A stretch of 64,000 nucleotides of DNA from Roseobacter sp. (GTDB lineage Bacteria; Pseudomonadota; Alphaproteobacteria; Rhodobacterales; Rhodobacteraceae): assembly GCA_015665415.1 (NCBI GenBank), contig JADFAE010000026.1, positions 62,001 to 126,000 on the forward strand. Direction: 5' to 3'. The notes beneath the pieces were generated by a model, which made no database searches, had not been told where the DNA came from, and was given only the letters and a program-made list of their open reading frames with translations. This document shows, in pieces, positions 1 to 64,000 of the stretch. A program made the translations under genes and the position numbers. Position 1 is the stretch's first letter. Each line of letters starts with the position of its first letter.

Positions 1-351
1 ATCTTTGAGCTCGATCAGAAGCGGCACCTGGCCTGCCACCAGATCCAATACTTCGGCCAAAGTCGGAATGCCTTCGCCATCGCCGCCCGTCAGCGCAATC
101 CCGGCCAGTTCGGACTGACTTCGCAACCGGATCGCGCCCTTGGCTTCGGCCAGGCGATCCAGCGCATAGTCGTGAAAGACCATCGGCACATCATCGCTGG
201 ACAGCTGCAGATCGATCTCGATGGCATAGCCGCCGGCGATCGCCGCGCGAATGGCCGCGCGGCTGTTTTCCGGCCGCCCGTCCGTCACATCATGCAGGGC
301 ACGATGCGCAATCGGAACAGAGAGGAGTTGGACGGGCAGCTGCGGTCTCAT
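1..351 (-). CDS. Glycerophosphodiester phosphodiesterase, 3' end cut by window edge
   Basis: The 117 visible N-terminal residues carry the GDPD hallmark set: His16-Arg17, Glu28-Asn29-Ser30, the metal ligands Glu45 and Asp47 in EID, and His60-Asp61. Family members are cytoplasmic or periplasmic metal-dependent TIM-barrel enzymes that hydrolyse glycerophosphodiesters to sn-glycerol 3-phosphate and an alcohol. No signal peptide is seen, so a cytoplasmic enzyme is likely. The ATG at 351 overlaps the stop of the upstream RidA gene as ATGA, so the two are translationally coupled. The reading frame is open to base 1; the missing part lies outside the window. Family call is firm, substrate is inferred. 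Confidence 0.9.
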   Translation of the reverse strand, partial: MRPQLPVQLLSVPIAHRALHDVTDGRPENSRAAIRAAIAGGYAIEIDLQLSSDDVPMVFHDYALDRLAEAKGAIRLRSQSELAGIALTGGDGEGIPTLAEVLDLVAGQVPLLIELKD

Positions 352-806
352 TTGATCTGGAACACCGCGTCGATTTCCACCGCCACACCCAGTGGCAGCG
401 AAGGGGAGCTGACAGCAGACCGCGCATGACGTCCGGCATCGCCCAGCGCTTCGACCAAGAAGTCAGAGGCTCCGTTCACTACCTGTGGCTGCTGAGTGAA
501 ATCCGCTGTGGAATTCACAAAGGCCCCCAGTTTGACCACCCGCACCAGGCGTTCGAGATCACCACCACAAGCGGCCTTGAGCTGCGCCAACAGCGAAATG
601 GCGCAGCGTTTGGCTGCCGCCTGGCCCGCATCCACATCCAGGTCATCGCCCAGGGTGCCGGTGATCAGCCCGTTTTCATCAGCCGAGATCTGGCCAGAGA
701 CATAGACCATGTCGCCCGCCACAACAAAGGGCACATAATTGGCGGCCGGGGCCGGGGCCTCGGGCAGGGTGACGCCCAGTTCCTGCAGTTTTGCTTCGAT
801 GCTCAT
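348..806 (-). CDS. RidA/YjgF family protein
   Basis: A 152-residue protein of the RidA (YjgF/YER057c/UK114) superfamily. It has the family's VSGQIS strand near residue 37 and the C-terminal ARSAVS...LPLGVAVEI segment that holds the conserved arginine used to bind 2-imino or keto acid ligands. Archetypal RidA hydrolyses reactive enamines and imines made by PLP enzymes. At 152 residues it is longer than E. coli RidA (128), which fits one of the other Rid subfamilies, so deaminase activity is not certain. It sits 96 bp downstream of the HlyD gene and overlaps the GDPD gene by 4 bp, so it may belong to the secretion operon's transcript. Confidence 0.88.
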   Translation of the reverse strand: MSIEAKLQELGVTLPEAPAPAANYVPFVVAGDMVYVSGQISADENGLITGTLGDDLDVDAGQAAAKRCAISLLAQLKAACGGDLERLVRVVKLGAFVNSTADFTQQPQVVNGASDFLVEALGDAGRHARSAVSSPSLPLGVAVEIDAVFQIK

Positions 807-902
807 TGTCGCGCTCCTTCAAGCCAAGTTCGGCGGCGACGCTAGCGCCGAAGCGCGGCGGCGAAAAGAGCAAATCCGCAGCTAAGCGCTCCTAATCAGG
901 CT

Positions 903-2207
903 TCAGTCCTCGCGGAAGGCTTTGACGAAATAATCTGCCAATGGTTTGACCAGATAGGCCAGAGGCGAGCGATCCTGCGTGCGGATGTAACTTTCCACCG
1001 GCATGCCGGGGATCAGCACGGTCCCCGCGGGCAGCCGGTGCGCCTCCCCTTCGTTCAACTCGATTTCGGCGCGGTAGTAGGAAACCCGGGTGCCTTCGTC
1101 CTCAAATGCATCCGCCGAGACCTGGGTGACGGTGCCAAACAGATCCGGGGTGTTGCGCTGATCCAACGCAGAAAACCGTAGCGTCACATCCTGACCGACA
1201 TAGATCTGATCGATATCGGTGGGGGTGACCTGGGCTGCAATCACAAGGGGGCGATCCTGTGGCACCAGAAACAACACCGGATCGGCCGGACGAATGACCG
1301 AACGCGGGGTATGAACCTGCAGATCATAGACAATGCCGGACACAGGCGCGGTGATATCCAGCCGATCCAACCGCTCCAGCAGCGTGCGCCGATTTTCCAC
1401 CAGCTCCAGCTCCTGGTAGCGCAGATCGCGCAGCTGGGTGATCGCCTCCTCGCGCCGGGTGGAGCCCAGCTTCAGGATCTCGATTTCGGTTTCGGTGATC
1501 CGCCCCAGGGCCTGGGCCTCGCTGGCGACCAGCTCTCCCAATCGGCCACTCAGATCCGCCTGGGTGCGCCGCAGGTTAAGCACGGTGCCGGCCTGAGCCA
1601 GCCCGCGTTCCAGCAGCGTCACCTGATTGCGCAGCTCTTCGGCGATCAGCTCCAGCTGCAACTCCATCGAGTCCTGCTGCGCCTTGATCCCGGTGATCTG
1701 GTCCCCTGTCTGGGCGCTGCGCTTGTCCAGTTGCTCAATCTCGCGGCTGATGGATTCGCTGCGAGCCAGGAAGAGACGCCGCTGCCCCTCAACCAGATCG
1801 GCCACGTCAGGGCGCTCGGCCGCCATAGTCAATAGTGCCTCATCAAACACAACTCCCTCGCCGCTGTCCCGCTCCGCTTCCAACCGCCCCCGCCGCGCCA
1901 TCATTTCAAACAGCTGACCCTCGGTGATGGCCAATTGGGAGCGCAGCTCTTTGGCATCCAGACGCAAAAGCACCGCGCCATCCGCAACACGGTCGCCCTC
2001 TTCCACCAGGATTTCGGCGACAATGCCACCGTCCAGATGCTGCACCACCTGACGATTGCGGTCGACCTCGATGCGGCCCGTGGCAACAACCGCCCCGGCA
2101 ATCGAGGACATCACCGCCCAAGTGCCAAAGCCCCCCAGCAGGACCAGCAGACTAAGCGCCCCGATCATCAGCGGGCGACGGGCGGGCCATTCGCTTGCAA
2201 CGCTCAT
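903..2207 (-). CDS. HlyD-family periplasmic adaptor of a type I secretion system
   Basis: A 434-residue membrane fusion protein. It has a short cytoplasmic N-terminus, one membrane helix at about residues 12-35, a biotinyl-lipoyl-like half ([19 protein letters not shown]), a long helical hairpin rich in Glu, Gln, Arg and Leu at about 90-280, and a C-terminal beta-barrel domain ending near FVKAFRED. HlyD adaptors bridge the inner-membrane ABC exporter to an outer-membrane TolC channel. I chose the ATG at 2207 because it forms an ATGA overlap with the stop of the upstream ABC gene; a longer frame exists but only overlaps that gene. It forms an operon with the ABC exporter. No TolC gene and no RTX substrate gene are in view. 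Confidence 0.92.
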
Positions 2208-3940
2208 TGCACCCCTCCTGCCGCGCCGGCGGATTTGCGAATGGTCTGATGGTTGGAGACCATCTCCTTGAGCACCTTGTCCTTGGGGCCAAAGGCCGTC
2301 TGCACACCCTTCTCTACCACCAGCAACATGTCGCATTCCTGAATGGCCGCGGGGCGGTGCGCCATGATCAGCACCGAGTTGCCTTCGGCCTTCAGCGTCT
2401 TGATCGCCGTGTTCAACGCCACAGAGCCCTCATTGTCGAGATTTGAATTGGGTTCATCCAGGATCACGATCACCGGCGCATCGTAAAGCGCGCGAGCCAG
2501 GGCAACCCGCTGCATCTGTCCGCCGGACAGGCGTCCACCGCCCGCCGAAACCCGGGTGTCATAGCCATCAGGCAGGCTGACGATCATCTCATGTGCCGCG
2601 GCCTTTTTGGCCGCCGCGACCACCTTTTCTGCATCCGGCTGCTCAGCCAGACGGGCAATATTCTGCGCTATGGTGCCCTCAAACAATTGCACCCGCTGCG
2701 GCAGATAGCCAAAGTGCCGACCCAAAACATCAGGATCATATTGATCAAGCGCCGCGCCATCCAAGCGTACGGTTCCGGTTGCCGGACGCCAGGCCCCGGT
2801 CAGCGCCTTGGCCAAAGTGGATTTTCCTGACCCCGAAGGCCCGATGATCCCGACCGCCTGCCCCGGCTCGACCCGCAGGTTTACCCCGCGCAGCTGTGGC
2901 CGGGTCTCGCCCGGCGGCACCACCGCCAGCGCCTGCACCTCCAGCCGGGCTGCGGGCTGTGGCAAGGCGGTGCGCTCACTTTCAGGCGGGACCTTGGACA
3001 AGAGTTCGGCCAGGGAATGCCAGCCCTTGATCGCGCGCTGCACCAGCGCCCATTGGCCCAGCCCCAATTCGATTGGTGCCAAGGCCCGCCCCATCAAGAT
3101 CGATCCGGCGATCATCGCCCCCGGCGACACCTCGCCCTGCAAGGCCAGATAGGCCCCAAGCCCCAGCATCGCCGATTGCAGAAACAACCGCAGTGTCTTG
3201 GTCAGCGTAGTGAACCCACCGCCGGTGTCATTCGCAGCCAGTGTGTCCTTCAGCGCCGCATTGCGGATTTTCTGCCAGCGCTGAAACGCTGCCCCCCGCA
3301 TCCCCATGGATTGGATCATCTCGGCCTCGCCACGGATTTCTTCCGACGAGAGATTGGCCCGATGCGCCGAGACCGCGGCCTGTTGTAACGGTTTACGGCT
3401 GAAGATCTGATTGAGCAGAGCAATCAGGATCAGCACCAGACCACCGCCCAGGGCCAACAGGCCCAGCCAGGGATGAAACAGTGCAATTCCGCCCAGAAAC
3501 AGCGGCGTCCAAGGCAGGTCAAACCCCGCCGCCAGAACCGGCGAAGACATCAGCCGCTGGATCGCTTCCAGATCACCGGTCCCGGTCTGCGCCACCGGAT
3601 CCTGTGCCACTGCAGTGCGCCGGACCATGGCGTCAAAAACCCGTCTATCCAGCTGTGCCTGAAAGCGGGCCCCGATTCGCGCCATCACCCGGCCGCGGAC
3701 ATAGTCCAGCACCCCCATCATCCCATAGAGGAACAACACCAGCAGCGAGAGCGCGACCAAGGTCGCCTCTGATCCGCTGCCAAGCACGCGATCATAGACC
3801 TGCATCATGTAAAGAGGGCCGGTAAGCATCAGCAAGTTCACAAAAAAACTGAACACCCCCACCGCCCAATAGAGCTGGCGGCTGGCCCGACGCGCGGTTG
3901 TCAGCTCATCATAACCTGATTTGAAAGATTTTTTTGTCAT
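2204..3940 (-). CDS. Type I secretion ABC exporter, fused permease/ATPase (PrtD type)
   Basis: A 578-residue half-transporter. The N-terminal membrane domain spans about residues 22-310 with clear helices near 25-45, 60-80 and 145-180. The nucleotide-binding domain follows, with Walker [10 protein letters not shown] at about 367, signature LSGGQ at about 475 and Walker B VIVILDEP at about 495. There is no N-terminal C39 peptidase or C39-like domain, and the length matches the PrtD/PrsD class that exports C-terminally signalled proteins such as RTX proteases and glycanases. Its stop overlaps the HlyD start. The passenger cannot be named from this window. Confidence 0.93.
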
Positions 3941-4135
3941 GTTGCCTATGCATTACCTGTTCAATCGGGCTGCGACACATTAAACCCATCGCCAACTTAG
4001 CGCCCTTAGGGCAACCTGTTCCGAATCTGCCACAAAGCTGCAAACAAATTGCTGTTGAATTGGGAACCTGTCGGTTTCTCCCTAAATAGAATGCTCGTGT
4101 TTCTCAAATTGCGACTCAAGTGGATCACAACCCGT

Positions 4136-4897
4136 ATGCGAATTTTTGCCAAGCCTCGTTTCGTCTTTGCTGCACTTGCCCTGATCTTGTCAACGGCGGG
4201 TTGCGCAACCCAAAGCCCCGAAGCCAAGGCCGCGGGCGAAGTCTTTGACCCCTATGAGAACACCAACCGGTCCGTACATGACTTCAATCTGGCGGTAGAC
4301 CGTTATGCCTTCCGCCCCGCCTCCAAGGGATATGTGGCCATCGTCCCGGACCCCATGGTGACCAGTTTCTCGTCCTTTGCGGAAAACCTGTCGATGCCGG
4401 GTCAGGCGGTGAATGCCCTGTTGCAAGGCAATTTCAAGATGGCAGGTCATGCCTTGTTTCGCTTTACCGTGAACTCCACCGTCGGCTTCCTCGGTCTTGC
4501 GGATCCTGCAACCGAGTTTGAAATCCCCCAAGTGAACACAGATTTTGGCAAGACGCTTGCCGTCTGGGGGGTCGGTGAAGGCGCCTATGTGGAGTTGCCG
4601 CTCTATGGTCCTTCTACGGCCCGTGATGCCACCGGCATTTTGGTCGACTTCTTCACCAACCCGATTGGCTACGCTCGGAACAATCCCGCCGATAACATCA
4701 GTGTCTACGCAGAAGTGGTGCGTCGCATGGGGGATCGTGGCAGATATTCCGATACCGTGGATTCGATTCTTTATGAAAGTGCCGACAGCTATGCGCAGGC
4801 CAGACTGCTTTATTTGCAGAACCGCCGCTTCCAGCTAGGCGAAACTGCCGAAATCAGCGAGATCGATCCCTTTGAACTGGATACCGAAGGATTTTAA
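4136..4897 (+). CDS. mlaA: MlaA/VacJ family outer-membrane lipoprotein
   Basis: A 253-residue lipoprotein. The ATG at 4136 gives a clean lipoprotein signal: basic start MRIFAKPR, a hydrophobic stretch, and lipobox STAGC with Cys23 as the lipidated residue; two upstream ATGs (4049, 4091) would only add a non-signal extension. The mature part has the MlaA hallmark DPYENTNRSVHDFN followed by the compact helical domain. In E. coli MlaA sits in the outer membrane with porins and passes mislocalised phospholipid to periplasmic MlaC. The next gene, overlapping by one base, is an MlaC homologue, so the pair is the outer half of the Mla pathway. MlaFED is not in the window. Confidence 0.92.
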   Translation: MRIFAKPRFVFAALALILSTAGCATQSPEAKAAGEVFDPYENTNRSVHDFNLAVDRYAFRPASKGYVAIVPDPMVTSFSSFAENLSMPGQAVNALLQGNFKMAGHALFRFTVNSTVGFLGLADPATEFEIPQVNTDFGKTLAVWGVGEGAYVELPLYGPSTARDATGILVDFFTNPIGYARNNPADNISVYAEVVRRMGDRGRYSDTVDSILYESADSYAQARLLYLQNRRFQLGETAEISEIDPFELDTEGF

Positions 4898-5487
4898 TGA
4901 TGCATCGCCGCACATTTTTGACTGGCCTTAGCGCCAGCGCAGCAGTGGCCCCTGGCGCGCTTTGGGCCTTGAACGAAAACGGTGCCACCAAGCTGATCAA
5001 CAGCCTGGTCAAGGACATCAACAAAGTGATCGCTTCGGGCAAGGCTGAAACTGCCATGTTCCGTGAGTTCGAGCGGATCTTCAAACGCTACAGTGACACC
5101 TCTTACATCGCCGCCTATGCGCTGGGCGTGGATGCACGTCGCGCCTCTTCGGCACAAAAGAAAGCCTTCTCCAAGGCGTTCCAGGTCTATATCTCGCGCA
5201 AATACGGCAAACGTTTCCGGGAATTCATCGGCGGCAGCCTTGAGGTCAAGAGTGTCAAACAGGTGAAGAAATGGTACGAGGTCAGCACCATTGCCCGCCT
5301 GCAGGGCCAGTCCCCCTTTGAGGTCACCTTCCTGGTCTCGGACCGCTCCGGCAAGGACCTCTTCTTCAACATGTATATCGAAGGCGTGAACCTGCTGCTG
5401 ACCGAACGCACTGAAATCGGTGCCATTCTGGACCGCAGCAAAGGCGATATCGACGCCATGATCGCGGAGCTGCAGCGTCAGAGCTGA
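4897..5487 (+). CDS. mlaC: MlaC/Ttg2D family periplasmic phospholipid carrier
   Basis: A 196-residue exported protein. The N-terminus MMHRRTFLTGLSASAAVAPG contains an RRTFL twin-arginine motif and a short hydrophobic stretch, so Tat export is likely rather than Sec. The rest fits the MlaC (Tol_Tol_Ttg2) family, with repeated helices around residues 30-90 and the KKWYEVSTIARLQGQSPFEVTFLV beta-sheet region. MlaC shuttles phospholipid between MlaA and the MlaFEDB complex. The start overlaps the mlaA stop as TAATG; a second ATG follows directly at 4900. A terminator hairpin lies about 25 bp after the stop, so mlaA-mlaC looks like a complete transcription unit. Confidence 0.9.
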   Translation: MMHRRTFLTGLSASAAVAPGALWALNENGATKLINSLVKDINKVIASGKAETAMFREFERIFKRYSDTSYIAAYALGVDARRASSAQKKAFSKAFQVYISRKYGKRFREFIGGSLEVKSVKQVKKWYEVSTIARLQGQSPFEVTFLVSDRSGKDLFFNMYIEGVNLLLTERTEIGAILDRSKGDIDAMIAELQRQS

Positions 5488-5511
5488 TACGGTCCAAAAG
5501 CAGCCAACAAA

Positions 5512-5531
5512 GGGCTCCCTTGCGGGAGCCC
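5512..5531 (+). terminator. Hairpin downstream of mlaC (copy 1 of a repeated terminator)
   Basis: GGGCTCCC, loop TTGC, GGGAGCCC: a perfect 8-bp stem 24 bp after the mlaC stop. There is no T-tract after it, so it may stop RNA polymerase weakly or protect the 3' end. The same core occurs again at 6352-6369. Confidence 0.6.
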
Positions 5532-5661
5532 CAAACTGTTCACAAAACTCAACACAGCCCATCTATGGCTTCGGCCATTGTTTGAGGCGCTGTTATTACT
5601 CGGAAACCTGGACTTTGAATGATATGAGTCTCCGAAAGTGGTTTTCGCGGGGGTATTGTGA

Positions 5662-6296
5662 ATGGAAGTTTTCAACGCACTTGCCGCGATCATTGTCGTT
5701 ACGGTTGCGGGATGGCTTTCACCCGGGCCGAATATGCTAGCCGTGATGAGAGCTTCGCTATCGCATGGCAGGCTGAACGGTATGGCCGTCGGAATTGGCC
5801 TCACTGTCGGAAATTTGCTTTGGCTTGTCCTGGGCCTGTCAGGGGCACGCTGTTGTTTGAAATCTTCCCGACAGCCGTCTTCGTTCTCAAGCTTGTTGGA
5901 GCAAGCTATCTGATTTGGATGGGAGTAAAGTCGCTGAAAGCGTCGCTTTCAACACCGGCTGAACAGGCACCGGTCTCATCTGATGGAAATAGCTTGATGG
6001 CCGCTGCCAAGATCGGTGTCATTGTCGCTCTGACCAACCCCAAGTCGGCTCTGTTTTTTGGATCCGTGTTTGCGACCTTTGTCCCAGCGGATGCCTCACT
6101 CTTCCTCTTGGTCCTTATAACGGTGATCTGTTGCGTTCAGAGCGCCCTTCAGCATGCAATTACTGCGACCGTGTTTTCGACCCGGCCAGCCACAAGGTTC
6201 TTTGCAACATTTCAACGGTGGATAACGGGCGTCTTTGGGCTTTTGTTCATTGGAATGGGTGGAACAGTGGCTGCGTCAGCTTTGCGCAATCAATAG
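5662..6296 (+). pseudogene. LysE/RhtB family amino-acid exporter, disrupted by a frameshift
   Basis: Residues from 5662 read as a LysE/RhtB exporter N-terminus (hydrophobic helix, then WLSPGPNMLAVM, the family's SPGPN signature, then helix GIGLTVGNLLWLVLGLSG). The frame then breaks and the rest of the family, from TLLFEIFPTAVFVLKLVGASYLIWMG through NPKSALFFGS to the C-terminal helix ending RNQ, continues in another frame to 6296. The break lies at a run of four G at 5842-5845; one extra G would restore a continuous protein of about 211 residues (..GLSGGTLLFEIFP..). So this is either a recent single-base deletion in a homopolymer or a sequencing error. If real, the exporter would be truncated after its second helix. 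Members export amino acids such as lysine, threonine or homoserine lactone. Confidence 0.8.
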
Positions 6297-6347
6297 TCAG
6301 CCAGTCCTCCATGCGCCCGCCAAAATGCTGAACTTTGCCTACAGTTT

Positions 6348-6374
6348 AAAAGGCTCCCTTGCGGGAGCCCTTTT
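6348..6374 (+). terminator. Bidirectional terminator between the LysE remnant and the PBP gene (copy 2)
   Basis: AAAA, then GGCTCCC-TTGC-GGGAGCC, then CTTTT. The 7-bp GC stem is flanked by A-run and T-run, so it can terminate transcription from both converging genes. Its 19-base core is identical to that of the hairpin after mlaC. Confidence 0.75.
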
Positions 6375-6417
6375 CATTTCAGATGCCCGCTAAAACAGCG
6401 TCGCGCTGGCATCTGGC

Positions 6418-8667
6418 CTAGTTGGTGCCAAAGAGGTCGCGTAGCAACCCATCCACCGCGCGACCCAGTTCGTTGCCAGGACGCCGCCGCTCGCGGCGGG
6501 TGGGGGTTGGCTGCACGGGCGGCGCGATGGGCTCTGGCGCCACCATCGGCAGCGGCTTGGGTGGCAGCCCCTCATGCACCCGCACCATGGCCTCGTGCCA
6601 GATCTCTGCGGGCAACCCACCGCCAGTCACCCCGCTAAGCGGCGTGTTGTCGTCATAGCCCATCCAGACACCAGCGACATAATCCGCGGTAAAGCCAATG
6701 AACCAGGCATCCCGTGCGGCCTGGGTGGTGCCGGATTTACCCGCCGCCTGCCAGCCGGGGATCTGCGCCCGCCGTCCGGTGCCTTCGGCTATCACCTTCT
6801 CCATCATCCAGACCAGCTGCTTTGCCGCCTGCGGACGGATCACCCGTTCTCCCATGCCACCGCTGCGTCCCATCAGCGGCTCATTGTCCGTCACCAGCCG
6901 CAGCTCGCTGACACCATAAGGCGTCACCGAAGAGCCGCCATTGAGGATCCCGGCATAGGCGCCAGTCATTTCCAGCAGGGTGCTCTCAGAGGCCCCCAGG
7001 GCCAGCGCCGGCCCCTCGGCCATGGCGTTATCGATGCCAAAATCGCTGGCCACGCGGCGGACAAGATCACGGCCCACCGCCTCGGACATTTTCACTGCCG
7101 GTATGTTCAGTGAATCCCGCAGGGCCCGGGTCAGGGTGACTTCACCGTAGTATTTGCGCGTATAGTTCTTTGGACACCACTCGCCCGATCCCGGCACATC
7201 CAGGCAATAGGGCGCATCCAGCACCAGATCCAGCGGCGAATATCCCAGCTCCAGCGCCGTGGCATAGACAAAGGGTTTGAAGGCCGACCCGGTCTGGCGC
7301 TTGGCCTGGGTGGCGCGGTTGAACACGCCCGAGACCCGGGTCCTGCGCCCGCCCACCATGGCCCGCACCGCGCCATCGGCGCTCATCACCACGATCGCGG
7401 CCTGCGCCTTGGAGCCTTCGCGTACCTTATTCTCAAAGACATAGGTCAGCGCCTCTTCGGCCGCGCGTTGCAACCGCTGGTCCATGGTGGTGCGGATCAC
7501 CACATCTTCGGTGGTTGAGGTTCCAAAATAGCTTGGCACACTGTCCATGACCCAATCGGCAAAATAGCCTCCCGCGCGCGCCTCGGCTGCCGCGCTCAGC
7601 TGTGCCGGATTGTCCTGCCCCGCCTTGGTTTCGGCGGTGCTGAGGTAGCCCTGTTCCTGCATCAGCCGCAGCACGGTGGCGGCGCGATCCTGTGAGCGTT
7701 TGAGATTGTTGGTGGGCGCCAACGAAGACGGAGCAGTCAACAACCCGGCCAGCATTGCGCCCTCGGCTGCACTCAGCTGATTGGCGGATTTGCCAAAGTA
7801 GCGCTGTGCCGCCGCCTCGGCCCCATAGGCACCGCCGCCCATGTAGGCGCGGTTCATATAGATCGAGAGGATCTCATCCTTGGTGTATTTGGCTTCCATG
7901 GCCAGGGCGTAGATCGCCTCTGTACCTTTGCGCCACAAAGAGCCCTGGCGGCAATCCTTTTCATAGGCGGCCTCGTTCTCCCATTCCGTCGGATCATAGA
8001 CCCGTCCGAGGCAGAGCAGCTTGGCCGTCTGCTGGGTGATGGTAGAGCCGCCATGGCCCGACAGCGGACCGCGCCCCTCGCTGAGGTTGATGCGCACCGC
8101 CGAGGCCACACCACGCGGCGAGATGCCAAAATGGCGGTAGAAGCGTTTGTCCTCGGTGGCGACAATGGCGTTTTTCAAATGCGGAGAGACTGTATCAGCG
8201 GTCACGACGCCGCCGAACTGATCGCCACGCCAGGCAAAGACTTCGCCCTCATGGTCCAACATGGTGACGGAGCCACGCGCCCGGCCATCCAGCAGGGTCG
8301 CGACCTCCGGCAATTTCAGGGTCTGATAGCCGACCGCCAGCGCCACCAGGGTGATGCAAATCATCCCGACCCGCCAGGTAAATCCCCAGATCAGCCGCAA
8401 CAGCCAGCGAAACGGTGCCAGCAAAGTCCCGATCACGCCACGTGGCTTGCGCGCGCCACTGCGGCCTGAGGGCTTGGCCCGTTTGGCAGCCGATGTCTTG
8501 GTTCGAGGCTTGGGCTTTGGTTTAGGTCGCGGCTTGGGTTTGGATGAAAACAGCCCCCAAAACCCGCCTGCCGATTTGGCACCAGGTCTTTTTGCGGGTC
8601 TCTTTGCCCCGCTCTTTGCATAGCGTTTGTCCGCCACCAGCGGCCCACGCCCTGATCCTTGCGCCAT
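6418..8667 (-). CDS. Class A penicillin-binding protein (PBP1A-type glycosyltransferase/transpeptidase)
   Basis: A 749-residue bifunctional peptidoglycan synthase. Residues 1-80 form a basic cytoplasmic tail with a Lys-Pro repeat (KPKPRPKPKPKPRTK, about 43-57). One membrane anchor lies at about 85-113. The glycosyltransferase domain (about 140-320) has the catalytic Glu172 in ATEDKRFYRHFG and the GGSTITQQ motif near 207. The transpeptidase domain has the nucleophile Ser461-x-x-Lys464 (SAFK), SLN at 519-521 and Lys644-Ser-Gly-Thr (KSGT, the usual KTG with Ser). A Gly/Pro-rich tail follows. The gene stands alone between a shared terminator and the glnK promoter region. It polymerises and crosslinks glycan strands in the periplasm. 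Confidence 0.94.
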   Translation of the reverse strand: MAQGSGRGPLVADKRYAKSGAKRPAKRPGAKSAGGFWGLFSSKPKPRPKPKPKPRTKTSAAKRAKPSGRSGARKPRGVIGTLLAPFRWLLRLIWGFTWRVGMICITLVALAVGYQTLKLPEVATLLDGRARGSVTMLDHEGEVFAWRGDQFGGVVTADTVSPHLKNAIVATEDKRFYRHFGISPRGVASAVRINLSEGRGPLSGHGGSTITQQTAKLLCLGRVYDPTEWENEAAYEKDCRQGSLWRKGTEAIYALAMEAKYTKDEILSIYMNRAYMGGGAYGAEAAAQRYFGKSANQLSAAEGAMLAGLLTAPSSLAPTNNLKRSQDRAATVLRLMQEQGYLSTAETKAGQDNPAQLSAAAEARAGGYFADWVMDSVPSYFGTSTTEDVVIRTTMDQRLQRAAEEALTYVFENKVREGSKAQAAIVVMSADGAVRAMVGGRRTRVSGVFNRATQAKRQTGSAFKPFVYATALELGYSPLDLVLDAPYCLDVPGSGEWCPKNYTRKYYGEVTLTRALRDSLNIPAVKMSEAVGRDLVRRVASDFGIDNAMAEGPALALGASESTLLEMTGAYAGILNGGSSVTPYGVSELRLVTDNEPLMGRSGGMGERVIRPQAAKQLVWMMEKVIAEGTGRRAQIPGWQAAGKSGTTQAARDAWFIGFTADYVAGVWMGYDDNTPLSGVTGGGLPAEIWHEAMVRVHEGLPPKPLPMVAPEPIAPPVQPTPTRRERRRPGNELGRAVDGLLRDLFGTN

Positions 8668-8928
8668 CTCGAAAGTCCTGCCCGGTTTGCCCGTTTTGGC
8701 TAGTCTAGCGGTTTGGTATGGGTTTGTAGAGAGGCCGATTGAGGGGAATTTTCCTTCCCTCAGCGCTCAAAATTCAGGCGAAAGCCCATTTTTGCGCGGT
8801 TTTTTCAGCCGCACACCTGCTGCCGCACCAGCAAAAAGCCTCCTCCGGTTCCCCCGACTCGATGCCTCCGTTTTGCTGCAGGTGCAAAATCACCAAACAA
8901 ATGGCCGTTCCCAAGAGAGGATGCCGAA

Positions 8929-9267
8929 ATGAAAATGATCATAGCTGCCATCAAACCCTTCAAACTGGAGGACGTCCGCGAAGCGCTGACAGGCATCGGC
9001 GTCTCTGGGTTGATGGTCACCGAAATCAAGGGCTTTGGTGCCCAGGCGGGTCACACGGAGATCTACCGTGGTGCCGAATACGAAGTGAACTTTGTCCCCA
9101 AACTGAAGCTGGAAATCATCGTGCCCGCCGGTCTCGCGGATCAGGTGGTCGAGACCATCGCCAGCACCGCCCGCACCGGCAAGATCGGCGACGGCAAGAT
9201 CTTTGTTCTCGACGTGGAGCACGCCCTGCGGGTGCGCACCGGCGAAACCAATCAAGACGCGCTTTGA
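8929..9267 (+). CDS. glnK: PII nitrogen-regulatory signal protein
   Basis: A 112-residue PII protein of canonical length. The T-loop reads YRGAEYEVNF and puts the uridylylation tyrosine at position 51, exactly as in E. coli GlnB/GlnK; the C-terminal signature TGKIGDGKIFV is also present. PII trimers sense ATP/ADP, 2-oxoglutarate and, through uridylylation, glutamine. Because amtB follows after 23 bp, I use the name glnK: in this arrangement the protein binds AmtB and blocks ammonium uptake when nitrogen is plentiful. The start is supported by GAGAGG about 10 bp upstream. I see no clear sigma-54 promoter in the 260 bp before it. Confidence 0.95.
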   Translation: MKMIIAAIKPFKLEDVREALTGIGVSGLMVTEIKGFGAQAGHTEIYRGAEYEVNFVPKLKLEIIVPAGLADQVVETIASTARTGKIGDGKIFVLDVEHALRVRTGETNQDAL

Positions 9268-9290
9268 GCGCCGCATTCGGAGGAAAACTC

Positions 9291-10613
9291 ATGCGTAAAC
9301 TCTCCCTGTCCCTTACCGCCCTGGCGCTGGCGTCTCTGCCAGGCCTGGCCATGGCCCAAGAGGCCGAGGCCGGTCTGACGCCGCAGCACACGCAATATAT
9401 CCTGACCTCGCTGCTGTTCCTGGTTGGTGGTTTCCTGGTGTTCTGGATGGCCGCTGGTTTTGCCATGCTCGAAGCGGGTCTGGTGCGCTCCAAGAACGTC
9501 ACCATGCAGCTGACCAAGAACATCGCCCTCTTTTCCATGGCGGCCATCATGTACTGGCTGGTGGGGTTCAACCTGATGTACCCCGGTGACGGCTGGACCA
9601 TCCCCGGCATTTTGGGGGCCTTTTCGCCAACCTCGCTAGAGCCCGTTGGCCTGGCGGGCACTGAAACGGCACTGGATTATGCCTCTGTTGGTTCTGATTT
9701 CTTCTTTCAGCTGATGTTCTGTGCCACCACCGCATCGATCGTGTCGGGCACCCTGGCTGAGCGCGTCAAGCTTTGGCCCTTCCTGATCTTCGTTGTTGTC
9801 CTCACCGGCATCATCTACCCCATCGAAGCCTCCTGGCAGTGGGGCGGCGGCTGGTTGTCCGAAATGGGCTTCTCCGACTTTGCCGGCTCTACTTTGGTGC
9901 ACGCAGCGGGTGGCTTTGCAGCCCTGGCAGGCGCGATTGTTCTGGGGCCCCGGATCGGCAAATACAAAGATGGCAAAACCATCCCGATGCCTGGCTCCAA
10001 CCTGGCGCTGGCGACCCTGGGCACCTTCATCCTGTGGCTCGGCTGGTTCGGCTTCAATGGCGGCTCGCAACTGGCAATGGGCACCATCGGTGACATGGCC
10101 GACATCAGCCGAATCTTTGCCAATACCAACATGGCTGCTGCCGCCGGTGCGATTGTCGCCCTGCTGTTGACCCAGGCCCTGTACAAGAAACCTGACCTCA
10201 CCATGATCCTGAACGGTGCGCTGGCCGGCCTGGTCTCCATCACCGCCGAGCCACTGGCACCAAGCCTGTTCCAGTCGCTAATCATTGGTGGTGTTGGTGG
10301 TGCAATCGTGGTCTTTGCGGTGCCGTTCCTGGACAAGCTGAAAATTGACGATGTTGTCGGCGCAATCCCGGTCCACCTGATTGCCGGTTTCTGGGGTACA
10401 TTGATTGTCGCCTGGACCAACTCTGACGCCAATGTCATCACCCAGATCATCGGCTTTGCCGCTATCGGCCTGTTTGTCTTTGTTGTCAGCTACATCGGAT
10501 TTGTACTGCTGAAATCCGTGATCGGTATCCGCGTCGACGAAGAAGACGAGATCAACGGTCTCGACATGGCGGAACTGGGTATGGAAGCCTATCCTGAGTT
10601 TTCGATGACCTGA
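9291..10613 (+). CDS. amtB: Ammonium transporter AmtB
   Basis: A 440-residue Amt/Rh channel. The ATG at 9291 follows CGGAGGA by 6 bp and begins a cleavable signal sequence (MRKLSLSL...GLAMAQ), as in other Gram-negative AmtB proteins. Eleven hydrophobic segments follow. The twin pore histidines are recognisable in the segments STLVHAAGG (about residue 203) and IPVHLIAGFWG (about residue 362). The cytoplasmic tail DEEDEINGLDMAELGMEAYPEF is the usual PII-interacting end. It forms an operon with glnK and ends at a strong terminator. Confidence 0.96.
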   Translation: MRKLSLSLTALALASLPGLAMAQEAEAGLTPQHTQYILTSLLFLVGGFLVFWMAAGFAMLEAGLVRSKNVTMQLTKNIALFSMAAIMYWLVGFNLMYPGDGWTIPGILGAFSPTSLEPVGLAGTETALDYASVGSDFFFQLMFCATTASIVSGTLAERVKLWPFLIFVVVLTGIIYPIEASWQWGGGWLSEMGFSDFAGSTLVHAAGGFAALAGAIVLGPRIGKYKDGKTIPMPGSNLALATLGTFILWLGWFGFNGGSQLAMGTIGDMADISRIFANTNMAAAAGAIVALLLTQALYKKPDLTMILNGALAGLVSITAEPLAPSLFQSLIIGGVGGAIVVFAVPFLDKLKIDDVVGAIPVHLIAGFWGTLIVAWTNSDANVITQIIGFAAIGLFVFVVSYIGFVLLKSVIGIRVDEEDEINGLDMAELGMEAYPEFSMT

Positions 10614-10636
10614 TCGGCCCAATAGAGCAAAAATGA

Positions 10637-10662
10637 GCGGCCCGGTTTTCCGGGCCGCTTTT
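10637..10662 (+). terminator. Rho-independent terminator of glnK-amtB
   Basis: GCGGCCCGG, loop TTTT, CCGGGCCGC, followed by TTTT: a perfect 9-bp GC stem with T-tract, 23 bp after the amtB stop. Confidence 0.88.
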
Positions 10663-10687
10663 GTGTCTGCAGCCGCATATTTGGCGG

Positions 10688-10963
10688 CTACTTGTGAACG
10701 ATGATCACTTTGTTGCCCCGGTGATAATGCCGCCGGTTGGCTTGTCGGTCGTGCCGGTCTTCGGCGCGGTCGATATAGTCTTCAATAACATCCAATGGGC
10801 CATGATCTACGGCCTCGTCCCGGCGGTTTTCACGACGGTCAATTCTGTCCTCTACCCGATCCGGGCTGACATGGACCCCATGAGCCAGGGCCGACGTCGT
10901 CAGGGCCGGCGTTGTCAGCGCCACAATCAAAGCCACTATCAGAGCGGATTTTACAAAAGTCAT
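10688..10963 (-). CDS. Small exported charged protein of unknown function
   Basis: A 91-residue protein. Residues 1-27 form a convincing Sec signal peptide (MTFVKSALIVALIVALTTPALTTSALA, cleavage after ALA). The mature 64 residues are very polar, dominated by Asp, Arg, His and Glu (RVEDRIDRRENRRDE, IDRAEDRHDRQANRRHYHRG), with no cysteine and no known domain I can name. AAGGAT lies 8 bp before the ATG, which supports translation. It sits alone between the amtB terminator and the aminotransferase terminator. Function unknown; a metal-binding or charge-buffering periplasmic role would be guesswork. Confidence 0.65.
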   Translation of the reverse strand: MTFVKSALIVALIVALTTPALTTSALAHGVHVSPDRVEDRIDRRENRRDEAVDHGPLDVIEDYIDRAEDRHDRQANRRHYHRGNKVIIVHK

Positions 10964-11099
10964 GGTTGGGATCCTTACACAGGTTTCATTCAGTACTGGG
11001 GACTGAACGAAGCAGCCGACTTTTTCCGTCAGAACAAAAGACGCGATGTGCGAAAAACGGCCGATCCACCGGGTTCACATGAAAACGGGATCCCCATGC

Positions 11100-11128
11100 A
11101 AAAAGGGCGCCGGATGACCGACGCCCTG
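11100..11128 (-). terminator. Rho-independent terminator of the sseA-aminotransferase unit
   Basis: Read on the minus strand: AGGGCG, T, CGG, loop TCAT, CCG, G, CGCCCT, then TTTTT. The stem sits 22 bp after the aminotransferase stop. Confidence 0.75.
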
Positions 11129-11149
11129 TCTCGTGATTTGCCAGAATGC

Positions 11150-12334
11150 TCAGACGCCAGCGTCGATGATCGCCTTGGCCAGCACCGGAATGGTGGCAGA
11201 GTTCAGACCCGCGATGTTCATCCGACTGTCACCCACCATATAGATGCCATTGTCGACGCGCATTTTCTCGACCAGCTCAGGTGAGGTGCCCAATAGCGAG
11301 AACATGCCGCGATGCTGGGCAATAAAGGAAAAGCGATCAGAGCCGGACAGGCGCTGCAGCTCATTGGCCAGATCCTGACGCAGCCCCAACATGCCCAGGC
11401 GCACCTCTTCCAGCTCAGCGGCCCAATCGGCGCGCAGGGCGTCATCATTCAGGATCATGGTCACCAGGCGGGCACCATGATCGGGTGGGAATGAGAAGTT
11501 CTGCCGGTTCAGGAAAGCCAAGGTGCCCTGGTTCAGCGCCTGGGCGCTGGCATCATTGGAGACCGCCATCAGCAACCCGGTGCGTTCGCGGTAGATGCCA
11601 AAGTTCTTGGAGCAGCTTGCTGCGATCAGCACCTCGGGGCAGCTGGAGGCCACCAGACGCACGCCCAGCGCATCTTCTTCCAGACCATCGCCAAAGCCCT
11701 GATAGGCAATGTCGATCATCGGGATCAATCCGCGCGCATTCATCAGGGCAATGACTTCCTGCCACTGCACCGCGTTGAGGTTGGCACCGGTGGGGTTGTG
11801 ACAGCAGCCGTGCAGCAGGATCACATCGCCCTTGGCGGCCAGCTTCAGGTCTTCCATCATGCCGTCAAAGTTCACGCCACGGGTCTCGCGGTCGAAGTAG
11901 CGATAGGTGACGGTTTCGATGCCGACATATTTCAGGATCGAGACATGGTTGGGCCAGGTCGGATCCGAGACATGCACCTTGGCCGACGGGTTCGCCATCT
12001 TAATCATCTCAAAGGCCTGACGCACCGCGCCAGTGCCACCGGGCGTCGCAGCGGCGGCAACATTGCCGCGGTCCACCGCAGTGCCCAGGATCAGTTTGAT
12101 CATCGCATCGGAATAGGCCGGATCCCCGGCCAAGCCGACGTAGGATTTGCTGGTCTGCTCTTCCCAAAGCTTGTGCTCAGCGGCCTTGATGGCGCGCATC
12201 ACCGGCGTCAGGCCTTCGGCGTTTTTGTAAACACCGACCCCAAGGTCGATCTTGTTGTCGCGCGGATCTTCGCGGAACATCTGCATCAGGGCCAGGATCT
12301 TATCGGCTGGCTGCGGTTTCAGGGTTTCGAACAT
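11150..12334 (-). CDS. Class I aminotransferase, aspartate/aromatic amino acid type
   Basis: A 394-residue fold-type I PLP enzyme of the AspC/TyrB family. Lys243 in the segment SCSKNFGIYRERTG is the Schiff-base lysine. HGCCHNPTGANL near 175 holds the conserved Asn-Pro-Thr-Gly, IDIAYQGFGDG near 208 the PLP-binding Asp and Tyr, and an Arg close to the C-terminus (DSRMNIAGL) binds the substrate carboxylate. It transfers amino groups between aspartate or aromatic amino acids and 2-oxoglutarate. The ATG at 12334 shares a base with the stop of sseA (TGATG), so the two are coupled. The substrate choice between aspartate and aromatic amino acids cannot be settled here. Confidence 0.92.
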   Translation of the reverse strand: MFETLKPQPADKILALMQMFREDPRDNKIDLGVGVYKNAEGLTPVMRAIKAAEHKLWEEQTSKSYVGLAGDPAYSDAMIKLILGTAVDRGNVAAAATPGGTGAVRQAFEMIKMANPSAKVHVSDPTWPNHVSILKYVGIETVTYRYFDRETRGVNFDGMMEDLKLAAKGDVILLHGCCHNPTGANLNAVQWQEVIALMNARGLIPMIDIAYQGFGDGLEEDALGVRLVASSCPEVLIAASCSKNFGIYRERTGLLMAVSNDASAQALNQGTLAFLNRQNFSFPPDHGARLVTMILNDDALRADWAAELEEVRLGMLGLRQDLANELQRLSGSDRFSFIAQHRGMFSLLGTSPELVEKMRVDNGIYMVGDSRMNIAGLNSATIPVLAKAIIDAGV

Positions 12335-13188
12335 CAGTTCTCTCCGGTTGCAACGGGAAGGGTCGGGAAGGCGCCCCATTCCGACCATGAGCCATCATAA
12401 AGCGCGTGATCGGTCTTGCCGATGCGCTCCAGGCCAAGGCTCAGGACGGCGGCGGTGACGCCGGATCCACAGGTGGTAATTGCAGGTTTGTTCAGATCAA
12501 CGCCGGCCGCCTCGAATGCGGCGCGCAGGGCATCGGGGTCTTTCATGGTGCCATCAGCGTTGAGCAGATCGGTAAAAGGCGTATTCTTGGAGCCCGGAAT
12601 GTGACCGGCACGCAGACCTTCGCGCGGCTCGGCCACCTCGCCGCGAAACCGTGCGGCGGCACGGGCATCGATGATCTCATGATCGCCCAGTTTGGCCGCG
12701 GATGAAACCTGGGTCACATCCCGCACCAAATGGTTCTGCACCCGAACTGTCATGTGACGATCCCGGATCACCGGTGGCAAATCCTCGGTCTCGCGCCCCT
12801 CGGCTACCCATTTGGGCAGGCCGCCATCTAGCACCGCAACGTTGTTCTGCCCCATCAGGCGGAACAGCCACCAAACGCGGGCGGCCGACATCAGACCTGC
12901 GCCGTCGTAGATCACAACCTGATGGCCATCCCCCACCCCCATGGCGCGCAGGCGGGACATGAATTTCTCCACCGGCGGCACCATATGCGGCAGATCAGAG
13001 CGGTGATCCGAGATGTCATCGATGTCAAAGAAACGCGCGTTGGGGATATGTGCGGCGTCATATTCCGCCTTGGCGTCACGACCTTGCTGCGGCAGATACC
13101 AGGACCCATCCAGCACCCGCAGGTCCGGATCCTTAAGATGAGCTGCCAGCCACTCGGTGGAAACAAGGGTTTTTGGATCGTCGCGCAT
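12334..13188 (-). CDS. sseA: 3-mercaptopyruvate/thiosulfate sulfurtransferase
   Basis: A 284-residue tandem rhodanese. The N-terminal inactive rhodanese domain covers about 5-135 and the catalytic domain about 155-280. Cys240 lies in CGSGVTA, the six-residue loop typical of mercaptopyruvate sulfurtransferases. The enzyme moves sulfur from 3-mercaptopyruvate to thiol acceptors. I chose the ATG at 13188 because GGGGAGG precedes it by 6 bp; an ATG at 13206 lies upstream of that Shine-Dalgarno. It is translationally coupled to the aminotransferase, which can make 3-mercaptopyruvate from cysteine, so the pair makes sense as a cysteine-sulfur route. Confidence 0.92.
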   Translation of the reverse strand: MRDDPKTLVSTEWLAAHLKDPDLRVLDGSWYLPQQGRDAKAEYDAAHIPNARFFDIDDISDHRSDLPHMVPPVEKFMSRLRAMGVGDGHQVVIYDGAGLMSAARVWWLFRLMGQNNVAVLDGGLPKWVAEGRETEDLPPVIRDRHMTVRVQNHLVRDVTQVSSAAKLGDHEIIDARAAARFRGEVAEPREGLRAGHIPGSKNTPFTDLLNADGTMKDPDALRAAFEAAGVDLNKPAITTCGSGVTAAVLSLGLERIGKTDHALYDGSWSEWGAFPTLPVATGEN

Positions 13189-13479
13189 CAAAGCCTCCCC
13201 GCACATGCTGTTGAGCCATGCGTACTACCCGCAGATGAGAGTCGCAAGGGACGCCAGCCCTGCACGCAACAATCAGTCGCCACAAAATCATACAGAGCCC
13301 TAACCGCATTTCTCTTGAGGTCAGTTTCCCGCTGTCCCGCGGCAGCACGATCGCTGTCCTGTCGCACAGTTTTTGACGGGAGCGTGGAAAATCTAAGAAC
13401 CTGAGTGCCGGGCCTGACGGCCAACCCGCGCCCAGGTTGCTGATGACTGACGTAAGGTCAGCAAGACCTTCCTTGAGGA

Positions 13480-13956
13480 TCAGCCGTGATCCTTGAGCAG
13501 GCGCGCCTTTTGACGGGACCAATCGCGCTTGGCCTCGGTCTCGCGCTTGTCGTGTGCCTTCTTGCCCTTGGCGATACCGATCTTGATCTTGGCGCGGCCC
13601 TTGTGATTGAAATACATCACGATGGGCACCAGGGTCATGCCCTTGCGCTGGGTCGCGTTCCACATATCCGACAGCTGCTTGCGCGACGCCAGCAGTTTGC
13701 GACGGCGACGTTCCTCGTGTTTGAACATCTTGGCCTGCGAATAGGGCGGAACATAAGAGTTCACCAACCACAGCTCGCCATCCTCTACCGCCGCATAGCT
13801 TTCAGCGATATTGGTGCCGCCTTCGCGCAGCGCCTTCACCTCCGACCCTTCAAGGATAATGCCGCACTCGATGTCTTCGTCGATAGCATAGTCAAACCGC
13901 GCGCGGCGGTTTTCGGCGATCACTTTGTAGTTCGGGTCTGATTTCGTCTGAGCCAT
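13480..13956 (-). CDS. smpB: SsrA-binding protein SmpB
   Basis: A 158-residue SmpB of normal length. Recognisable parts are [15 protein letters not shown] at the start, [13 protein letters not shown] near 40, NSYVPPY near 70, and the basic C-terminal tail [30 protein letters not shown] that folds in the ribosomal mRNA channel. SmpB brings tmRNA to stalled ribosomes for trans-translation. A longer open frame extends upstream but lies antisense-like inside the EamA gene; the ATG at 13956 matches the family start. No ssrA gene is in the window. Confidence 0.95.
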
Positions 13957-14012
13957 GGCAGGCAGATGTAAGCGCCCCAGGCGTTGGGTGCAAGCGGCAG
14001 CTGCAAGATGGG

Positions 14013-14867
14013 TCAGCCTTTGGCGCTGCGGATAAGGGTGAAGGCGCCGCTGCCAACAATCACCGCGCTGCCCAGCAGGGTCAGCGCATCGGGACGTTCG
14101 CCAAAAACCAGAATGCCAAGACCCATGGCAAAGATCAGTCGGGTATAGCGGAATGGGGCCACCACCGAGATCTCTCCATGGCGCATCGCAGCAGTCAAAG
14201 CGTTGTAGGCGATCACCCCAATCACTGTGGCCAGCCCCAGATGCAGCCAGGCCGTGGCACTGGGCCAGCTGGCCCCACCGGTCCAACCCAAGGCCAGAAC
14301 ACCAGCAATCACCAACATGGCAAAGCCAAACAGCCCCAGCTGCAGGTTGCTCATCGATCTGGGTGCGGCACGGGTGGCCAGATCACGCCCGGCAAAGCCA
14401 AGGGTGCCGGCAACCGCAAACAGTGACGCCATGTCAAAGCCGCTCATGCCCGGGCGCAGGATCATCAAAACCCCGACAAAGCCCAGCGCAATGGCCAGCC
14501 AGCGACGCCACCCCACCGTCTCGCCAAAGAACACCACGGCGCCCCCGGCAACCACCAAAGGTGTGGCCTGCAAAATGGCCGAAGCCGTAGACAGCGGCGT
14601 CAGGGCGATGGCTAGGGTATAGCTGAGCCGCCCGGTGACCTCCGCCAGAGACCGCAACAGCAGAGGGCGCGTGCAATACCCCGGATGCCACAGGCGCTGC
14701 CCTTTCGCACGCGCCATGCCGGCAAAGATCAACATGCCTCCCAGCCCAAATAAAATCAGTACCTGGCCTACCGGCAGCTCGCGGGTCACCGTTTTGATAA
14801 ACATGTCTTCCAGGGCAAAGGTCGCCATAGCCAATACCATCAGCAGACTGCCGCGTAGCGTTTCCAT
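14013..14867 (-). CDS. EamA-family (DMT) permease
   Basis: A 284-residue membrane protein with ten hydrophobic helices in two EamA repeats (about 5-135 and 145-280), the layout of drug/metabolite transporters of the RhaT/YdcZ type. The ATG at 14867 is preceded by GGAGAG 7 bp upstream and starts [21 protein letters not shown]; earlier in-frame ATGs precede this site and would add a charged non-membrane leader. It lies 82 bp downstream of the XRE-cupin regulator on the same strand and is probably co-transcribed with it. Substrate unknown; amino-acid or metabolite efflux is typical. Confidence 0.87.
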
Positions 14868-14949
14868 TCGATCTCTCCACTCGGTCACAACCCGCTCTAA
14901 TTCATGCCTTTTCCTCCTTACGCGTCCCTCCAGACGACAACCAGAGGCG

Positions 14950-15513
14950 TTATTTCTTGTGGATAGATGCACTCAGTCGACGGTAGTGATGCATATTCAA
15001 AAACACCGCGCCCTCGGGCCCAGCCAGATAGCCATGCGGCTGGTCTGCATCAAAACGAAGCCCCTCTCCTGTCTTCAAGGGCACCCAAGCGCCACCACGC
15101 AGGACCTGCATCTCGCCTTCCAGAACAAAGACCTCTTCAATCATGCCAGCCTCATGGGCCTGCGATTCGTGTCGCTGACCAGGGGTGAGGCGAATATGAA
15201 AGGTCTCTGCCCCCAGCTCCGGATCAAAAGGAAACACCATCTTGACCGCGATACTGCCGGGAAATTGCACTGTTTTGAACACCTGTCCGCCCTGGGCGTC
15301 AGGCCGCGCCGGCTCATCGATCAGAGCCGAGAGCGGCAATTGAAATCCCTTGGCGATTTTCCACAGAGTGGCGATGGTCGGGCTGGATTCGCCGCGTTCA
15401 ATCTGACCCAGCATCGCTTTGCTGACCCCTGTCAGCTCTGCCGCTTTGGACAGGCTCAACCCGGCACTGCTTCGGATTTCCCGCAGATTAAGAGGAATTG
15501 TCTCGTCACTCAT
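14950..15513 (-). CDS. XRE-family transcriptional regulator with C-terminal cupin domain
   Basis: A 187-residue regulator. Residues 7-62 form a Cro/CI helix-turn-helix (LREIRSSAGLSLSKAAELTGVSKAMLGQIERGESSPTIATLWKIAKG). Residues about 105-180 form a cupin barrel (ETFHIRLTPGQRHESQAHEAGMIEEVFVLEGEMQV...GEGLRFDADQPHGY) that usually senses a small molecule. It is divergent from the BenE transporter, with two mirror-image 19-20-bp operators between them, so it most likely controls itself, the downstream EamA gene and benE. The inducer is unknown. Confidence 0.92.
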   Translation of the reverse strand: MSDETIPLNLREIRSSAGLSLSKAAELTGVSKAMLGQIERGESSPTIATLWKIAKGFQLPLSALIDEPARPDAQGGQVFKTVQFPGSIAVKMVFPFDPELGAETFHIRLTPGQRHESQAHEAGMIEEVFVLEGEMQVLRGGAWVPLKTGEGLRFDADQPHGYLAGPEGAVFLNMHHYRRLSASIHKK

Positions 15514-15536
15514 TTTGCTGCCCGCTCAAAAAGGTC

Positions 15537-15556
15537 TTGTGCGTTATAGCGCACAA
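15537..15556. promoter_or_regulatory. Palindromic operator, site 1 (XRE regulator side)
   Basis: TTGTGCGTTATAGCGCACAA: 7-bp arms TTGTGCG/CGCACAA around a 6-bp centre. It lies 24 bp upstream of the XRE-cupin start codon, and its reverse complement recurs at 15563. Predicted binding site of the adjacent regulator, from position and symmetry only. Confidence 0.7.
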
Positions 15557-15562
15557 AGGCTA

Positions 15563-15581
15563 TTGTGCGCTATAACGCACA
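15563..15581. promoter_or_regulatory. Palindromic operator, site 2 (BenE side)
   Basis: TTGTGCGCTATAACGCACA is the exact reverse complement of 19 bases of site 1, 6 bp away and centred about 26 bp from it. It sits 37 bp upstream of the BenE start codon, where a bound regulator would block or steer the benE promoter. Confidence 0.7.
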
Positions 15582-15618
15582 GCTACCCTAGCCCAGCCCC
15601 GCTCAAAGGAAAACCCAA

Positions 15619-16824
15619 ATGCTTTCGCAGCTCAAGCTCTCGCATCTGGCAGCTGGTGCCATTGCGGTTCTGGTCGGCTACACCAGTTCTGTTGCCATCA
15701 TTTTTCAGGCCATCGAGGCTGTCGGCGCCTCCCAGATCCAGGCCAACAGCTGGTTGATGGCGCTGGGGCTTGGCATGGGGCTGACCAGTCTGGGCTTGTC
15801 GCTGTGGTTTCGCATGCCCATCCTCACCGCCTGGTCCACGCCGGGGGCGGCCTTGCTGGCGGTGGGGCTCAGGGATGTACCTATCGATCAAGCCATCGGG
15901 GCCTTTGTGTTCTGCGCCATCCTGCTCACGCTAACCGGGATCACCGGCTGGTTCGAACGCCTGTCCCGACTGATCCCCGATACGCTGGCCAATGCGCTAT
16001 TGGCTGGGATCCTGTTCCAATTTGGCCTTTCGGCCTTTACCGCCCTGAACGAGGACACCGCCTTGATTGCCGTGATGGGTCTGACTTTTCTGGCCGGGCG
16101 GCTCTGGTTTGCCCGCTACACCATTCTGGGCGTGCTGCTGGCGGGCGGGATCTGGGCCGGATTTGCGGGCAGTTTTGGCGACCTCTCTCAACTCAACACC
16201 AGCCTCACCCTGCCAGAGCCGGTGATGCCGAGCTTTTCCCTGCCGGTGCTGATCGGCATTGGTCTGCCGCTTTTTATTGTCACCATGTGCTCGCAAAACA
16301 TGCCCGGCGTGGTGACCCTGCGGGCAGCGGGCTATGTGCCGCCCGTCTCAGCCAGCCTGACCACCACCGGCATCGCCTCGCTGATCCTCGCGCCCTTTGG
16401 TGGCTTTGCTTTCAATTTCGCCGCCATCACCGCCGCCATCTGCGCCGGCCCCGAGGCAGACGAAGACCCCCGAACACGTTATCTGGCCAGCGCCTCGGCG
16501 GGCGTTATTTACTGCCTTGTGGGCCTGGGCGGGGCCACGGTTATCAGCCTGTTCCTGATCGCCCCCAAAGCGCTCATCGCCGGGGTTGCAGGTCTTGCGC
16601 TGCTCTCGACCATCGGCAACAGCCTGTCACAGGCCCTCCAGGCCCCAAAGGGACGCGAAGCCGCGCTGATCACCTTTATGACGGCTGTCTCTGGCATCAG
16701 CTTCTTTGGCATTGGCGCCGCCTTCTGGGCGCTGATCTTTGGCCTTTTGGTGAATCACCTGCTCAACCCGCCCTCGTCCAAAACAGGCAAAGCACCAGCT
16801 GAAGCCCTGCCAAAAGACGCGTGA
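15619..16824 (+). CDS. BenE-family benzoate/H+ symporter-like transporter
   Basis: A 401-residue inner-membrane protein with about 12 hydrophobic helices. The N-terminal region (LAAGAIAVLVGYTSSVAIIFQA) and the FRMPILTAWSTPGAALL segment near 75-91 are characteristic of the BenE/NCS2-related family, as are GIGLPLFIVTMCSQNMPGVV near 215 and PFGGFAFNFAAITAAIC near 260. BenE of Acinetobacter imports benzoate, but most relatives have no known substrate, and no benzoate-degradation genes lie nearby. Expression is probably set by the divergent XRE-cupin regulator through the paired operators. RBS AAAGGA lies 7-12 bp before the ATG. Confidence 0.88.
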   Translation: MLSQLKLSHLAAGAIAVLVGYTSSVAIIFQAIEAVGASQIQANSWLMALGLGMGLTSLGLSLWFRMPILTAWSTPGAALLAVGLRDVPIDQAIGAFVFCAILLTLTGITGWFERLSRLIPDTLANALLAGILFQFGLSAFTALNEDTALIAVMGLTFLAGRLWFARYTILGVLLAGGIWAGFAGSFGDLSQLNTSLTLPEPVMPSFSLPVLIGIGLPLFIVTMCSQNMPGVVTLRAAGYVPPVSASLTTTGIASLILAPFGGFAFNFAAITAAICAGPEADEDPRTRYLASASAGVIYCLVGLGGATVISLFLIAPKALIAGVAGLALLSTIGNSLSQALQAPKGREAALITFMTAVSGISFFGIGAAFWALIFGLLVNHLLNPPSSKTGKAPAEALPKDA

Positions 16825-16956
16825 GATCGCCCATTCTTCAAAAAACATCCGCACAGACCCGGCTCCCAGAGCCAAAAGAACCAAAACCCGCCTCCGGATA
16901 TTGCGTTTATTGCGCAAATGATGTGTCTGAGGGCAAAGACAAGGGAAACAGCTCAG

Positions 16957-18807
16957 ATGCCATTGTACCGATCCAGAACCTCCACCCATGGCCGCAACAT
17001 GGCCGGTGCCCGCGGCCTGTGGCGCGCCACCGGCATGCAGGACGATGATTTCGGCAAGCCGATCATCGCTATCGTCAACTCCTTTACCCAGTTTGTGCCC
17101 GGCCACGTGCACCTCAAGGATCTGGGCCAGATGGTTGCCCGCGAGGTCGAGGCCGCGGGTGGTGTGGCCAAAGAGTTCAACACCATTGCGGTGGATGACG
17201 GCATCGCCATGGGTCACGACGGCATGCTTTATTCGCTGCCTTCGCGCGAAGTGATCGCGGATTCGGTCGAATATATGGTCAATGCCCATTGCGCCGATGC
17301 CATGGTCTGCATCTCCAACTGCGACAAGATCACGCCCGGAATGATGATGGCTGCGATGCGCCTGAATATCCCGGTGATCTTTGTCTCTGGCGGCCCGATG
17401 GAGGCCGGCAAGGTCGACCTTGAAGGGCTCGACGTCAAGAAGGTTGATCTGGTCGATGCCATGGTTGCCGCCGCCAGCGAGACCATGACGGATGAACAGG
17501 TCCAGCATATCGAAGAAAACGCCTGCCCCACCTGTGGCTCCTGTTCCGGCATGTTCACCGCCAACTCGATGAACTGCCTGGCCGAGGCCCTGGGTCTGGC
17601 GCTGCCCGGCAATGGTTCCACGCTGGCCACCCATGCCGACCGCAAACATCTGTTCCTGGAGGCAGGCCGCAAGATCGTCGACATCACCAAACGCCACTAC
17701 GAGGGCGAGGAAAAAGGCCTGCTGCCGCGCGAGATCGCCACCTTCGAGGCCTTTGAGAACGCCATGAGCCTGGACATTGCCATGGGGGGCTCGACCAATA
17801 CCGTTCTGCACCTGCTAGCCATCGCCAATGAGGGCGAGATCAGCTTTACCATGGACGATATCGACCGGCTCAGCCGTCAGGTGCCCTGCCTGTGCAAGGT
17901 GGCACCCAATACCGAGAATGTGCACATGGAAGACGTGCACCGCGCCGGTGGCATCTTTTCGATCCTGGGCGAGCTGTCGCGCGCGGGCCTGTTGCACAAT
18001 GACTGCGCCACCGTGCATTCCTCCTCAATGGGCGAAGCCATCGCCAAATGGGACATCAAGGTCGCCAATAACCCCGCCGCCGAGGAGCTGTTCAAAGCCG
18101 CCCCCGGTGGGGTGCGCACCACCCAGGCCTTTTCGACCGAGAACCGATTCAAGGAGCTGGACACCGACCGCGAAGGCGGCATTATCCGCTCCAAGGAGCA
18201 CGCCTTCAGCCAGGACGGCGGTCTTGCGGTGCTGTTCGGCAATATCGCTCTGGACGGTTGCATCGTGAAAACCGCAGGTGTGGACGCCTCGATCCTGCAA
18301 TTCACCGGCACCGCCTATGTCTGCGAAAGCCAGGATCAGGCTGTCAGCGATATTCTCACCGGCAAGGTCAAGGCAGGCGACGTGGTAGTAATCCGCTACG
18401 AGGGCCCGCGTGGTGGTCCCGGCATGCAAGAGATGCTCTACCCGACCTCCTATCTGAAATCCAAAGGTCTGGGCAAGGAATGCGCGCTGCTGACCGACGG
18501 GCGGTTCTCGGGCGGCACCTCGGGCCTGTCCATCGGTCATGCTTCGCCAGAGGCCGCCGAGGGCGGCACCATCGGTCTGGTTCAGATGGGCGACAAGATC
18601 GAGATCGACATCCCCAACCGCTCCATCCATCTGGCGGTCTCCGAAGCCGAGCTGGCCGAGCGGCGCAAGGCGCAGGATGAGAAAGGCTGGAAGCCGGAGA
18701 AGCCGCGCAAACGCAAAGTCTCCACCGCTCTCAAGGCCTATGCCATGCTGGCCACTTCGGCGGCCAAGGGTGCTGTGCGCCAATTACCCGACGACTTCGA
18801 CGGCTGA
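16957..18807 (+). CDS. ilvD: Dihydroxy-acid dehydratase
   Basis: A 616-residue protein, the same length as E. coli IlvD. Iron-sulfur and active-site segments are present: [12 protein letters not shown] near 123, [18 protein letters not shown] near 190-207, and the C-terminal [14 protein letters not shown]. It dehydrates 2,3-dihydroxy-isovalerate and 2,3-dihydroxy-3-methylvalerate in valine and isoleucine synthesis. The ATG at 16957 begins [22 protein letters not shown], the family start. The gene stands alone; the 132 bp before it hold a TTGCG direct repeat and a TTGCGCAA palindrome of unknown meaning. Confidence 0.96.
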
Positions 18808-18898
18808 TCCTACGCCTGTTGAACGATCAATCGCCCTCTGCATCTTTGATGTGGAGGGTTTTTGTACCGCTTTGGTGCCCCTTCAGAGTAGCGCAGGA

Positions 18899-19121
18899 GG
18901 CGCTCCCGCCCCCTCAGCAGGCTTTTGCCCAAAGGCAAAATTCTTTGAGGCGTTGGGCATGGCGCCGGGCTTTGCCCGGCGCGGCGGTTTTGCCTCCCTT
19001 GAACCAGTCCGCTGCTCCCGCGACAGGCATCTCAGGCGCTACCGCGCCGCGCGGCAGCGCGGCGCCTGGCCCAACTGAGCAAGGGGATTTCAATACCCAC
19101 AGCTCGGGCGGGAGCCCCCCC
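18899..19121. repeat. Structured intergenic element bounded by GCTCCCGCCC/GGGCGGGAGC inverted repeats
   Basis: About 220 bp of the 327-bp gap between convergent ilvD and the sulfotransferase gene is built from hairpins. The outer arms are GCTCCCGCCC at 18902-18911 and GGGCGGGAGC at 19106-19115, exactly complementary. Inside are TTTTGCC-CAAA-GGCAAAA (18923-18940), GCGCCGGGC-TTT-GCCCGGCGC (18962-18982) and a GCGCCGCG...CGCGGCGC stem near 19046-19067. There is no credible gene. It could be a REP/MITE-like element or a complex bidirectional terminator. Confidence 0.6.
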
Positions 19122-19134
19122 CTTTGCTTCGGGA

Positions 19135-19953
19135 TTACTCGCCGAGTTTGGCGTGAACTTCATCGAGATCGATTTCACCAATCGGCATCTTGTTGGAGGG
19201 ATCCTCGAAATCATATTTGAACAACTCGAAATCACGTTTGTAGATCTCGTAGATCAGATGCATCGACAGATCATCAAAGTAATCCTCCACCGGATGGGCC
19301 CGCTTGGGACCATGGCCTTCGCTTTCGTTGAAACGGGGCATTTTGGCCAGATCAACCGCATGTGGGGTCTCAATCGCATCTAGGACCTCCTGCATGCCGT
19401 CGTTGAAGGCTTCGGTCCAAAAGATCTTGTTGTAGCGCCCGCCGTTCCAGATGAAGGTCGAGACATGGCCGGACATCGCCGACCAGTGAATATCCGGATC
19501 CATCGGGCGGCGGAACTTGATGGAATCGCGCACAAAGAGCAGGAAGCGGCGGAAGCTCTGGATCTGGTCGAATTCCTGTTTTCCGTCGTCACCACCAACC
19601 TCGATACCGTAATCGTAGATCAGCTTGGGCACCAGATTGCCGCGATAGCGCCGGCCGTTGCGCTGGATGCCGCAGATCTTGTCGAAAAATGAGCTCAGCA
19701 CCCGGGTATAGGGGTTGCGCACACAGGTGAAGGCATAGGTGCGCTGGCCCTGCACGTTGCGGGTGATCGGACCCTGGCTGTGGTCCAGCGCCCATTTGTG
19801 CAAGCCCTGCTGTGCATCATGGATATCGCCGTCAAAGAATTCACCATGATCGGAATTGTAGAGGATCTGGCCAATGGTCGAACAGGCGCATTTGGGCACC
19901 ACGCGATAAATGACGCTCTCGGTCTCGGTCATCCATGTGCCCGGAAATCCCAT
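19135..19953 (-). CDS. Sulfotransferase of the carbohydrate (sulfotransferase-2-like) type
   Basis: A 272-residue protein. Residues 18-27 (VVPKCACSTI) form the 5'-phosphosulfate-binding loop and FTCVRNPYTRVLSSF near 75-89 forms the 3'-phosphate-binding motif, with Arg79 and Ser87 as the expected PAPS contacts. This arrangement (CACST plus RNPYxR) is that of Golgi chondroitin/HNK-1-type sulfotransferases and their bacterial relatives, which sulfate sugars. No signal peptide is seen, so it acts in the cytoplasm. GAGAGG lies 10 bp before the ATG. It diverges from a GT14-type glycosyltransferase, which suggests a sulfated surface glycan. The acceptor is unknown. Confidence 0.85.
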   Translation of the reverse strand: MGFPGTWMTETESVIYRVVPKCACSTIGQILYNSDHGEFFDGDIHDAQQGLHKWALDHSQGPITRNVQGQRTYAFTCVRNPYTRVLSSFFDKICGIQRNGRRYRGNLVPKLIYDYGIEVGGDDGKQEFDQIQSFRRFLLFVRDSIKFRRPMDPDIHWSAMSGHVSTFIWNGGRYNKIFWTEAFNDGMQEVLDAIETPHAVDLAKMPRFNESEGHGPKRAHPVEDYFDDLSMHLIYEIYKRDFELFKYDFEDPSNKMPIGEIDLDEVHAKLGE

Positions 19954-19970
19954 ATCTGCCTACCTCTCTT

Positions 19971-19990
19971 TGTGCAGCTTTAACTGCACA
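19971..19990. promoter_or_regulatory. 20-bp palindrome between the divergent sulfotransferase and glycosyltransferase genes
   Basis: TGTGCAG, CTTTAA, CTGCACA: perfect 7-bp arms around a 6-bp AT-rich centre, 17 bp upstream of the sulfotransferase start. It could be an operator for a dimeric regulator or a hairpin in the sulfotransferase leader RNA. Confidence 0.45.
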
Positions 19991-20092
19991 GTCCACATCT
20001 AAGCCTAAAATTCAAATAATCTGGTTTATTCAACGCGCTCCCACCTTTATCAAGGGGACAATCAGATCGAAACAGGGTGCATCGTCTCCAAA

Positions 20093-21670
20093 ATGGCAAA
20101 AATTGCGTATATTCTGCTCTGCCACAAGGATCCAGAAGCGATCATCCAGCAGGCTGAGCTGTTGACCGCCGTTGGCGACTACATGTCCATCCATTTCGAT
20201 GCCAGCGCCCGACCCGAGGATTATGCCAGCATTCGCCAGGCGCTCGACGGCAACCCAAATGTCTGTTTCGCCGGAAAACGCATCAAATGCGGATGGGGCG
20301 AGTGGTCTCTGGTAAAGGCCACCTTGCATGCACTGACCAGTGCGGTGGAGGAATTCCCCCGTGCCACCCATTTCTACATGCTGTCGGGCGACTGCATGGC
20401 CGTCAAAACCGCCGAATACGCCCATGATTTCCTTGATCGGCATGACTGCGACTTTGTCGAGAGTTTCGACTTTTTCGAGAGCGACTGGATCAAGACCGGC
20501 ATGAAGGAAGAGCGGCTGATTTACCGCCACTTCTTCAATGAACGCACCCATAAGACCCTGTTCTACGGCAGCGTCAATCTGCAAAAGAAACTGGGGCTGA
20601 GGCGCGAAATTCCTGCCGACATTCAGGTGCAGATCGGCAGTCAGTGGTGGTGTCTGCGGCGGCGCACCGTCGAGGCTATCCTCGAGTTCCTGGTCCAGCG
20701 CAAGGATGTGATCCGGTTCTTCCAGTCCACCTGGATTCCCGATGAGACCTTTTTTCAGACCCTGGTGCGCCATCTGGTGCCGGAATCCGAAATTGACAGC
20801 CGAACCCTAACCTTTTTGATGTTTACCGACTACGGTATGCCGGTGAATTTTCACAATGATCACTACGACCTTTTACTCAGCCAGGATTTTCTGTTTGCGC
20901 GCAAGATCAGCCCCGATGCCAAAGAGCTGAAGCTGCGTCTGGGGCGGCTTTACGCGGCCCAAGGGGTCAGCTTTCAAATCTCCAACGAAGGGCGAAGCCT
21001 GTATAAGTTCCTGGCCCAAAGAGGGCGCATTGGCCGCCGCTTTGCCACCCGGTTCTGGGAAAAGGAAAGCTCGCTGGGACGGGAGCGAGAGCTGATGATC
21101 CTGGTCTGCAAGAAATGGCATGTGGCCAAGCGCCTGATCGAACAGCTGCGCAAAAGCACCAATATCCCGGCCATCGAATACCTGTTTCACGAAGAGGGCA
21201 CCCCCCTGCCGGATCTGGGCGGCATCCAAGCCTCATTGGGCAAACGCACCCGGCACCGGCGCGCGCTGATGCGGATGTTGTTTGAATATTACGACACCGA
21301 CCGGCTGGTCATCTGCATGGATCCCTCGGCGCTGGATCTGATGAATGATTTCAACTCAGACAGATCCACCACCCGCACCCTGCAAATCGAATGTGAGTTT
21401 TCTGATGATTATCTGATCGGCCATGCCCACCGGGTAGGGCTGGCAGGCGAGCGTACGCCCAAGCAGACACTCGAACGATTGCTGCCAACCATCCGCAATG
21501 ACATCATCTACGAGGCCGATCGCATCCGAGATTCCGGCTATTCCAACTACACCATCCTGCGCGAGACCGACAGCGCCGAAGAAAATGCCGACCGGTTGAT
21601 GCATTTCTTCAGCCTGCCCTTTGAGGCCGCCAGGGAACTGGCGGAAACCCCTCACCTGTTTGCGGACTGA
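20093..21670 (+). CDS. GT14-like beta-1,6-N-acetylglucosaminyltransferase (core-2/I-branching type) with C-terminal extension
   Basis: A 525-residue protein. The first 290 residues resemble the core-2/I-branching glycosyltransferase family GT14: AYILLCHKDPEAI at the start, IHFDAS near 33, CGWGEWSLVKATLHAL near 66, THFYMLSGDCMAVK near 92, GSQWWCLRR near 182 and a WIPDETFFQT segment near 217 (compare the animal enzymes' SPDE). The last 235 residues form a separate domain seen, to my recollection, in roseobacter homologues but not in the animal enzymes; it contains a second nucleotide-like stretch (ELMILVCKKWHVAKRLIEQL). No signal peptide or membrane helix. Its neighbour across a shared promoter region is a sugar sulfotransferase, so the two may act on the same glycan. 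Confidence 0.8.
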   Translation: MAKIAYILLCHKDPEAIIQQAELLTAVGDYMSIHFDASARPEDYASIRQALDGNPNVCFAGKRIKCGWGEWSLVKATLHALTSAVEEFPRATHFYMLSGDCMAVKTAEYAHDFLDRHDCDFVESFDFFESDWIKTGMKEERLIYRHFFNERTHKTLFYGSVNLQKKLGLRREIPADIQVQIGSQWWCLRRRTVEAILEFLVQRKDVIRFFQSTWIPDETFFQTLVRHLVPESEIDSRTLTFLMFTDYGMPVNFHNDHYDLLLSQDFLFARKISPDAKELKLRLGRLYAAQGVSFQISNEGRSLYKFLAQRGRIGRRFATRFWEKESSLGRERELMILVCKKWHVAKRLIEQLRKSTNIPAIEYLFHEEGTPLPDLGGIQASLGKRTRHRRALMRMLFEYYDTDRLVICMDPSALDLMNDFNSDRSTTRTLQIECEFSDDYLIGHAHRVGLAGERTPKQTLERLLPTIRNDIIYEADRIRDSGYSNYTILRETDSAEENADRLMHFFSLPFEAARELAETPHLFAD

Positions 21671-21719
21671 CCCATCGGCGCGGTGCGCCGCCTCAGGATA
21701 ACAGCCCCCCAAGCTGAGC

Positions 21720-22361
21720 TCAGGACTTCCAGCTGCCCAGCCAGCGGCGCAGCCGCCCTCGGCGTTCGGAAATCGCATCCCCTGCCGCATAAAGCCCGTC
21801 TTCGACATCCTCCAGCACCGGGTCAATCCGGTTGCGCCGGAACCGACGCCAACGCACATAGATCGCCCAGAACACTGCCGCCAGCAGGGTCAGGATGGCG
21901 TAGCTGACCCAATTGAGCGGCGTGTCATCCGGCCCCGAGACCGGCGTGATCGAAATCGCATTGGGAAAGACCGAGAGGAACTCATTGCGCCAACCATAGT
22001 GCAGCACTGCTACCCACTCCGGGTCGTCCTTGGTTGAGACCGCGTCATTGGCCTCAGTATAGAGATTGGCGGTGTCAAACTTGAAATAGGGTGGCCAGTT
22101 CCAGCCAGTGTCCTCGTTGCGATAAACGATTGCATCGCCATTGGCGCGGAAGGCCTGAATAAACTGCACATCGCGATTGATCAGAGCCTGGGTCTGGCTG
22201 TCCGGTGTTGACCAAAAGATCTTGGTCCAACCGCCCAGTTCCTGGCGCTCTTCATAGGTATTGACGATCCGCACCACGTCATATTGCGGCAGGGTGTAAT
22301 GCAGAAAGGCCGCAAAAACGGTCCAGACCGCAATCAAAAATCCCCATTTAATATAGGCCAT
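21720..22361 (-). CDS. DUF1523 family membrane-anchored protein
   Basis: A 213-residue protein with an N-terminal membrane segment (about 4-22) and a second one near 145-163 followed by a basic cytoplasmic tail (RWRRFRRNR). The central part carries the DUF1523 pattern: LPQYDVVRIV, GWTKIFW, VQFIQAFRANG, VYRNEDTGWNWPPYFKFD and HYGWRNEFLSVFPNA. The family is almost confined to Rhodobacteraceae and has no known function. The ATG at 22361 follows GGAGAG by 10 bp. Convergent with the glycosyltransferase gene. Confidence 0.82.
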   Translation of the reverse strand: MAYIKWGFLIAVWTVFAAFLHYTLPQYDVVRIVNTYEERQELGGWTKIFWSTPDSQTQALINRDVQFIQAFRANGDAIVYRNEDTGWNWPPYFKFDTANLYTEANDAVSTKDDPEWVAVLHYGWRNEFLSVFPNAISITPVSGPDDTPLNWVSYAILTLLAAVFWAIYVRWRRFRRNRIDPVLEDVEDGLYAAGDAISERRGRLRRWLGSWKS

Positions 22362-22595
22362 CCCAGATGTCTCTCCGCTAAAGTGCACTCAAATATCGCT
22401 TACGCTGGATGACGGTCCCACCTTCTTTGGTCAACCCCTCTCCACGGCCCGGGAAACCGCAGTATCCGCGGTCAGAACCTCTTGTTAGTCACATAGGCGG
22501 AGTTGCCGCAAAACCCAATGGGCAGGAAATGCAAGCCTATCCTTTTTAACGCTCGCAGGCACTGCTGTGCGTCTTTTGCAGGCAGATATCGCCGA

Positions 22596-23249
22596 TCAAT
22601 TGCTGTGCAGCTTGGACAACACCAAAAAGGTCATCAAACCAAAAGGCGGCAATGCCTCTTGTTTTTCGACCTTCAACCGCTCTTCGCCCAGCACAGATTC
22701 AATGGCAAAATCCGAATGCCAGCCCAACACATTGGCAAAGGGTGCTGAAAACTTCTCGATCGAGGCCAACACGCCTTGGGTGCTTTTGAAGTGGTTGGAG
22801 ATCACCACCTTACCGCCCGGTTTCAGCACCCGGCAAATCTCAGCCATCACCCGCTCAGGCTCTGGCACCACCGAAAGCACATGCATTGCCGCCACGGTGT
22901 CAAAACTACTGTCGGGAAAATCCAGCGCGCGGGCATCCATCTGGCGCAGGGCGGTGACATTTTTCAATGCCTTTTCCTCCACCCGCTGGCGCGCTTTGGC
23001 CAGCATGTCGTGGCTGAAATCGATGCCGGTTATGGCCACCTCGGGGGCGTAATGAGGCAGCGACAGACCGGTGCCGACACCGACCTCCAGAACCGAACCG
23101 ACGTGATTATTGATATATTCGACCGTGCGCCGCCGACCGGCGCGGGTCACTGCTCCAAATGTCTTGTCATAAACAGGTGCCCAACGGGCATAGGACGATT
23201 CAACAGATTTTATATCCAAAAATTCAGTCTCCCAGCGTGCCGGGTTCAC
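22596..23249 (-). CDS. pmtA: Phosphatidylethanolamine N-methyltransferase (PmtA type)
   Basis: A 217-residue class I SAM methyltransferase. Motif I is VLEVGVGTGLSLPHY near 53-67, with the acidic ligand in ITGIDFS near 77 and motif post-II DSSFDTVAAMHVLSVVPEP near 111. Early residues SSYARWAPVYDKTFG match the Rhodobacter PmtA start. It converts phosphatidylethanolamine to phosphatidylcholine at the inner membrane. The start is a GTG at 23249 that overlaps the stop of pssA as GTGA; no upstream ATG fits. The overlap with pssA supports the phospholipid role over a quinone-methyltransferase alternative. Confidence 0.85.
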   Translation of the reverse strand: MNPARWETEFLDIKSVESSYARWAPVYDKTFGAVTRAGRRRTVEYINNHVGSVLEVGVGTGLSLPHYAPEVAITGIDFSHDMLAKARQRVEEKALKNVTALRQMDARALDFPDSSFDTVAAMHVLSVVPEPERVMAEICRVLKPGGKVVISNHFKSTQGVLASIEKFSAPFANVLGWHSDFAIESVLGEERLKVEKQEALPPFGLMTFLVLSKLHSN

Positions 23250-23986
23250 TCCGACGTTTTTTTAATCAGCCCCCAAATCACCAGAACAACATAGCTCAGG
23301 CAAAGAACAACCAATGTGGTCCAAGCGTAGGTCAGAACCGCAGCGCCTGCAAAGGCACAGGCCACCAAAAAGTACTTCACGTTTTCGCGTGAAATGCGCA
23401 CCAGCTTGGGTGACCAGGTGGGGATACGACTGATCATAAGAAATCCGATGACAACCATATGAAGGCAAATCAGCAACCTCGGAAAGCCGGTTTCGGCGTC
23501 AAAGGCAAAGGCGACAAACATCGGCAACATCGCCAGCAGTGCCCCTGCCGGCGAGGGAATGCCCGAGAAATACCCATTGGCGGTCTCGCCGGGATCTTCC
23601 GATTTGGTCGCCACATTGAACCGCGCCAGGCGCACCACACAGCAGACGGAAAACACCAGAACCGAAATCCAGCCGGCATTGCTCATGTCCTGCAGGGCCC
23701 AAAAATAGATCACCAAAGGCGCTGCGACACCAAAGTTGAGGAAATCCGCCAGCGAGTCGAGCTCGGCGCCCATCTTGCTGTCGCTGCCCAGAGCACGGGC
23801 AAGACGCCCGTCCAGCCCATCCAGAAGTGCCGCCAGCAGGATCAGCTGCACAGCCAACTCATATTGCCCCTGCACTCCAAACCGGATCGCCGACAGTCCG
23901 GCACAGATCGCGCCCACCGTCATGATATTGGGCAGCAGCTGGATCAGCGCAAACTCGGTTAGTCTCTTGTCCTGCGGTTCATCCAT
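23246..23986 (-). CDS. pssA: CDP-diacylglycerol-serine O-phosphatidyltransferase
   Basis: A 246-residue integral membrane enzyme with about eight helices. The CDP-alcohol phosphotransferase signature is complete: DG-RL-AR-ALGSDSKM-G-AEL-D-SLA-D at about residues 58-78. It makes phosphatidylserine, the precursor of phosphatidylethanolamine. pmtA follows with a 4-bp overlap, so the operon supplies and methylates the headgroup; the decarboxylase gene psd is not in the window. Confidence 0.93.
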   Translation of the reverse strand: MDEPQDKRLTEFALIQLLPNIMTVGAICAGLSAIRFGVQGQYELAVQLILLAALLDGLDGRLARALGSDSKMGAELDSLADFLNFGVAAPLVIYFWALQDMSNAGWISVLVFSVCCVVRLARFNVATKSEDPGETANGYFSGIPSPAGALLAMLPMFVAFAFDAETGFPRLLICLHMVVIGFLMISRIPTWSPKLVRISRENVKYFLVACAFAGAAVLTYAWTTLVVLCLSYVVLVIWGLIKKTSE

Positions 23987-24307
23987 GGCTCAGCATCGTC
24001 ACTCTGGTTCAAACATATGTCATCGTCGAAATCACCTTTCAGGTGAACAAAGCGTAGCGCTGGAAAGGCGCAGACCAGCCAGAAAGGTGAGGAGGTCACT
24101 CATAAGTGGTTTGGCCTTGAAAGCAAGGGAGAAGCCCCGCTCTGCGCCAAAGGCCCAGCAACGCAGCGCGCCTTGGGCAAGCCATCTGTGCGATTCCGTC
24201 AGCAAGAACCGGTACCGCTCGGCGCGCAGTTTTTATTCATCATTTATTAGATGCGCCCGAAGAATAGTGTGATCAGTTGCATTTGCTTCAAATGAGGAAG
24301 AACAAAA

Positions 24308-25546
24308 TTGCCTGAAAGTCAAAGACCTGCGCCAGCTGAAGCCCCCCCTCTTCGCAGCGCATCAGAGGCAGAACGCCTTGTCCAGTTTGCCAAATCCCAA
24401 CCCCTCGCAGATGGCGGCCTGCAAACGGCGCAGCTTCTCTCACAGGCGCTTGATCTGGATCCTCACCACCACGAAGCCCAAATCCTGCAGGAACGTCTGC
24501 ACCAGACCTTTGTGCCGCGCTGGCATTTTCCGATGCTGGCCGACGCGGCGCGCAATGCGGCCTACGCCCGCGCCATCACGGCCAAAGTGCGCCCGGGCGA
24601 TATTGTTCTGGATATTGGCTGCGGCGCGGGCCTGACGGCGATGTTGGCGGCGCGGGCGGGTGCAAAACATGTCTACACCTGTGAGCAGCAGCCCCTGATT
24701 GCCCAGGCCGCAGCGCGCGTCATTGCCGACAACGGCCTGAGTGACCGCATCACCGTCATCTGCAAATGGTCCCACGACATTGTAGTCGGTGTCGATCTCC
24801 CGGAACCCGCGGATGTGGTGATTTCGGAAATTGTGGATACGGTCTTGCTGGGCGAAGGGGCCCTGGCAACGCTGACCCATGCGATGAGCGCCCTGGCCAA
24901 ACCAGAGGCCCGCACCATCCCGGAGCGGGGCCGATTGGTGGCTCAGCCGGTTGAAAGCAATGCCCTGCTGGACCTCTGGCGACCACAACAGGCCGAAGGT
25001 TTTGATCTGAGCGCCTTTCATCACCTGGCCCGGGTCGCGCAACTCCCGCCCAGTGATTTCGAGGCCTGTGCGCTGCGCCCATTGGGGCCGACAACAGAGC
25101 TGTTCGAATTTGACTTTGCCCGGCCAAACATCAATCGCGCGCGCACCACGGCGGATCTCACCTGCAGTGACACCGGCACAGTTCATGCGGTTCTCGCCAG
25201 CTTTGAAATGGAACTCGCGCCGGGTGTTACGGTGGCCAATGACATCGACTCAGGTGGTCATTGGGGGCGAACGGCCTTCCTGCTGGACCAGCCCACCCCG
25301 GTACAACCTGGAGACCGGGCAAAGGTCATTGCACAGCATGATGCCGCCCAACTCAGCCTGTCGGTGCGTGAGATCTCCGCGCCTGCAAAGGAGGCGCGTT
25401 CCCCCATCGTCTGGATGAACCCGGCATGGGTTGCCCCTGCGGCCGCACGCCAAGCCGACCTCCCCTCCCCGCTGATCGAGGCGGAAGCGGTTTGGGCACG
25501 CGCCGACAGCGCAGTCTTGCAACCTGCGGTCCAATCCAACCCCTAG
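24308..25546 (+). CDS. PRMT-like protein arginine methyltransferase (PRMT7-like double-E loop)
   Basis: A 412-residue protein. After a TPR-like helical N-terminus (about 18-66) comes a SAM-binding domain with motif I VLDIGCGAGLTAMLAARAGA at 100-119 and acidic ligand Glu126. The segment SEIVDTVLLGEGAL (172-185) places Glu174 and Glu183 as the PRMT double-E pair, closest in wording to PRMT7. A beta-barrel follows, with GHWGRTAFLL at 317-326 standing for the PRMT THW loop (HWKQTVF). The start is TTG at 24308, 7 bp after GAGGAAG; the overlapping ATG frame at 24291 closes after seven codons. Such enzymes methylate arginine side chains. Family call is strong by motif, target unknown. Confidence 0.78.
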   Translation: MPESQRPAPAEAPPLRSASEAERLVQFAKSQPLADGGLQTAQLLSQALDLDPHHHEAQILQERLHQTFVPRWHFPMLADAARNAAYARAITAKVRPGDIVLDIGCGAGLTAMLAARAGAKHVYTCEQQPLIAQAAARVIADNGLSDRITVICKWSHDIVVGVDLPEPADVVISEIVDTVLLGEGALATLTHAMSALAKPEARTIPERGRLVAQPVESNALLDLWRPQQAEGFDLSAFHHLARVAQLPPSDFEACALRPLGPTTELFEFDFARPNINRARTTADLTCSDTGTVHAVLASFEMELAPGVTVANDIDSGGHWGRTAFLLDQPTPVQPGDRAKVIAQHDAAQLSLSVREISAPAKEARSPIVWMNPAWVAPAAARQADLPSPLIEAEAVWARADSAVLQPAVQSNP

Positions 25547-25580
25547 GGCAGTTTGGCTTTGGCCTCAGATTTTCAAAGGA

Positions 25581-25605
25581 CAGGCGGGCCCATAGGGTCC
25601 GCCTG
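25581..25605. terminator. Hairpin between convergent PRMT-like and creatinase genes
   Basis: CAGGCGGGCCC, loop ATA, GGGTCCGCCTG: an 11-bp stem with one G-T wobble. No clear T-tract on either side, so termination strength is uncertain, but the position between two converging stops fits. Confidence 0.5.
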
Positions 25606-25621
25606 ACTTGGTAAAGGCCGC

Positions 25622-26830
25622 TTAGCCCACGACGTTGAATTCGGGACCGTAGGGATATTTGGTGATATTCTCGTTGTCATCCTCGTGGATGATCAGAATA
25701 TCGTGCTCACGATAGCCACCGGCACCAGGCTGGCCATCGGCGATGGTCAACATTGGCTCCATCGAGATCACCATGCCGGGCTCCAGCACGGTATCGATGT
25801 CTTCGCGCAACTCCAGACCTGCCTCGCGACCGTAGTAATGCGACAGCACCCCAAAGGAATGGCCATAGCCAAAGGTGCGATACTGCAGCAGGTCGCGCTC
25901 TTCAAAGAAGGCGTTGATCTTATGGGTGATCTCGGCGCAGCTGGCACCGGGTTTCAACAGCGAGATGCCATATTCATGGGCCGCCACATTGGCCTCCCAG
26001 ATTTTCAGGCTCTCGGAATCGACTTCGCCAACAAACAGGGTGCGTTCCAGCGCGGTGTAATAGCCCGAAATCATCGGGAAGGTGTTCAGCGACAGGATAT
26101 CGCCGCGCTGCAACTGGCGCGCAGTCACCGGGTTGTGGGCCCCATCGGTGTTGATGCCCGACTGGAACCAGACCCAGCTGTCGCGGTATTCCGCATCCGG
26201 GAAGCGCTTGGCAATCTCCAGCTCCATCGCATCGCGCCCCGCCATGGCCACATCGATCTCGCGCGCGCCTTCCTTGATCGCATCGCGGATGGCAAAACCA
26301 CCGACATCAGCGACAGCGGCACCGGCCCGGATCATGTCCAGCTCAGCATCGGATTTGCCCATACGCTGCACCATGGTCGGCTCATAGAGATCCACCAGTT
26401 TGGAAGGGCTGAGAAAACCTTCGAGTTTGGCTTTTTGCAGCAGGGTGAGGTGATCGCTTTCATAGCCAACCACGGCGCCCTCTCCCGAGACCGATTTGAT
26501 CGCGCGCCAGAAGTTGTCGCGCTGCCAGTCGGTATAGGTGATGTTGTCGCAGAACGACCGGCGCCAGGGCTGACCTGCGTCGATCCCAGCCGAGATGGTC
26601 ACCGCTTCATCTGCCGTCACCACCAACCCGTAGGGGCGACCAAAGGCACAATAGGTAAAGCCCGAATAATACGAGATATTATGCATCGAGGTGAAGACAG
26701 CGGCGCTCACCCCGGTGTCGATCATGATTTTGCGCAGGCCCGCAATCCGGGCCTCGTATTCGGAGACTGCAAATTGCAGCGGCGCTTTTTCACCATTGTG
26801 AAAACGATACATATCAGGACGAGAAGTCAT
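25622..26830 (-). CDS. Creatinase (creatine amidinohydrolase)
   Basis: A 402-residue pita-bread-fold protein that reads as a near full-length relative of Pseudomonas creatinase (about 403 residues). Shared blocks include FTSMHNISYYSGFTYCAFGRPY near 46-67, QPWRRSFCDNITYTDWQRDN near 87-106, WFQSGINTDGAHNPVT near 221, GYYTALERTLF near 257 and the long LLQYRTFGYGHSFG...SHYYGREAGLELREDIDTVLEPG run. His232 and Glu262 fall at the same numbers as the catalytic residues of the Pseudomonas enzyme. It would cleave creatine to sarcosine and urea without metal. Related M24 enzymes act on other guanidino or amide compounds. No sarcosine oxidase or creatininase lies nearby. Confidence 0.85.
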   Translation of the reverse strand: MTSRPDMYRFHNGEKAPLQFAVSEYEARIAGLRKIMIDTGVSAAVFTSMHNISYYSGFTYCAFGRPYGLVVTADEAVTISAGIDAGQPWRRSFCDNITYTDWQRDNFWRAIKSVSGEGAVVGYESDHLTLLQKAKLEGFLSPSKLVDLYEPTMVQRMGKSDAELDMIRAGAAVADVGGFAIRDAIKEGAREIDVAMAGRDAMELEIAKRFPDAEYRDSWVWFQSGINTDGAHNPVTARQLQRGDILSLNTFPMISGYYTALERTLFVGEVDSESLKIWEANVAAHEYGISLLKPGASCAEITHKINAFFEERDLLQYRTFGYGHSFGVLSHYYGREAGLELREDIDTVLEPGMVISMEPMLTIADGQPGAGGYREHDILIIHEDDNENITKYPYGPEFNVVG

Positions 26831-27032
26831 ATCAGACCCTTCCTTCTTACAAGAAAGGTCCCGGCGTTCAGGACGGTTTTGAGAGTGTTAAGGGCGGCAT
26901 GTGAATCATGCGGCGACGCCATCGCCTGGCCCTTGACGCGAAGATGGACGTGAAACGCGGATGTGGCAAGCAATTTCTTCGCCGCCACATCCGCTTGCTC
27001 CAGATGCCAAACTATCTCAATATTTCAGGTTG

Positions 27033-27827
27033 TTAAGACTGACTGACAAGCAAGCGCACCAGATCACTCTCCGGATCGGCCAGCGGATCCACCACATTGA
27101 AATGATGTTTGCCCAGCGCAATCACATGATCCGCCTGCCAGGCATCTGCCAGCCATTGCGCCTGATCGAGAAAGGCAGGTCTCTCTTCGGCCCCGACCCA
27201 GACCGTCACCTCCGCACCATGCCGGCTCTGCATTCTGACCGGGCTTTCGGCCTCGGCGCTGTCGCAATCCATCTGAAACTTGTCATTCATGGAGGTGCGC
27301 AACAGCGGCAAAAGATCCGACAGCGGCGAGATCGGCACCACCGTTTTCAAACGTTTACCTACCTGTGCACAGACCAGCTCGGGATCCAGCATCCGGGCCA
27401 CAAGATGTCCGCCCGCGGAGTGCCCTGCCAAAGAGATTGGCACATCCGGCAGCTCTGCCGCAATCCGGGTGAGCGCTGCGGCGATCTGCTGAGAGATATC
27501 CGCGATCCGCACCTCAGGACAAAGATCATAAGACGGCATCGCTACGGCCCAGCCCTGCGCTAGGGCCCCAACCGCCAGATGCGACCAGGAGCTTTTGTCA
27601 AAGGCCATCCAATAGCCGCCATGCACAAAAACGAACACGCCTTTTGGTGCTGCTTCCGGCAGGAACAGGTCGAATTTGTGCCGCGCGCCTTCGCCGTAGG
27701 GGATGTCGAGCCGGGCACGCTCATGCAAGCTGTTGCGAAAATCCTCTGCCGAAGCCGCCCAGCGCGGTGGGAAGTCCTCAGCGCCCGCAATATGAGCCCC
27801 ATTTGCATAGGCGTCGTCCAGTTCCAT
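27033..27827 (-). CDS. Alpha/beta hydrolase, arylformamidase-like
   Basis: A 264-residue cytoplasmic hydrolase. HGGYW at 69-73 is the oxyanion motif typical of kynurenine-formamidase-like carboxylesterases, GHSAGGHL at 135-142 carries the nucleophile Ser137, and His at the C-terminal end (GKHHFNVVDPL) closes the triad. GGGAG lies 8 bp before the ATG. It sits 202 bp upstream of the creatinase gene on the same strand and diverges from gabD, so a role in amide or ester catabolism with them is possible. Without a tryptophan pathway nearby, N-formylkynurenine as substrate is only one option. Confidence 0.78.
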   Translation of the reverse strand: MELDDAYANGAHIAGAEDFPPRWAASAEDFRNSLHERARLDIPYGEGARHKFDLFLPEAAPKGVFVFVHGGYWMAFDKSSWSHLAVGALAQGWAVAMPSYDLCPEVRIADISQQIAAALTRIAAELPDVPISLAGHSAGGHLVARMLDPELVCAQVGKRLKTVVPISPLSDLLPLLRTSMNDKFQMDCDSAEAESPVRMQSRHGAEVTVWVGAEERPAFLDQAQWLADAWQADHVIALGKHHFNVVDPLADPESDLVRLLVSQS

Positions 27828-28015
27828 GAGTTTGCTCCCTTTATTCTGGCGACAGGTGACAATCTGGCCCGGCCATTGTCAAACAGTCTTCTCTCAAATA
27901 GAATGTATTTAACAAGTGAATTAACTTATGATCATATTCTGGACTCATGGATCTTTCTGGACATCTCCATTCAGAACCGCTTTTCATGCCGCCACAAACA
28001 CCCAGGGAGGCCCCT

Positions 28016-29488
28016 ATGCTACAAACACATACCGCGCTGAAATCTCTTTTGAGCGACCCAACCCTGTTGGAAACCCGCGCTTATATCGGCGGCCAGTTTA
28101 CCGAGGGCGAAGGCAGCTTTGATGTCCTGAACCCGGCCCGGGGCGATGTGATTGCCCAAGTCGCCGACGTGAGCCGCGCCCAGGTGGCTGGCGCCATCGC
28201 CCAGGCTGATGTGGCGCAAAAGGACTGGGCCAAATGGACCGGCAAAGAGCGCGCCAATATTTTGCGCAAATGGTACGATCTGATGATGGCCAATCAGGAA
28301 GACCTGGCGGTTATTCTGACCGCAGAGATGGGCAAACCCCTGGCCGAGTCCCGGGGCGAGATCGCCTATGGTGCGTCCTTTATCGAGTTCTTTGCCGAAG
28401 AGGCCAAGCGCATCTACGGTGAGACCATTCCCGGTCATCAGCGTGACAAACGCATCACGGTTTTGAAACAGCCGATTGGTGTTGCGGCCTCGATCACGCC
28501 CTGGAACTTCCCCAATGCAATGATCACCCGCAAGGCGGGACCGGCGCTGGCGGCGGGCTGTGCCTTTGTCGCACGTCCAGCAGAGCTGACACCTTTGTCC
28601 GCGACCGCGCTGGCAGTGCTGGCTGACCGCGCCGGCATCCCAGCCGGTGTTTTCAGCGTTGTGCCCTCCTCCAATGCCTCCGAGATCGGCAAGGAATTCT
28701 GCGACAATCACGCGGTGCGCAAGCTGACCTTTACCGGCTCCACCGAAGTGGGGCGCATCCTGATGCGTCAAGCGGCGGATACGGTGATGAAATGCTCGAT
28801 GGAACTGGGCGGCAACGCGCCATTCATCGTCTTCGACGATGCTGATCTGGATGCCGCCGTCGAGGGCGCGATCATGTGCAAGTTCCGCAACAACGGCCAG
28901 ACCTGTGTCTGCGCCAACCGGATCTATGTGCAGGCCGGCGTCTATGATGCCTTTGCCGCCAAGCTGAAAGCGGCCGTTGCCGCGATGAAGCTGGGGGACG
29001 GTATGGAGGACGGCGTGTTGTTTGGCCCGCTGATCAACGAAAAAGCCGTCACCAAGGTGCAGCAGCATATTGCGGATGCCAAAGCCAAGGGCGGCGAAGT
29101 CATCCTGGGCGGCAACCCTTCAGAACTGGGCGGCACCTTCTTTGAGCCCACCATTGTCACTGGCGCCACCCGTGAGATGGATTTTGCCACCGATGAAACC
29201 TTTGGCCCACTGGCGCCGCTGTTCAAATTCGAGGATGAGGATGAGGTGATCGCGATGGCCAATGACACCATCTTTGGCCTTGCCTCCTATTTCTATGCCA
29301 AGGATCTGAGCCGGGTCTACAAGGTCGCCGAGGCCCTGGAGTACGGCATTGTCGGGGTCAATACAGGTATCATTTCCACCGAAGTCGCGCCCTTTGGCGG
29401 TGTCAAGCAATCCGGTCTGGGCCGTGAAGGCAGTCACCACGGCATCGAGGACTATCTGGAAATGAAATACATCTGCATGGCGGTCTGA
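28016..29488 (+). CDS. gabD: NAD(P)-dependent succinate-semialdehyde dehydrogenase
   Basis: A 490-residue aldehyde dehydrogenase. It has TPWNFPNAMITRK near 159, the FTGSTEVGR coenzyme loop near 237, MELGGNAPFIVFDDADLD near 262 with the general-base Glu, and NNGQTCVCANRIYV near 288 with the catalytic Cys. The wording (VCANRIYVQ, GEVAPFGGVKQSGLGREGS) is that of GabD/SSADH, which oxidises succinate semialdehyde to succinate. The ATG at 28016 follows GGGAGG by 5 bp; upstream in-frame ATGs lack this. It is a single gene facing away from the hydrolase/creatinase pair, where it could take up semialdehyde from guanidino or GABA breakdown. Confidence 0.9.
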   Translation: MLQTHTALKSLLSDPTLLETRAYIGGQFTEGEGSFDVLNPARGDVIAQVADVSRAQVAGAIAQADVAQKDWAKWTGKERANILRKWYDLMMANQEDLAVILTAEMGKPLAESRGEIAYGASFIEFFAEEAKRIYGETIPGHQRDKRITVLKQPIGVAASITPWNFPNAMITRKAGPALAAGCAFVARPAELTPLSATALAVLADRAGIPAGVFSVVPSSNASEIGKEFCDNHAVRKLTFTGSTEVGRILMRQAADTVMKCSMELGGNAPFIVFDDADLDAAVEGAIMCKFRNNGQTCVCANRIYVQAGVYDAFAAKLKAAVAAMKLGDGMEDGVLFGPLINEKAVTKVQQHIADAKAKGGEVILGGNPSELGGTFFEPTIVTGATREMDFATDETFGPLAPLFKFEDEDEVIAMANDTIFGLASYFYAKDLSRVYKVAEALEYGIVGVNTGIISTEVAPFGGVKQSGLGREGSHHGIEDYLEMKYICMAV

Positions 29489-29587
29489 CCCTGGCATCAG
29501 ATCAAATCCATTCGGGTCCCGGCTTAAGGTCGGGGCCTGCTACCTGGTCCCAAGTCAGACCACGGGCTCCGACCACCGTTTGCCGGG

Positions 29588-29998
29588 TTAGCGAAGCAAA
29601 CCTGGCGTAACCATCATCTGCATCACGCGATCAACAGCCTTTTTCCAAGCGGCCTTTTGCGCCGGACTCAGATCCCCACCTACAACATCTTCCAATGCGG
29701 CCATCATCGCCTCCCCAGCCAGACCAGCCTCATCTGGGCCAATGTTGAATTGCTCACGCGTCTTGGTCAGCGTGTCTTTGACATGGGAAAGATTTTGATT
29801 GCTCACCATAGTTTTGAGGCAATTGGTCAGCATTGAGGTAAACATCTCTTTTTGCTTATGGAAATCATTCTTAAACAGAGATTTGGCTTCAGGCATCATG
29901 GTAAAGAGATGGCAGTAAAACTGCTCCGTCAACTCGCCTTTTCGGGCAAAAACGGTGGAAAAGCTGGACTGCAACTCCTCAATATCTCTGGTTTCCAT
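29588..29998 (-). CDS. Globin-family protein without an obvious proximal histidine
   Basis: A 136-residue single-domain globin-like protein. The B/C-helix segment ELTEQFYCHLFTMMPEAKSLF ends in Phe42, the likely CD1 Phe, and Gln49 may be the E7 residue. Where the family normally has R/K-H-x-x-Y/F-G-V in the F helix, this protein reads TKTREQFNIG, so the heme-ligating His is replaced (Arg81/Glu82); the only His nearby is His72, nine residues early. Either the alignment shifts or heme binding is lost, as in some sensor globins. I prefer the ATG at 29998, preceded by GAGGGGG, over the ATG at 30040, which has no close Shine-Dalgarno. Transcribed alone. Confidence 0.75.
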   Translation of the reverse strand: METRDIEELQSSFSTVFARKGELTEQFYCHLFTMMPEAKSLFKNDFHKQKEMFTSMLTNCLKTMVSNQNLSHVKDTLTKTREQFNIGPDEAGLAGEAMMAALEDVVGGDLSPAQKAAWKKAVDRVMQMMVTPGLLR

Positions 29999-30120
29999 TC
30001 CGTCCCCCTCAGTGCCAAACCGATCAATCGTTTCAGACATACATTTAGTCTACACCTTTGAGGATGCATCTGTTCAAGGGGTAAAATTGATAATCTCACT
30101 TTCTTTTTGGGAGTATCGCC

Positions 30121-30146
30121 AAAAAGCCAAGATCAAAGGGCTTTTT
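30121..30146. terminator. Terminator-like hairpin in the globin-Hsp20 gap
   Basis: AAAAAGCC, 10-base loop, GGCTTTTT: an 8-bp AT/GC stem ending in T-run on plus and on minus. It lies upstream of the globin gene, between it and hsp20, where it could stop read-through in either direction. The rest of the 370-bp gap holds only this and the hsp20 terminator. Confidence 0.45.
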
Positions 30147-30303
30147 CTCATGCAAGGGGTGTAACTAGCCAAAAACACTCAGCTAAACAGTGCGCCCATC
30201 AGATCTCCCCCAGATTTGCAGCAGCCAGCGGTGCCTAACCGGTGGCATTCTACCCAGGCCTCAGCCCCCCCTCTTTCCTGTGTCGCCGGAATTTGAATGG
30301 CGC

Positions 30304-30348
30304 ACATAAACATAGCCCCCAGGCCGCATGGGCAGCCTAGGGGCTATG
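30304..30348 (-). terminator. Terminator downstream of hsp20
   Basis: On minus: CATAGCCCC, inner AGGC...GCCT stem, GGGGCTATG, then TTTATG. The 9-bp outer stem begins 63 bp after the hsp20 stop. Confidence 0.65.
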
Positions 30349-30410
30349 GTCACTCCATCTGGGCTCCCTGGAGAGAGCCTTTGAACGGAACGGAGGAGCG
30401 ATCTCTGTGA

Positions 30411-30881
30411 TTAATTGACCCGCTGGGCTTCGGCCTCAATTGCAGCCTGCTTCGGATCGGCAGAGCTGATCTCGATCCGGCGTGGCTTGAGAGCCTCCGG
30501 CACTTCACGGTGCAGGTCGATATGCAGCATACCATCGGCATGGCTGGCACCGGTCACCCGCACATGGTCCGCCAAAGTGAAACGACGCTCAAAGGCGCGG
30601 GTGGCAATACCGCGATGCAGGAAGCTGCGCGTCTCGGTTTCTTCGCCTTTGCGGGCAGAGATCACCAGCGCGTTTTCCTTCACCTCAACCGTCAGATCAC
30701 TTTCTGCAAAACCGGCAACGGCAATGGAGATCCGATAGGCATCGTCAGCAGTCTTTTCGATATTATACGGGGGGTAGCTGGGTTGCCCGACATCATTGCT
30801 CAGGGCACGGTCCATCAGATCAGCGATCTGGTCAAACCCAATGGTTGCACGGTTCAGTGGTGCAAAATCAAATCTACGCAT
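30411..30881 (-). CDS. Hsp20/alpha-crystallin small heat shock protein
   Basis: A 156-residue class A-type small heat shock protein (IbpA-like). The N-terminus MRRFDFAPLNRATIGFDQIADLMDRA and YPPYNIEKTADDAYRISIAVAGF near 36-58 are typical, the alpha-crystallin domain runs to about 138, and RSFLHRGIATRAFERRFTLADHV is its conserved beta-strand block. It holds unfolding proteins until DnaK/ClpB refold them. The 5' leader contains two stacked hairpins, the second of which buries the Shine-Dalgarno in a ROSE-like arrangement, so translation is probably released by heat. Monocistronic. Confidence 0.93.
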   Translation of the reverse strand: MRRFDFAPLNRATIGFDQIADLMDRALSNDVGQPSYPPYNIEKTADDAYRISIAVAGFAESDLTVEVKENALVISARKGEETETRSFLHRGIATRAFERRFTLADHVRVTGASHADGMLHIDLHREVPEALKPRRIEISSADPKQAAIEAEAQRVN

Positions 30882-30935
30882 TTCTCATCCTCAAACTTGA
30901 GCGATTATCCATGAGCCCTCCCAAACGGGACGGGC
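30882..30935 (-). promoter_or_regulatory. ROSE-like RNA thermometer in the hsp20 leader
   Basis: Leader RNA read on minus. The upstream hairpin (30935-30915) is GCCC, bulged G, UCCC, loop GUUU, GGGA, GGGC. The start-proximal hairpin (30904-30888) is UC, bulged G, CUCA, loop AGUU, UGAG, GA; its 3' arm is UGAGGA, which contains the AGGA Shine-Dalgarno located 6 bases before the AUG. A U(U/C)GCU anti-SD with an unpaired G facing AGGA is the defining feature of ROSE thermometers that control rhizobial hsp20 genes. Seen in sequence: pairings and position. Inferred: temperature response. Confidence 0.65.
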
Positions 30936-31017
30936 GGCTTCAGCCCGGGCCCCAAACATTGGCGACCCCGACTGAAACTGAGATATGCATGTAAAATCCG
31001 ATTACAAGAGCGCCCCT

Positions 31018-31863
31018 TCACCCGCCTGGGCGAATGAACTTGGCTCCCCCGGTCGAGCGCTCCGCCCCCACCTGGACACGCCCCACGCCTGCTGGCATGC
31101 GGCTGCCAATCCGGGTGCCGGACAGCTCGGCACGCAACAGCTGCAGCCCATCTGCGAGGGCCGCCCCCAGCGCAACCCGCTGGCCTTCAACCTCGGCCTT
31201 GGCCGAAACCACCGAAACGATGCGTGGCTTGCCCCCATCAAAGGAAAAAACCGGTGCCCCGGAAGAGCCGAAGTCCACATCGCAGGACAGAATCAACACC
31301 CCTTCCTGCCGCGCCATTACGCCACAGATCTCCTGGATCGAAGGTGCTTCAGAGCGGTCATGGGCATAAGAGACCACGCCTACATCGGCACCACGGCGCG
31401 GGCGTTCATCGGTTTGAAAGGGGATGACAGTGGTATTGCGAATGGGGCGTTGCAGCTGCAGCAGCGCGATATCCCTGCGCACCCGACTGGTCGAGACTTC
31501 GCCATCAAAGATATAGTCGGGATGCACCACCGCGCGTGCCACCGTCCGATAGGCCGAGGCCCGCCCATTGCGCCAGCCGGCCAGAAACTCGATCGTCTGC
31601 GGCTTAAGCCGATCCCCACTGCGCGCGTCAAACAGACAATGCGCCGCCGTCAACACCAGATCCGGGGCAATCAGCGAGCCGGTGCAGAAGCCTTCGCCGT
31701 CGACATCCAGGCGGCCCACCGCCTCCCAGGCGCGACCGTCCTCAGTGGTTTCCATGCGTTGCAACCGGCTGTCTTCAGCCAAAGCCGCCAGCGGCACCCA
31801 GGCCCAAAGCACCACGAGCACCGCTGTGAATTGTCCGATGGACTTCAATACCCGCACACTCAT
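31018..31863 (-). CDS. Secreted trypsin-like serine protease (S1 family)
   Basis: A 281-residue protein with an N-terminal signal sequence (helix about 8-28, cleavage near ALA-ED). The chymotrypsin-fold triad is visible: His75 in TAAHC, Asp131 in RRDIALL and Ser201 in FGSSGAP (replacing GDSGG). Cys60-Cys76 and Cys180-Cys194 are the expected disulfides. GSSGA and the short loops put it with bacterial V8/glutamyl-endopeptidase-like and trypsin-like proteases. Periplasmic or secreted. The gene is alone on minus; its target is unknown. Confidence 0.87.
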   Translation of the reverse strand: MSVRVLKSIGQFTAVLVVLWAWVPLAALAEDSRLQRMETTEDGRAWEAVGRLDVDGEGFCTGSLIAPDLVLTAAHCLFDARSGDRLKPQTIEFLAGWRNGRASAYRTVARAVVHPDYIFDGEVSTSRVRRDIALLQLQRPIRNTTVIPFQTDERPRRGADVGVVSYAHDRSEAPSIQEICGVMARQEGVLILSCDVDFGSSGAPVFSFDGGKPRIVSVVSAKAEVEGQRVALGAALADGLQLLRAELSGTRIGSRMPAGVGRVQVGAERSTGGAKFIRPGG

Positions 31864-31989
31864 CTCCTCACCCTACTGTTGGCACATCTACCAGCAGGCT
31901 TCGGCAAAAATACGGCAAGCGTAAGAGAAAGACAGCCCGAAGCAGGAATATTCTCTCCCTGTGGCTCTGATTGCCCGTGTTGTCCAGGA

Positions 31990-33312
31990 TCACCGCAGCA
32001 TTGGCACGGCCTTTGCTGCCGTGCCGGGCGCTGTCATCGCGGGCGGTTTGGGGCCCCCTGTGGCCCAATCCAGCAGCTCAACCGTATGCACGATAGGCAG
32101 GGCGGTACCAGAGCCGATCTGCATCATGCAGCCGATATTGCCGGCCGCAATCAGATCCGGAGATTTGGCTTCCAGTGTTTTCACTTTGCGAGCCTTCAAC
32201 GCGCTCGATATTTCCGGCTGCATCAGATTATATGTCCCGGCGGAACCACAACACAAATGACTGTCAGCGGGTTCCACCACGGTGAATCCCGCCCGTTTCA
32301 ACAGGGTCTTGGGATGGGTCTTGATCTGCTGCCCATGCTGCAGCGAACAGGCCGCATGATAGGCCACCGTCAGATCCTGATCTGTGGCTGCCGGCAGGTC
32401 CAACTGCATCAACAGTTCTGAAACATCCATCGCCCGCTGCGAGACCCGTGCGGCCTCTGCCGCCAGTGGGGTATTGCGGAACATGTGGCCATAGTCCTTT
32501 ACCGTGGTGCCACAGCCCGAAGTATTGATGACGATGGCATCCAGCCCTTCACCGTCGATCTCTGCGCTCCAGGCAGAAATATTGCGTTCCGCCGTTGCAT
32601 GGCTTTCTGTCTCGCGCCCCATGTGATGGGTCAATGCACCACAGCAGCCCGCTCCCTTGGCAACCACCACTTCACAGCCCAGCCGGGTCAACAGGCGGAT
32701 GGTAGCATCGTTGATATCGGTGTTGAGCGCCTTTTGCGCACAGCCCGTCATCAGCGCCACCCGCTTTTTCCGGGGCCGCTCAGGTGCAAAGCTTTGCGGG
32801 TCGTCATTGCGACTGACCGGAGGGATCTGGCGCGGTGTCATCTCCAGCATTGCCTTTAGCCGCGGATCGGGCATCAGCCCCTTGAAAGGCTGTGCCAGTT
32901 TGGCCCCCAGCAAGGCCAGCCGGAACCGCCCCGGATAGGGCAAGATCCGCGCCAGCAGCCAGCGCAACATGCGATCCGTCAGCGGGCGCTTGTAATTCTG
33001 CTCGACATAGGCACGGGCATGATCCACCAGATGCATATAATGCACCCCCGACGGGCAGGTGGTCATGCAGGCCAGACAGCTGAGGCAACGGTCGATATGC
33101 TTGACCGTCTTGGCATCCGGCACCCGCTCGTTTTCCAGCATATCCTTGATCAGGTAAATCCGCCCCCGCGGGCTGTCCAACTCATCCCCCAGCACCTGAT
33201 AGGTTGGGCAGGTCGCCGTGCAAAAGCCGCAATGCACACAGGCACGCAGGATTTCATTGGCGCGCTGGGTGCCGGGATCTTCCAGCTGTTCTTTGGTGAA
33301 ATTGGTCTGCAT
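31990..33312 (-). CDS. glcF: Glycolate oxidase iron-sulfur subunit GlcF
   Basis: A 440-residue subunit. Two ferredoxin-type 4Fe-4S clusters are formed by Cys25/28/31/35 (CVHCGFCTATCP) and Cys76/79/82/86 (CLSCLACMTTCP). The C-terminal half has the CCG-domain motifs AGCCGALTHH and HLCCGSAGTYN. It takes electrons from the flavin subunits GlcD/GlcE to the quinone pool as glycolate is oxidised to glyoxylate. Last gene of glcD-glcE-glcF, 3 bp after glcE. Confidence 0.94.
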   Translation of the reverse strand: MQTNFTKEQLEDPGTQRANEILRACVHCGFCTATCPTYQVLGDELDSPRGRIYLIKDMLENERVPDAKTVKHIDRCLSCLACMTTCPSGVHYMHLVDHARAYVEQNYKRPLTDRMLRWLLARILPYPGRFRLALLGAKLAQPFKGLMPDPRLKAMLEMTPRQIPPVSRNDDPQSFAPERPRKKRVALMTGCAQKALNTDINDATIRLLTRLGCEVVVAKGAGCCGALTHHMGRETESHATAERNISAWSAEIDGEGLDAIVINTSGCGTTVKDYGHMFRNTPLAAEAARVSQRAMDVSELLMQLDLPAATDQDLTVAYHAACSLQHGQQIKTHPKTLLKRAGFTVVEPADSHLCCGSAGTYNLMQPEISSALKARKVKTLEAKSPDLIAAGNIGCMMQIGSGTALPIVHTVELLDWATGGPKPPAMTAPGTAAKAVPMLR

Positions 33313-33315
33313 GAT

Positions 33316-34500
33316 CTATCCCATCAGCCCTGGATTGAGGATGCCGCGCGGATCGAACTGTCGCCGCAACCCTTCAGCGATTGCGGCCAATGGCACCAGC
33401 TGCGCCTGAAAGCGGGGAAGCGCGGCCTCCTTGGGGGCCTTCACCAGGGTGACATGCCCCCCAAGCTGCGCAACATTTTGGCGAAGATTGGCGTCAAAGG
33501 CCGCCAGCCCTTCTAGTGGATCATCTTTTCGCCCGTCCTCAGTGTCAAAGGCAGCCGCTTTCAATTCATCTTCGCTCAGGGCCAGCCAAATACGGCCCCC
33601 TCCCCAGTCCAGCCGATAGGCAAAACCGTGTATCTGCCCCAATCGGTCCAACAATTCGGGCGCTTCAGTCGGCTTGACCGAGGCCTGCCAAACAGCGCTG
33701 TGGCTAGCAAAAGCCGTCACATCGCGGATATCTGACCAAAGTGCTGCGCCCTCCCGCGCAAGCGACGGGTTGCCAAACTGCGCCAGGTCCTGCACCAGTT
33801 TGTCACCGCGATAGGCGACGGATTGGGCAAACCCCTCCACCCGAACAAAGACCGCCTGCGCCTGCGGATCATAGGCCGCGCCGGTGACATCATAGGGGGA
33901 CCCAAGTGCCGCAGACATCGCCTGTATCGCGCGATCCAGGCTGAGCCCTTCAACCACAACCGTGGCCGATGCCTCCGCCTGCGGCAGCACCTTCAGCGAC
34001 ACTTCGCTGAGCACCCCCAGGGTACCATGTGCTCCCGCCATCAGCTTGACCAGATCATATCCGGTGACATTCTTCATCACCCGGCCACCATTCTTGACAA
34101 CCTCGCCGCGCCCATCGACAAAGCGCACCCCCAGCAAAAAATCCCGCGCAGCCCCGGCCTGAATGCGCCGCGGACCAGAGCAGTTGGCAGCAAAGGTGCC
34201 GCCAATCGTCGGCGTGCCTTTTGTGCCCAACAGCCGACGATGATCCATCGGTTCAAAGGCCAGACGCTGCCCTTCGCTCATCAACAGGGCTTCCACCTCA
34301 GCCAGCGGCGTGCCTGCCTTGACCACCAAGGTCAGTGACCCCGGCTCATAGAGCTCAACCCCGCTCAGGCCGCGCGTGGACAGGATCTCGCCGGGCACCG
34401 TCAGGCCCCGGGTGCCGCCCCCTTCAATGCAGAGGCCTGTATTGGTGCCTGCAACCAATTCGGCCAATTCGGCTTCATTTGCGGGTCTATGCATTTTCAT
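33316..34500 (-). CDS. glcE: Glycolate oxidase FAD-binding subunit GlcE
   Basis: A 394-residue FAD_binding_4 protein, shorter than GlcD as usual for GlcE. The PP-loop region GLCIEGGGTRGLTVPG lies near 22, the second flavin segment GTKGTPTIGGTFAANCSGPRRIQAG near 92-116, and RFVDGRGEVVKNGGRVMKNVTGYDLVKLMAGAHGTLGV near 125-162. It forms the glycolate dehydrogenase complex with GlcD and GlcF. The start may be either of two ATGs, at 34500 or 34494. 42 bp separate it from glcD. Confidence 0.93.
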   Translation of the reverse strand: MKMHRPANEAELAELVAGTNTGLCIEGGGTRGLTVPGEILSTRGLSGVELYEPGSLTLVVKAGTPLAEVEALLMSEGQRLAFEPMDHRRLLGTKGTPTIGGTFAANCSGPRRIQAGAARDFLLGVRFVDGRGEVVKNGGRVMKNVTGYDLVKLMAGAHGTLGVLSEVSLKVLPQAEASATVVVEGLSLDRAIQAMSAALGSPYDVTGAAYDPQAQAVFVRVEGFAQSVAYRGDKLVQDLAQFGNPSLAREGAALWSDIRDVTAFASHSAVWQASVKPTEAPELLDRLGQIHGFAYRLDWGGGRIWLALSEDELKAAAFDTEDGRKDDPLEGLAAFDANLRQNVAQLGGHVTLVKAPKEAALPRFQAQLVPLAAIAEGLRRQFDPRGILNPGLMG

Positions 34501-34542
34501 CTTTCCAGAAATACTTTTGGGGATTTGAGGGCAAGGCCCCCA

Positions 34543-35991
34543 TCATTCAGCAGCAAGATCCGGGCTGCGTCGGCTCTGGGTCACCAAGAGCGGAAACACT
34601 TTTGCAGGGTTCAGGAGCCATTTGGGATCAAAGACATCCTTTACCCGCAGCTGCGCCTCCAGATCCTGCCCGTTGTATTGATAATGCATCAGATCACGCT
34701 TCTCGATCCCAACCCCATGCTCGCCGGTCAGGCAGCCGCCCACATCAACACAAAGCTTGAGGATCTCGGCACCAAAGGCCTCACAGCGTTCCAGATCACC
34801 GGGCTTGTTGGCATCAAACAGGATCAGCGGGTGCATATTGCCGTCACCGGCATGAAAGACATTGGCCACCTCAAGACCAAATTCCTGTGACAGCTCGCCG
34901 ATGCGCCGCAGCACCTGCGGCAAGGCACCCACCGGAATGGTGCCATCCAGGCACATGTAATCATTGATCTGCCCCATGGCGCCAAAGGCCGATTTGCGCC
35001 CCAACCAGATCCGCGCGGCTTCCTCGGCATCGCCCGCCTCGCGCAGCTCCACCGGGTTGTGGCGTCGTGCTATGTCCGTGATCAGCTGCAACTGATGGGC
35101 AATCTCCGCTTCACTGCCCTCGACCTCGATGATCAGCAGCGCCTCGCACATCGGATAACCCGCCTTGGCAAAGGCCTCGCAGGCCTGAATGCAGGGGCGG
35201 TCCATGAATTCGATCGCCACCGGCAACACCCCGGCCTTGATGATATCGCTGACACAGGCACCTGCAACCTCATTGCTGTCAAAGCCGATCAACACCGGCC
35301 GCGCGCCTTCGGGTTTGCGCAGGATGCGCAGCGTGGCCTCTGTCACCACGCCCAATTGCCCTTCACTGCCGCAGATCACTCCCAGCAGATCCAAACCCCC
35401 CGCGTCCAGATGCGCGCCGCCAATTTCCACCACCGTGCCATCCATCAACACCAGGGTCACCCCCATCAGATTGTTGGTGGTCACCCCGTATTTCAGACAG
35501 TGCGCCCCGCCCGAGTTCATCGCGATATTGCCGGCAATGGCACAGGCCAGCTGGCTCGACGGGTCCGGCGCATAAAAGAAGTCTTCCTCTTCCACCGCGC
35601 CTGAAACACTCAGGTTGGTGCGCCCCGCCTGCACCCGGATCACCCGATTGTCGTAATCTGTCTCCAGCACCTCATTCATCCGCGCCACGCCCAGAATCAC
35701 GCTGTCCGCGGTTGGCAACGCGCCACCTGCCAGCGACGTTCCTGCCCCCCGCGGCACCACCGGCACGCCCTCTTCGTGGCAGATCCGCAAGATATCCGAG
35801 ACCTCCTGGGTGCTGCGGGGCAACACCGCCAACAACGGCGGACAACGATAGGCGGCCAGCCCGTCGCATTCATAAGCGCGGGTTTCCATCTCATCCTGGA
35901 TAAGAGCATCCGCAGGCAGCACCGTCCCAAGACGTCGCGCAATACGCGCTTTGCGGGCCAGAATGGCAGGATCCGGTAGGGGCATCTGCAT
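34543..35991 (-). CDS. glcD: Glycolate oxidase FAD-linked subunit GlcD
   Basis: A 482-residue flavoprotein. The N-terminal FAD domain carries VVPRGAGTSLAGGALP near 76 and GNIAMNSGGAHCLKYGVTTNNL near 153; the C-terminal FAD-oxidase domain has NVFHAGDGNMHPLILFD near 381 and the closing segment GCLTGEHGVGIEKRDLM near 420, a signature of D-lactate/glycolate dehydrogenases. It is the catalytic subunit converting glycolate to glyoxylate. First gene of the operon; a TTGGTAA/TTACCAA palindrome sits 23 bp upstream of its ATG. Confidence 0.94.
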   Translation of the reverse strand: MQMPLPDPAILARKARIARRLGTVLPADALIQDEMETRAYECDGLAAYRCPPLLAVLPRSTQEVSDILRICHEEGVPVVPRGAGTSLAGGALPTADSVILGVARMNEVLETDYDNRVIRVQAGRTNLSVSGAVEEEDFFYAPDPSSQLACAIAGNIAMNSGGAHCLKYGVTTNNLMGVTLVLMDGTVVEIGGAHLDAGGLDLLGVICGSEGQLGVVTEATLRILRKPEGARPVLIGFDSNEVAGACVSDIIKAGVLPVAIEFMDRPCIQACEAFAKAGYPMCEALLIIEVEGSEAEIAHQLQLITDIARRHNPVELREAGDAEEAARIWLGRKSAFGAMGQINDYMCLDGTIPVGALPQVLRRIGELSQEFGLEVANVFHAGDGNMHPLILFDANKPGDLERCEAFGAEILKLCVDVGGCLTGEHGVGIEKRDLMHYQYNGQDLEAQLRVKDVFDPKWLLNPAKVFPLLVTQSRRSPDLAAE

Positions 35992-36014
35992 AGGGATTTC
36001 CTAAGGTGGTAAAT

Positions 36015-36035
36015 TTGGTAAAATTATATTACCAA
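36015..36035. promoter_or_regulatory. Palindromic operator upstream of glcDEF
   Basis: TTGGTAA, 7-bp centre AATTATA, TTACCAA: perfect 7-bp arms in an AT-rich region 23 bp before glcD and 45 bp before the divergent DUF599 gene. TGGT/ACCA half sites are typical for FadR/GntR-family repressors such as GlcC and LldR. No GntR gene lies in this window. Confidence 0.55.
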
Positions 36036-36080
36036 TTCTTCATGGTTGGCAAGCCCCCCCTGTCGACCTAGGTTGCCGGG

Positions 36081-36848
36081 ATGACCCTTCTGGACCGCCT
36101 CACCCTATTTTCGCCGCTGGATTTTGCCAGCCTTGCCTTTTTGATTCTGGCCTGGCTCTGGATCGGCTGGCGGATCGAAAAGCCGCCCGCAAACCGCCCT
36201 TCGGTCTCGGTGCTGATGGCAGGGTTTCGCCGCGACTGGATGACCCAGATGGTGATGCGCGAGCCACGCATCTTTGACGCCCAATTGATCACTTCGCTGC
36301 GTCAGGCCACCACATTCTTTGCCTCGGCCTCGATGCTGGCCATTGGAGGCGGCCTTGCCCTGATCGGCAATACCGAGCGACTGACCGATGTCGCCCGTGA
36401 TCTGGACCTGGACAATGCTCCGGCCTTTGTTTGGGATATCAAGCTGCTTACGGTGCTTTTGCTGCTCAGCAATGCCTTTTTGAAATACGTCTGGTCAAAC
36501 CGCCTGTTTGGCTATTCCTCAGTGCTGATGGCCGCCGTGCCAAACGACAGAGACGCGGCCTTGGCCTCACCGCGCGCCCAGCAGGCAGGCGAGTTGAACA
36601 TCACCGCCGCCCGCAGTTTCAATCGCGGCATGCGGGCCACCTATTTTTCCCTGGCCGCGCTGGCCTGGCTGGCTGGTCCCATAGCGCTGATCGCCACAAC
36701 CACCATCACCCTGGCGATCTTGTACCGGCGCGAGTTTGCTTCTCACTCCCGGGAAATCCTGCTGCGCTTCCCGCCAGAGCACGGCCCGTTTCCCGCCACC
36801 AACACCTCACTCGCACACCCCGACACAGACAAAGACACGACATCATGA
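36081..36848 (+). CDS. DUF599 family membrane protein
   Basis: A 255-residue protein with four hydrophobic segments (about 12-32, 75-97, 118-140 and 187-215). The middle RREWM-like segment (RRDWMTQMVMREPRIFDAQLITSL near 50-73) and NRAARSFNRGMRATYFSLA-type block near 175-195 fit DUF599, a bacterial and plant family with no known function. Its stop overlaps the next gene as ATGA. Diverges from the glc operon. Confidence 0.78.
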   Translation: MTLLDRLTLFSPLDFASLAFLILAWLWIGWRIEKPPANRPSVSVLMAGFRRDWMTQMVMREPRIFDAQLITSLRQATTFFASASMLAIGGGLALIGNTERLTDVARDLDLDNAPAFVWDIKLLTVLLLLSNAFLKYVWSNRLFGYSSVLMAAVPNDRDAALASPRAQQAGELNITAARSFNRGMRATYFSLAALAWLAGPIALIATTTITLAILYRREFASHSREILLRFPPEHGPFPATNTSLAHPDTDKDTTS

Positions 36849-37198
36849 AACGGCTGTTCACTGCGATTCTCCTCTGCCTTGCCAGCCCCGCGCTGGCAGA
36901 GGAGCCACAAATTCTGCAGGTCAGCACTCAAAAAATCGGCGCGGCCTGGCGGTTTTCCGTGACCTTGCAACATCCCGATACCGGGTGGGCGCATTATGCT
37001 GATGGCTGGCGGGTGCTCGACATGCAAGGCAAGGAACTGGGGTTGCGCAACCTAGCCCACCCCCATGAACAAAAACAGCCTTTCACCCGCTCCTTGGGCG
37101 GGATCGTGCTGCCTGCAGGGACCACACAGGTGCAAGTCCAGGCCCGCTGTCTGGTCGACAGTTGGGCCAGCGAAACATTTATCGTCGACCTGAAGTAA
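36845..37198 (+). CDS. Small exported protein of unknown function
   Basis: A 117-residue protein with a Sec signal peptide (MKRLFTAILLCLASPALAEE, cleavage after ALA). The mature part looks like a small beta-sandwich: alternating hydrophobic strands in FSVTLQHPDTGWAHYADGWRVLDMQG and TTQVQVQARCLVDSW. One Cys only. No family recognised. The ATG overlaps the DUF599 stop, so the two are translationally coupled and may act together at the membrane. Confidence 0.75.
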   Translation: MKRLFTAILLCLASPALAEEPQILQVSTQKIGAAWRFSVTLQHPDTGWAHYADGWRVLDMQGKELGLRNLAHPHEQKQPFTRSLGGIVLPAGTTQVQVQARCLVDSWASETFIVDLK

Positions 37199-37292
37199 CC
37201 CACCTCTGAGGTGCGCGGATATTGACAAATCCGGACCACTGATCCAAGCCGGCCCTGTCGCAAACCGACCCTTTGCAAACGGGAGCCCCAGC

Positions 37293-37742
37293 ATGACCAC
37301 CAGCAAGCGCATCGTCATTTCCAGCGATCACGCCGACATCCCCCTCAGACAGACCATTGCCGAGCATGTCGCGCAGCAAGGCTGGGAGGTCATCGACATC
37401 GGCCCCACCACCCCGGAAAGCACCGATTACCCAGTGCATGGCAAAGCCGCAGCCGAGCGTGTTGCCTCTGGCGATTGTCAGCTGGGCATCGTTGTCTGTG
37501 GCACCGGACAGGGTATCATGATGGCCGCAAACAAGGTCGCTGGCATTCGCTGCGGCGTTTGCTCCGATACCTTTTCGGCGCGCATGATCCGCCAGCACAA
37601 CGATGCCAACATGCTATCCATTGGCGCACGTGTTGTGGGCAAGGGCCTGGCGCTGGATATCGTCGATGCCTTCCTCGCTGCCGAATTCGAAGGCGGTCGC
37701 CATGCCACACGTATGGAAATGATTGAACCCGCCAAGGGTTGA
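37293..37742 (+). CDS. rpiB: Ribose-5-phosphate isomerase B
   Basis: A 149-residue RpiB/LacAB-family isomerase. Conserved blocks are ISSDHADIPLR (residues 9-19), DIGPTTPESTDYP near 35, GIVVCGTGQGIMMAANKVAGIR near 64-85 with the active-site Cys, and the HNDANMLSIGARV segment near 101-113. It interconverts ribose 5-phosphate and ribulose 5-phosphate. Single gene, 94 bp after the exported protein, converging with rlmH. Confidence 0.93.
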   Translation: MTTSKRIVISSDHADIPLRQTIAEHVAQQGWEVIDIGPTTPESTDYPVHGKAAAERVASGDCQLGIVVCGTGQGIMMAANKVAGIRCGVCSDTFSARMIRQHNDANMLSIGARVVGKGLALDIVDAFLAAEFEGGRHATRMEMIEPAKG

Positions 37743-37811
37743 ACCCCAGGAAATCACGCCCTGCGCGAATGGCCTGGAAATTGGCCTGGGCCAAAGCGCG
37801 CGGGGCGCTGG

Positions 37812-38282
37812 TCAGATCCGGTGGTACGGGCTGCCCGATAGAATGGTGGCGGCGCGGTAGATCTGCTCGCTCAGCATCACCCGCACCAACATATGCGGCC
37901 AGACCATCTTGCCAAATGAAATCGAGAAATCGGCCTCCGCGCGCAAGGAATGGTCGATACCATCGGCGCCGCCGATGATCAGCGCCAGGTCCTGACGACC
38001 GCTGTCGCGCCAATTGCCGAGACGACTGGCGAACTCGGGCGAGCTGAGAACCTTGCCGCGCTCATCCAGGGTGCAGATCACCGCGCCCTTGGGCAGCGCC
38101 TTGCGCAGCAGCGCGGCCTCGGCCCCCATGCCGGCATTTTTCTTGTCCTCGACCTCAACCAGGCGGGCAGGCCCCAGACCCAGCGCCCGGCCGGTGCGGT
38201 CAAAGCGAGTGAGATAATCGTCGATCAGGGATTTTTCAGGCCCAGCGCGCAGACGTCCAACCGCGCAGATATGAATACGCAT
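37812..38282 (-). CDS. rlmH: 23S rRNA (pseudouridine1915-N3)-methyltransferase RlmH
   Basis: A 156-residue SPOUT-fold enzyme of typical length. LDERGKVLSS near 73, LALIIGGADGI near 98-108 (the SAM-binding knot) and the C-terminal LSEQIYRAATILSGSPYHR are diagnostic. It methylates the pseudouridine at 1915 in helix 69 of 23S rRNA. Lies 140 bp downstream of rsfS on the same strand, the usual rsfS-rlmH order. Confidence 0.95.
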   Translation of the reverse strand: MRIHICAVGRLRAGPEKSLIDDYLTRFDRTGRALGLGPARLVEVEDKKNAGMGAEAALLRKALPKGAVICTLDERGKVLSSPEFASRLGNWRDSGRQDLALIIGGADGIDHSLRAEADFSISFGKMVWPHMLVRVMLSEQIYRAATILSGSPYHRI

Positions 38283-38422
38283 AAGGCTGGCTTGCTCCGT
38301 CTTTGGTTCCGGGCTTTCCGCCCGGCGTCATGAATTACGCCTCAGCATAAAGGCCGTTCTCAGGGGCATGAGAGATCATGGTGCCCGGAATCGGACACCA
38401 TCTGATGCGCATCGCCGGGGGC

Positions 38423-38854
38423 TCAGGCCCCGTCTTGGTTCGGCGTCATTCCAGGCTGCCACATCTTTTCGATCTGGTAGAACTCGCGGACTTCGGGCCG
38501 GAAGACATGCACGATCACATCGCCGGTGTCGATCAGCACCCAGTCGCCGGTGCTTTTACCTTCGATCTTGCTGATGATGCCATATTCATGCTTCAGCCGA
38601 TCCGACAGTTTTTCAGCCAGAGCTGCGACCTGACGGGTCGAGCGACCCGAAGCAATCACCATGAAATCAGCAATCGCCGTCTTGCCGCGCAGATCAATCT
38701 GCACAACATCCTCGGCTTTGTCTTCATCCAGAGAGCTCAGGATCCGCTCCAGCAACACCGTGTTGGTTGGGCGAGTCTTGGCAGCAACATCTGCTGCCTC
38801 GGTATCAGCGGCCACAGCCGCTTGAGGTTCGGTCGACAGGACTCTGTCCTCCAT
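38423..38854 (-). CDS. rsfS: Ribosomal silencing factor RsfS
   Basis: A 143-residue protein. After an Ala-rich variable N-terminus (1-30), residues 34-138 match RsfS/YbeB: LLERILSSLDEDKAEDVVQIDL, IADFMVIASGRSTRQVAALAEKL near 61, and GDWVLIDTGDVIVHVFRPEVREFYQIEKMW near 103. It binds uL14 and keeps 50S from joining 30S in stationary phase. The start is the first in-frame ATG; a GGGAGGG lies rather far upstream (12 bp), so the exact start is less sure. Confidence 0.9.
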   Translation of the reverse strand: MEDRVLSTEPQAAVAADTEAADVAAKTRPTNTVLLERILSSLDEDKAEDVVQIDLRGKTAIADFMVIASGRSTRQVAALAEKLSDRLKHEYGIISKIEGKSTGDWVLIDTGDVIVHVFRPEVREFYQIEKMWQPGMTPNQDGA

Positions 38855-39259
38855 ATGAGGCGCCGACCCTCCCCCGGCGCTGGGGCTATGCTAAAAATAG
38901 CAATTCCCGCGTCGCATTTCAATGAAACCGACAACGGGATTCGAATCATCGGCACTCTCTGCCTGATCTGAGGGGCGGCGAAAAGGGGAGAAACCCCATA
39001 TTGACAAGGATTCGCAGCAAAGATCCCCCGGATTGCCCCCAAGTTGCCCAGGCAGCCCCACCCCGGCCCTTGATCGCGTGGCTCCGCCCCTGTATCTGAC
39101 GCCCATGACCTTCGTATTGGCCCAGACTGTTGAACTGCAAGATCGCGCCCGGCTGCGCGAACGGTTCTATGGTGCCGCCCGCACGGTCCTGGCACGCCTA
39201 TAAGGCCGCATGCCCAGCCCAAAGCCAGCAAGAACACACCAAAAAACGGGAGAGGACAC
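38855..39259. other. 405-bp intergenic region upstream of leuC
   Basis: Between divergent rsfS and leuC. A possible leuC promoter is TTGATC (39070-39075), 17 bp, TATCTG (39093-39098). A 32-codon reading frame (39105-39203) begins 7 bp after this -10 and has no Shine-Dalgarno. GGGAGAGG precedes leuC. Nothing else recognised. Confidence 0.4.
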
Positions 39260-40666
39260 ATGTCCCCCAAGACGCTCTATGACAAGATCTGGGATGCGCA
39301 TGTCGCGCATGAAGCAGAGGATGGCACCTGCCTTCTTTATATCGACCGCCACCTGGTCCACGAAGTGACCAGCCCGCAGGCCTTTGAAGGTCTGCGCATG
39401 GCAGGCCGCAAGGTGCATGCCCCGGACAAGACCATCGCGGTTCCTGACCACAACGTGCCCACCACTGCGGGCCGCGAAGATCCATCGCAGATGACCCCAG
39501 AAAGCCGCATTCAGGTCGATGCGCTCGACAAGAACGCCAAGGAATTTGGCGTGCATTACTACCCCGTCTCTGATGTACGGCAGGGCATCGTGCACATCGT
39601 TGGCCCCGAACAGGGCTGGACCCTGCCCGGCATGACTGTGGTCTGCGGCGACAGCCACACCGCCACTCATGGCGCATTCGGCGCGCTGGCGCACGGCATC
39701 GGCACCTCCGAGGTGGAGCATGTTCTGGCAACGCAGACGCTGATCCAGAAAAAATCCCTCAACATGAAGGTGGAAATCACCGGCAAGCTGGCGCCCGGCG
39801 TCACCGCCAAGGACATCACCCTGGCCGTGATCGGCGAGACCGGCACCGGCGGCGGTACCGGCTATGTCATCGAATATTGTGGTGAAGCGATCCGTGATCT
39901 GTCGATGGAAGGTCGCATGACCGTCTGCAACATGGCCATCGAGGGCGGTGCCCGCGCCGGTCTGATTGCGCCGGATGAAACCACCTATTCTTACGTCAAC
40001 GGCCGCCCCCATGCCCCCAAAGGTGCCCAATGGGAAGCCGCGCTGAACTGGTGGAAAACGCTCTTTACCGACGAAGGCGCGCATTTCGACAAGGTTGTCA
40101 CCCTGAAAGGCGAAGACATCCAGCCAGTCGTCACCTGGGGCACCTCGCCCGAGGATGTGCTGCCGATCACCGGTGTGGTGCCAGATCCCGAAGACTTTAA
40201 GGGCGGCAAGATCGAAGCGGCCCGCCGCTCGATCGAATACATGGGCCTGACCCCCGGTCAGAAACTCACCGACATCGAGATCGACACCGTGTTTATCGGC
40301 TCTTGCACCAATGGCCGGATCGAAGATTTCCGCGCCGTGGCCGAAGTGGTCAAAGGCAAGAAGATCAAAGACGGTATGCGCGCCATGATCGTTCCCGGCT
40401 CTGGCCTGGTACGGGCCCAGGCCGAAGAAGAAGGCCTGGCCGACATCTTCCGCGAGGCCGGTTTTGAATGGCGTCTGGCGGGTTGCTCCATGTGTCTGGC
40501 GATGAACCCCGATCAGCTGTCCGAGGGCGAGCGCTGTGCTGCCACCTCGAACCGCAATTTTGAGGGGCGTCAGGGCTACAAGGGTCGCACCCATCTGGTG
40601 TCGCCTGCCATGGCTGCCGCCGCTGCCCTCACCGGCAAGCTGACCGACATTCGTGATTTGATCTGA
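39260..40666 (+). CDS. leuC: 3-Isopropylmalate dehydratase large subunit
   Basis: A 468-residue aconitase-family subunit. [16 protein letters not shown] near 30, [31 protein letters not shown] near 131-161, [15 protein letters not shown] near 343 and [12 protein letters not shown] near 412 hold the catalytic His and the three cluster cysteines. With LeuD it isomerises 2-isopropylmalate to 3-isopropylmalate in leucine synthesis. A GGGAGAGG Shine-Dalgarno lies 5 bp before the ATG. leuD follows after 13 bp. Confidence 0.97.
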
Positions 40667-40679
40667 AGGAGCGAGACAG

Positions 40680-41285
40680 ATGGAAAAGTTTGAAAAACTC
40701 ACCGGCATCGCCGCACCTATGCCTTTGGTCAATATCGACACCGACATGATCATCCCCAAGGTGTTTCTGAAAAGCATTCAGCGCACCGGCTTTGGCAAAA
40801 ACCTGTTTGACGAGATGCGGTACAATCGCGACGGCACTGAGATCGCCGATTTCGTGCTGAACCAGCCACAATACCGCAAGGCCGAGATTCTGGTGGCCGG
40901 CGACAACTTTGGCTGCGGCTCCTCGCGCGAACATGCGCCTTGGGCGATTGCGGATTTTGGCATCAAATGCGTGGTTTCGACCTCCTTCGCCGACATCTTC
41001 TTCAACAACTGCTTCAAGAACGGCATCCTGCCCATCGTGCTGCCGCAAGAACAGGTCGATCTGCTGATGGCGGACGCGGAAAAGGGCGAAAACGCCCGCA
41101 TGACTGTGGATCTGGAAGCGCAGGAGATCACCACTTCGGATGGTGCAGTTGTCACCTTCGAAGTCGACGCCTTCAAAAAGCAATGCCTGCTGGAAGGGCT
41201 CGATGACATCGGGCAGACCCTGCAGAAAGAAGCCTCGATCCAGAGCTACGAAGCCCAGATGACCCAGGCCCGCCCCTGGGTCTGA
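40680..41285 (+). CDS. leuD: 3-Isopropylmalate dehydratase small subunit
   Basis: A 201-residue swivel-domain subunit. It shows [19 protein letters not shown] near 17-35, [22 protein letters not shown] near 78-99 and [21 protein letters not shown] near 102-122, all LeuD signatures. AAGGAG lies 7 bp before the ATG. Forms the LeuCD heterodimer; the operon stops at the hairpins that follow. Confidence 0.97.
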
Positions 41286-41331
41286 TTTCAGGGCTGATCC
41301 TGAAATCGGCCCAACCCGGATAAAAACCTTC

Positions 41332-41363
41332 AAGCCGCCCCAGAGATCTTGGGGCGGCTTTTT
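41332..41363 (+). terminator. Terminator of leuCD
   Basis: AAGCCGCCCCA, 7-base loop, TGGGGCGGCTT, TTT: an 11-bp stem with T-run. A second hairpin, GATTTCAGG-GCTGAT-CCTGAAATC at 41284-41307, sits directly at the leuD stop. Confidence 0.85.
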
Positions 41364-41773
41364 CGTTGCTGAAAGCGAGAGCGAATTGAGAGGGCAACTG
41401 TTCCGCAGGCAGTCCGCAATCGGGGTGCATTATGGCAAATTTACCATAAATTTGCCCCATTCCACGTAAGGGCCGAGCGACATCACAAGGGAATGAAAAA
41501 CATTGGTGCACCTAGGCTCGCCACCACTACATATGGTATCGAAACGGCAAGTCCCTGATTGACATCACTAAAATTGGTGCATTCTCGCATCATCCCCTGC
41601 GGTTTTGGCGGGAAAATCCCCTGCCCCGCATTTGAGAACTTGAGCCCTGCAATCAATCCATGCACAAATGGGGCGAAATTGAGGCGCATCTTCTGGGCAG
41701 TCCAGGGTGCATCAAGTTGGAACAAAGGCACGGCAAAGTACCGTCCAGTCCAGTTTGAAAGGGAAAAAACGCA
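41364..41773. other. 410-bp non-coding region with a 23-bp palindrome and repeated GGTGCA
   Basis: A perfect hairpin GGCAAATTTA-CCA-TAAATTTGCC spans 41434-41456. GGTGCA occurs at 41424, 41505, 41576 and 41706, twice inside ATTGGTGCA and with ACATCAC before it. No gene is supported here. Confidence 0.5.
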
Positions 41774-42607
41774 GTGTTTGCTCGCATCACAGGCGCAGCA
41801 ACCCGCGGCGCACTGGTTGCATTGCTGATCGCAATGCCGTCGATGCTGCTGCCGGTTTCAGCCACCGAATCTCCTGAGATCGTCGCACTGATGGCGATCC
41901 TCGCCGCTGGTCTGACCTTTGCCGAATACTTTTCCAACTATCCCAGTTTTGTCGAATTTCGCGAGGCCCCGCCCCTGAACCGGATGCGCTTTGCTGCGGC
42001 TGTCGCGATTGTCGGCCTGCTCAGCCTGTTGGCGCGTCATCCGCTTGACCCAACCGGCCTTACCACTTTGGTAAACAATCTTGGCACCCGCCTGGGCGAG
42101 GCACTGGATTTTGCCTATTCGCCAGTACAGCTGACCGTTCTGATGCTACCCGCAGAGACCGCAAGTGCCGTGGCACACAGTATCCGCAGCGCTGCCAGCA
42201 TCGCCTATGTTGTTACGGCATTGGCAATTCTGGGCTTTGGCATCGCCATCCGCCTGGGCAATTGGCCTGTTGCCAATGGGGCATTCAATGTCTGGGTCAA
42301 TCTGCCCCTGTTTGATCCCACCACCGGTGGCGATGTTGTCACACGGCTGCAGCGGGATGCCCGCGTCAATATCATCCTTGGTGTCCTTTTGCCCTTTGCC
42401 ATCCCGGCCACGATCAAGCTGACGTCCAGCCTCATCGAGGTCAGCCAATTGACAGCACCACAGATGCTGGTTTGGCTGATTGCCGCCTGGGCCTTTGTGC
42501 CCGCCTCGATGATCATGCGCGGCATGGCAATGCTGCGGGTGGCGGAACTCATCGCGCAAAAACGACGGGCTGCCTATGCCCATGCTGAAACCCTGCAGAC
42601 CGCATGA
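41774..42607 (+). CDS. Multi-pass membrane protein of unknown function
   Basis: A 277-residue protein with about six hydrophobic segments (near 12-30, 36-55, 70-88, 140-160, 197-218 and 230-250) and an Ala/Glu/Arg-rich cytoplasmic end. No conserved domain recognised; I believe similar proteins occur in other roseobacters. Start is GTG at 41774. Its stop overlaps the following EEP-family gene by 4 bp, so the two are coupled. An envelope role is possible from that pairing only. Confidence 0.75.
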   Translation: MFARITGAATRGALVALLIAMPSMLLPVSATESPEIVALMAILAAGLTFAEYFSNYPSFVEFREAPPLNRMRFAAAVAIVGLLSLLARHPLDPTGLTTLVNNLGTRLGEALDFAYSPVQLTVLMLPAETASAVAHSIRSAASIAYVVTALAILGFGIAIRLGNWPVANGAFNVWVNLPLFDPTTGGDVVTRLQRDARVNIILGVLLPFAIPATIKLTSSLIEVSQLTAPQMLVWLIAAWAFVPASMIMRGMAMLRVAELIAQKRRAAYAHAETLQTA

Positions 42608-43686
42608 GCGCCGCGGCAATTCGGAGAGCTCTCTCCCTGTTGCCTGCCCTCCTCTCGCTGCTGATCCTGCTGACCGCTGCTCCCGGCGCGGCGCAGACCC
42701 TGCGTATCGCCACATTCAACACCGAGCTGTCGCGCAAAGGACCCGGCTTGTTGCTGCGCGATATCGAACGAGGCAAAGATCCCCAGATCGCCGCTGTGAT
42801 CGCCCTGATCAATGCCCATCAACCTGACATACTGGCGCTGCAGGGCATCGACTGGGACTATGAAAATCTCGCGCTCAAGGCTTTGCAGCGCCGACTGTCC
42901 GAGGCCGGAGCGCCCTATCCCTATCACTTTGCAACCCAGCCCAATGCCGGTCTGGCGACGGATCTGGATCTGGACGGCGATGGGCGGCTAGGCGGGCCAT
43001 CAGATTCGCAGGGTTTTGGCAATTTCACCGGGCGCGCAGGCATGGCCATCCTGTCAAAGCACCCCATTCTGACAGCGGAAGTCATCGACCTCAGCCCGCT
43101 GCTGTGGCGTGATCTTCCGGGGGCGCAAATGCCGCAGCACCCCGACGGCAGCGCCTTTCCATCAACGCAGGCGCAGATGATCCAGCGGCTGTCGTCAACA
43201 GCGCATTGGGTCGTGCCCATTGCGCTGCCAGATGGCAAGCGGCTGACTTTGCTCAGCTTTCAGGCCAGCCCGCCGTTGTTTGATGGTCCCGAACGGCGCA
43301 ACCAATTGCGCAATGCAGATGAGATCCGCCTGTGGCAGGTGTTTTTGGATGGGCAACTGCCTGCCGGGCTCGGCCGCCCTCCGCACCGGCGCTTTGTGTT
43401 GGCCGGGGGCGCCAATCTGGACCCCGAGACCGGAGCCGGGCAGCGCGACGTCATCGCCAATCTGCTGGCGGATTCAAGGTTTCAGGACCCCCGCCCAGCT
43501 TCGCCGCAGGCCGGGACCAATACGGTGGAATGGAACGCGGCAAGACGCATGCGGGTGGACTATCTATTGCCCTCTGCAGATCTGAGGGTAACGGACAGTG
43601 GGGTTGCCTGGCCGGGCGCCAGCGCCAGTGCCGCAACCCGCGCCAGCCGTCACCGGCTGGTCTGGATCGATATCGCTCTGGATTAG
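42604..43686 (+). CDS. Exported endonuclease/exonuclease/phosphatase (EEP) family protein
   Basis: A 360-residue protein with a Sec signal peptide (about residues 1-30, ending GAAQ). The EEP fold is suggested by LRIATFNTELS near 32, QPDILALQGIDWDYE near 73 (usual Glu replaced by Gln in the LQG motif), GRAGMAILSKHPI near 141, and a C-terminal MRVDYLLPSADLRV...SRHRLVWIDIAL with Asp and His of the active site. Substrates in this family range from DNA to phospholipids. Coupled to the membrane protein gene before it and overlapping the next, opposite gene by 4 bp at their stops. Confidence 0.85.
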   Translation: MSAAAIRRALSLLPALLSLLILLTAAPGAAQTLRIATFNTELSRKGPGLLLRDIERGKDPQIAAVIALINAHQPDILALQGIDWDYENLALKALQRRLSEAGAPYPYHFATQPNAGLATDLDLDGDGRLGGPSDSQGFGNFTGRAGMAILSKHPILTAEVIDLSPLLWRDLPGAQMPQHPDGSAFPSTQAQMIQRLSSTAHWVVPIALPDGKRLTLLSFQASPPLFDGPERRNQLRNADEIRLWQVFLDGQLPAGLGRPPHRRFVLAGGANLDPETGAGQRDVIANLLADSRFQDPRPASPQAGTNTVEWNAARRMRVDYLLPSADLRVTDSGVAWPGASASAATRASRHRLVWIDIALD

Positions 43687-44597
43687 GCCAATTGCCCGGG
43701 CGCATTGCCATCCGGGCGGCTTACCCCCTGCTTCAACACCGCTGACGGCAGGCAGCGCGGCAGGGCCTGCTGCAGGGGAGTGGGCTCAAAATCCGGAAGC
43801 AGCTGCTGCAACAGCCTTCCATCTAGACGATGCGGCCTATCCCAAAGATAACGCATCTCCAGCAGGCAGCGCCCCATGGGCCAAAACGGAGCGGCCAGCC
43901 GCAGGAGCAGCCAGGACATCTGTCCAAGCCTGGCCGGGGTCGACAGATGCGCATTCAGAGCCGACAGCAGTTCCTCTCCGCTCAGGGTATAGCCCGCAAA
44001 GGGCACATCCAGATAGCGCGGCAGCTCTGCCCGAAGATTGGCCAAGCCCACTGCCGCGCGGGCCAGATCCGGCAAATAGGCCCAAGCATGGGGGATATCC
44101 GCCCTGCCTGGGTAGATAAACTTGCCCTTGTCCAGCTTGGCGGTGAGCATCGCGTCAAACCAATTTCCCGAGGCCTCGGTATCAAGAAAATCCCCGGCGC
44201 GCAGCGTGATCACCTGAGCACTGCAGGCGCGATAGGCCGCCTCCAACTCGACCCGGATCCGGCCCAAAGGATTTCGCGCCGCATGCGGCGTGTTTTGGGA
44301 CCAGGGACCCGGTGTATCGCCACCAAAGACATAGACATTTCCCGGCAAGATCACCGTCGCGCCACTGGCCTCGGCGGCTGCAATAACTTCGGCGTGCAAC
44401 GCGGGCACTTGCTGGTCCCAATCCGGATAAGCCGGGTTCCAGCCACTGACAATGACCGACGCGCCTTGGGAGGCCTGGGCCAGCGTATCCCGCCCCCGCC
44501 GAAACCGTACGACATGCCAGCCCGCGTGTTCAAAGGCAGTGGCCGCCGCGCGTCCAAACCGACCCGAAGCGCCAAGAATGAGAACCGTTTCCGGCAT
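43683..44597 (-). CDS. NAD(P)-binding Rossmann protein, extended SDR/epimerase type
   Basis: A 304-residue protein. VLILGASGRFGRAAATAFEHAG near 5-26 is a GxxGxxG nucleotide-binding motif. The middle (VIVSGWNPAYPDW, ATVILPGNVYVFGGDTPGPWSQNTP) resembles atypical SDR epimerases, but the Tyr-x-x-x-Lys pair is not obvious. The ATG at 44597 follows AGGAG by 9 bp. It diverges from the LysR gene, which may control it. Substrate unknown. Confidence 0.8.
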   Translation of the reverse strand: MPETVLILGASGRFGRAAATAFEHAGWHVVRFRRGRDTLAQASQGASVIVSGWNPAYPDWDQQVPALHAEVIAAAEASGATVILPGNVYVFGGDTPGPWSQNTPHAARNPLGRIRVELEAAYRACSAQVITLRAGDFLDTEASGNWFDAMLTAKLDKGKFIYPGRADIPHAWAYLPDLARAAVGLANLRAELPRYLDVPFAGYTLSGEELLSALNAHLSTPARLGQMSWLLLRLAAPFWPMGRCLLEMRYLWDRPHRLDGRLLQQLLPDFEPTPLQQALPRCLPSAVLKQGVSRPDGNAPGQLA

Positions 44598-44692
44598 GAT
44601 GCAATCTCCTGTTCTGATGTGTGGGCTCAGGATCATCCATTCGATATAACTAATACATTGCCAAAATTTTCAGATCTGCCATTCATTCATGC

Positions 44693-45595
44693 ATGGTTAA
44701 GTCAAAACTCACCGATTGGTCTCTGGTTCAAAGCTTTCTGGCAGTTGCCGAAGCTGGCTCTTTGTCCGCAGCTGCGCGTCAGTTGTCGCGCAGCCAGCCG
44801 ACACTGGGCCGCCATATTCAATCCCTTGAAACCAGCCTCAACCAACAGCTTTTTGATCGCCACCCCCGCGGGCTGCAACTCTCAGCGGCAGGCACGGCGC
44901 TGTTGCCGATGGCACGGGAGATGCAGCAGCAAATGTACCGTCTGTCGCTACAGGCGGCGGGCCAGTCCGAAGCTCTGGCCGGCACGGTCCGCATCACCGC
45001 CAGCGTCTTTGCCGCCCATTACCTGTTGCCCCCGATCCTGGCCGAGATTCGCGCCGCCGAACCCAAGATCGAACTGGAACTGGTGCCCACCGACAGCAGC
45101 GAGAACCTGCTGTTTCGCGCCGCCGATATTGCCCTGCGCATGTATCGCCCCAACCAGCTAGAGGTGATCACCCAGCACATCGCTGATCTGCCGCTGGGGA
45201 TTTTTGCCGCCAAAAGCTATCTTGACCAACACGGACGCCCCACCACCGCCGCAGAGCTGTGGGAGCATGATCTCGTGGGCTATGACAGCAACGATCTGAT
45301 CGTCCGCACCATGCAGTCCATGGGCTGGCAGGTGGATCGTGCAAAATTTGTGGTGCGCTGCGACAACCAGGCCACCTATTGGCAATTGGTGCGGGCCGGC
45401 TGCGGCATCGGGTTTTGCCAAAGCGAAGTGGCGCGTGCCGATAACAGCGTCGAGGAGATAGATTTGGGCATCGAAATCCCATCCCTGCCCGTCTGGCTGA
45501 CAGCCCATGGTGCCATGCGGGAAACACCGCGCATCCGGCGGGTCTGGACCCTCTTGGCGCAAGCGCTGAAAAAACACGCAAAAAGCACCGCATGA
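44693..45595 (+). CDS. LysR-family transcriptional regulator
   Basis: A 300-residue LTTR. The winged helix-turn-helix is residues 5-65 (FLAVAEAGSLSAAARQLSRSQPTLGRHIQSLETSLNQQLFDR) and the effector domain covers about 90-295. It is divergent from the SDR-like gene with 95 bp between them, the classic LysR arrangement, so that gene is its first candidate target. leuB lies 79 bp downstream on the same strand but has its own Shine-Dalgarno and spacing; whether LysR reads into it is open. Inducer unknown. Confidence 0.92.
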   Translation: MVKSKLTDWSLVQSFLAVAEAGSLSAAARQLSRSQPTLGRHIQSLETSLNQQLFDRHPRGLQLSAAGTALLPMAREMQQQMYRLSLQAAGQSEALAGTVRITASVFAAHYLLPPILAEIRAAEPKIELELVPTDSSENLLFRAADIALRMYRPNQLEVITQHIADLPLGIFAAKSYLDQHGRPTTAAELWEHDLVGYDSNDLIVRTMQSMGWQVDRAKFVVRCDNQATYWQLVRAGCGIGFCQSEVARADNSVEEIDLGIEIPSLPVWLTAHGAMRETPRIRRVWTLLAQALKKHAKSTA

Positions 45596-45674
45596 CCCTT
45601 GAATTCAAGGCCGGTTGTTGACCCTGCGGCGTCAGGAGGGTAGGCCCATGCCAGCTATTTTTGAGGAGGCAAGC

Positions 45675-46778
45675 ATGTCCAATCCATCGATCCTGATTCT
45701 GCCCGGCGACGGTATCGGCCCCGAGGTCATGACCGAGGTCCGCAAAGTCATCACCTGGTTTGGTGAGGCCCGCAGCATTCAGTTCGATGTGAGCGAGGAT
45801 CTGGTCGGCGGTGCCGCCTATGACAAACACGGCGTGCCGCTGGCCGATGAGACCATGGCCAAAGCGCAAGAGGTTGACGCGGTGCTGCTGGGGGCCGTGG
45901 GCGGTCCTGCCTATGACGATCTGGATTTTTCGGTCAAGCCAGAGCGCGGCTTGCTGCGCCTGCGCAAGGAAATGGACCTCTATGCCAACCTGCGCCCTGC
46001 CCAGTGCTTTGACGCCCTTGCCGATTTCTCCTCGCTGAAAAAGGACATCGTTGCAGGTCTCGACATCATGATCCTGCGCGAGCTGACCTCGGGCGTCTAT
46101 TTCGGGGAGCCCCGTGGCATCTTCGAAGAAGGCAACGAGCGTGTGGGCATCAACACCCAGCGCTACACCGAATCCGAGATCGAGCGCGCTGCGCGCTCCG
46201 CCTTTGAACTCGCCATGCGCCGCAACAAGAAGGTCTGCTCGATGGAGAAGGCCAACGTGATGGAAAGCGGCATCCTGTGGCGTGAAGTTGCCACCCGTGT
46301 GGGCAAGGACTACCCCGAAGTTGAGCTGTCGCACATGTATGCCGACAACGGCGCCATGCAGCTGGTGCGCGCGCCCAAGCAGTTTGACGTCATCCTGACC
46401 GACAACCTCTTTGGCGACATCCTGTCGGATTGCGCGGCGATGCTCACCGGTTCGCTCGGCATGTTGCCGTCGGCCAGCCTGGGCGCGCCAATGGAAAATG
46501 GTCGCCCCAAAGCGATGTACGAACCGGTCCACGGCTCCGCGCCAGACATCACCGGCCAGGGCAAGGCAAACCCGATCGCCTGTATCCTCAGCTTTGCCAT
46601 GGCGCTGCGCTACAGCTTTGACATGGGCGACGAAGCCGACCGTCTGGAAGCCGCCATCGAGAAGGTCCTTTCCGACGGCGCGCGCACTGCGGATCTGCTG
46701 GGCGAAGACGGCACCGACCCGATCTCCACCAGCGAGATGGGCGACGCCGTGGTTGCCGCACTGCAGGCCAGCCTCTGA
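45675..46778 (+). CDS. leuB: 3-Isopropylmalate dehydrogenase
   Basis: A 367-residue beta-decarboxylating dehydrogenase. [15 protein letters not shown] near 8, [16 protein letters not shown] near 97, [14 protein letters not shown] near 137, [26 protein letters not shown] near 242-267 and [18 protein letters not shown] near 280 are LeuB signatures. It oxidises 3-isopropylmalate to 2-oxoisocaproate precursor with NAD. I use the ATG at 45675, preceded by GAGGAGG 6 bp upstream; a longer frame starts at 45615 without such a site. It lies 4.4 kb from leuCD, on the same strand, and ends at a strong terminator. Confidence 0.96.
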
Positions 46779-46822
46779 GCACGCCCGGTTGCACAGAAAT
46801 GATTGCCCCTTGCGGGCAGACA

Positions 46823-46849
46823 GGGAGGGCGCAAACGCCCTCCCTTTTT
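46823..46849 (+). terminator. Terminator of leuB
   Basis: GGGAGGGCG, loop CAAA, CGCCCTCCC, then TTTTT: a perfect 9-bp stem and T-tract 44 bp after the leuB stop. Confidence 0.9.
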
Positions 46850-46927
46850 CATAGGGGATGACCTGTCCCGATAGGGCGCTTCTGGCTAGGCGCAGGTTGC
46901 TGCTTTGCTGCGCGTGCACACAGGGTT

Positions 46928-49024
46928 CTATTTGGCAGCGCTTGCGCGCACGGGCACCCCATTGAAGGCCGCATTGCCGCTGATCGGGTCAATACGGCTG
47001 TCATCCGTCAGATCATTGATCGACACGGTCTGCACCTTGGTGGCCGCCGAAAGATTGCCCTGACGTTGCCCCCAGCCCTGCGGGATCGAGATTACCCCCA
47101 GTGCAATTTCATCGGTAATCTCGGCCGGCAGCGTCGCTGTTCCCACCGCACTTTCGACCAGAACCTCCTGCGCCTCCGCCAGCTCCAGCCGCGCCGCATC
47201 CTGCGGGTGCAGCTGCACCGTGCAGCGGTTGCGTCCCTTGACCAGCCTGACGCTGTTCTGGGTCCAGCTGTTGTGGCTGCGCACCTGGCGGCGGCCAATC
47301 ATGACCATGGGGAACTCTTCGCAAACCGGTGGGTTAAAGGCCAACAGACGTTCCAGATCCGCCAGAAAGACCTCAGGCGCAAGGTTCAGTCGCCCATCCT
47401 GGGTTTCCAACCTCTCGACGATGTTTGACACCAGCGGGCCAAGGTCGATCGATCCCGAGGGCGCGTTCAGCAGGGCCTCTACCGAGACCACATCACCATG
47501 GTAGCCCTGGGGCAGCATCATGCCCAGCACCTCGGTTGGCGAGGGGCCAATGCGGTTTGAGCCAGTGAGTTTGGCCGTAAGGCGTGCGATCACCTCCCAC
47601 TCCTGCGGGTTGCCATTGGGCGGCGCAAAAATCGGCCCGGCAAAGGCGGCGGTGTTGCGCACCGCAAAGCTGTGAAACACCATGTCATAGACCTCTTCTT
47701 CGAGGGCGACAGTTGCGGGCAGGATCAGATCGGCATGCCGGGTGGTGTCATTGATATGCAGATCAATCGACATCATGAAATCGAGCTGTTCAAGGGCGCG
47801 GCCGATGCGTTGCCCGTTGGGCGCTGTCAGCACCGGATTGCCCGCCACCGAGACCAGCGCCTTGATCTGCCCTGCACCAGGGGTCTCCATCTCTTCGGCC
47901 ATGACCGAGACCGGGAATTCGCCATTGTACAGCGGCTGGTTCGAAACCCGCGAGCGTTTCTCTGGATAGCTGCGCGCCTTGCCCTTGCGGCTGGTCATGC
48001 CGACATAATCCAGCGCCGGGGTGGTGAACATCGCCCCACCTTCGCTGTCAAAATTGCCGGTGATGATGTTGAGCGCATTGCTGGCCCATTGGCACAACGA
48101 CCCAAAGCTTTGGGTCGAGGCCCCCATGCGGGCATAACAAACCGCAGATTTGGCAGTGGCAAAACTACGCGCCAGATCGCGAATGGTCTGACCCTTGATG
48201 CCGGTCATTTCAGCGGCCTTTTCGGCGGTGAAGGGCTGAACCGCTTCCTTCAGGGCGGCAACCCCATCGGTCACTGCAGCCAGCGCTCCAAGATCCTCCA
48301 GCCCTTGGGCAAAGATCTCGTGGATCAGCGCAAACAAGAGGAAGGCATCTGTCTCTGGCTGGATGAACAGATGCTCGCCTGCGCGTTCAGCCGTCTCGGT
48401 GCGGCGCGGATCAACCACCACAACCCGACCACCGCGTGCCTTGATCTCATCCATGCGTTTGCCAAAGCCCGGCGCGGTCATCATCGACCCGTTGGAGACC
48501 ACCGGATTGCCGCCCAGGATCAGCATCAGATCCGTGCGCGCCACATCCGGGACCGGGATCAACATCGGATGGCCGAGCATATGGATCGAGGCGACATGGT
48601 GCGGGATCTGATCCGCCGTCGCTGAGGAATATCGGTTTGTGGTGCCAAGCGCCTTGACCAGCCCCGGCAGGTTCAGAAGATTGCCGAACTTATGGGCGTT
48701 GGGATTGCCGAGATAGACCCCAACCCCGTCCTTGCCATTGGCCTCTTGCACCGCCGTGAGGCGTTCGACGGCAAATTCATAGGCCTCGTCCCAGCTGATC
48801 GGCACAAATTCCCCATTCACCTTTTTCAGCGGTGTGGTGACCCGATCCGCATCGGTGCGAAAATCCTGCAAGGCAATGGCCTTGGGGCAGATATGCCCCC
48901 GCGACAGCGGATCAGCCGGATTGGCCTTGATCGAATGCACATCCGTGTCGTCATGAGTCACAACCAGCCCGCACATGGCCTCGCAGATATTGCAGGTTCG
49001 GTACTGGGTTTTCAGGTTGCTCAT
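46928..49024 (-). CDS. Molybdopterin oxidoreductase (DMSO-reductase family), lone subunit
   Basis: A 698-residue protein. The N-terminal 4Fe-4S cluster is formed by Cys11, Cys14, Cys18 and Cys46 (CNICEAMC...GHIC). Molybdopterin-binding segments follow (GGNPVVSNGSMM near 175, DPRRTETAERAGEHLFIQPETDAFLL near 210) and the C-terminal dinucleotide-binding domain has RSHNSWTQNS near 570. At the place where formate dehydrogenases carry Cys or selenocysteine this protein reads RYSSATADQ, so it is not a standard FDH. No signal peptide and no partner electron-transfer subunit nearby. The ATG at 49024 follows GGAGG by 6 bp. Substrate unknown. Confidence 0.85.
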   Translation of the reverse strand: MSNLKTQYRTCNICEAMCGLVVTHDDTDVHSIKANPADPLSRGHICPKAIALQDFRTDADRVTTPLKKVNGEFVPISWDEAYEFAVERLTAVQEANGKDGVGVYLGNPNAHKFGNLLNLPGLVKALGTTNRYSSATADQIPHHVASIHMLGHPMLIPVPDVARTDLMLILGGNPVVSNGSMMTAPGFGKRMDEIKARGGRVVVVDPRRTETAERAGEHLFIQPETDAFLLFALIHEIFAQGLEDLGALAAVTDGVAALKEAVQPFTAEKAAEMTGIKGQTIRDLARSFATAKSAVCYARMGASTQSFGSLCQWASNALNIITGNFDSEGGAMFTTPALDYVGMTSRKGKARSYPEKRSRVSNQPLYNGEFPVSVMAEEMETPGAGQIKALVSVAGNPVLTAPNGQRIGRALEQLDFMMSIDLHINDTTRHADLILPATVALEEEVYDMVFHSFAVRNTAAFAGPIFAPPNGNPQEWEVIARLTAKLTGSNRIGPSPTEVLGMMLPQGYHGDVVSVEALLNAPSGSIDLGPLVSNIVERLETQDGRLNLAPEVFLADLERLLAFNPPVCEEFPMVMIGRRQVRSHNSWTQNSVRLVKGRNRCTVQLHPQDAARLELAEAQEVLVESAVGTATLPAEITDEIALGVISIPQGWGQRQGNLSAATKVQTVSINDLTDDSRIDPISGNAAFNGVPVRASAAK

Positions 49025-49205
49025 GGCTGCCTCCGGTTGATTTTGCATCTCTTCTGAAACACGAGCCTAGACCAGAGGTCGCGTCATTTGCAGAGGCTTA
49101 TCCCGGTGGTTTGGCGCTTGGACCAAACGTCACTTTGCCCCAAGAGGCGCTTTTTGGCAGCCGCCTCCCCACAGGAACTGCCTCCGTTTCCGTGATGAGC
49201 GGACC

Positions 49206-50012
49206 CTAGTCCAGCCATCCCGGCGACACTTCCGGCAAAGGAATCGCATCCAACAGATCACGGGTATATTGCGCCTGCGGGGCATCAAACAGCGCCTCTG
49301 TTGTCGCCAGCTCCACGATTTCACCGTGATGCAGAACCAGGGTGGTCTGGCATAACCTGCGGATCACCGACAGATCATGGCTGATAAACCCCAGTGTCAG
49401 CCCCATGTCGCTGACCAGTCTCTCCAACAGGTTCAGCACCTGCGCCTGCGATGAAACGTCCAGCCCGGAGACCACTTCATCCGCCAGGATGAAGTCCGGC
49501 TCGGTGGCGATGGCGCGGGCGATACCGACGCGCTGGCGCTGGCCACCCGACAACTCATGCGGGTAGCGACTGCGAAACGCCAGCGGCAAGCCAACCTGCG
49601 ACAAGGCAAGATCCACCCGTTCCCGGATCTGGTCAAACCCATGCAACCGCAGCGGCCCGGCAATGATCGCCGCCACAGTGTGACGGGGGTTGAGCGAAGA
49701 CATCGGATCCTGAAATATCATCTGGATACGCTTGCGCAGGGGGCGCATGTCTGTCTCGCCCAGATGGGTGATATCCTGACCATCAAAGCGGATCTCGCCG
49801 GACGCCACCTCCAACAGGCGCACCATGGCGCGGCCCAAAGTCGACTTCCCGGAGCCCGAGCCGCCAACGATGCCAATCACATCGCCGCGCTGGATGTCAA
49901 AACTCACCCCCTTGAGCACTTCAATCCGAGGTGAGGCGCCAAACAGGGGCTTGTGAGCATGATCGGCAAAGGAGAGACGCAGATCGCGAATTTCAAAAAG
50001 TGGCTGGCTCAT
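49206..50012 (-). CDS. Peptide-type ABC importer, ATP-binding subunit (DppF/OppF-like)
   Basis: A 268-residue ATPase. Walker A GGSGSGKST near 50, signature ELSGGQRQRVGIARAIATEPD near 155, Walker B FILADEVVSGLD near 175 and the switch His in GFISHDLSV. The C-terminal oligopeptide-transporter extension (EIVELATTEALFDAPQAQYTRDLLDAIPLP) shows the family. Last gene of the left operon; its start overlaps the stop of the paired ATPase by 4 bp. No OppD/F-type iron-sulfur cysteines stood out. Confidence 0.93.
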   Translation of the reverse strand: MSQPLFEIRDLRLSFADHAHKPLFGASPRIEVLKGVSFDIQRGDVIGIVGGSGSGKSTLGRAMVRLLEVASGEIRFDGQDITHLGETDMRPLRKRIQMIFQDPMSSLNPRHTVAAIIAGPLRLHGFDQIRERVDLALSQVGLPLAFRSRYPHELSGGQRQRVGIARAIATEPDFILADEVVSGLDVSSQAQVLNLLERLVSDMGLTLGFISHDLSVIRRLCQTTLVLHHGEIVELATTEALFDAPQAQYTRDLLDAIPLPEVSPGWLD

Positions 50013-50872
50013 CCAGGCCTCCTGTGATCATGGGCCGCAATCTCGGCCTCAACACTGCGGGTCACCGCCTCTGGCACCGACATCAGGCTGCCGTCCGGGT
50101 CGGTGTATTTGGGTGTCGCCGCCAGCAAGGCTGCGGAATAGACATGGGCGGGCGACTGAAAGAACTCATCAACCGTGGTGTCCTCCAGCACCTTGCCGCC
50201 ATAGAGAACCGTCATGGATTGGCACAGTTTTGAAACCACCCCAAGGTCATGGGTGACAAACAGCAAGGCCGTCCCATGGCGCTGCTGCATGTCGCGGATC
50301 AGACGCAGGATCTGTTTTTGCACGGTCACATCCAGCGCCGTTGTTGGCTCATCCGCCACAATCAGGCGCGGCTGGGCCGCAAAGGCCGAGGCGATCAGAA
50401 TGCGCTGCCGCATCCCCCCCGACAGCTCATGCGGATAGGCGCGCATCACCCGTTCCGGAGCAGGAATATGCACCTCATCCAACAGCTCAATCACCCGTGC
50501 CTGCGCCTGCTTGCGACGCCACCCCAGAATATCAACCAGGCGATTGGTGATCTGCGGCCCCACCCGGCGGGCCGGGTTCAATGCGGTCAGCGGATCCTGT
50601 GGGATCAATGCCGCCTTGGCGCCAATCAGATGGCGGCGCTCCCTGGCCGCCATGGCCAAGAGATTTTCCCCATCCAAATGTATGCTGCCACCGGTGATGC
50701 GGATGGCCTCTGGCAGCGTGCCCAGGATTGCCTTGCCGATCATGCTTTTACCCGCGCCGCTTTCGCCCACCAGGGCGCGGACTTCGCCGACTTCGACTTG
50801 CAGCGAGACATCGCGCAGGATCGGCAAGGCACCAACTTGCGCACTCAGCCCCTCCAGTTTCAAAAAGCTCAT
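50009..50872 (-). CDS. Peptide-type ABC importer, ATP-binding subunit (DppD/OppD-like)
   Basis: A 287-residue ATPase with Walker A GESGAGKSM near 36, LSGGMRQRILIASAFAAQPR near 150 and LIVADEPTTALD near 169, plus the C-terminal peptide-transporter tail (GGKVLEDTTVDEFFQSPAHVYSAALLAATP). It powers uptake by the two permeases upstream. ATGA overlaps on both sides couple it to the permease and to the second ATPase. Confidence 0.93.
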   Translation of the reverse strand: MSFLKLEGLSAQVGALPILRDVSLQVEVGEVRALVGESGAGKSMIGKAILGTLPEAIRITGGSIHLDGENLLAMAARERRHLIGAKAALIPQDPLTALNPARRVGPQITNRLVDILGWRRKQAQARVIELLDEVHIPAPERVMRAYPHELSGGMRQRILIASAFAAQPRLIVADEPTTALDVTVQKQILRLIRDMQQRHGTALLFVTHDLGVVSKLCQSMTVLYGGKVLEDTTVDEFFQSPAHVYSAALLAATPKYTDPDGSLMSVPEAVTRSVEAEIAAHDHRRPG

Positions 50873-51720
50873 CGTAGCACCGGGTCAAAGTGGTCCTTCA
50901 ACCCTTCGCCAAGTTGGCTAAAGCTGAGGACAGTTAAAAAGAGGGTGATCAACGGAAACACCAGCACCCACCAGGATTGATGGATCGAGGCCCGCCCCTC
51001 GGCGATCATGCTGCCCCAGGTGGGATCATCGGTGGAGATCGACAGGTTCACAAAGCTGAGGATGGCCTCAACGATGACCGCAATCCCCATCTCGAGGGTC
51101 AACAGGACAACAATCGTCGGCAGCACGTTGGGTAGGATCTCGACTACCATGATGCCAAAGCGTTTGCGCCCGGCAACCTTGGCCGAGGCGACATAATCCA
51201 TCGCGCTCTGGCTCATCGCTTCGGCGCGGATCACCCGGGCAAAACGGGTCCAGTCAATCACCACGATGGCGACAATAATCGAGGTCAGCCCCGTGCCCAT
51301 CACCGCGATCAGCAGGATGGCAAACAGCACCGGCGGAAAGGCCATCCAGATCTCGATAAAGCGCGAGATCAACAGATCGGCCCAGCCACGATAGTAGCCC
51401 GCAACCAGACCCAACCCGGCCCCCAGTATGCAGGTGCAACTGCCGGCAATCAGCGCCACCACCAAAGCGATGCGCGCACCATAGAGCGTGCGGCTCAGCA
51501 CATCGCGCCCCAGTGAATCCGACCCCAGCGGATAGGCCGGATCTGCCCCGGCCTGCCACAGCGGCGGCAGGCGGGAGGCAAACAGATCCTGCGCCAGCGG
51601 GTCCTGCGGCGCCAGCAGTGGCGCGGCGAGGGCCGCAATCACCAAGAGCAGCAACCAACTGCCCGAAAGCCAGAGCCGGGAATTTATCTGCCGTTTTGCG
51701 GCAGCGCGCCCATCAGCCAT
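50869..51720 (-). CDS. Peptide-type ABC importer permease (DppC-like)
   Basis: A 283-residue inner-membrane permease with an N-terminal helix (about 17-37), a periplasmic loop holding DPLAQDLFASRLPP, and five more helices. GSDSLGRDVLSRTLYGARIALVVAL near 67-91 is the DppC/OppC signature, and EAMSQSAMDYVASAKVAGRKRFGIM near 168-190 the EAA coupling loop. Overlaps the DppB-like gene by 8 bp and the ATPase by 4 bp. Confidence 0.93.
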   Translation of the reverse strand: MADGRAAAKRQINSRLWLSGSWLLLLVIAALAAPLLAPQDPLAQDLFASRLPPLWQAGADPAYPLGSDSLGRDVLSRTLYGARIALVVALIAGSCTCILGAGLGLVAGYYRGWADLLISRFIEIWMAFPPVLFAILLIAVMGTGLTSIIVAIVVIDWTRFARVIRAEAMSQSAMDYVASAKVAGRKRFGIMVVEILPNVLPTIVVLLTLEMGIAVIVEAILSFVNLSISTDDPTWGSMIAEGRASIHQSWWVLVFPLITLFLTVLSFSQLGEGLKDHFDPVLR

Positions 51721-52723
51721 GTCGCAACCTCGGGTTCAGCAATGCATAGGTCAGATCGACCAGCAGATTGACGGAGGTGAAGATCACCGCAAACAGGATC
51801 ACGATGCCCTGGATCAAAGGCAAATCGCGGTTGATCACCGCATCAATCGCCATATTGCCCAACCCCTCGTAGGAAAACAGCCGCTCGATGATCACGGTGC
51901 CACCAATCAAAAAGGTGAACTGCACGCCAACCAGTGTCAGGGTTGGCAGGATCGCATTTGGCAGCGCTTCGCGCAGGATCACATGGGTTTCGCTATAGCC
52001 CTTGGTGCGGGCCAGGGTGACATAGTCCAAATGCATGGTTTCCTTCAAAGATTGCTTCAATAGCTGGGCGATAATCGCGGCCAGCGGAATGGCCAGCGCC
52101 AGGGCGGGCATAAACATATGGCTGACCAGATCGAGCCAGATATCAAACCGCAGCCGCAGCAGGCTTTCGAACAGGTAGAAATTGGTGACAAAGGGCAGAT
52201 CCAGCGCCGGTGAGACCCGGCCCGAGATATGGAACACCGGCCAGAGCACGCCAAACAACAGAATGAACAACAACCCCCAAAGGAAATCCGGCACCGACAG
52301 CGAGATCCCATTGGTGACGTCAATCACGGCCTCGGTCTTGCCCCCGCGCTGACGCGTCCCGGCCAGCGCCAAAGCACCGCCAAGAGCGACTGCCATGACC
52401 AGCGCCATGATTGACAGCTCCAATGTGGCCGGCAGCCGCCCCAGCACCAGCGACATCACCGGTTGGCGGGTGGTGATCGAGGTGCCAAAATCTCCAGCCA
52501 GGATGCCTTTGCCCCAGATCAGGAATTGTTCGGGGAGGGTTTTGTCAAACCCGTACAGCGCCTTGAGCCGGGCAATATCCTCTTCTCCCGCTCCGGGCGG
52601 CAGCATCATGGCAATGGGGTTTCCCGGCACGATGCGGATCACAAAAAAGACGATCACCGCAACACCGATCAGGGTGATCAGCATCGAGACCAGACGTTTC
52701 AGAAATGTGCGTATCAGGGTCAT
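51713..52723 (-). CDS. Peptide-type ABC importer permease (DppB-like)
   Basis: A 336-residue permease with six helices. The first helix (LVSMLITLIGVAVIVFFVIRIVPGNP, about 11-35) and YGFDKTLPEQFLIWGKGILAGDFGTS near 54-80 are DppB/OppB hallmarks; the EAA loop is KETMHLDYVTLARTKGYSETHVI near 227. Together with the DppC-like protein it forms the transmembrane channel for whatever the binding protein delivers. Confidence 0.93.
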   Translation of the reverse strand: MTLIRTFLKRLVSMLITLIGVAVIVFFVIRIVPGNPIAMMLPPGAGEEDIARLKALYGFDKTLPEQFLIWGKGILAGDFGTSITTRQPVMSLVLGRLPATLELSIMALVMAVALGGALALAGTRQRGGKTEAVIDVTNGISLSVPDFLWGLLFILLFGVLWPVFHISGRVSPALDLPFVTNFYLFESLLRLRFDIWLDLVSHMFMPALALAIPLAAIIAQLLKQSLKETMHLDYVTLARTKGYSETHVILREALPNAILPTLTLVGVQFTFLIGGTVIIERLFSYEGLGNMAIDAVINRDLPLIQGIVILFAVIFTSVNLLVDLTYALLNPRLRHG

Positions 52724-52766
52724 GGTTTTTGGTGCCGGAGAGGTCAGACCTCCCCGGCATCTGTCC

Positions 52767-54293
52767 TTATGATCTGGTCATGAGATGGGGCAACAAGGCC
52801 CCCGAGGCATGGGGCACCACCTTGACGCCAGGGGCGTGCAGGATGGGCTGAACATATTGAAACAGCGGCAGGACCAGCGCGTCGTCGGCGATCTTGCGAT
52901 CCACCGCTTTCCAGCCGTCAATGCGCTTGGCCTCATCCGCCTCTCCCCAAAGCGGCGCGATCATGCCCACCAGATCCTCTCCATCCCAGACCGAATGCGG
53001 CGAGGGCCCAAACATCGCAAAGCCGGTAGAGGTGGTCGGATCCCCAATCGAGTTGCCCCAGTTGTAAAAGGCCGCCGGTGCCAGCGTATCGGTCGCCCGC
53101 AGCTCATAGTGCTTTGCGATCTCATAGACCTCGATTTCAGCCTCGATGCCGACCTTGCGCCACAGACCCACGATGGCCTGAATGACCTCGTAATCCTTGG
53201 GCTTGAAGCCACGGGTGGTCTGAATGGTAAAGCGCACCGGATTGTCGATGGAATAGCCCGAAGCGGCCAGCAGCTCTTTGGCGCCTTCGGGGTCATAGGG
53301 GGTGGAGATCGACGCATCATAGGCCGAATACTCCGGCGTCTGCAGCGTGTCGATCGGCACACCGTAGCCTGACAACAACCGTTCAACGATGGCCTGTTTG
53401 TTCACCGCCTTGACGGCGGCGCGGCGCACATTGGGATCTTTCATCACATCAATGTCGTTGAAAAAGATCATCCCGATATCTGAAATCGGCTGGGCCACCC
53501 CCATCAGATTGCCTGCCCGCAGCCGGTCGAATTCTTCCGATGGCATCTCGAGCGTCACATGGGCGTTGCCCGATTCCACCTCAGCCACGCGGGCCGCAGA
53601 ATCGGTGACAAACTTGATGGTGACCGTTTTGAATTCCGGCGCATCCCCCCAATAGCCATCATAGGCCTTGAGCCGGATAAAGGCGTTGCGCTCATATTTT
53701 TCGACCATATAGGGCCCAGAGCCCATGGGGGCCGCCTCAAACCCGTCCTGACCGTTGGCCTCGATATAGGCCTTGGGCAAGACATAGCCGGTGAGGAAGG
53801 ACATCCATTTGAAAATGGTCGGCTCAAACCGAAGCACATCGCCGGTGATCTGATTGCCACTGATTTCGAAATTACCGATGGTCGACCAGATGAACTGAAT
53901 CGGATTGCCGCCATCCGGATCTGCCGCACGCTCCAGGCTCCAGACCACGTCTTCGGCGGTCAACGGCGTGCCATCGTGCCAGGTGACACCTTCGCGCACG
54001 GTCATCTCCACCTTGGTCTTGTCGGCGTTCCAGCCCCATTTGGTGAGAATGCCCGGGGTCTGGCTCAGGTCGGTGTCCTGCGCGATGAACATATCAAAGA
54101 CCGACTGGTAGATGCCTTGGATCGTCGGGTTCACCGCCGAGGTCCCCACCGTCGGATTCCAGCTGGGCAGGTTGACGTTATTGGCAATCACCAGATCCTT
54201 GATCTCTTGCGCCAGCGCCGGCAGGCCTGTCGCCGCCAGGGTAATCGTTGCCGCGCTCAGCTTAAGCAACCCTCGTCTTGAAAAATCCGTCAC
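52767..54293 (-). CDS. ABC transporter substrate-binding protein, SBP_bac_5 family, Tat-exported
   Basis: A 508-residue periplasmic binding protein. The leader MTDFSRRGLLKLSAATITLA has the twin-arginine motif SRRGLLK and cleavage after ALA near residue 28. The mature part fits the dipeptide/nickel/agropine-like SBP_bac_5 family (LTAEDVVWSLERAADPD, PYMVEKYERNAFIRLKAYDGYWGDAPEFKTVTIKFV, DPNVRRAAVKAVNKQAIVERLL). Members bind peptides but also opines, glutathione, betaines and aromatic conjugates. It sits between the flavoprotein gene and the permeases, so its ligand is probably the flavoprotein's substrate or a precursor. Confidence 0.92.
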   Translation of the reverse strand: MTDFSRRGLLKLSAATITLAATGLPALAQEIKDLVIANNVNLPSWNPTVGTSAVNPTIQGIYQSVFDMFIAQDTDLSQTPGILTKWGWNADKTKVEMTVREGVTWHDGTPLTAEDVVWSLERAADPDGGNPIQFIWSTIGNFEISGNQITGDVLRFEPTIFKWMSFLTGYVLPKAYIEANGQDGFEAAPMGSGPYMVEKYERNAFIRLKAYDGYWGDAPEFKTVTIKFVTDSAARVAEVESGNAHVTLEMPSEEFDRLRAGNLMGVAQPISDIGMIFFNDIDVMKDPNVRRAAVKAVNKQAIVERLLSGYGVPIDTLQTPEYSAYDASISTPYDPEGAKELLAASGYSIDNPVRFTIQTTRGFKPKDYEVIQAIVGLWRKVGIEAEIEVYEIAKHYELRATDTLAPAAFYNWGNSIGDPTTSTGFAMFGPSPHSVWDGEDLVGMIAPLWGEADEAKRIDGWKAVDRKIADDALVLPLFQYVQPILHAPGVKVVPHASGALLPHLMTRS

Positions 54294-54308
54294 AGTCTTT
54301 CCTCCCGT

Positions 54309-55874
54309 TTATGATGTCAGTTTTTTGCCCAGCAGATATCCCGGTCCCGCCCCGGTTCCGGCCCCGGGCCAGACAGCCGCGCCAGTGTGGTAAAGTCCTT
54401 TGATCGGGGTTGAGCCATCGCTGCGCCCACGCATCGGGCGATAAACAAAATGTTGCGACAGATGATGGCTGCCGCAGATCTGATCCCCGCCCACCAGATT
54501 GGGATTGTCCGCCTCCAACTGGGCAGGGGTCACAATCCGCTGGGCAATGATCTGGGCGCGCAGGCCCGGCGCGTAGGATTCAACGATATCCAATGCACGA
54601 TCTGTCATCGGCTGCGCCGCCGCCGGCCAGTCGCGCGCCAAAATGGTCCCGCCTGCATCGCCTTTGATCTGGGCCGGGACCATGCGGACCTGCAGCCACA
54701 GGGTATGTTTGCCCGCCGGCGCACGACTGGGATCCAGGACCGTGGGCTGACCCACAACAATCACCGGCGCATCCGGCAACAGACCACCAAGGGCCTGCTG
54801 ATAGGTCTGCGCCATCTGGTCCATGTCGGGTGCCAGATGCACATAGGCATAGTCGCGCAATTTGTCCGAGGCCGACCAGTTCGGCAGATCCTCCACCGCC
54901 AAGTGAATCATCATCGTTCCCGGCGCGTGACGAAAGCTCCGCAGCGCCTGGTCATAGCTGGGCTCAACCGCACCAATCATCTGGTGCAGGTTTCCGGGTG
55001 CTACATTGGCGATCACTGCCTGCGCAGCCAGATGTTCGGTGCCATCCGCCAGCCTGACGCCAACCGCCTTGCCCTCTCTGATCAGGACCCGCTCGACCTC
55101 GGCATTGCAGGTCACGGTGCCACCCTTGGCCGTAATGCAGGACAGCATGGCCTGGGTCACCGCCCCGGCCCCGCCCTTGCCGATCACCAGGCCAAACGCC
55201 TGATTGGCCATCGCCTCGAGATAGGGGAACAACGCGCCCCCAGCGATATCGGGTGCAAAATCCAGATGCATCCCCCAAGCCGCCAAGGTGGATTTCACAT
55301 GCGCAGAGGTAAAGGTCTGATCCAACCAGGCCCGCGGCGAGGCCGCGAGGAATTGCCCAAGGTCCAAAGCCCCCGACAGTTTCTTGCGGCGCAGCAGATG
55401 CCAGAAATTTTTGGCCACGGCACGGAATTCAAAGGAAGAGCCCAGAATGGCAAAGATATGCTCTGCCTGCTCCGGGAATTGGGCGGATAAGTCGCGCCAG
55501 GTTTGCGAATCACTATTTGCAAATGCATGTATCATTCGCGCATTCGCTTCGGCATCGGTGCCAATGCCCAGCCACTGGCCATCAGGAAAGGCGCTGGCAA
55601 AGCAATTCTGCGCCGGTGTAAACTCCAGCCCCGCCTCCGTCAGTTCCGCTCCAAACTCCTGAAAAAAGGGCGACCCAGCCAGTAAAGACAGGTTCATTGC
55701 AGCCCAATCATGGGTGAAACCCGGCTCTGTATAGCTGCCGGACTTGACCGCACCACCGGGCTCGGACGCCTGCTCAAAGATCGCAACCCGCATCCCTTTG
55801 CGCTGCAAAACCATAGCGCTGGCCAGGCTGTTCAGCCCTGATCCTATGATCACAACATCGGCGTTTCGGCACAT
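54309..55874 (-). CDS. FAD-dependent oxidoreductase, PYROXD2/phytoene-desaturase-like (left copy)
   Basis: A 521-residue amine-oxidase-fold flavoprotein. VVIIGSGLNSLASAMVLQRKGMRVAIFEQASEPGGAVKS at residues 8-45 is the FAD dinucleotide motif with its GG doublet, and the C-terminal GLYHTGAAVWPGAGTGAGPGYLLGKKL the second flavin contact. It resembles PYROXD2 and bacterial CrtI-like desaturases in plan, but there is no carotenoid cluster here. It shares several blocks with the 56778-58355 protein (LDPSR, IKGDA, NLVGGD). First gene of the left operon, 15 bp before the binding-protein gene. Reaction unknown; oxidation of a C-N or C-C bond is likely. Confidence 0.85.
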   Translation of the reverse strand: MCRNADVVIIGSGLNSLASAMVLQRKGMRVAIFEQASEPGGAVKSGSYTEPGFTHDWAAMNLSLLAGSPFFQEFGAELTEAGLEFTPAQNCFASAFPDGQWLGIGTDAEANARMIHAFANSDSQTWRDLSAQFPEQAEHIFAILGSSFEFRAVAKNFWHLLRRKKLSGALDLGQFLAASPRAWLDQTFTSAHVKSTLAAWGMHLDFAPDIAGGALFPYLEAMANQAFGLVIGKGGAGAVTQAMLSCITAKGGTVTCNAEVERVLIREGKAVGVRLADGTEHLAAQAVIANVAPGNLHQMIGAVEPSYDQALRSFRHAPGTMMIHLAVEDLPNWSASDKLRDYAYVHLAPDMDQMAQTYQQALGGLLPDAPVIVVGQPTVLDPSRAPAGKHTLWLQVRMVPAQIKGDAGGTILARDWPAAAQPMTDRALDIVESYAPGLRAQIIAQRIVTPAQLEADNPNLVGGDQICGSHHLSQHFVYRPMRGRSDGSTPIKGLYHTGAAVWPGAGTGAGPGYLLGKKLTS

Positions 55875-55895
55875 TATTTTGTCTCCCTCGGCTAT

Positions 55896-55930
55896 ATTGT
55901 TTGCAAATGGAAATATATTTGTCTAGCAAT
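55896..55930. promoter_or_regulatory. AT-rich divergent promoter/operator region
   Basis: The 107-bp gap between the two operons contains ATTG...CAAT arms at 55896 and 55927 and an inner CAAAT-8-ATTTG repeat at 55904-55921. Symmetric AT-rich sites like this suit a MarR dimer, and a MarR gene lies in the right operon. Position and symmetry only; the exact operator is uncertain. Confidence 0.4.
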
Positions 55931-55981
55931 GATTCATAAATATGCACCCGAAAACGGGGCAATCATTTCAGGGAGAACGCC

Positions 55982-56773
55982 ATGAGCGCGCAAAATACAC
56001 TTACCAATCTGGGCACATTGCTGGCCTCTGGCAGTGTCGAAGTTGTGGATTGTTCCGGGGTCTTGGGACCGGATACGCCAATCCTGCAACTGCCCGCAGA
56101 CTTTGCCAAACCCACCCCCAAGGTGGAGATCCACAAAATCAGCGAATATGATGCGGACGGCCCCTTCTTTGCCTGGAACTGGATGGTTCTGGGAGAACAC
56201 TCCGGCACCCATTTTGATGCCCCGCACCATTGGATCACCGGCAAGGACTACGAAGATGGCTATACCGACACCCTGGACGTCAACCGGCTGATCGCGCCGG
56301 TGAATGTCATCGATTGCTCCCGCGAAAGCGCCGAGGATGCCGACTTTCTGCTGACAGCAGATCTGGTACAGGCCTGGGAGACAGTGCACGGCGAGATTGG
56401 CGCAGGAGAATGGGTTGTGCTGCGCAGCGACTGGGACAAACGCGCCGAGGATGAGGCCCGTTTCCTCAATGCCGACGAGACCGGACCACACTCCCCCGGC
56501 CCCACCCCCGACTGCATGGAATACCTGCTGTCCAAAAAGATCGTGGGCTGGGGCAGCCAGTGCATTGGCACGGATGCAGGTCAGGCCGGCATGATGGAAC
56601 CACCCTACCCGGCCCATAACATGTTGCACCGCGACAATTGCTTTGGTCTGGCCTCGCTTGCCAATCTCGACAAGCTGCCTGCCAGGGGCGCGATCCTGGT
56701 CGCCGCGCCGCTCAAGATCCAGCATGGCACAGGCTCGCCGATCCGCGCGCTCGCCCTGGTTCCCAAGGGCTAA
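55982..56773 (+). CDS. Cyclase-family (KynB-like) metal-dependent amidohydrolase
   Basis: A 263-residue protein. GEHSGTHFDAPHHW near residues 76-89 is the metal-binding His-x-Gly-Thr-His-x-Asp-x-Pro motif of the cyclase/kynurenine-formamidase family, and VVLRSDWDKR near 142 and a downstream LPARGAILVAAPLKIQHGTGSPIRALAL segment also fit. Members hydrolyse N-formylkynurenine, isatin or cyclic ketones and amides. First gene of the right operon, only 4 bp before the second flavoprotein. The substrate could be an isatin-like or cyclic amide compound, which is inference. Confidence 0.87.
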   Translation: MSAQNTLTNLGTLLASGSVEVVDCSGVLGPDTPILQLPADFAKPTPKVEIHKISEYDADGPFFAWNWMVLGEHSGTHFDAPHHWITGKDYEDGYTDTLDVNRLIAPVNVIDCSRESAEDADFLLTADLVQAWETVHGEIGAGEWVVLRSDWDKRAEDEARFLNADETGPHSPGPTPDCMEYLLSKKIVGWGSQCIGTDAGQAGMMEPPYPAHNMLHRDNCFGLASLANLDKLPARGAILVAAPLKIQHGTGSPIRALALVPKG

Positions 56774-56777
56774 GGCG

Positions 56778-58355
56778 ATGGCTGATCACGTCATAATTGG
56801 CACCGGCATCAACGCTCTTGTCGCCGGGGCGATGCTGTCGCGCCAGGGCAAAAAAGTACTCTTGCTGGAGCGGGAGGAACGCATTGGTGGTTGCATGATG
56901 ACCACCGAGGCGACTCTGCCGGGTTTTCATCATGACGTGATGGCCGCCACTTTTGTATTGTTCCTGACCTCACCGGCCTATGGCGAGCTGGCCGAGGATC
57001 TGGGCAAGCACGGCTTTGAGCTGTGCCATACCTCGCACCCAACTGCAGTGTTGCGTCCCTGTGGGCGCGCCACCGTCTTGACCACGGACAGGGCCGCAAA
57101 CATCGCCACCTTCAACGACCTGGTACCGGGAGACGGTGATCAACACGCAGCTGATGTGGGCACAATCGAGGCCGACGCGCCTTTCCTCTTTGCCCTGCTG
57201 GGGGGGGATCTGTGGTCCTGGCGCACCGCTCGGCTGATGCTGGCTGAGATCCGCAAGCGTGGCCTGAACGGGCTGAAATCCTGGATCGGTGAGGCCCTGC
57301 GCCCGGCCCGCGGCTGGCTCGAGACGTCTTATGCCAGCCCCGATCTGCAGGCACTTTGGGCGCCCTGGGTGCTGCACACCGGTCTCACCCCGGAAAGCAC
57401 CTATTCCGCCCAGATGGGCAAGGTCGTCGCCTTTGCACTGGAGGCCGCAGGTGCCCCGATCGTCAAGGGCGGGGCAGGCGCGGCCGCAGAAGCCTTTCGC
57501 CGCCTGATCGAGGCCAATGGCGGTGAGATCCGCACCGGCGTTGACGTGGCAAAAATCACCCTCTCCGACCCAGGGCGCAAGACCCGCCGGGCGACGGGCG
57601 TTGAAACCGCCTTGGGCGAAAAAATCCCGGCCAAACATGTGCTGGCCTCGGTCACGCCTTCGCAGCTGTACACCCGTCTGCTGGCCGATGCCGCCCCGCA
57701 GGACCAGGCGGCGCAGGCACAGAAGTTTCGCCATGGGCGCGGCAATTTTCAGCTGCACTATGCACTGGACAAAGCCCCGGAATGGCGGGCTGAAGGACTG
57801 GAAGATGTCGCCTTAATCCATCTCAGTAACGGCATCGACGCAGTGTCAAAATCCGCAAATGAGGCAGAGCGCGGCATGCTGCCTGCAACACCCACAATCT
57901 GTGTTGGCCAGCCGCATCGGTTGGACCCAAGCCGTTGCCCTGATGGCCAGGCCATCCTCTGGCTGCAAATCCCGGATGCCCCCCGCCTGATCAAGGGCGA
58001 TGCGGCCGGTGAAATCAACTCCGGTGGAACCTGGGACGACGCCACCCGTGAGGCTTTTGCCGACCGGATCGAGGGCATTTTGAGCCACCACATCGAGAAT
58101 TTCGACCAGATCAAACTGGCACGACGCGCCTTTTCGCCTGCCGATCTGGCCGCCTTGAACATGAACCTTGTGGGCGGCGATCCATACGGCGGTCAGTGCA
58201 GCATTGATCAGTTTTTTACCTTCCGCCCGTTTAGCTCCTCGCGCAACGGCAGTACTCTTTTTCGCAACTTGCACCACATCGGTGCATCCACACACCCCGG
58301 TCCCGGCCTTGGCGGCGGCTCCGGGTTCAATACAGCGAAAAGGCTCGGCGCATGA
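56778..58355 (+). CDS. FAD-dependent oxidoreductase, PYROXD2/phytoene-desaturase-like (right copy)
   Basis: A 525-residue flavoprotein. HVIIGTGINALVAGAMLSRQGKKVLLLEREERIGGCMMT at 4-42 is the FAD motif; HHIGASTHPGPGLGGGSGFNTAKRL near the C-terminus is the second contact. Length and shared blocks (LDPSRCPDGQAILWLQIPDAPRLIKGDAAG, NLVGGDPYGG) show it is a paralogue of the 54309-55874 protein. Start at 56778, 4 bp after the cyclase stop; its own stop overlaps marR. The two copies face each other across the divergent promoter, which suggests successive or heteromeric steps. Confidence 0.85.
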   Translation: MADHVIIGTGINALVAGAMLSRQGKKVLLLEREERIGGCMMTTEATLPGFHHDVMAATFVLFLTSPAYGELAEDLGKHGFELCHTSHPTAVLRPCGRATVLTTDRAANIATFNDLVPGDGDQHAADVGTIEADAPFLFALLGGDLWSWRTARLMLAEIRKRGLNGLKSWIGEALRPARGWLETSYASPDLQALWAPWVLHTGLTPESTYSAQMGKVVAFALEAAGAPIVKGGAGAAAEAFRRLIEANGGEIRTGVDVAKITLSDPGRKTRRATGVETALGEKIPAKHVLASVTPSQLYTRLLADAAPQDQAAQAQKFRHGRGNFQLHYALDKAPEWRAEGLEDVALIHLSNGIDAVSKSANEAERGMLPATPTICVGQPHRLDPSRCPDGQAILWLQIPDAPRLIKGDAAGEINSGGTWDDATREAFADRIEGILSHHIENFDQIKLARRAFSPADLAALNMNLVGGDPYGGQCSIDQFFTFRPFSSSRNGSTLFRNLHHIGASTHPGPGLGGGSGFNTAKRLGA

Positions 58356-58819
58356 CACAGGATTTGGCAACGCTTCGATTTGGCGAAATTGGCTTGAGCA
58401 ATTTTGCCCCCTATCTGATGAACCGCATCATGGGGCGCTATAACGCCAGCCTGCGCGAAGAGATGGCAGAGCTGGGTCTGACAACCCCCAAAATCCGGAC
58501 GTTGGCGGTACTGGCGATGATCGACGGACTGCTCATCGGGGAACTGGCGGTCTATGCAGTGGTGGAATACTCCACCCTGTCGCGCGCCCTGGACGGGCTG
58601 GAAAAAGAGGGGCTGGTGCGGCGGGCCCCCGACCCCGAAGACCAGCGCGCCACGCGGGTGTTCATGACAGATGCCGGGCGCGCCGCCTTTGAAAAATTCT
58701 GGCCGCGCATGGCGCAGACCTACGCCCAGATGTTCGAGGGCATTTCCACGGAAGAGCGCCAGGCCTTTGAGGCAACGCTGCAAAAGATCCTGCGCAATGT
58801 GCGGGTTCACGATTTTTAG
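58352..58819 (+). CDS. MarR-family transcriptional regulator
   Basis: A 155-residue winged-helix regulator. It has the MarR plan: an N-terminal dimer helix, LTTPKIRTLAVLAMIDGLLIGELAVYAVVEYSTLSRALDGLEKEGLVRRAPDPEDQRATRVFMTDAGRAAF near 45-115 with the DxRxxRV-type wing, and C-terminal dimer helices. Such proteins often sense aromatic acids or acyl-CoAs. Its gene lies inside the right operon with an ATGA overlap before it, so it is probably autoregulated and likely binds the divergent promoter region. Confidence 0.92.
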   Translation: MTQDLATLRFGEIGLSNFAPYLMNRIMGRYNASLREEMAELGLTTPKIRTLAVLAMIDGLLIGELAVYAVVEYSTLSRALDGLEKEGLVRRAPDPEDQRATRVFMTDAGRAAFEKFWPRMAQTYAQMFEGISTEERQAFEATLQKILRNVRVHDF

Positions 58820-58855
58820 ATACCCCGGTTATGGTCGGGACGACGGAGGACAGAC

Positions 58856-61006
58856 ATGGCAGAGCGCTCGTTCAAAAAAGAAGTAGAGCATCTCCGGGCA
58901 GGATCGGGCGAGACTTTCACCGGCGAAGGCATTCTCGCCATCACCAAGGCGCTGCTGGAAAATGGTGTCGGCTATGTGGGCGGCTATCAGGGCGCTCCAA
59001 TCTCGCATCTGATGGATGTTCTGGCCGATGCCGAAGAGCTGCTGGGCGAGCTGGATGTGCGATTTGAGGCCAACGCCTCTGAGGCCGCAGCAGCAGCCAT
59101 GCTGGCCGCTTCAGTGCATTATCCGATCCGCGGGGCGGTGACCTTCAAGGGCTCGGTCGGGGTCAATGTCGCCTCGGACGCGTTGGCCAATTTGTCGTCC
59201 TCCGGGGTCAATGGCGGCGCTGTGGTGATTGTGGGTGAGGACTATGGCGAAGGCTCTTCGATCATGCAGGAGCGCAGCCATGCCTTTGCGATGAAATCAC
59301 AATTCTGGCTGATGGACCCACGCCCCAACCTGCCCTCCATTGTGCAATCCGTGGGCCAGAGCTTTGAGCTGTCAGAGGCCTCGAACACGCCGGTGATGCT
59401 GATGGTGCGGATCCGCTCTTGTCATGTGACCGGCAGTTTTGAGTGCAGCGACAACAAGCGCCCAGCGCTGACGGTCAAAGACGCCCTGGCCAATCCGCAA
59501 CGCGACTGGAACCGTGTGGTGCTGCCGCCGATGTCCTTTGCCCATGAACAGGACAAGGTCAACACCCGCTGGCCCAAGGCCCAACAGCACATCATCGACC
59601 AGCAGCTGAACGAGTTTTTTGGCCCCAAGACAGGTGATCTTGGCCTCATCTGTCAGGGCGGCATGTACAATGGTGTCATCCGCGCGCTGCAACGGCTGGG
59701 GCTGGCGGATATCTATGGCAACACCGACATTCCACTGTATTGCCTGAACGTCACCTATCCGCTGGTCGATCAGGAGTTCCTCCAATTTTCGAAGGGCAAA
59801 AAAGGACTTTTGCTGATCGAAGAAGGTCAGCCCGAGTTCATCGAGCAGGGGTTCTCCACCATGCTGCTGCGCTCTGATCTGAAGGTGAAACTGCACGGCA
59901 AGGATGTCTTTCCCATGGCCGGCGAATACACCGGTCAGGTCCTGCTGGATGGCATCACAGCCTTTGTGAAACAACACGCGCCCGATCTGCTGCCTGGCCA
60001 GATGCGCGCGCCCAATCAGATGGCCCCCAGCCTGCCGGACCTGAGCCAGACCGTGCCAAGCCGGCCGCCAGGATTCTGTACCGGCTGCCCCGAACGGCCC
60101 ATTTTTGCGGCTCTGAAACTGGCGCAACAGGAACTGGGTGAGCATCAGATCAGCGCCGATATCGGTTGCCACCTCTTTGCCTCGCTCCCGCCCTTTGACA
60201 TTGGCGGCGCCACCATGGGCTATGGCTTGGGGCCCGCCTCCAACGCGGCCTTTGATGGCGGCGGTGAGCGGCGGGCAATTTCGATCATTGGCGACGGTGG
60301 GTTCTGGCACAATGGGCTGTCATCCTCGATTGGCAATATGGTGTTCAACAAGGCCGACAGCGTCGCGGTGGTGGTCGACAACTACTACTCTGCTGCAACC
60401 GGTGGGCAAGACATTCTGTCCAGCCGCGCCGACAACCCGACCAAATCCACCAAAAACCCGATCACCAAGGCGCTGCGCGGCGTCGGCGTCGAATGGGTCC
60501 GTCAAATCGATCACACCTATGACGTCACCAAGATGCGGGCCATTTTCCACGAGGCCCTGACCACCGATTATGACGGCCCCAAGGTCATCGTTGCCTCAAG
60601 CGAATGCATGCTGAACCGGCAGCGCCGCGAAAAACCACAACGCAATCAGATGATCCGCCTGGGGGCCCGGATGGAGGTCCCCCGCTTTGGCGTCGACGAA
60701 GATATCTGCACGGGCGATCACGCCTGCATTCGCCTGTCCGGCTGCCCTTCGCTGTCGGTCAAACATCTCAGCGACCCCCTGCGCGATGATCCGGTGGCCA
60801 GCATCGACCAAAGCTGCGTGGGCTGTGGCAATTGCGGAGAGGTGGCGGATGCCGCCGTGCTCTGCCCCAGTTTCTACCGTGCAGATGTGGTGCATAACCC
60901 CACCCGGATCGAAGCTTGGTGGGCGGGCCTGACAGCACGCCTGATTTCCTGGCTGCAAGATCGCCGCATGGCCGGACAGATTCAGTTTTCGGAGATCGCC
61001 CGATGA
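58856..61006 (+). CDS. Indolepyruvate-type 2-oxoacid:ferredoxin oxidoreductase, alpha subunit (IorA-like)
   Basis: A 716-residue subunit. The N-terminal pyrimidine-binding part has GEGILAITKALLENGVGYVGGYQGAPISHLMD near 23. FCTGCPERPIFAALK near 405 precedes the TPP pyrophosphate-binding segment GDGGFWHNGLSSSIGNMVFNKADS near 480 with its GDG...N pattern. The C-terminus carries two 4Fe-4S-type clusters, CTGDHACIRLSGC near 616 and CVGCGNC near 652. IorAB enzymes decarboxylate arylpyruvates to aryl-acetyl-CoA with ferredoxin. Its stop overlaps the beta-subunit start. Substrate in this cluster is unknown. Confidence 0.9.
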   Translation: MAERSFKKEVEHLRAGSGETFTGEGILAITKALLENGVGYVGGYQGAPISHLMDVLADAEELLGELDVRFEANASEAAAAAMLAASVHYPIRGAVTFKGSVGVNVASDALANLSSSGVNGGAVVIVGEDYGEGSSIMQERSHAFAMKSQFWLMDPRPNLPSIVQSVGQSFELSEASNTPVMLMVRIRSCHVTGSFECSDNKRPALTVKDALANPQRDWNRVVLPPMSFAHEQDKVNTRWPKAQQHIIDQQLNEFFGPKTGDLGLICQGGMYNGVIRALQRLGLADIYGNTDIPLYCLNVTYPLVDQEFLQFSKGKKGLLLIEEGQPEFIEQGFSTMLLRSDLKVKLHGKDVFPMAGEYTGQVLLDGITAFVKQHAPDLLPGQMRAPNQMAPSLPDLSQTVPSRPPGFCTGCPERPIFAALKLAQQELGEHQISADIGCHLFASLPPFDIGGATMGYGLGPASNAAFDGGGERRAISIIGDGGFWHNGLSSSIGNMVFNKADSVAVVVDNYYSAATGGQDILSSRADNPTKSTKNPITKALRGVGVEWVRQIDHTYDVTKMRAIFHEALTTDYDGPKVIVASSECMLNRQRREKPQRNQMIRLGARMEVPRFGVDEDICTGDHACIRLSGCPSLSVKHLSDPLRDDPVASIDQSCVGCGNCGEVADAAVLCPSFYRADVVHNPTRIEAWWAGLTARLISWLQDRRMAGQIQFSEIAR

Positions 61007-62580
61007 ATACCCCCCTTGAGCTTAGGCCGACACTGCCCGATGAGCGGCTGAACTCTGTCATCAAAATCGCAATTCTGGCCGTTGGCGGCCAGGGCGGCGG
61101 GGTCTTGACCAGTTGGATCGAAAGCCTCGCGCGCAACCAAGGCTATGCCGCACAGGCCACCTCGGTGGCCGGGGTGGCGCAGCGGACCGGTGCCACCATC
61201 TACTACATCGAGATGGCCCCCCTGGGGTCTGCGATGCCGGTGTTCTCGCTGGCGCCGGCAGCCGGGGATATCGACATCATGATCGCTGCCGAAATGATGG
61301 AAGCCGGGCGCGCCATCATGCGAGGCTTTGTCACGCCGGATCGCACCACGTTGATTGCCTCGACCCACCGCACGCTGGCGCTGTCAGAGAAGATGGCCCC
61401 CGGCGATGGCATAGCCTCCAGTGACGAGGTGCGCGCCGCCGCTGAAATCGCAGCCGACCAGCTCATCCTGTTTGATATGGAGCAATTGGCCATCGACAAT
61501 GGTTCCGTCATTTCCTCGGCCTTGTTTGGGGCCCTGGCCGGCTCCGGCGCCCTGCCCTTTGCGCGCGCAGGTTTTGAAGAGGCCATCCGCGCCTCTGGCA
61601 AAGGGGTGGATGCCAGCCTGCGTGCTTTTGGGGCGGCCTATGCGCGCGCGCAGTCAGATACAGATGCAGCCCCAGCAGCCAGCCCGGTGACGCGCGCCGA
61701 ACAGAGTGGAGAACAGATCACCAGTCAGATCACCAGTGGCCCCAAAGATCTGCTGAAGCAGTGGCAGGAGTTTGAGGACGAGGCCCGAAGCCTGCCTTGC
61801 CCACAGATGGCCCTCAGCGGGCTGCGCAAAGTTGTTGGCTTTCAGGATCTCGCCTATGGGCGCAGCTATCTTGATCATATCTCAACCTTTGCCCAACAGG
61901 ATCAGGGGGACGGGCGGCTGGCCGAAGCCGCAGCCAAACATATCGCCAATGCAATGTGCTATGACGACATCATTCGGGTGGCCGATCTCAAAACCCGCAA
62001 GGCGCGGTTTTTGCGCATTCACACCGAAATGGCGTCAGGAGAAAAGCCGGTCCAGTTGACCGAGTTTTTCCATCCCAGAGGGGAAGAGATCATCAGTCTT
62101 TTGCCCGCCTCCCTTGGCGCATGGATCGAAGCCCGCCCGCGACTGGCAGCCTGGATTGATCGTCGCCTCAATCGGGGGCGCAGAATTCGTACCCATCGGT
62201 TGCGGGGCTTTGTGCTGCTCTATGTGATTGCCGGCCTGCGGCGGACCCGCCGTCGCAGTCTGCGCCATCGGGTGGAGCAGGCCCATTTGCACGCCTGGCT
62301 GACCCTGTGCCACGAAACGCTGCCGCAAAACTATGAATGCGCAATCGAGTTGCTGCAGTGTCGACGTCTGATCAAGGGCTATTCGGACACCCATGCGCGC
62401 GGGCTGTCAAAATTTGCCCGCATCATGGCCGTTGTGCCCGCCCTGATTGACCGGGACGACGCGGGCCAATGGATCGCCCGCCTGCGTGAAGCCGCGCTTG
62501 GTGATGAAGACGGCACCGATTTGGACGGCGCCATCAAGACAGTGATGTCCTTTGCCCATCCCGCGGCCCAGGCTTCGTGA
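61003..62580 (+). CDS. 2-Oxoacid:ferredoxin oxidoreductase beta/gamma subunit (IorB-like) with long C-terminal extension
   Basis: A 525-residue protein. Residues 20-200 are the gamma-type catalytic domain: IAILAVGGQGGGVLTSWIESLA near 23, TSVAGVAQRTGATIYYIEM near 48. Archaeal IorB ends near 200; here about 300 more residues follow, a helical domain (KVVGFQDLAYGRSYLDHIST...) that resembles the DUF6537 tail I recall from proteobacterial IorB and fused IorAB proteins. The ATG at 61003 overlaps the alpha stop as ATGA. No signal peptide. It partners IorA in a cytoplasmic, ferredoxin-linked enzyme. Confidence 0.87.
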   Translation: MNTPLELRPTLPDERLNSVIKIAILAVGGQGGGVLTSWIESLARNQGYAAQATSVAGVAQRTGATIYYIEMAPLGSAMPVFSLAPAAGDIDIMIAAEMMEAGRAIMRGFVTPDRTTLIASTHRTLALSEKMAPGDGIASSDEVRAAAEIAADQLILFDMEQLAIDNGSVISSALFGALAGSGALPFARAGFEEAIRASGKGVDASLRAFGAAYARAQSDTDAAPAASPVTRAEQSGEQITSQITSGPKDLLKQWQEFEDEARSLPCPQMALSGLRKVVGFQDLAYGRSYLDHISTFAQQDQGDGRLAEAAAKHIANAMCYDDIIRVADLKTRKARFLRIHTEMASGEKPVQLTEFFHPRGEEIISLLPASLGAWIEARPRLAAWIDRRLNRGRRIRTHRLRGFVLLYVIAGLRRTRRRSLRHRVEQAHLHAWLTLCHETLPQNYECAIELLQCRRLIKGYSDTHARGLSKFARIMAVVPALIDRDDAGQWIARLREAALGDEDGTDLDGAIKTVMSFAHPAAQAS

Positions 62581-62753
62581 CTGTCTTGTCTTATCGGTTT
62601 CAACCACGGACCTAGGCCACCCCGCGCACCTCGAGGGGGATGAAGCAGAAATTCAACGCGAATGGCGGTCAGTGGCATAACAGCAGAGATGACAGCCGGG
62701 ACCTTTGTCATGTACTAGGTCCTACATCTGGCCATTCATTGAGTTTCCGCTGC

Positions 62754-64000
62754 ATGCCCCCTTCCGGCTCCCGCCCGCTTATCTCTGTCATCATCCCGAT
62801 CTTTGATGTCGAAAATCATGTCGCGGCTTGCATAGAAAGCCTCAAGGCTCAGAGCCTGACCGATTTCGAGGCCTTGCTGATTGATGATGGCGCAACGGAC
62901 AACAGTGCCGCAGTGGCCTGGGATACCGTGGCGGGGGACCCCCGCTTTCAAATGATCCATCAGGACAACCAAGGCCTGTCCGGAGCCCGCAACACAGGCC
63001 TGGACATCGCCCAGGGCGCCTTTGTCGCCTTTGTGGACAGTGACGACAGGATTACGCCCGACTACCTTATGCGGTTGTGGCAGGTCTTGGAAAGCACCGG
63101 CTCAGATTGGGTCGCTTGCGGCATTCGCTTTTGCATGCCTGAGGGGGACGGTCACGATCATTCCGCCATTCACGGGCAGGCCCATCTCCACAGTTCAGGT
63201 GACATCAACCGGTGCCCTCTGGAGAACTGGAACGACATCATTTCCCATTTCCCATCGGCCTGGAACAAGCTCTATCGCCGGGAGCTGATTGAGGGGCTGC
63301 GCTTTCCCGAAGGCACCTGGTTCGAGGATCACAGCTTTTATTATCAGGTCGCAAAGCGAACCGATCACCTGCAACATCTGGCCGTCCCGCTGTATTTGCA
63401 GACCCGTGACAGGGCAGGACAGATAACCGGTAGCGACAGTGACAGGGTGTTTGAGCAATTCTCGGTGCTGGACGACATGCAAAGCCTGATGGCAACGTCT
63501 GATCGCCCCGGCGGCACCGAAGCCTTTGAAAAAATTGCAAGCCGGCTGTTGTTTGAACGTAGTACCGCGCTGTGCCAGCCAGAACGTCGCGCCCGATATG
63601 CCCAAGCCTGCGCGCGCTATCTGGCCGAACACGGGTTAAACTATGCACCCGATTGGGATCCCCATATTTCGCGAGCCTGGGGGCTGGAAATGGCAGGAGC
63701 CTTGCCGCTGTCGGTTGTTCTGCTTTGGGCAGGACGCGATCCTGATCTGCTGAGCGGCAGCCTGCGCGCGCTGGCACGTCAGGGCGCGCCCGGTCGCGAG
63801 ATCCTGATCCCCTGCAACAGCCAAACCGATGCCGATGCTGCCGCAAGTGTCGCCAAAGACCACCCGCAAGTGCGGATTGTCCGCTCCAGCGGGCGCGAAC
63901 TCGGCACTGCCTGCAACGCCGGGCTTGAGGCCGCCCAGGGCGTTTTTATCAATTTCCTGATTGCCGGCGATACGCTGGCGGAAATGGCGCTAAATGACTG
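62754..64000 (+). CDS. Multi-domain GT2 glycosyltransferase, C-terminus beyond the window
   Basis: The frame is open from the ATG at 62754 to the last base (415 complete codons). Residues about 9-110 form a GT-A domain: LISVIIPIFDVENHVAACIESL, ALLIDDGATDN and DSDD (the metal-binding DXD). A helical middle (about 120-300) follows, and near 315 a second GT2-like domain begins (LPLSVVLLWAGRDPDLLSGSLRALA, GTACNAGLEAAQGVFINFLIAGDT). Such tandem enzymes often build capsule or surface glycans. 173 bp separate it from iorB with no visible link to that operon. Confidence 0.85.
   Translation, partial: MPPSGSRPLISVIIPIFDVENHVAACIESLKAQSLTDFEALLIDDGATDNSAAVAWDTVAGDPRFQMIHQDNQGLSGARNTGLDIAQGAFVAFVDSDDRITPDYLMRLWQVLESTGSDWVACGIRFCMPEGDGHDHSAIHGQAHLHSSGDINRCPLENWNDIISHFPSAWNKLYRRELIEGLRFPEGTWFEDHSFYYQVAKRTDHLQHLAVPLYLQTRDRAGQITGSDSDRVFEQFSVLDDMQSLMATSDRPGGTEAFEKIASRLLFERSTALCQPERRARYAQACARYLAEHGLNYAPDWDPHISRAWGLEMAGALPLSVVLLWAGRDPDLLSGSLRALARQGAPGREILIPCNSQTDADAAASVAKDHPQVRIVRSSGRELGTACNAGLEAAQGVFINFLIAGDTLAEMALND

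Follow-up and report, generated by a model that had tools for sequence, protein, structure and literature searches.

The eleven genes at 49206–62580 of the window (the whole 64,000-nucleotide stretch of Roseobacter sp. contig JADFAE010000026.1 that was analysed) form two divergent operons which, on a judgement slightly better than even, constitute a single MarR-controlled regulon for the catabolism of an imported indolic compound via isatin. The basis for the regulon was computed here from gene content, conservation, co-occurrence and a shared DNA element; the chemistry, the inducer and the substrate are proposals. Six genes lie on the minus strand and five on the plus strand, separated by a gap of 107 bp (55875–55981), and neighbouring ORFs overlap by 4–8 bp at five junctions. 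The preliminary description had counted ten to eleven genes diverging from a 107-bp region, and all eleven ORFs and the gap are indeed present, with gene families that agree with the Pfam/NCBIfam profile matches. A shadow ORF on the minus strand (55934–56725) gave no match in the family profile search. The features are as follows.

49206–50012, minus strand: ABC importer ATPase, DppF/OppF-like (Pfam/NCBIfam)
50009–50872, minus strand: ABC importer ATPase, DppD/OppD-like (Pfam/NCBIfam)
50869–51720, minus strand: ABC importer permease, DppC/OppC-like (Pfam/NCBIfam)
51713–52723, minus strand: ABC importer permease, DppB/OppB-like (Pfam/NCBIfam)
52767–54293, minus strand: solute-binding protein, SBP_bac_5 (Pfam/NCBIfam)
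54309–55874, minus strand: flavoprotein A (FlavA), CrtI/amine-oxidase fold; proposed isatin-forming step
55896–55929, plus strand: conserved 34-bp predicted promoter/operator element, inside the divergent gap
55982–56773, plus strand: isatin hydrolase, B type (GLAS), by sequence comparison; the 'cyclase' of the preliminary description
56778–58355, plus strand: flavoprotein B (FlavB), CrtI/amine-oxidase fold; proposed isatin-forming step
58352–58819, plus strand: MarR-family regulator that would repress both operons
58856–61006, plus strand: IorA/IadA-type TPP and Fe-S subunit of a 2-oxoacid oxidoreductase; proposed isatinate oxidoreductase
61003–62580, plus strand: IorB/IadB-type subunit, POR and DUF6537

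Conservation and co-occurrence of the block

Conservation of the block is far above chance. From 117 related loci 80 were kept, and 51 of these hold all eleven genes in unchanged order and orientation; a further 19 are complete apart from truncation at a contig end, and 10 deviate from the full block. Since no flanking gene family is common to more than 14 of the loci, the borders of the block are sharp. Marine laboratory strains that carry the block include Tritonibacter mobilis F1926 and Sulfitobacter mediterraneus. Split blocks were found in relatives from Sulfitobacter and Tabrizicola, and the genes missing from odd loci sit elsewhere in the same genomes; isatin hydrolase and IorA were present in all 12 genomes inspected, nine of which host odd loci. 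Ten proteins near the odd loci indicated no common replacement pathway. The search of relatives proposed in the preliminary description has thus recovered the whole block, and its parts were not found apart in most of them.

Gene presence was also scored in 196 genomes of Rhodobacterales. FlavB occurs in 19 genomes, all of which lie within the 33 that carry isatin hydrolase, and these in turn all lie within the 38 that carry IorA; the association of FlavB with isatin hydrolase gives a Fisher p of 7e-18, uncorrected for kinship between the genomes. An anthraniloyl-CoA (2-aminobenzoyl-CoA)-monooxygenase-type gene is present in 88 genomes, including all 33 with isatin hydrolase. At least one of IadCDE, the flavoenzyme pair or a kynureninase-like fusion (see below) is held by 32 of these 33. 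The genome of L085 has a distant FlavB (58%), and its only hydrolase match is A-like.

The 34-bp element was derived from 70 pooled intergenic regions, the palindrome search in single intergenic regions being uninformative. Where the block is split, the element stands on both halves in two genomes, with a weak match on the second half in two others. The element is missing from the gap in L082, L083 and L086, and also from L087/L088, Alloyangia (7.2 bits) and La 6 (−11.4). Neither the regions preceding the kynureninase-like fusions nor the stretch of the window's own genome that holds the C14 cluster described below yielded a copy. Bound at this element, the MarR protein would hold both operons off until an indolic inducer binds. 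The split blocks could instead suggest that the operons are unrelated and neighbours by chance, but this is very improbable given the complete loci, the retention of both parts in every genome inspected, the element common to split halves and the FlavB association. The earlier proposal that the set makes up one pathway and brings its own regulator finds good support in the block conservation, the nested presence and the element on both split halves.

Isatin hydrolase and IorAB

Ring or amide hydrolysis had been proposed for the 'cyclase hydrolase'; this can be narrowed to the probable hydrolysis of isatin. Judged from its sequence the protein is an isatin hydrolase B orthologue, with 226 of 262 residues (86%) identical to Labrenzia aggregata LaIHB (4j0n; E 2.4e-160) and ten of the eleven active-site positions compared the same in both. 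It passes the isatin-hydrolase motif test, as HSGTHFDAPHH fits the Mn motif HxG[T/A]HxDxPxH and GLAS is also present; GLAS/GLQC is given as the isatin hydrolase signature in the available text of PMC6117287. GLAS marks the enzyme as B type, not the A type with GLQC of the iad loci, and it is the single isatin hydrolase of its genome. According to the accessible parts of the literature, LaIHB has been assayed by others as a Mn-dependent isatin hydrolase, and a Ser to Cys exchange increases its activity on isatin, so its preferred substrate may be another compound.

The 2-oxoacid oxidoreductase of the preliminary description is borne out by the profiles as a member of the IorAB family, and its 2-oxoacid can now be specified as most likely isatinate. 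IorB scores 665.6 bits against NF006179 (indolepyruvate oxidoreductase subunit beta family), passing the cut-off of 348, and sequence comparison places IorAB in the family named IadA/IadB in the iad auxin-degradation loci. IorAB occurs together with IadC–F-like genes in L118, L139, L141 and L145, and is grouped with a monooxygenase-type gene in L118, L138 and L144; in Alloyangia the complete block lies beside such a gene. In the window's own genome the monooxygenase-type gene cluster is on contig C14. Its protein scores 1002.1 bits against NF006101 (bifunctional salicylyl-CoA 5-hydroxylase/oxidoreductase), below the cut-off of 1078, and of the 88 it is one of the two that diverge most.

An earlier role for IorAB, converting indolepyruvate to indoleacetyl-CoA and not acting on isatinate, would suit the family name and the match of IorA to TIGR03336 (indolepyruvate ferredoxin oxidoreductase alpha). 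That match, however, is 273.9 bits, far under the cut-off of 650.9; IorA accompanies isatin hydrolase in 33 of 33 genomes, as well as the monooxygenase-type gene, and the block contains no aminotransferase. This role is accordingly regarded as improbable.

Proposed pathway and alternatives

Both flavoproteins are modelled with a CrtI/amine-oxidase fold, which assigns a fold and no function. They score 143.8 and 81.8 bits against TIGR02734 (phytoene desaturase family; cut-off 238.1) and fall under all named-family cut-offs shown in the profile search. Remoter FlavA homologues (Cedecea, Agrobacterium and a haloarchaeon) have other gene surroundings, which did not reveal a substrate. The solute-binding protein has Ser at the position of an Asp in DppA, and Ser or Ala occurs there in all 55 readable copies (13 were unreadable). 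In DppA this Asp is the residue that binds the amino group.

In the proposed pathway the dipeptide-type ABC importer would bring the substrate in, and FlavA and FlavB would convert it oxidatively into isatin itself or a derivative substituted on the ring. The B-type hydrolase, by its identity to LaIHB, would open isatin to isatinate, an aryl 2-oxoacid that IorAB would oxidatively decarboxylate to 2-aminobenzoyl-CoA; the next step would fall to an enzyme of the 2-aminobenzoyl-CoA monooxygenase type whose gene lies at another place in the genome. The flavoenzymes and importer would thereby replace the oxygenase IadCDE as the feed into a trunk common to auxin catabolism.

An unlikely but tangible alternative is that the hydrolase resembles kynurenine formamidase or cleaves another cyclic amide, the substrate of FlavA and FlavB then being derived from tryptophan or kynurenine, and that of IorAB being a different aryl 2-oxoacid. 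The cyclase family of the hydrolase also includes KynB, and in five of the 196 genomes, and in that of L039, the B-type hydrolase is fused behind a kynureninase-related PLP domain. This domain could, however, itself free isatin from a hydroxy-oxindolyl amino acid, and the closeness to an enzyme assayed on isatin, the GLAS signature in place of the KynB motif, and the location of the related A type in iad loci (isatin is among their intermediates in the available text) favour isatin hydrolysis. Indole-3-acetic acid (IAA) was also considered as the substrate, with the flavoproteins standing in for IadCDE in a variant iad pathway. The trunk and MarR are common with iad, and the window's genome lacks an IadD-like oxygenase, whereas G162, a species of the same genus, has an iad locus. 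IAA was nevertheless marked down to a slim chance: IadD is also present in seven of the 19 FlavB genomes, so the two inputs look additive; the MarR pocket positions hold Lys-Ile-Arg against Arg-Trp-Arg in auxin-binding IacR, under an inferred matching to MarR_73 numbering; and the block has no CoA ligase or thiolase for the side chain.

Extending the isatin pathway, it is conceivable, at somewhat less than an even chance, that isatin is a catabolic hub. Its trunk would consist of isatin hydrolase, of IorAB acting as an isatinate:ferredoxin oxidoreductase and of the 2-aminobenzoyl-CoA pathway, and three or more front ends would feed into it interchangeably. These would be the auxin oxygenase IadCDE with an A-type hydrolase, the CrtI-fold flavoenzyme pair with a dedicated importer and a B-type hydrolase, and the kynureninase-like/isatin-hydrolase fusion. 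If so, the two flavoenzymes would make isatin by a new route, starting from an indolic compound that is not IAA. The isatin pathway itself predicts an undescribed diet of indole compounds in roseobacters and rhizobia. Under it, two isatin hydrolases in one genome might be explained by A serving the auxin oxygenase and B the other inputs. IadAB, a marker of iad loci to which the accessible iad literature assigns no step, would gain a definite job, from isatinate to 2-aminobenzoyl-CoA. Against this, IadAB is not strictly needed in Variovorax, since the iadC-K2 segment yields anthranilate there, apparently without iadAB (available text of PMC12633357).

Comparison with known systems

LaIHB shares the Mn motif and GLAS with the block's hydrolase but has Phe209 where the latter has Tyr; the available portions of its papers state no operon or pathway. 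CrtI/CrtO and PYROXD2-like FAD enzymes have the modelled fold and FAD domain in common with FlavA and FlavB, but the latter are only 15–18% identical to 4rep and 4dgk. The 2-aminobenzoyl-CoA pathway of Azoarcus evansii (PMC3534580, as far as its available text describes it) is the proposed outlet, its gene type accompanying every isatin hydrolase among the genomes scored; the gene lies outside the block, and the own-genome copy is distant and under the family cut-off.

The feeding of isatin by two flavoenzymes appears undescribed, and titles and abstract openings among the matches listed from the open-licence PMC literature held no description of the eleven-gene set. The iad loci of Variovorax, Bradyrhizobium and Achromobacter (PMC9613470, PMC12633357), for which the available text reports isatin and isatinic acid as intermediates, have in common with the block an IadA/IadB-type IorAB, an isatin-hydrolase-type enzyme and a MarR regulator. 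They carry IadC–F and an A-type hydrolase where the block has two flavoproteins, a dipeptide-type importer and a B-type hydrolase; the Rieske oxygenase IadCDE was not found in the block, and the best IadD match in its genome is partial and at 33%. The earlier remark that no named pathway has this exact set thus holds for the set as a whole, but the named iad loci, which it does not mention, share the trunk of isatin hydrolase, IorAB and MarR.

Gene block and its conservation in relatives

The block is read here as one regulon, in which an isatin trunk resembling that of the auxin-degradation (iad) loci is joined to a different, flavoprotein front end. Its gene content, conservation, nested occurrence and shared promoter element were established by computation; the inducer and every chemical step are inferred. 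The eleven ORFs were re-found and assigned to families, and the coordinates and gene calls of the preliminary description proved correct. Flavoprotein A and an ABC importer of the Dpp/Opp type make up the leftward operon; in the rightward one a 'cyclase' (PF04199) is followed by flavoprotein B, a MarR-family regulator and the IorA–IorB pair.

49206–62580, both strands: block of eleven ORFs, six leftward and five rightward
54309–55874, reverse strand: flavoprotein A (FlavA)
55875–55981: divergent gap, 107 bp
55896–55929: 34-bp element
56778–58355, forward strand: flavoprotein B (FlavB)

A molybdopterin oxidoreductase gene (46928–49048) adjoins the block on the left, and to the right lie what we read as apparent glycosyltransferase genes (L089; L numbers denote fetched loci of relatives).

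Scanning genome_contigs with FlavB gave 117 related stretches, of which the best 80 were analysed. All eleven genes keep the same order and orientation in 51 of these, 19 are complete up to the contig end and ten differ (L014, L037, L039, L041, L046, L067, L085, L086, L087 and L088). By record title the hosts of the best 80 are mostly Rhodobacterales or Hyphomicrobiales, with one titled Nocardioides marinus. Roseobacter plasmids carry copies in Tritonibacter, Sulfitobacter, Alloyangia and strain La 6; those of Alloyangia and La 6 have every block gene on a single strand. All 12 genomes checked, those of nine odd loci and of L068, L009 and L016, contain both IorA and an isatin hydrolase (E ≤ 1e-40); the tenth odd locus, L067, itself contains isatin hydrolase and IorAB. 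In S. indolifex the isatin hydrolase/MarR/IorAB half lies about 60 kb from FlavA–FlavB–importer on the same plasmid.

A glyoxalase/VOC-fold gene of one family separates MarR from IorA, or neighbours the importer genes, in L020 (12089–12673) and 13 further loci; it has an apparent signal peptide in some and possibly serves an extracytoplasmic step ahead of import. On a Mesorhizobium loti NZP2037 plasmid (L094, 11989–19555) a FlavA homologue, importer and VOC gene are flanked by xanthine-dehydrogenase-type and FAD-monooxygenase genes, with the trunk not nearby.

Isatin hydrolase and its proposed inputs

By sequence, the 'cyclase' is an isatin hydrolase. Its top phmmer match among solved chains is 4j0n, the Labrenzia aggregata isatin hydrolase B (E = 2.4e-160), with 226 of 262 residues identical and ten of eleven compared active-site positions the same, Phe209 of 4j0n being replaced by Tyr. 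It carries the Mn motif as well as the GLAS signature, the latter described in PMC6117287 as indicating isatin hydrolase activity. Among the best matches in the fetched loci, the window's counted, the Mn motif is present in 75/75 and GLAS in 73/75.

Split by identity to the window protein, at a cut set in a gap already seen beforehand, hydrolases are B-like (64–100%) in 25 and A-like (45–51%) in 17 of a sample of 196 genomes from the order. The A-like genomes coincide exactly with the 17 that have IadD, part of the auxin Rieske oxygenase IadCDE; all 19 FlavB genomes are B-like, and seven genomes hold both FlavB and IadD. Signatures agree where readable (GLQC in L144, L145 and L115, GLAS in the B-type copies read); that of the A-type copy of L139 was not readable. 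The window's genome has a single isatin hydrolase, of B type, and a genome search found no IadD. An exception to the rule is the L085 genome, with a distant FlavB only, whose sole isatin hydrolase match is 47% identical.

Occurrence in the 196 genomes, which are related and not independent, and by genus (of 87)
Family; threshold; genomes; genera
FlavB; E ≤ 1e-150; 19; 12
Isatin hydrolase; E ≤ 1e-70; 33; 22
IorA; E ≤ 1e-200; 38; 25
IadD-type oxygenase; E ≤ 1e-120; 17; 12
2-Aminobenzoyl-CoA-monooxygenase-type protein; E ≤ 1e-180; 88; 50

All FlavB and all IadD genomes lie within the 33 with isatin hydrolase, and these 33 lie within both the IorA and the monooxygenase-type sets; the monooxygenase-type gene is missing from four of the 38 IorA genomes. 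Such nesting is the pattern that a funnel predicts, with interchangeable inputs over one common trunk. At least one of three proposed inputs (FlavB, IadD or a fusion protein) occurs in 32 of the 33; in the remaining genome, G169, none was found within the stretches fetched.

The fusion, a possible third isatin input, places a B-type hydrolase behind a kynureninase-related PLP domain. It is present in five of the 196 genomes (G054, G110, G167, G183, G199), all within the IorA and monooxygenase-type sets, and in the L039 genome; G054, G167 and G183 have a separate B-type gene besides.

L149, 7712–9718: PLP-domain/B-type hydrolase fusion
L150, 7543–9534: the same fusion
L152, 7037–9073: the same fusion
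L151, L153, L154: the fusion also present

In L149 the fusion is adjoined by a dipeptide-type importer, an M20 peptidase and a cupin protein, and L150 looks similar. The PLP domain could free isatin from a hydroxy-oxindolyl amino acid; alternatively, the fusion could combine a formamidase with a kynureninase, in which case the isatin reading would be weaker.

The divergent element and its probable regulator

The element, GATATTTGCAAATGCATTTAAATCTGTCTAGCaT, was pooled from 70 divergent FlavA/isatin hydrolase regions and scores at least 29.6 bits in 66 of them, a partly circular result, since the same regions served to train the matrix. The window copy is the lowest-scoring of the 66, with the next separate window site at −10.9, and the window's genome has a single match to a 24-bp form when up to three mismatches are allowed. 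Split blocks lie outside the training set. There the FlavA/FlavB and trunk halves score 40.7 and 43.9 bits in S. indolifex, 40.7 and 42.9 in S. dubius, 50.7 and 15.9 in the L039 genome, and 50.7 and 10.6 in the L046 genome, with next-best sites below −9 in all four. The weak trunk sites of the last two retain the TTTGCA-TTTGCATTTAAAT core without TGTCTAG. Among trunk-only loci L142 scores 40.7, L137 −1.2, L138 2.9 and L139 −4.4; L087 and L088 score −4.9. From these scores, both halves are probably under a single regulator in most, not all, relatives. Beside the FlavB-less isatin hydrolase–MarR–IorAB genes of L142 lies a partial permease match (12119–12490, 66%), possibly the remnant of a lost importer.

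The MarR protein, the putative ligand of the element, is closest to 3cjn and 7kym. Because it has Lys-Ile-Arg where IacR (7kua) has Arg-Trp-Arg, its inducer may be other than IAA.

Proposed front end and outlet, and comparison with iad loci

The predicted structures of FlavA and FlavB (mean pLDDT 85.7 each) gave Foldseek matches led by carotenoid desaturase (4rep) and CrtI (4dgk), followed by nicotine and amine oxidases, at 11–18% identity among the matches listed; neither reaches a named-family cut-off among the NCBIfam matches listed. The solute-binding protein is DppA-like, with Ser in place of the DppA Asp that binds the amino group. Ser or Ala occupies this position in all 55 readable copies (13 more were unreadable by the pattern used), which makes a plain peptide a doubtful ligand.

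As to the downstream route, the trunk of L138 and L144 is adjoined by genes annotated as 'bifunctional salicylyl-CoA 5-hydroxylase/oxidoreductase' or resembling these. Such genes also occur in L118 and beside the Alloyangia block, where an indole/styrene monooxygenase is encoded farther upstream. We take this family to include 2-aminobenzoyl-CoA monooxygenase/reductase. The 2-aminobenzoyl-CoA pathway is described in PMC3534580. The window's genome has one monooxygenase-type gene, on contig C14 with CoA ligase, enoyl-CoA hydratase and acyl-CoA dehydrogenase genes; its product is divergent, below the family cut-off, and the element was not found at this cluster. Near the block of an Alloyangia pacifica plasmid (L097, 10958–13494), indole/styrene monooxygenase, flavin reductase and SDR genes possibly form a direct indole input.

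Isatinate, being an aryl 2-oxoacid, is the kind of substrate on which enzymes of the IorAB class act. IorA matches in 51 plasmid records comprise 46 at least 60% identical (best 86%) and five from 55% down to 28%. One match, in genome G145 (C1, 1321041–1323188), is reported with one internal TGA. L113 (4084–16203, Ruegeria pomeroyi DSS-3 megaplasmid) and L115 (Shinella) carry IorAB, a thioesterase and two MarR genes facing cupin, FAH-family, racemase and nitrilase genes, either a gentisate-like outlet or another pathway with the same IorAB family.

In a tree of 35 IorA proteins, block and iad copies are intermixed, with 8 of 32 inner branches open. In Azospirillum thermophilum, genes resembling IadC, IadD, IadE and IadF (names assigned here) and a monooxygenase-type gene come after IorAB, and no isatin hydrolase was found in this stretch; IadC–F-like genes also occur in L139, L141 and L145, the last from a species congeneric with that of the window. 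According to section 5 of PMC12633357, the Variovorax iadC-K2 segment yields anthranilate in the locus-deletion strain, and C8H7NO3 and C7H7NO strongly accumulated only in strains overexpressing iadC-K2. Because that segment, judged by gene names, is without iadAB, the accumulation would represent isatinate lacking its oxidoreductase, a reading that is ours and not the authors'; by the same result, IadAB is not strictly needed for anthranilate. Compared with the known iad loci, the trunk is alike; the front end here consists of flavoproteins instead.
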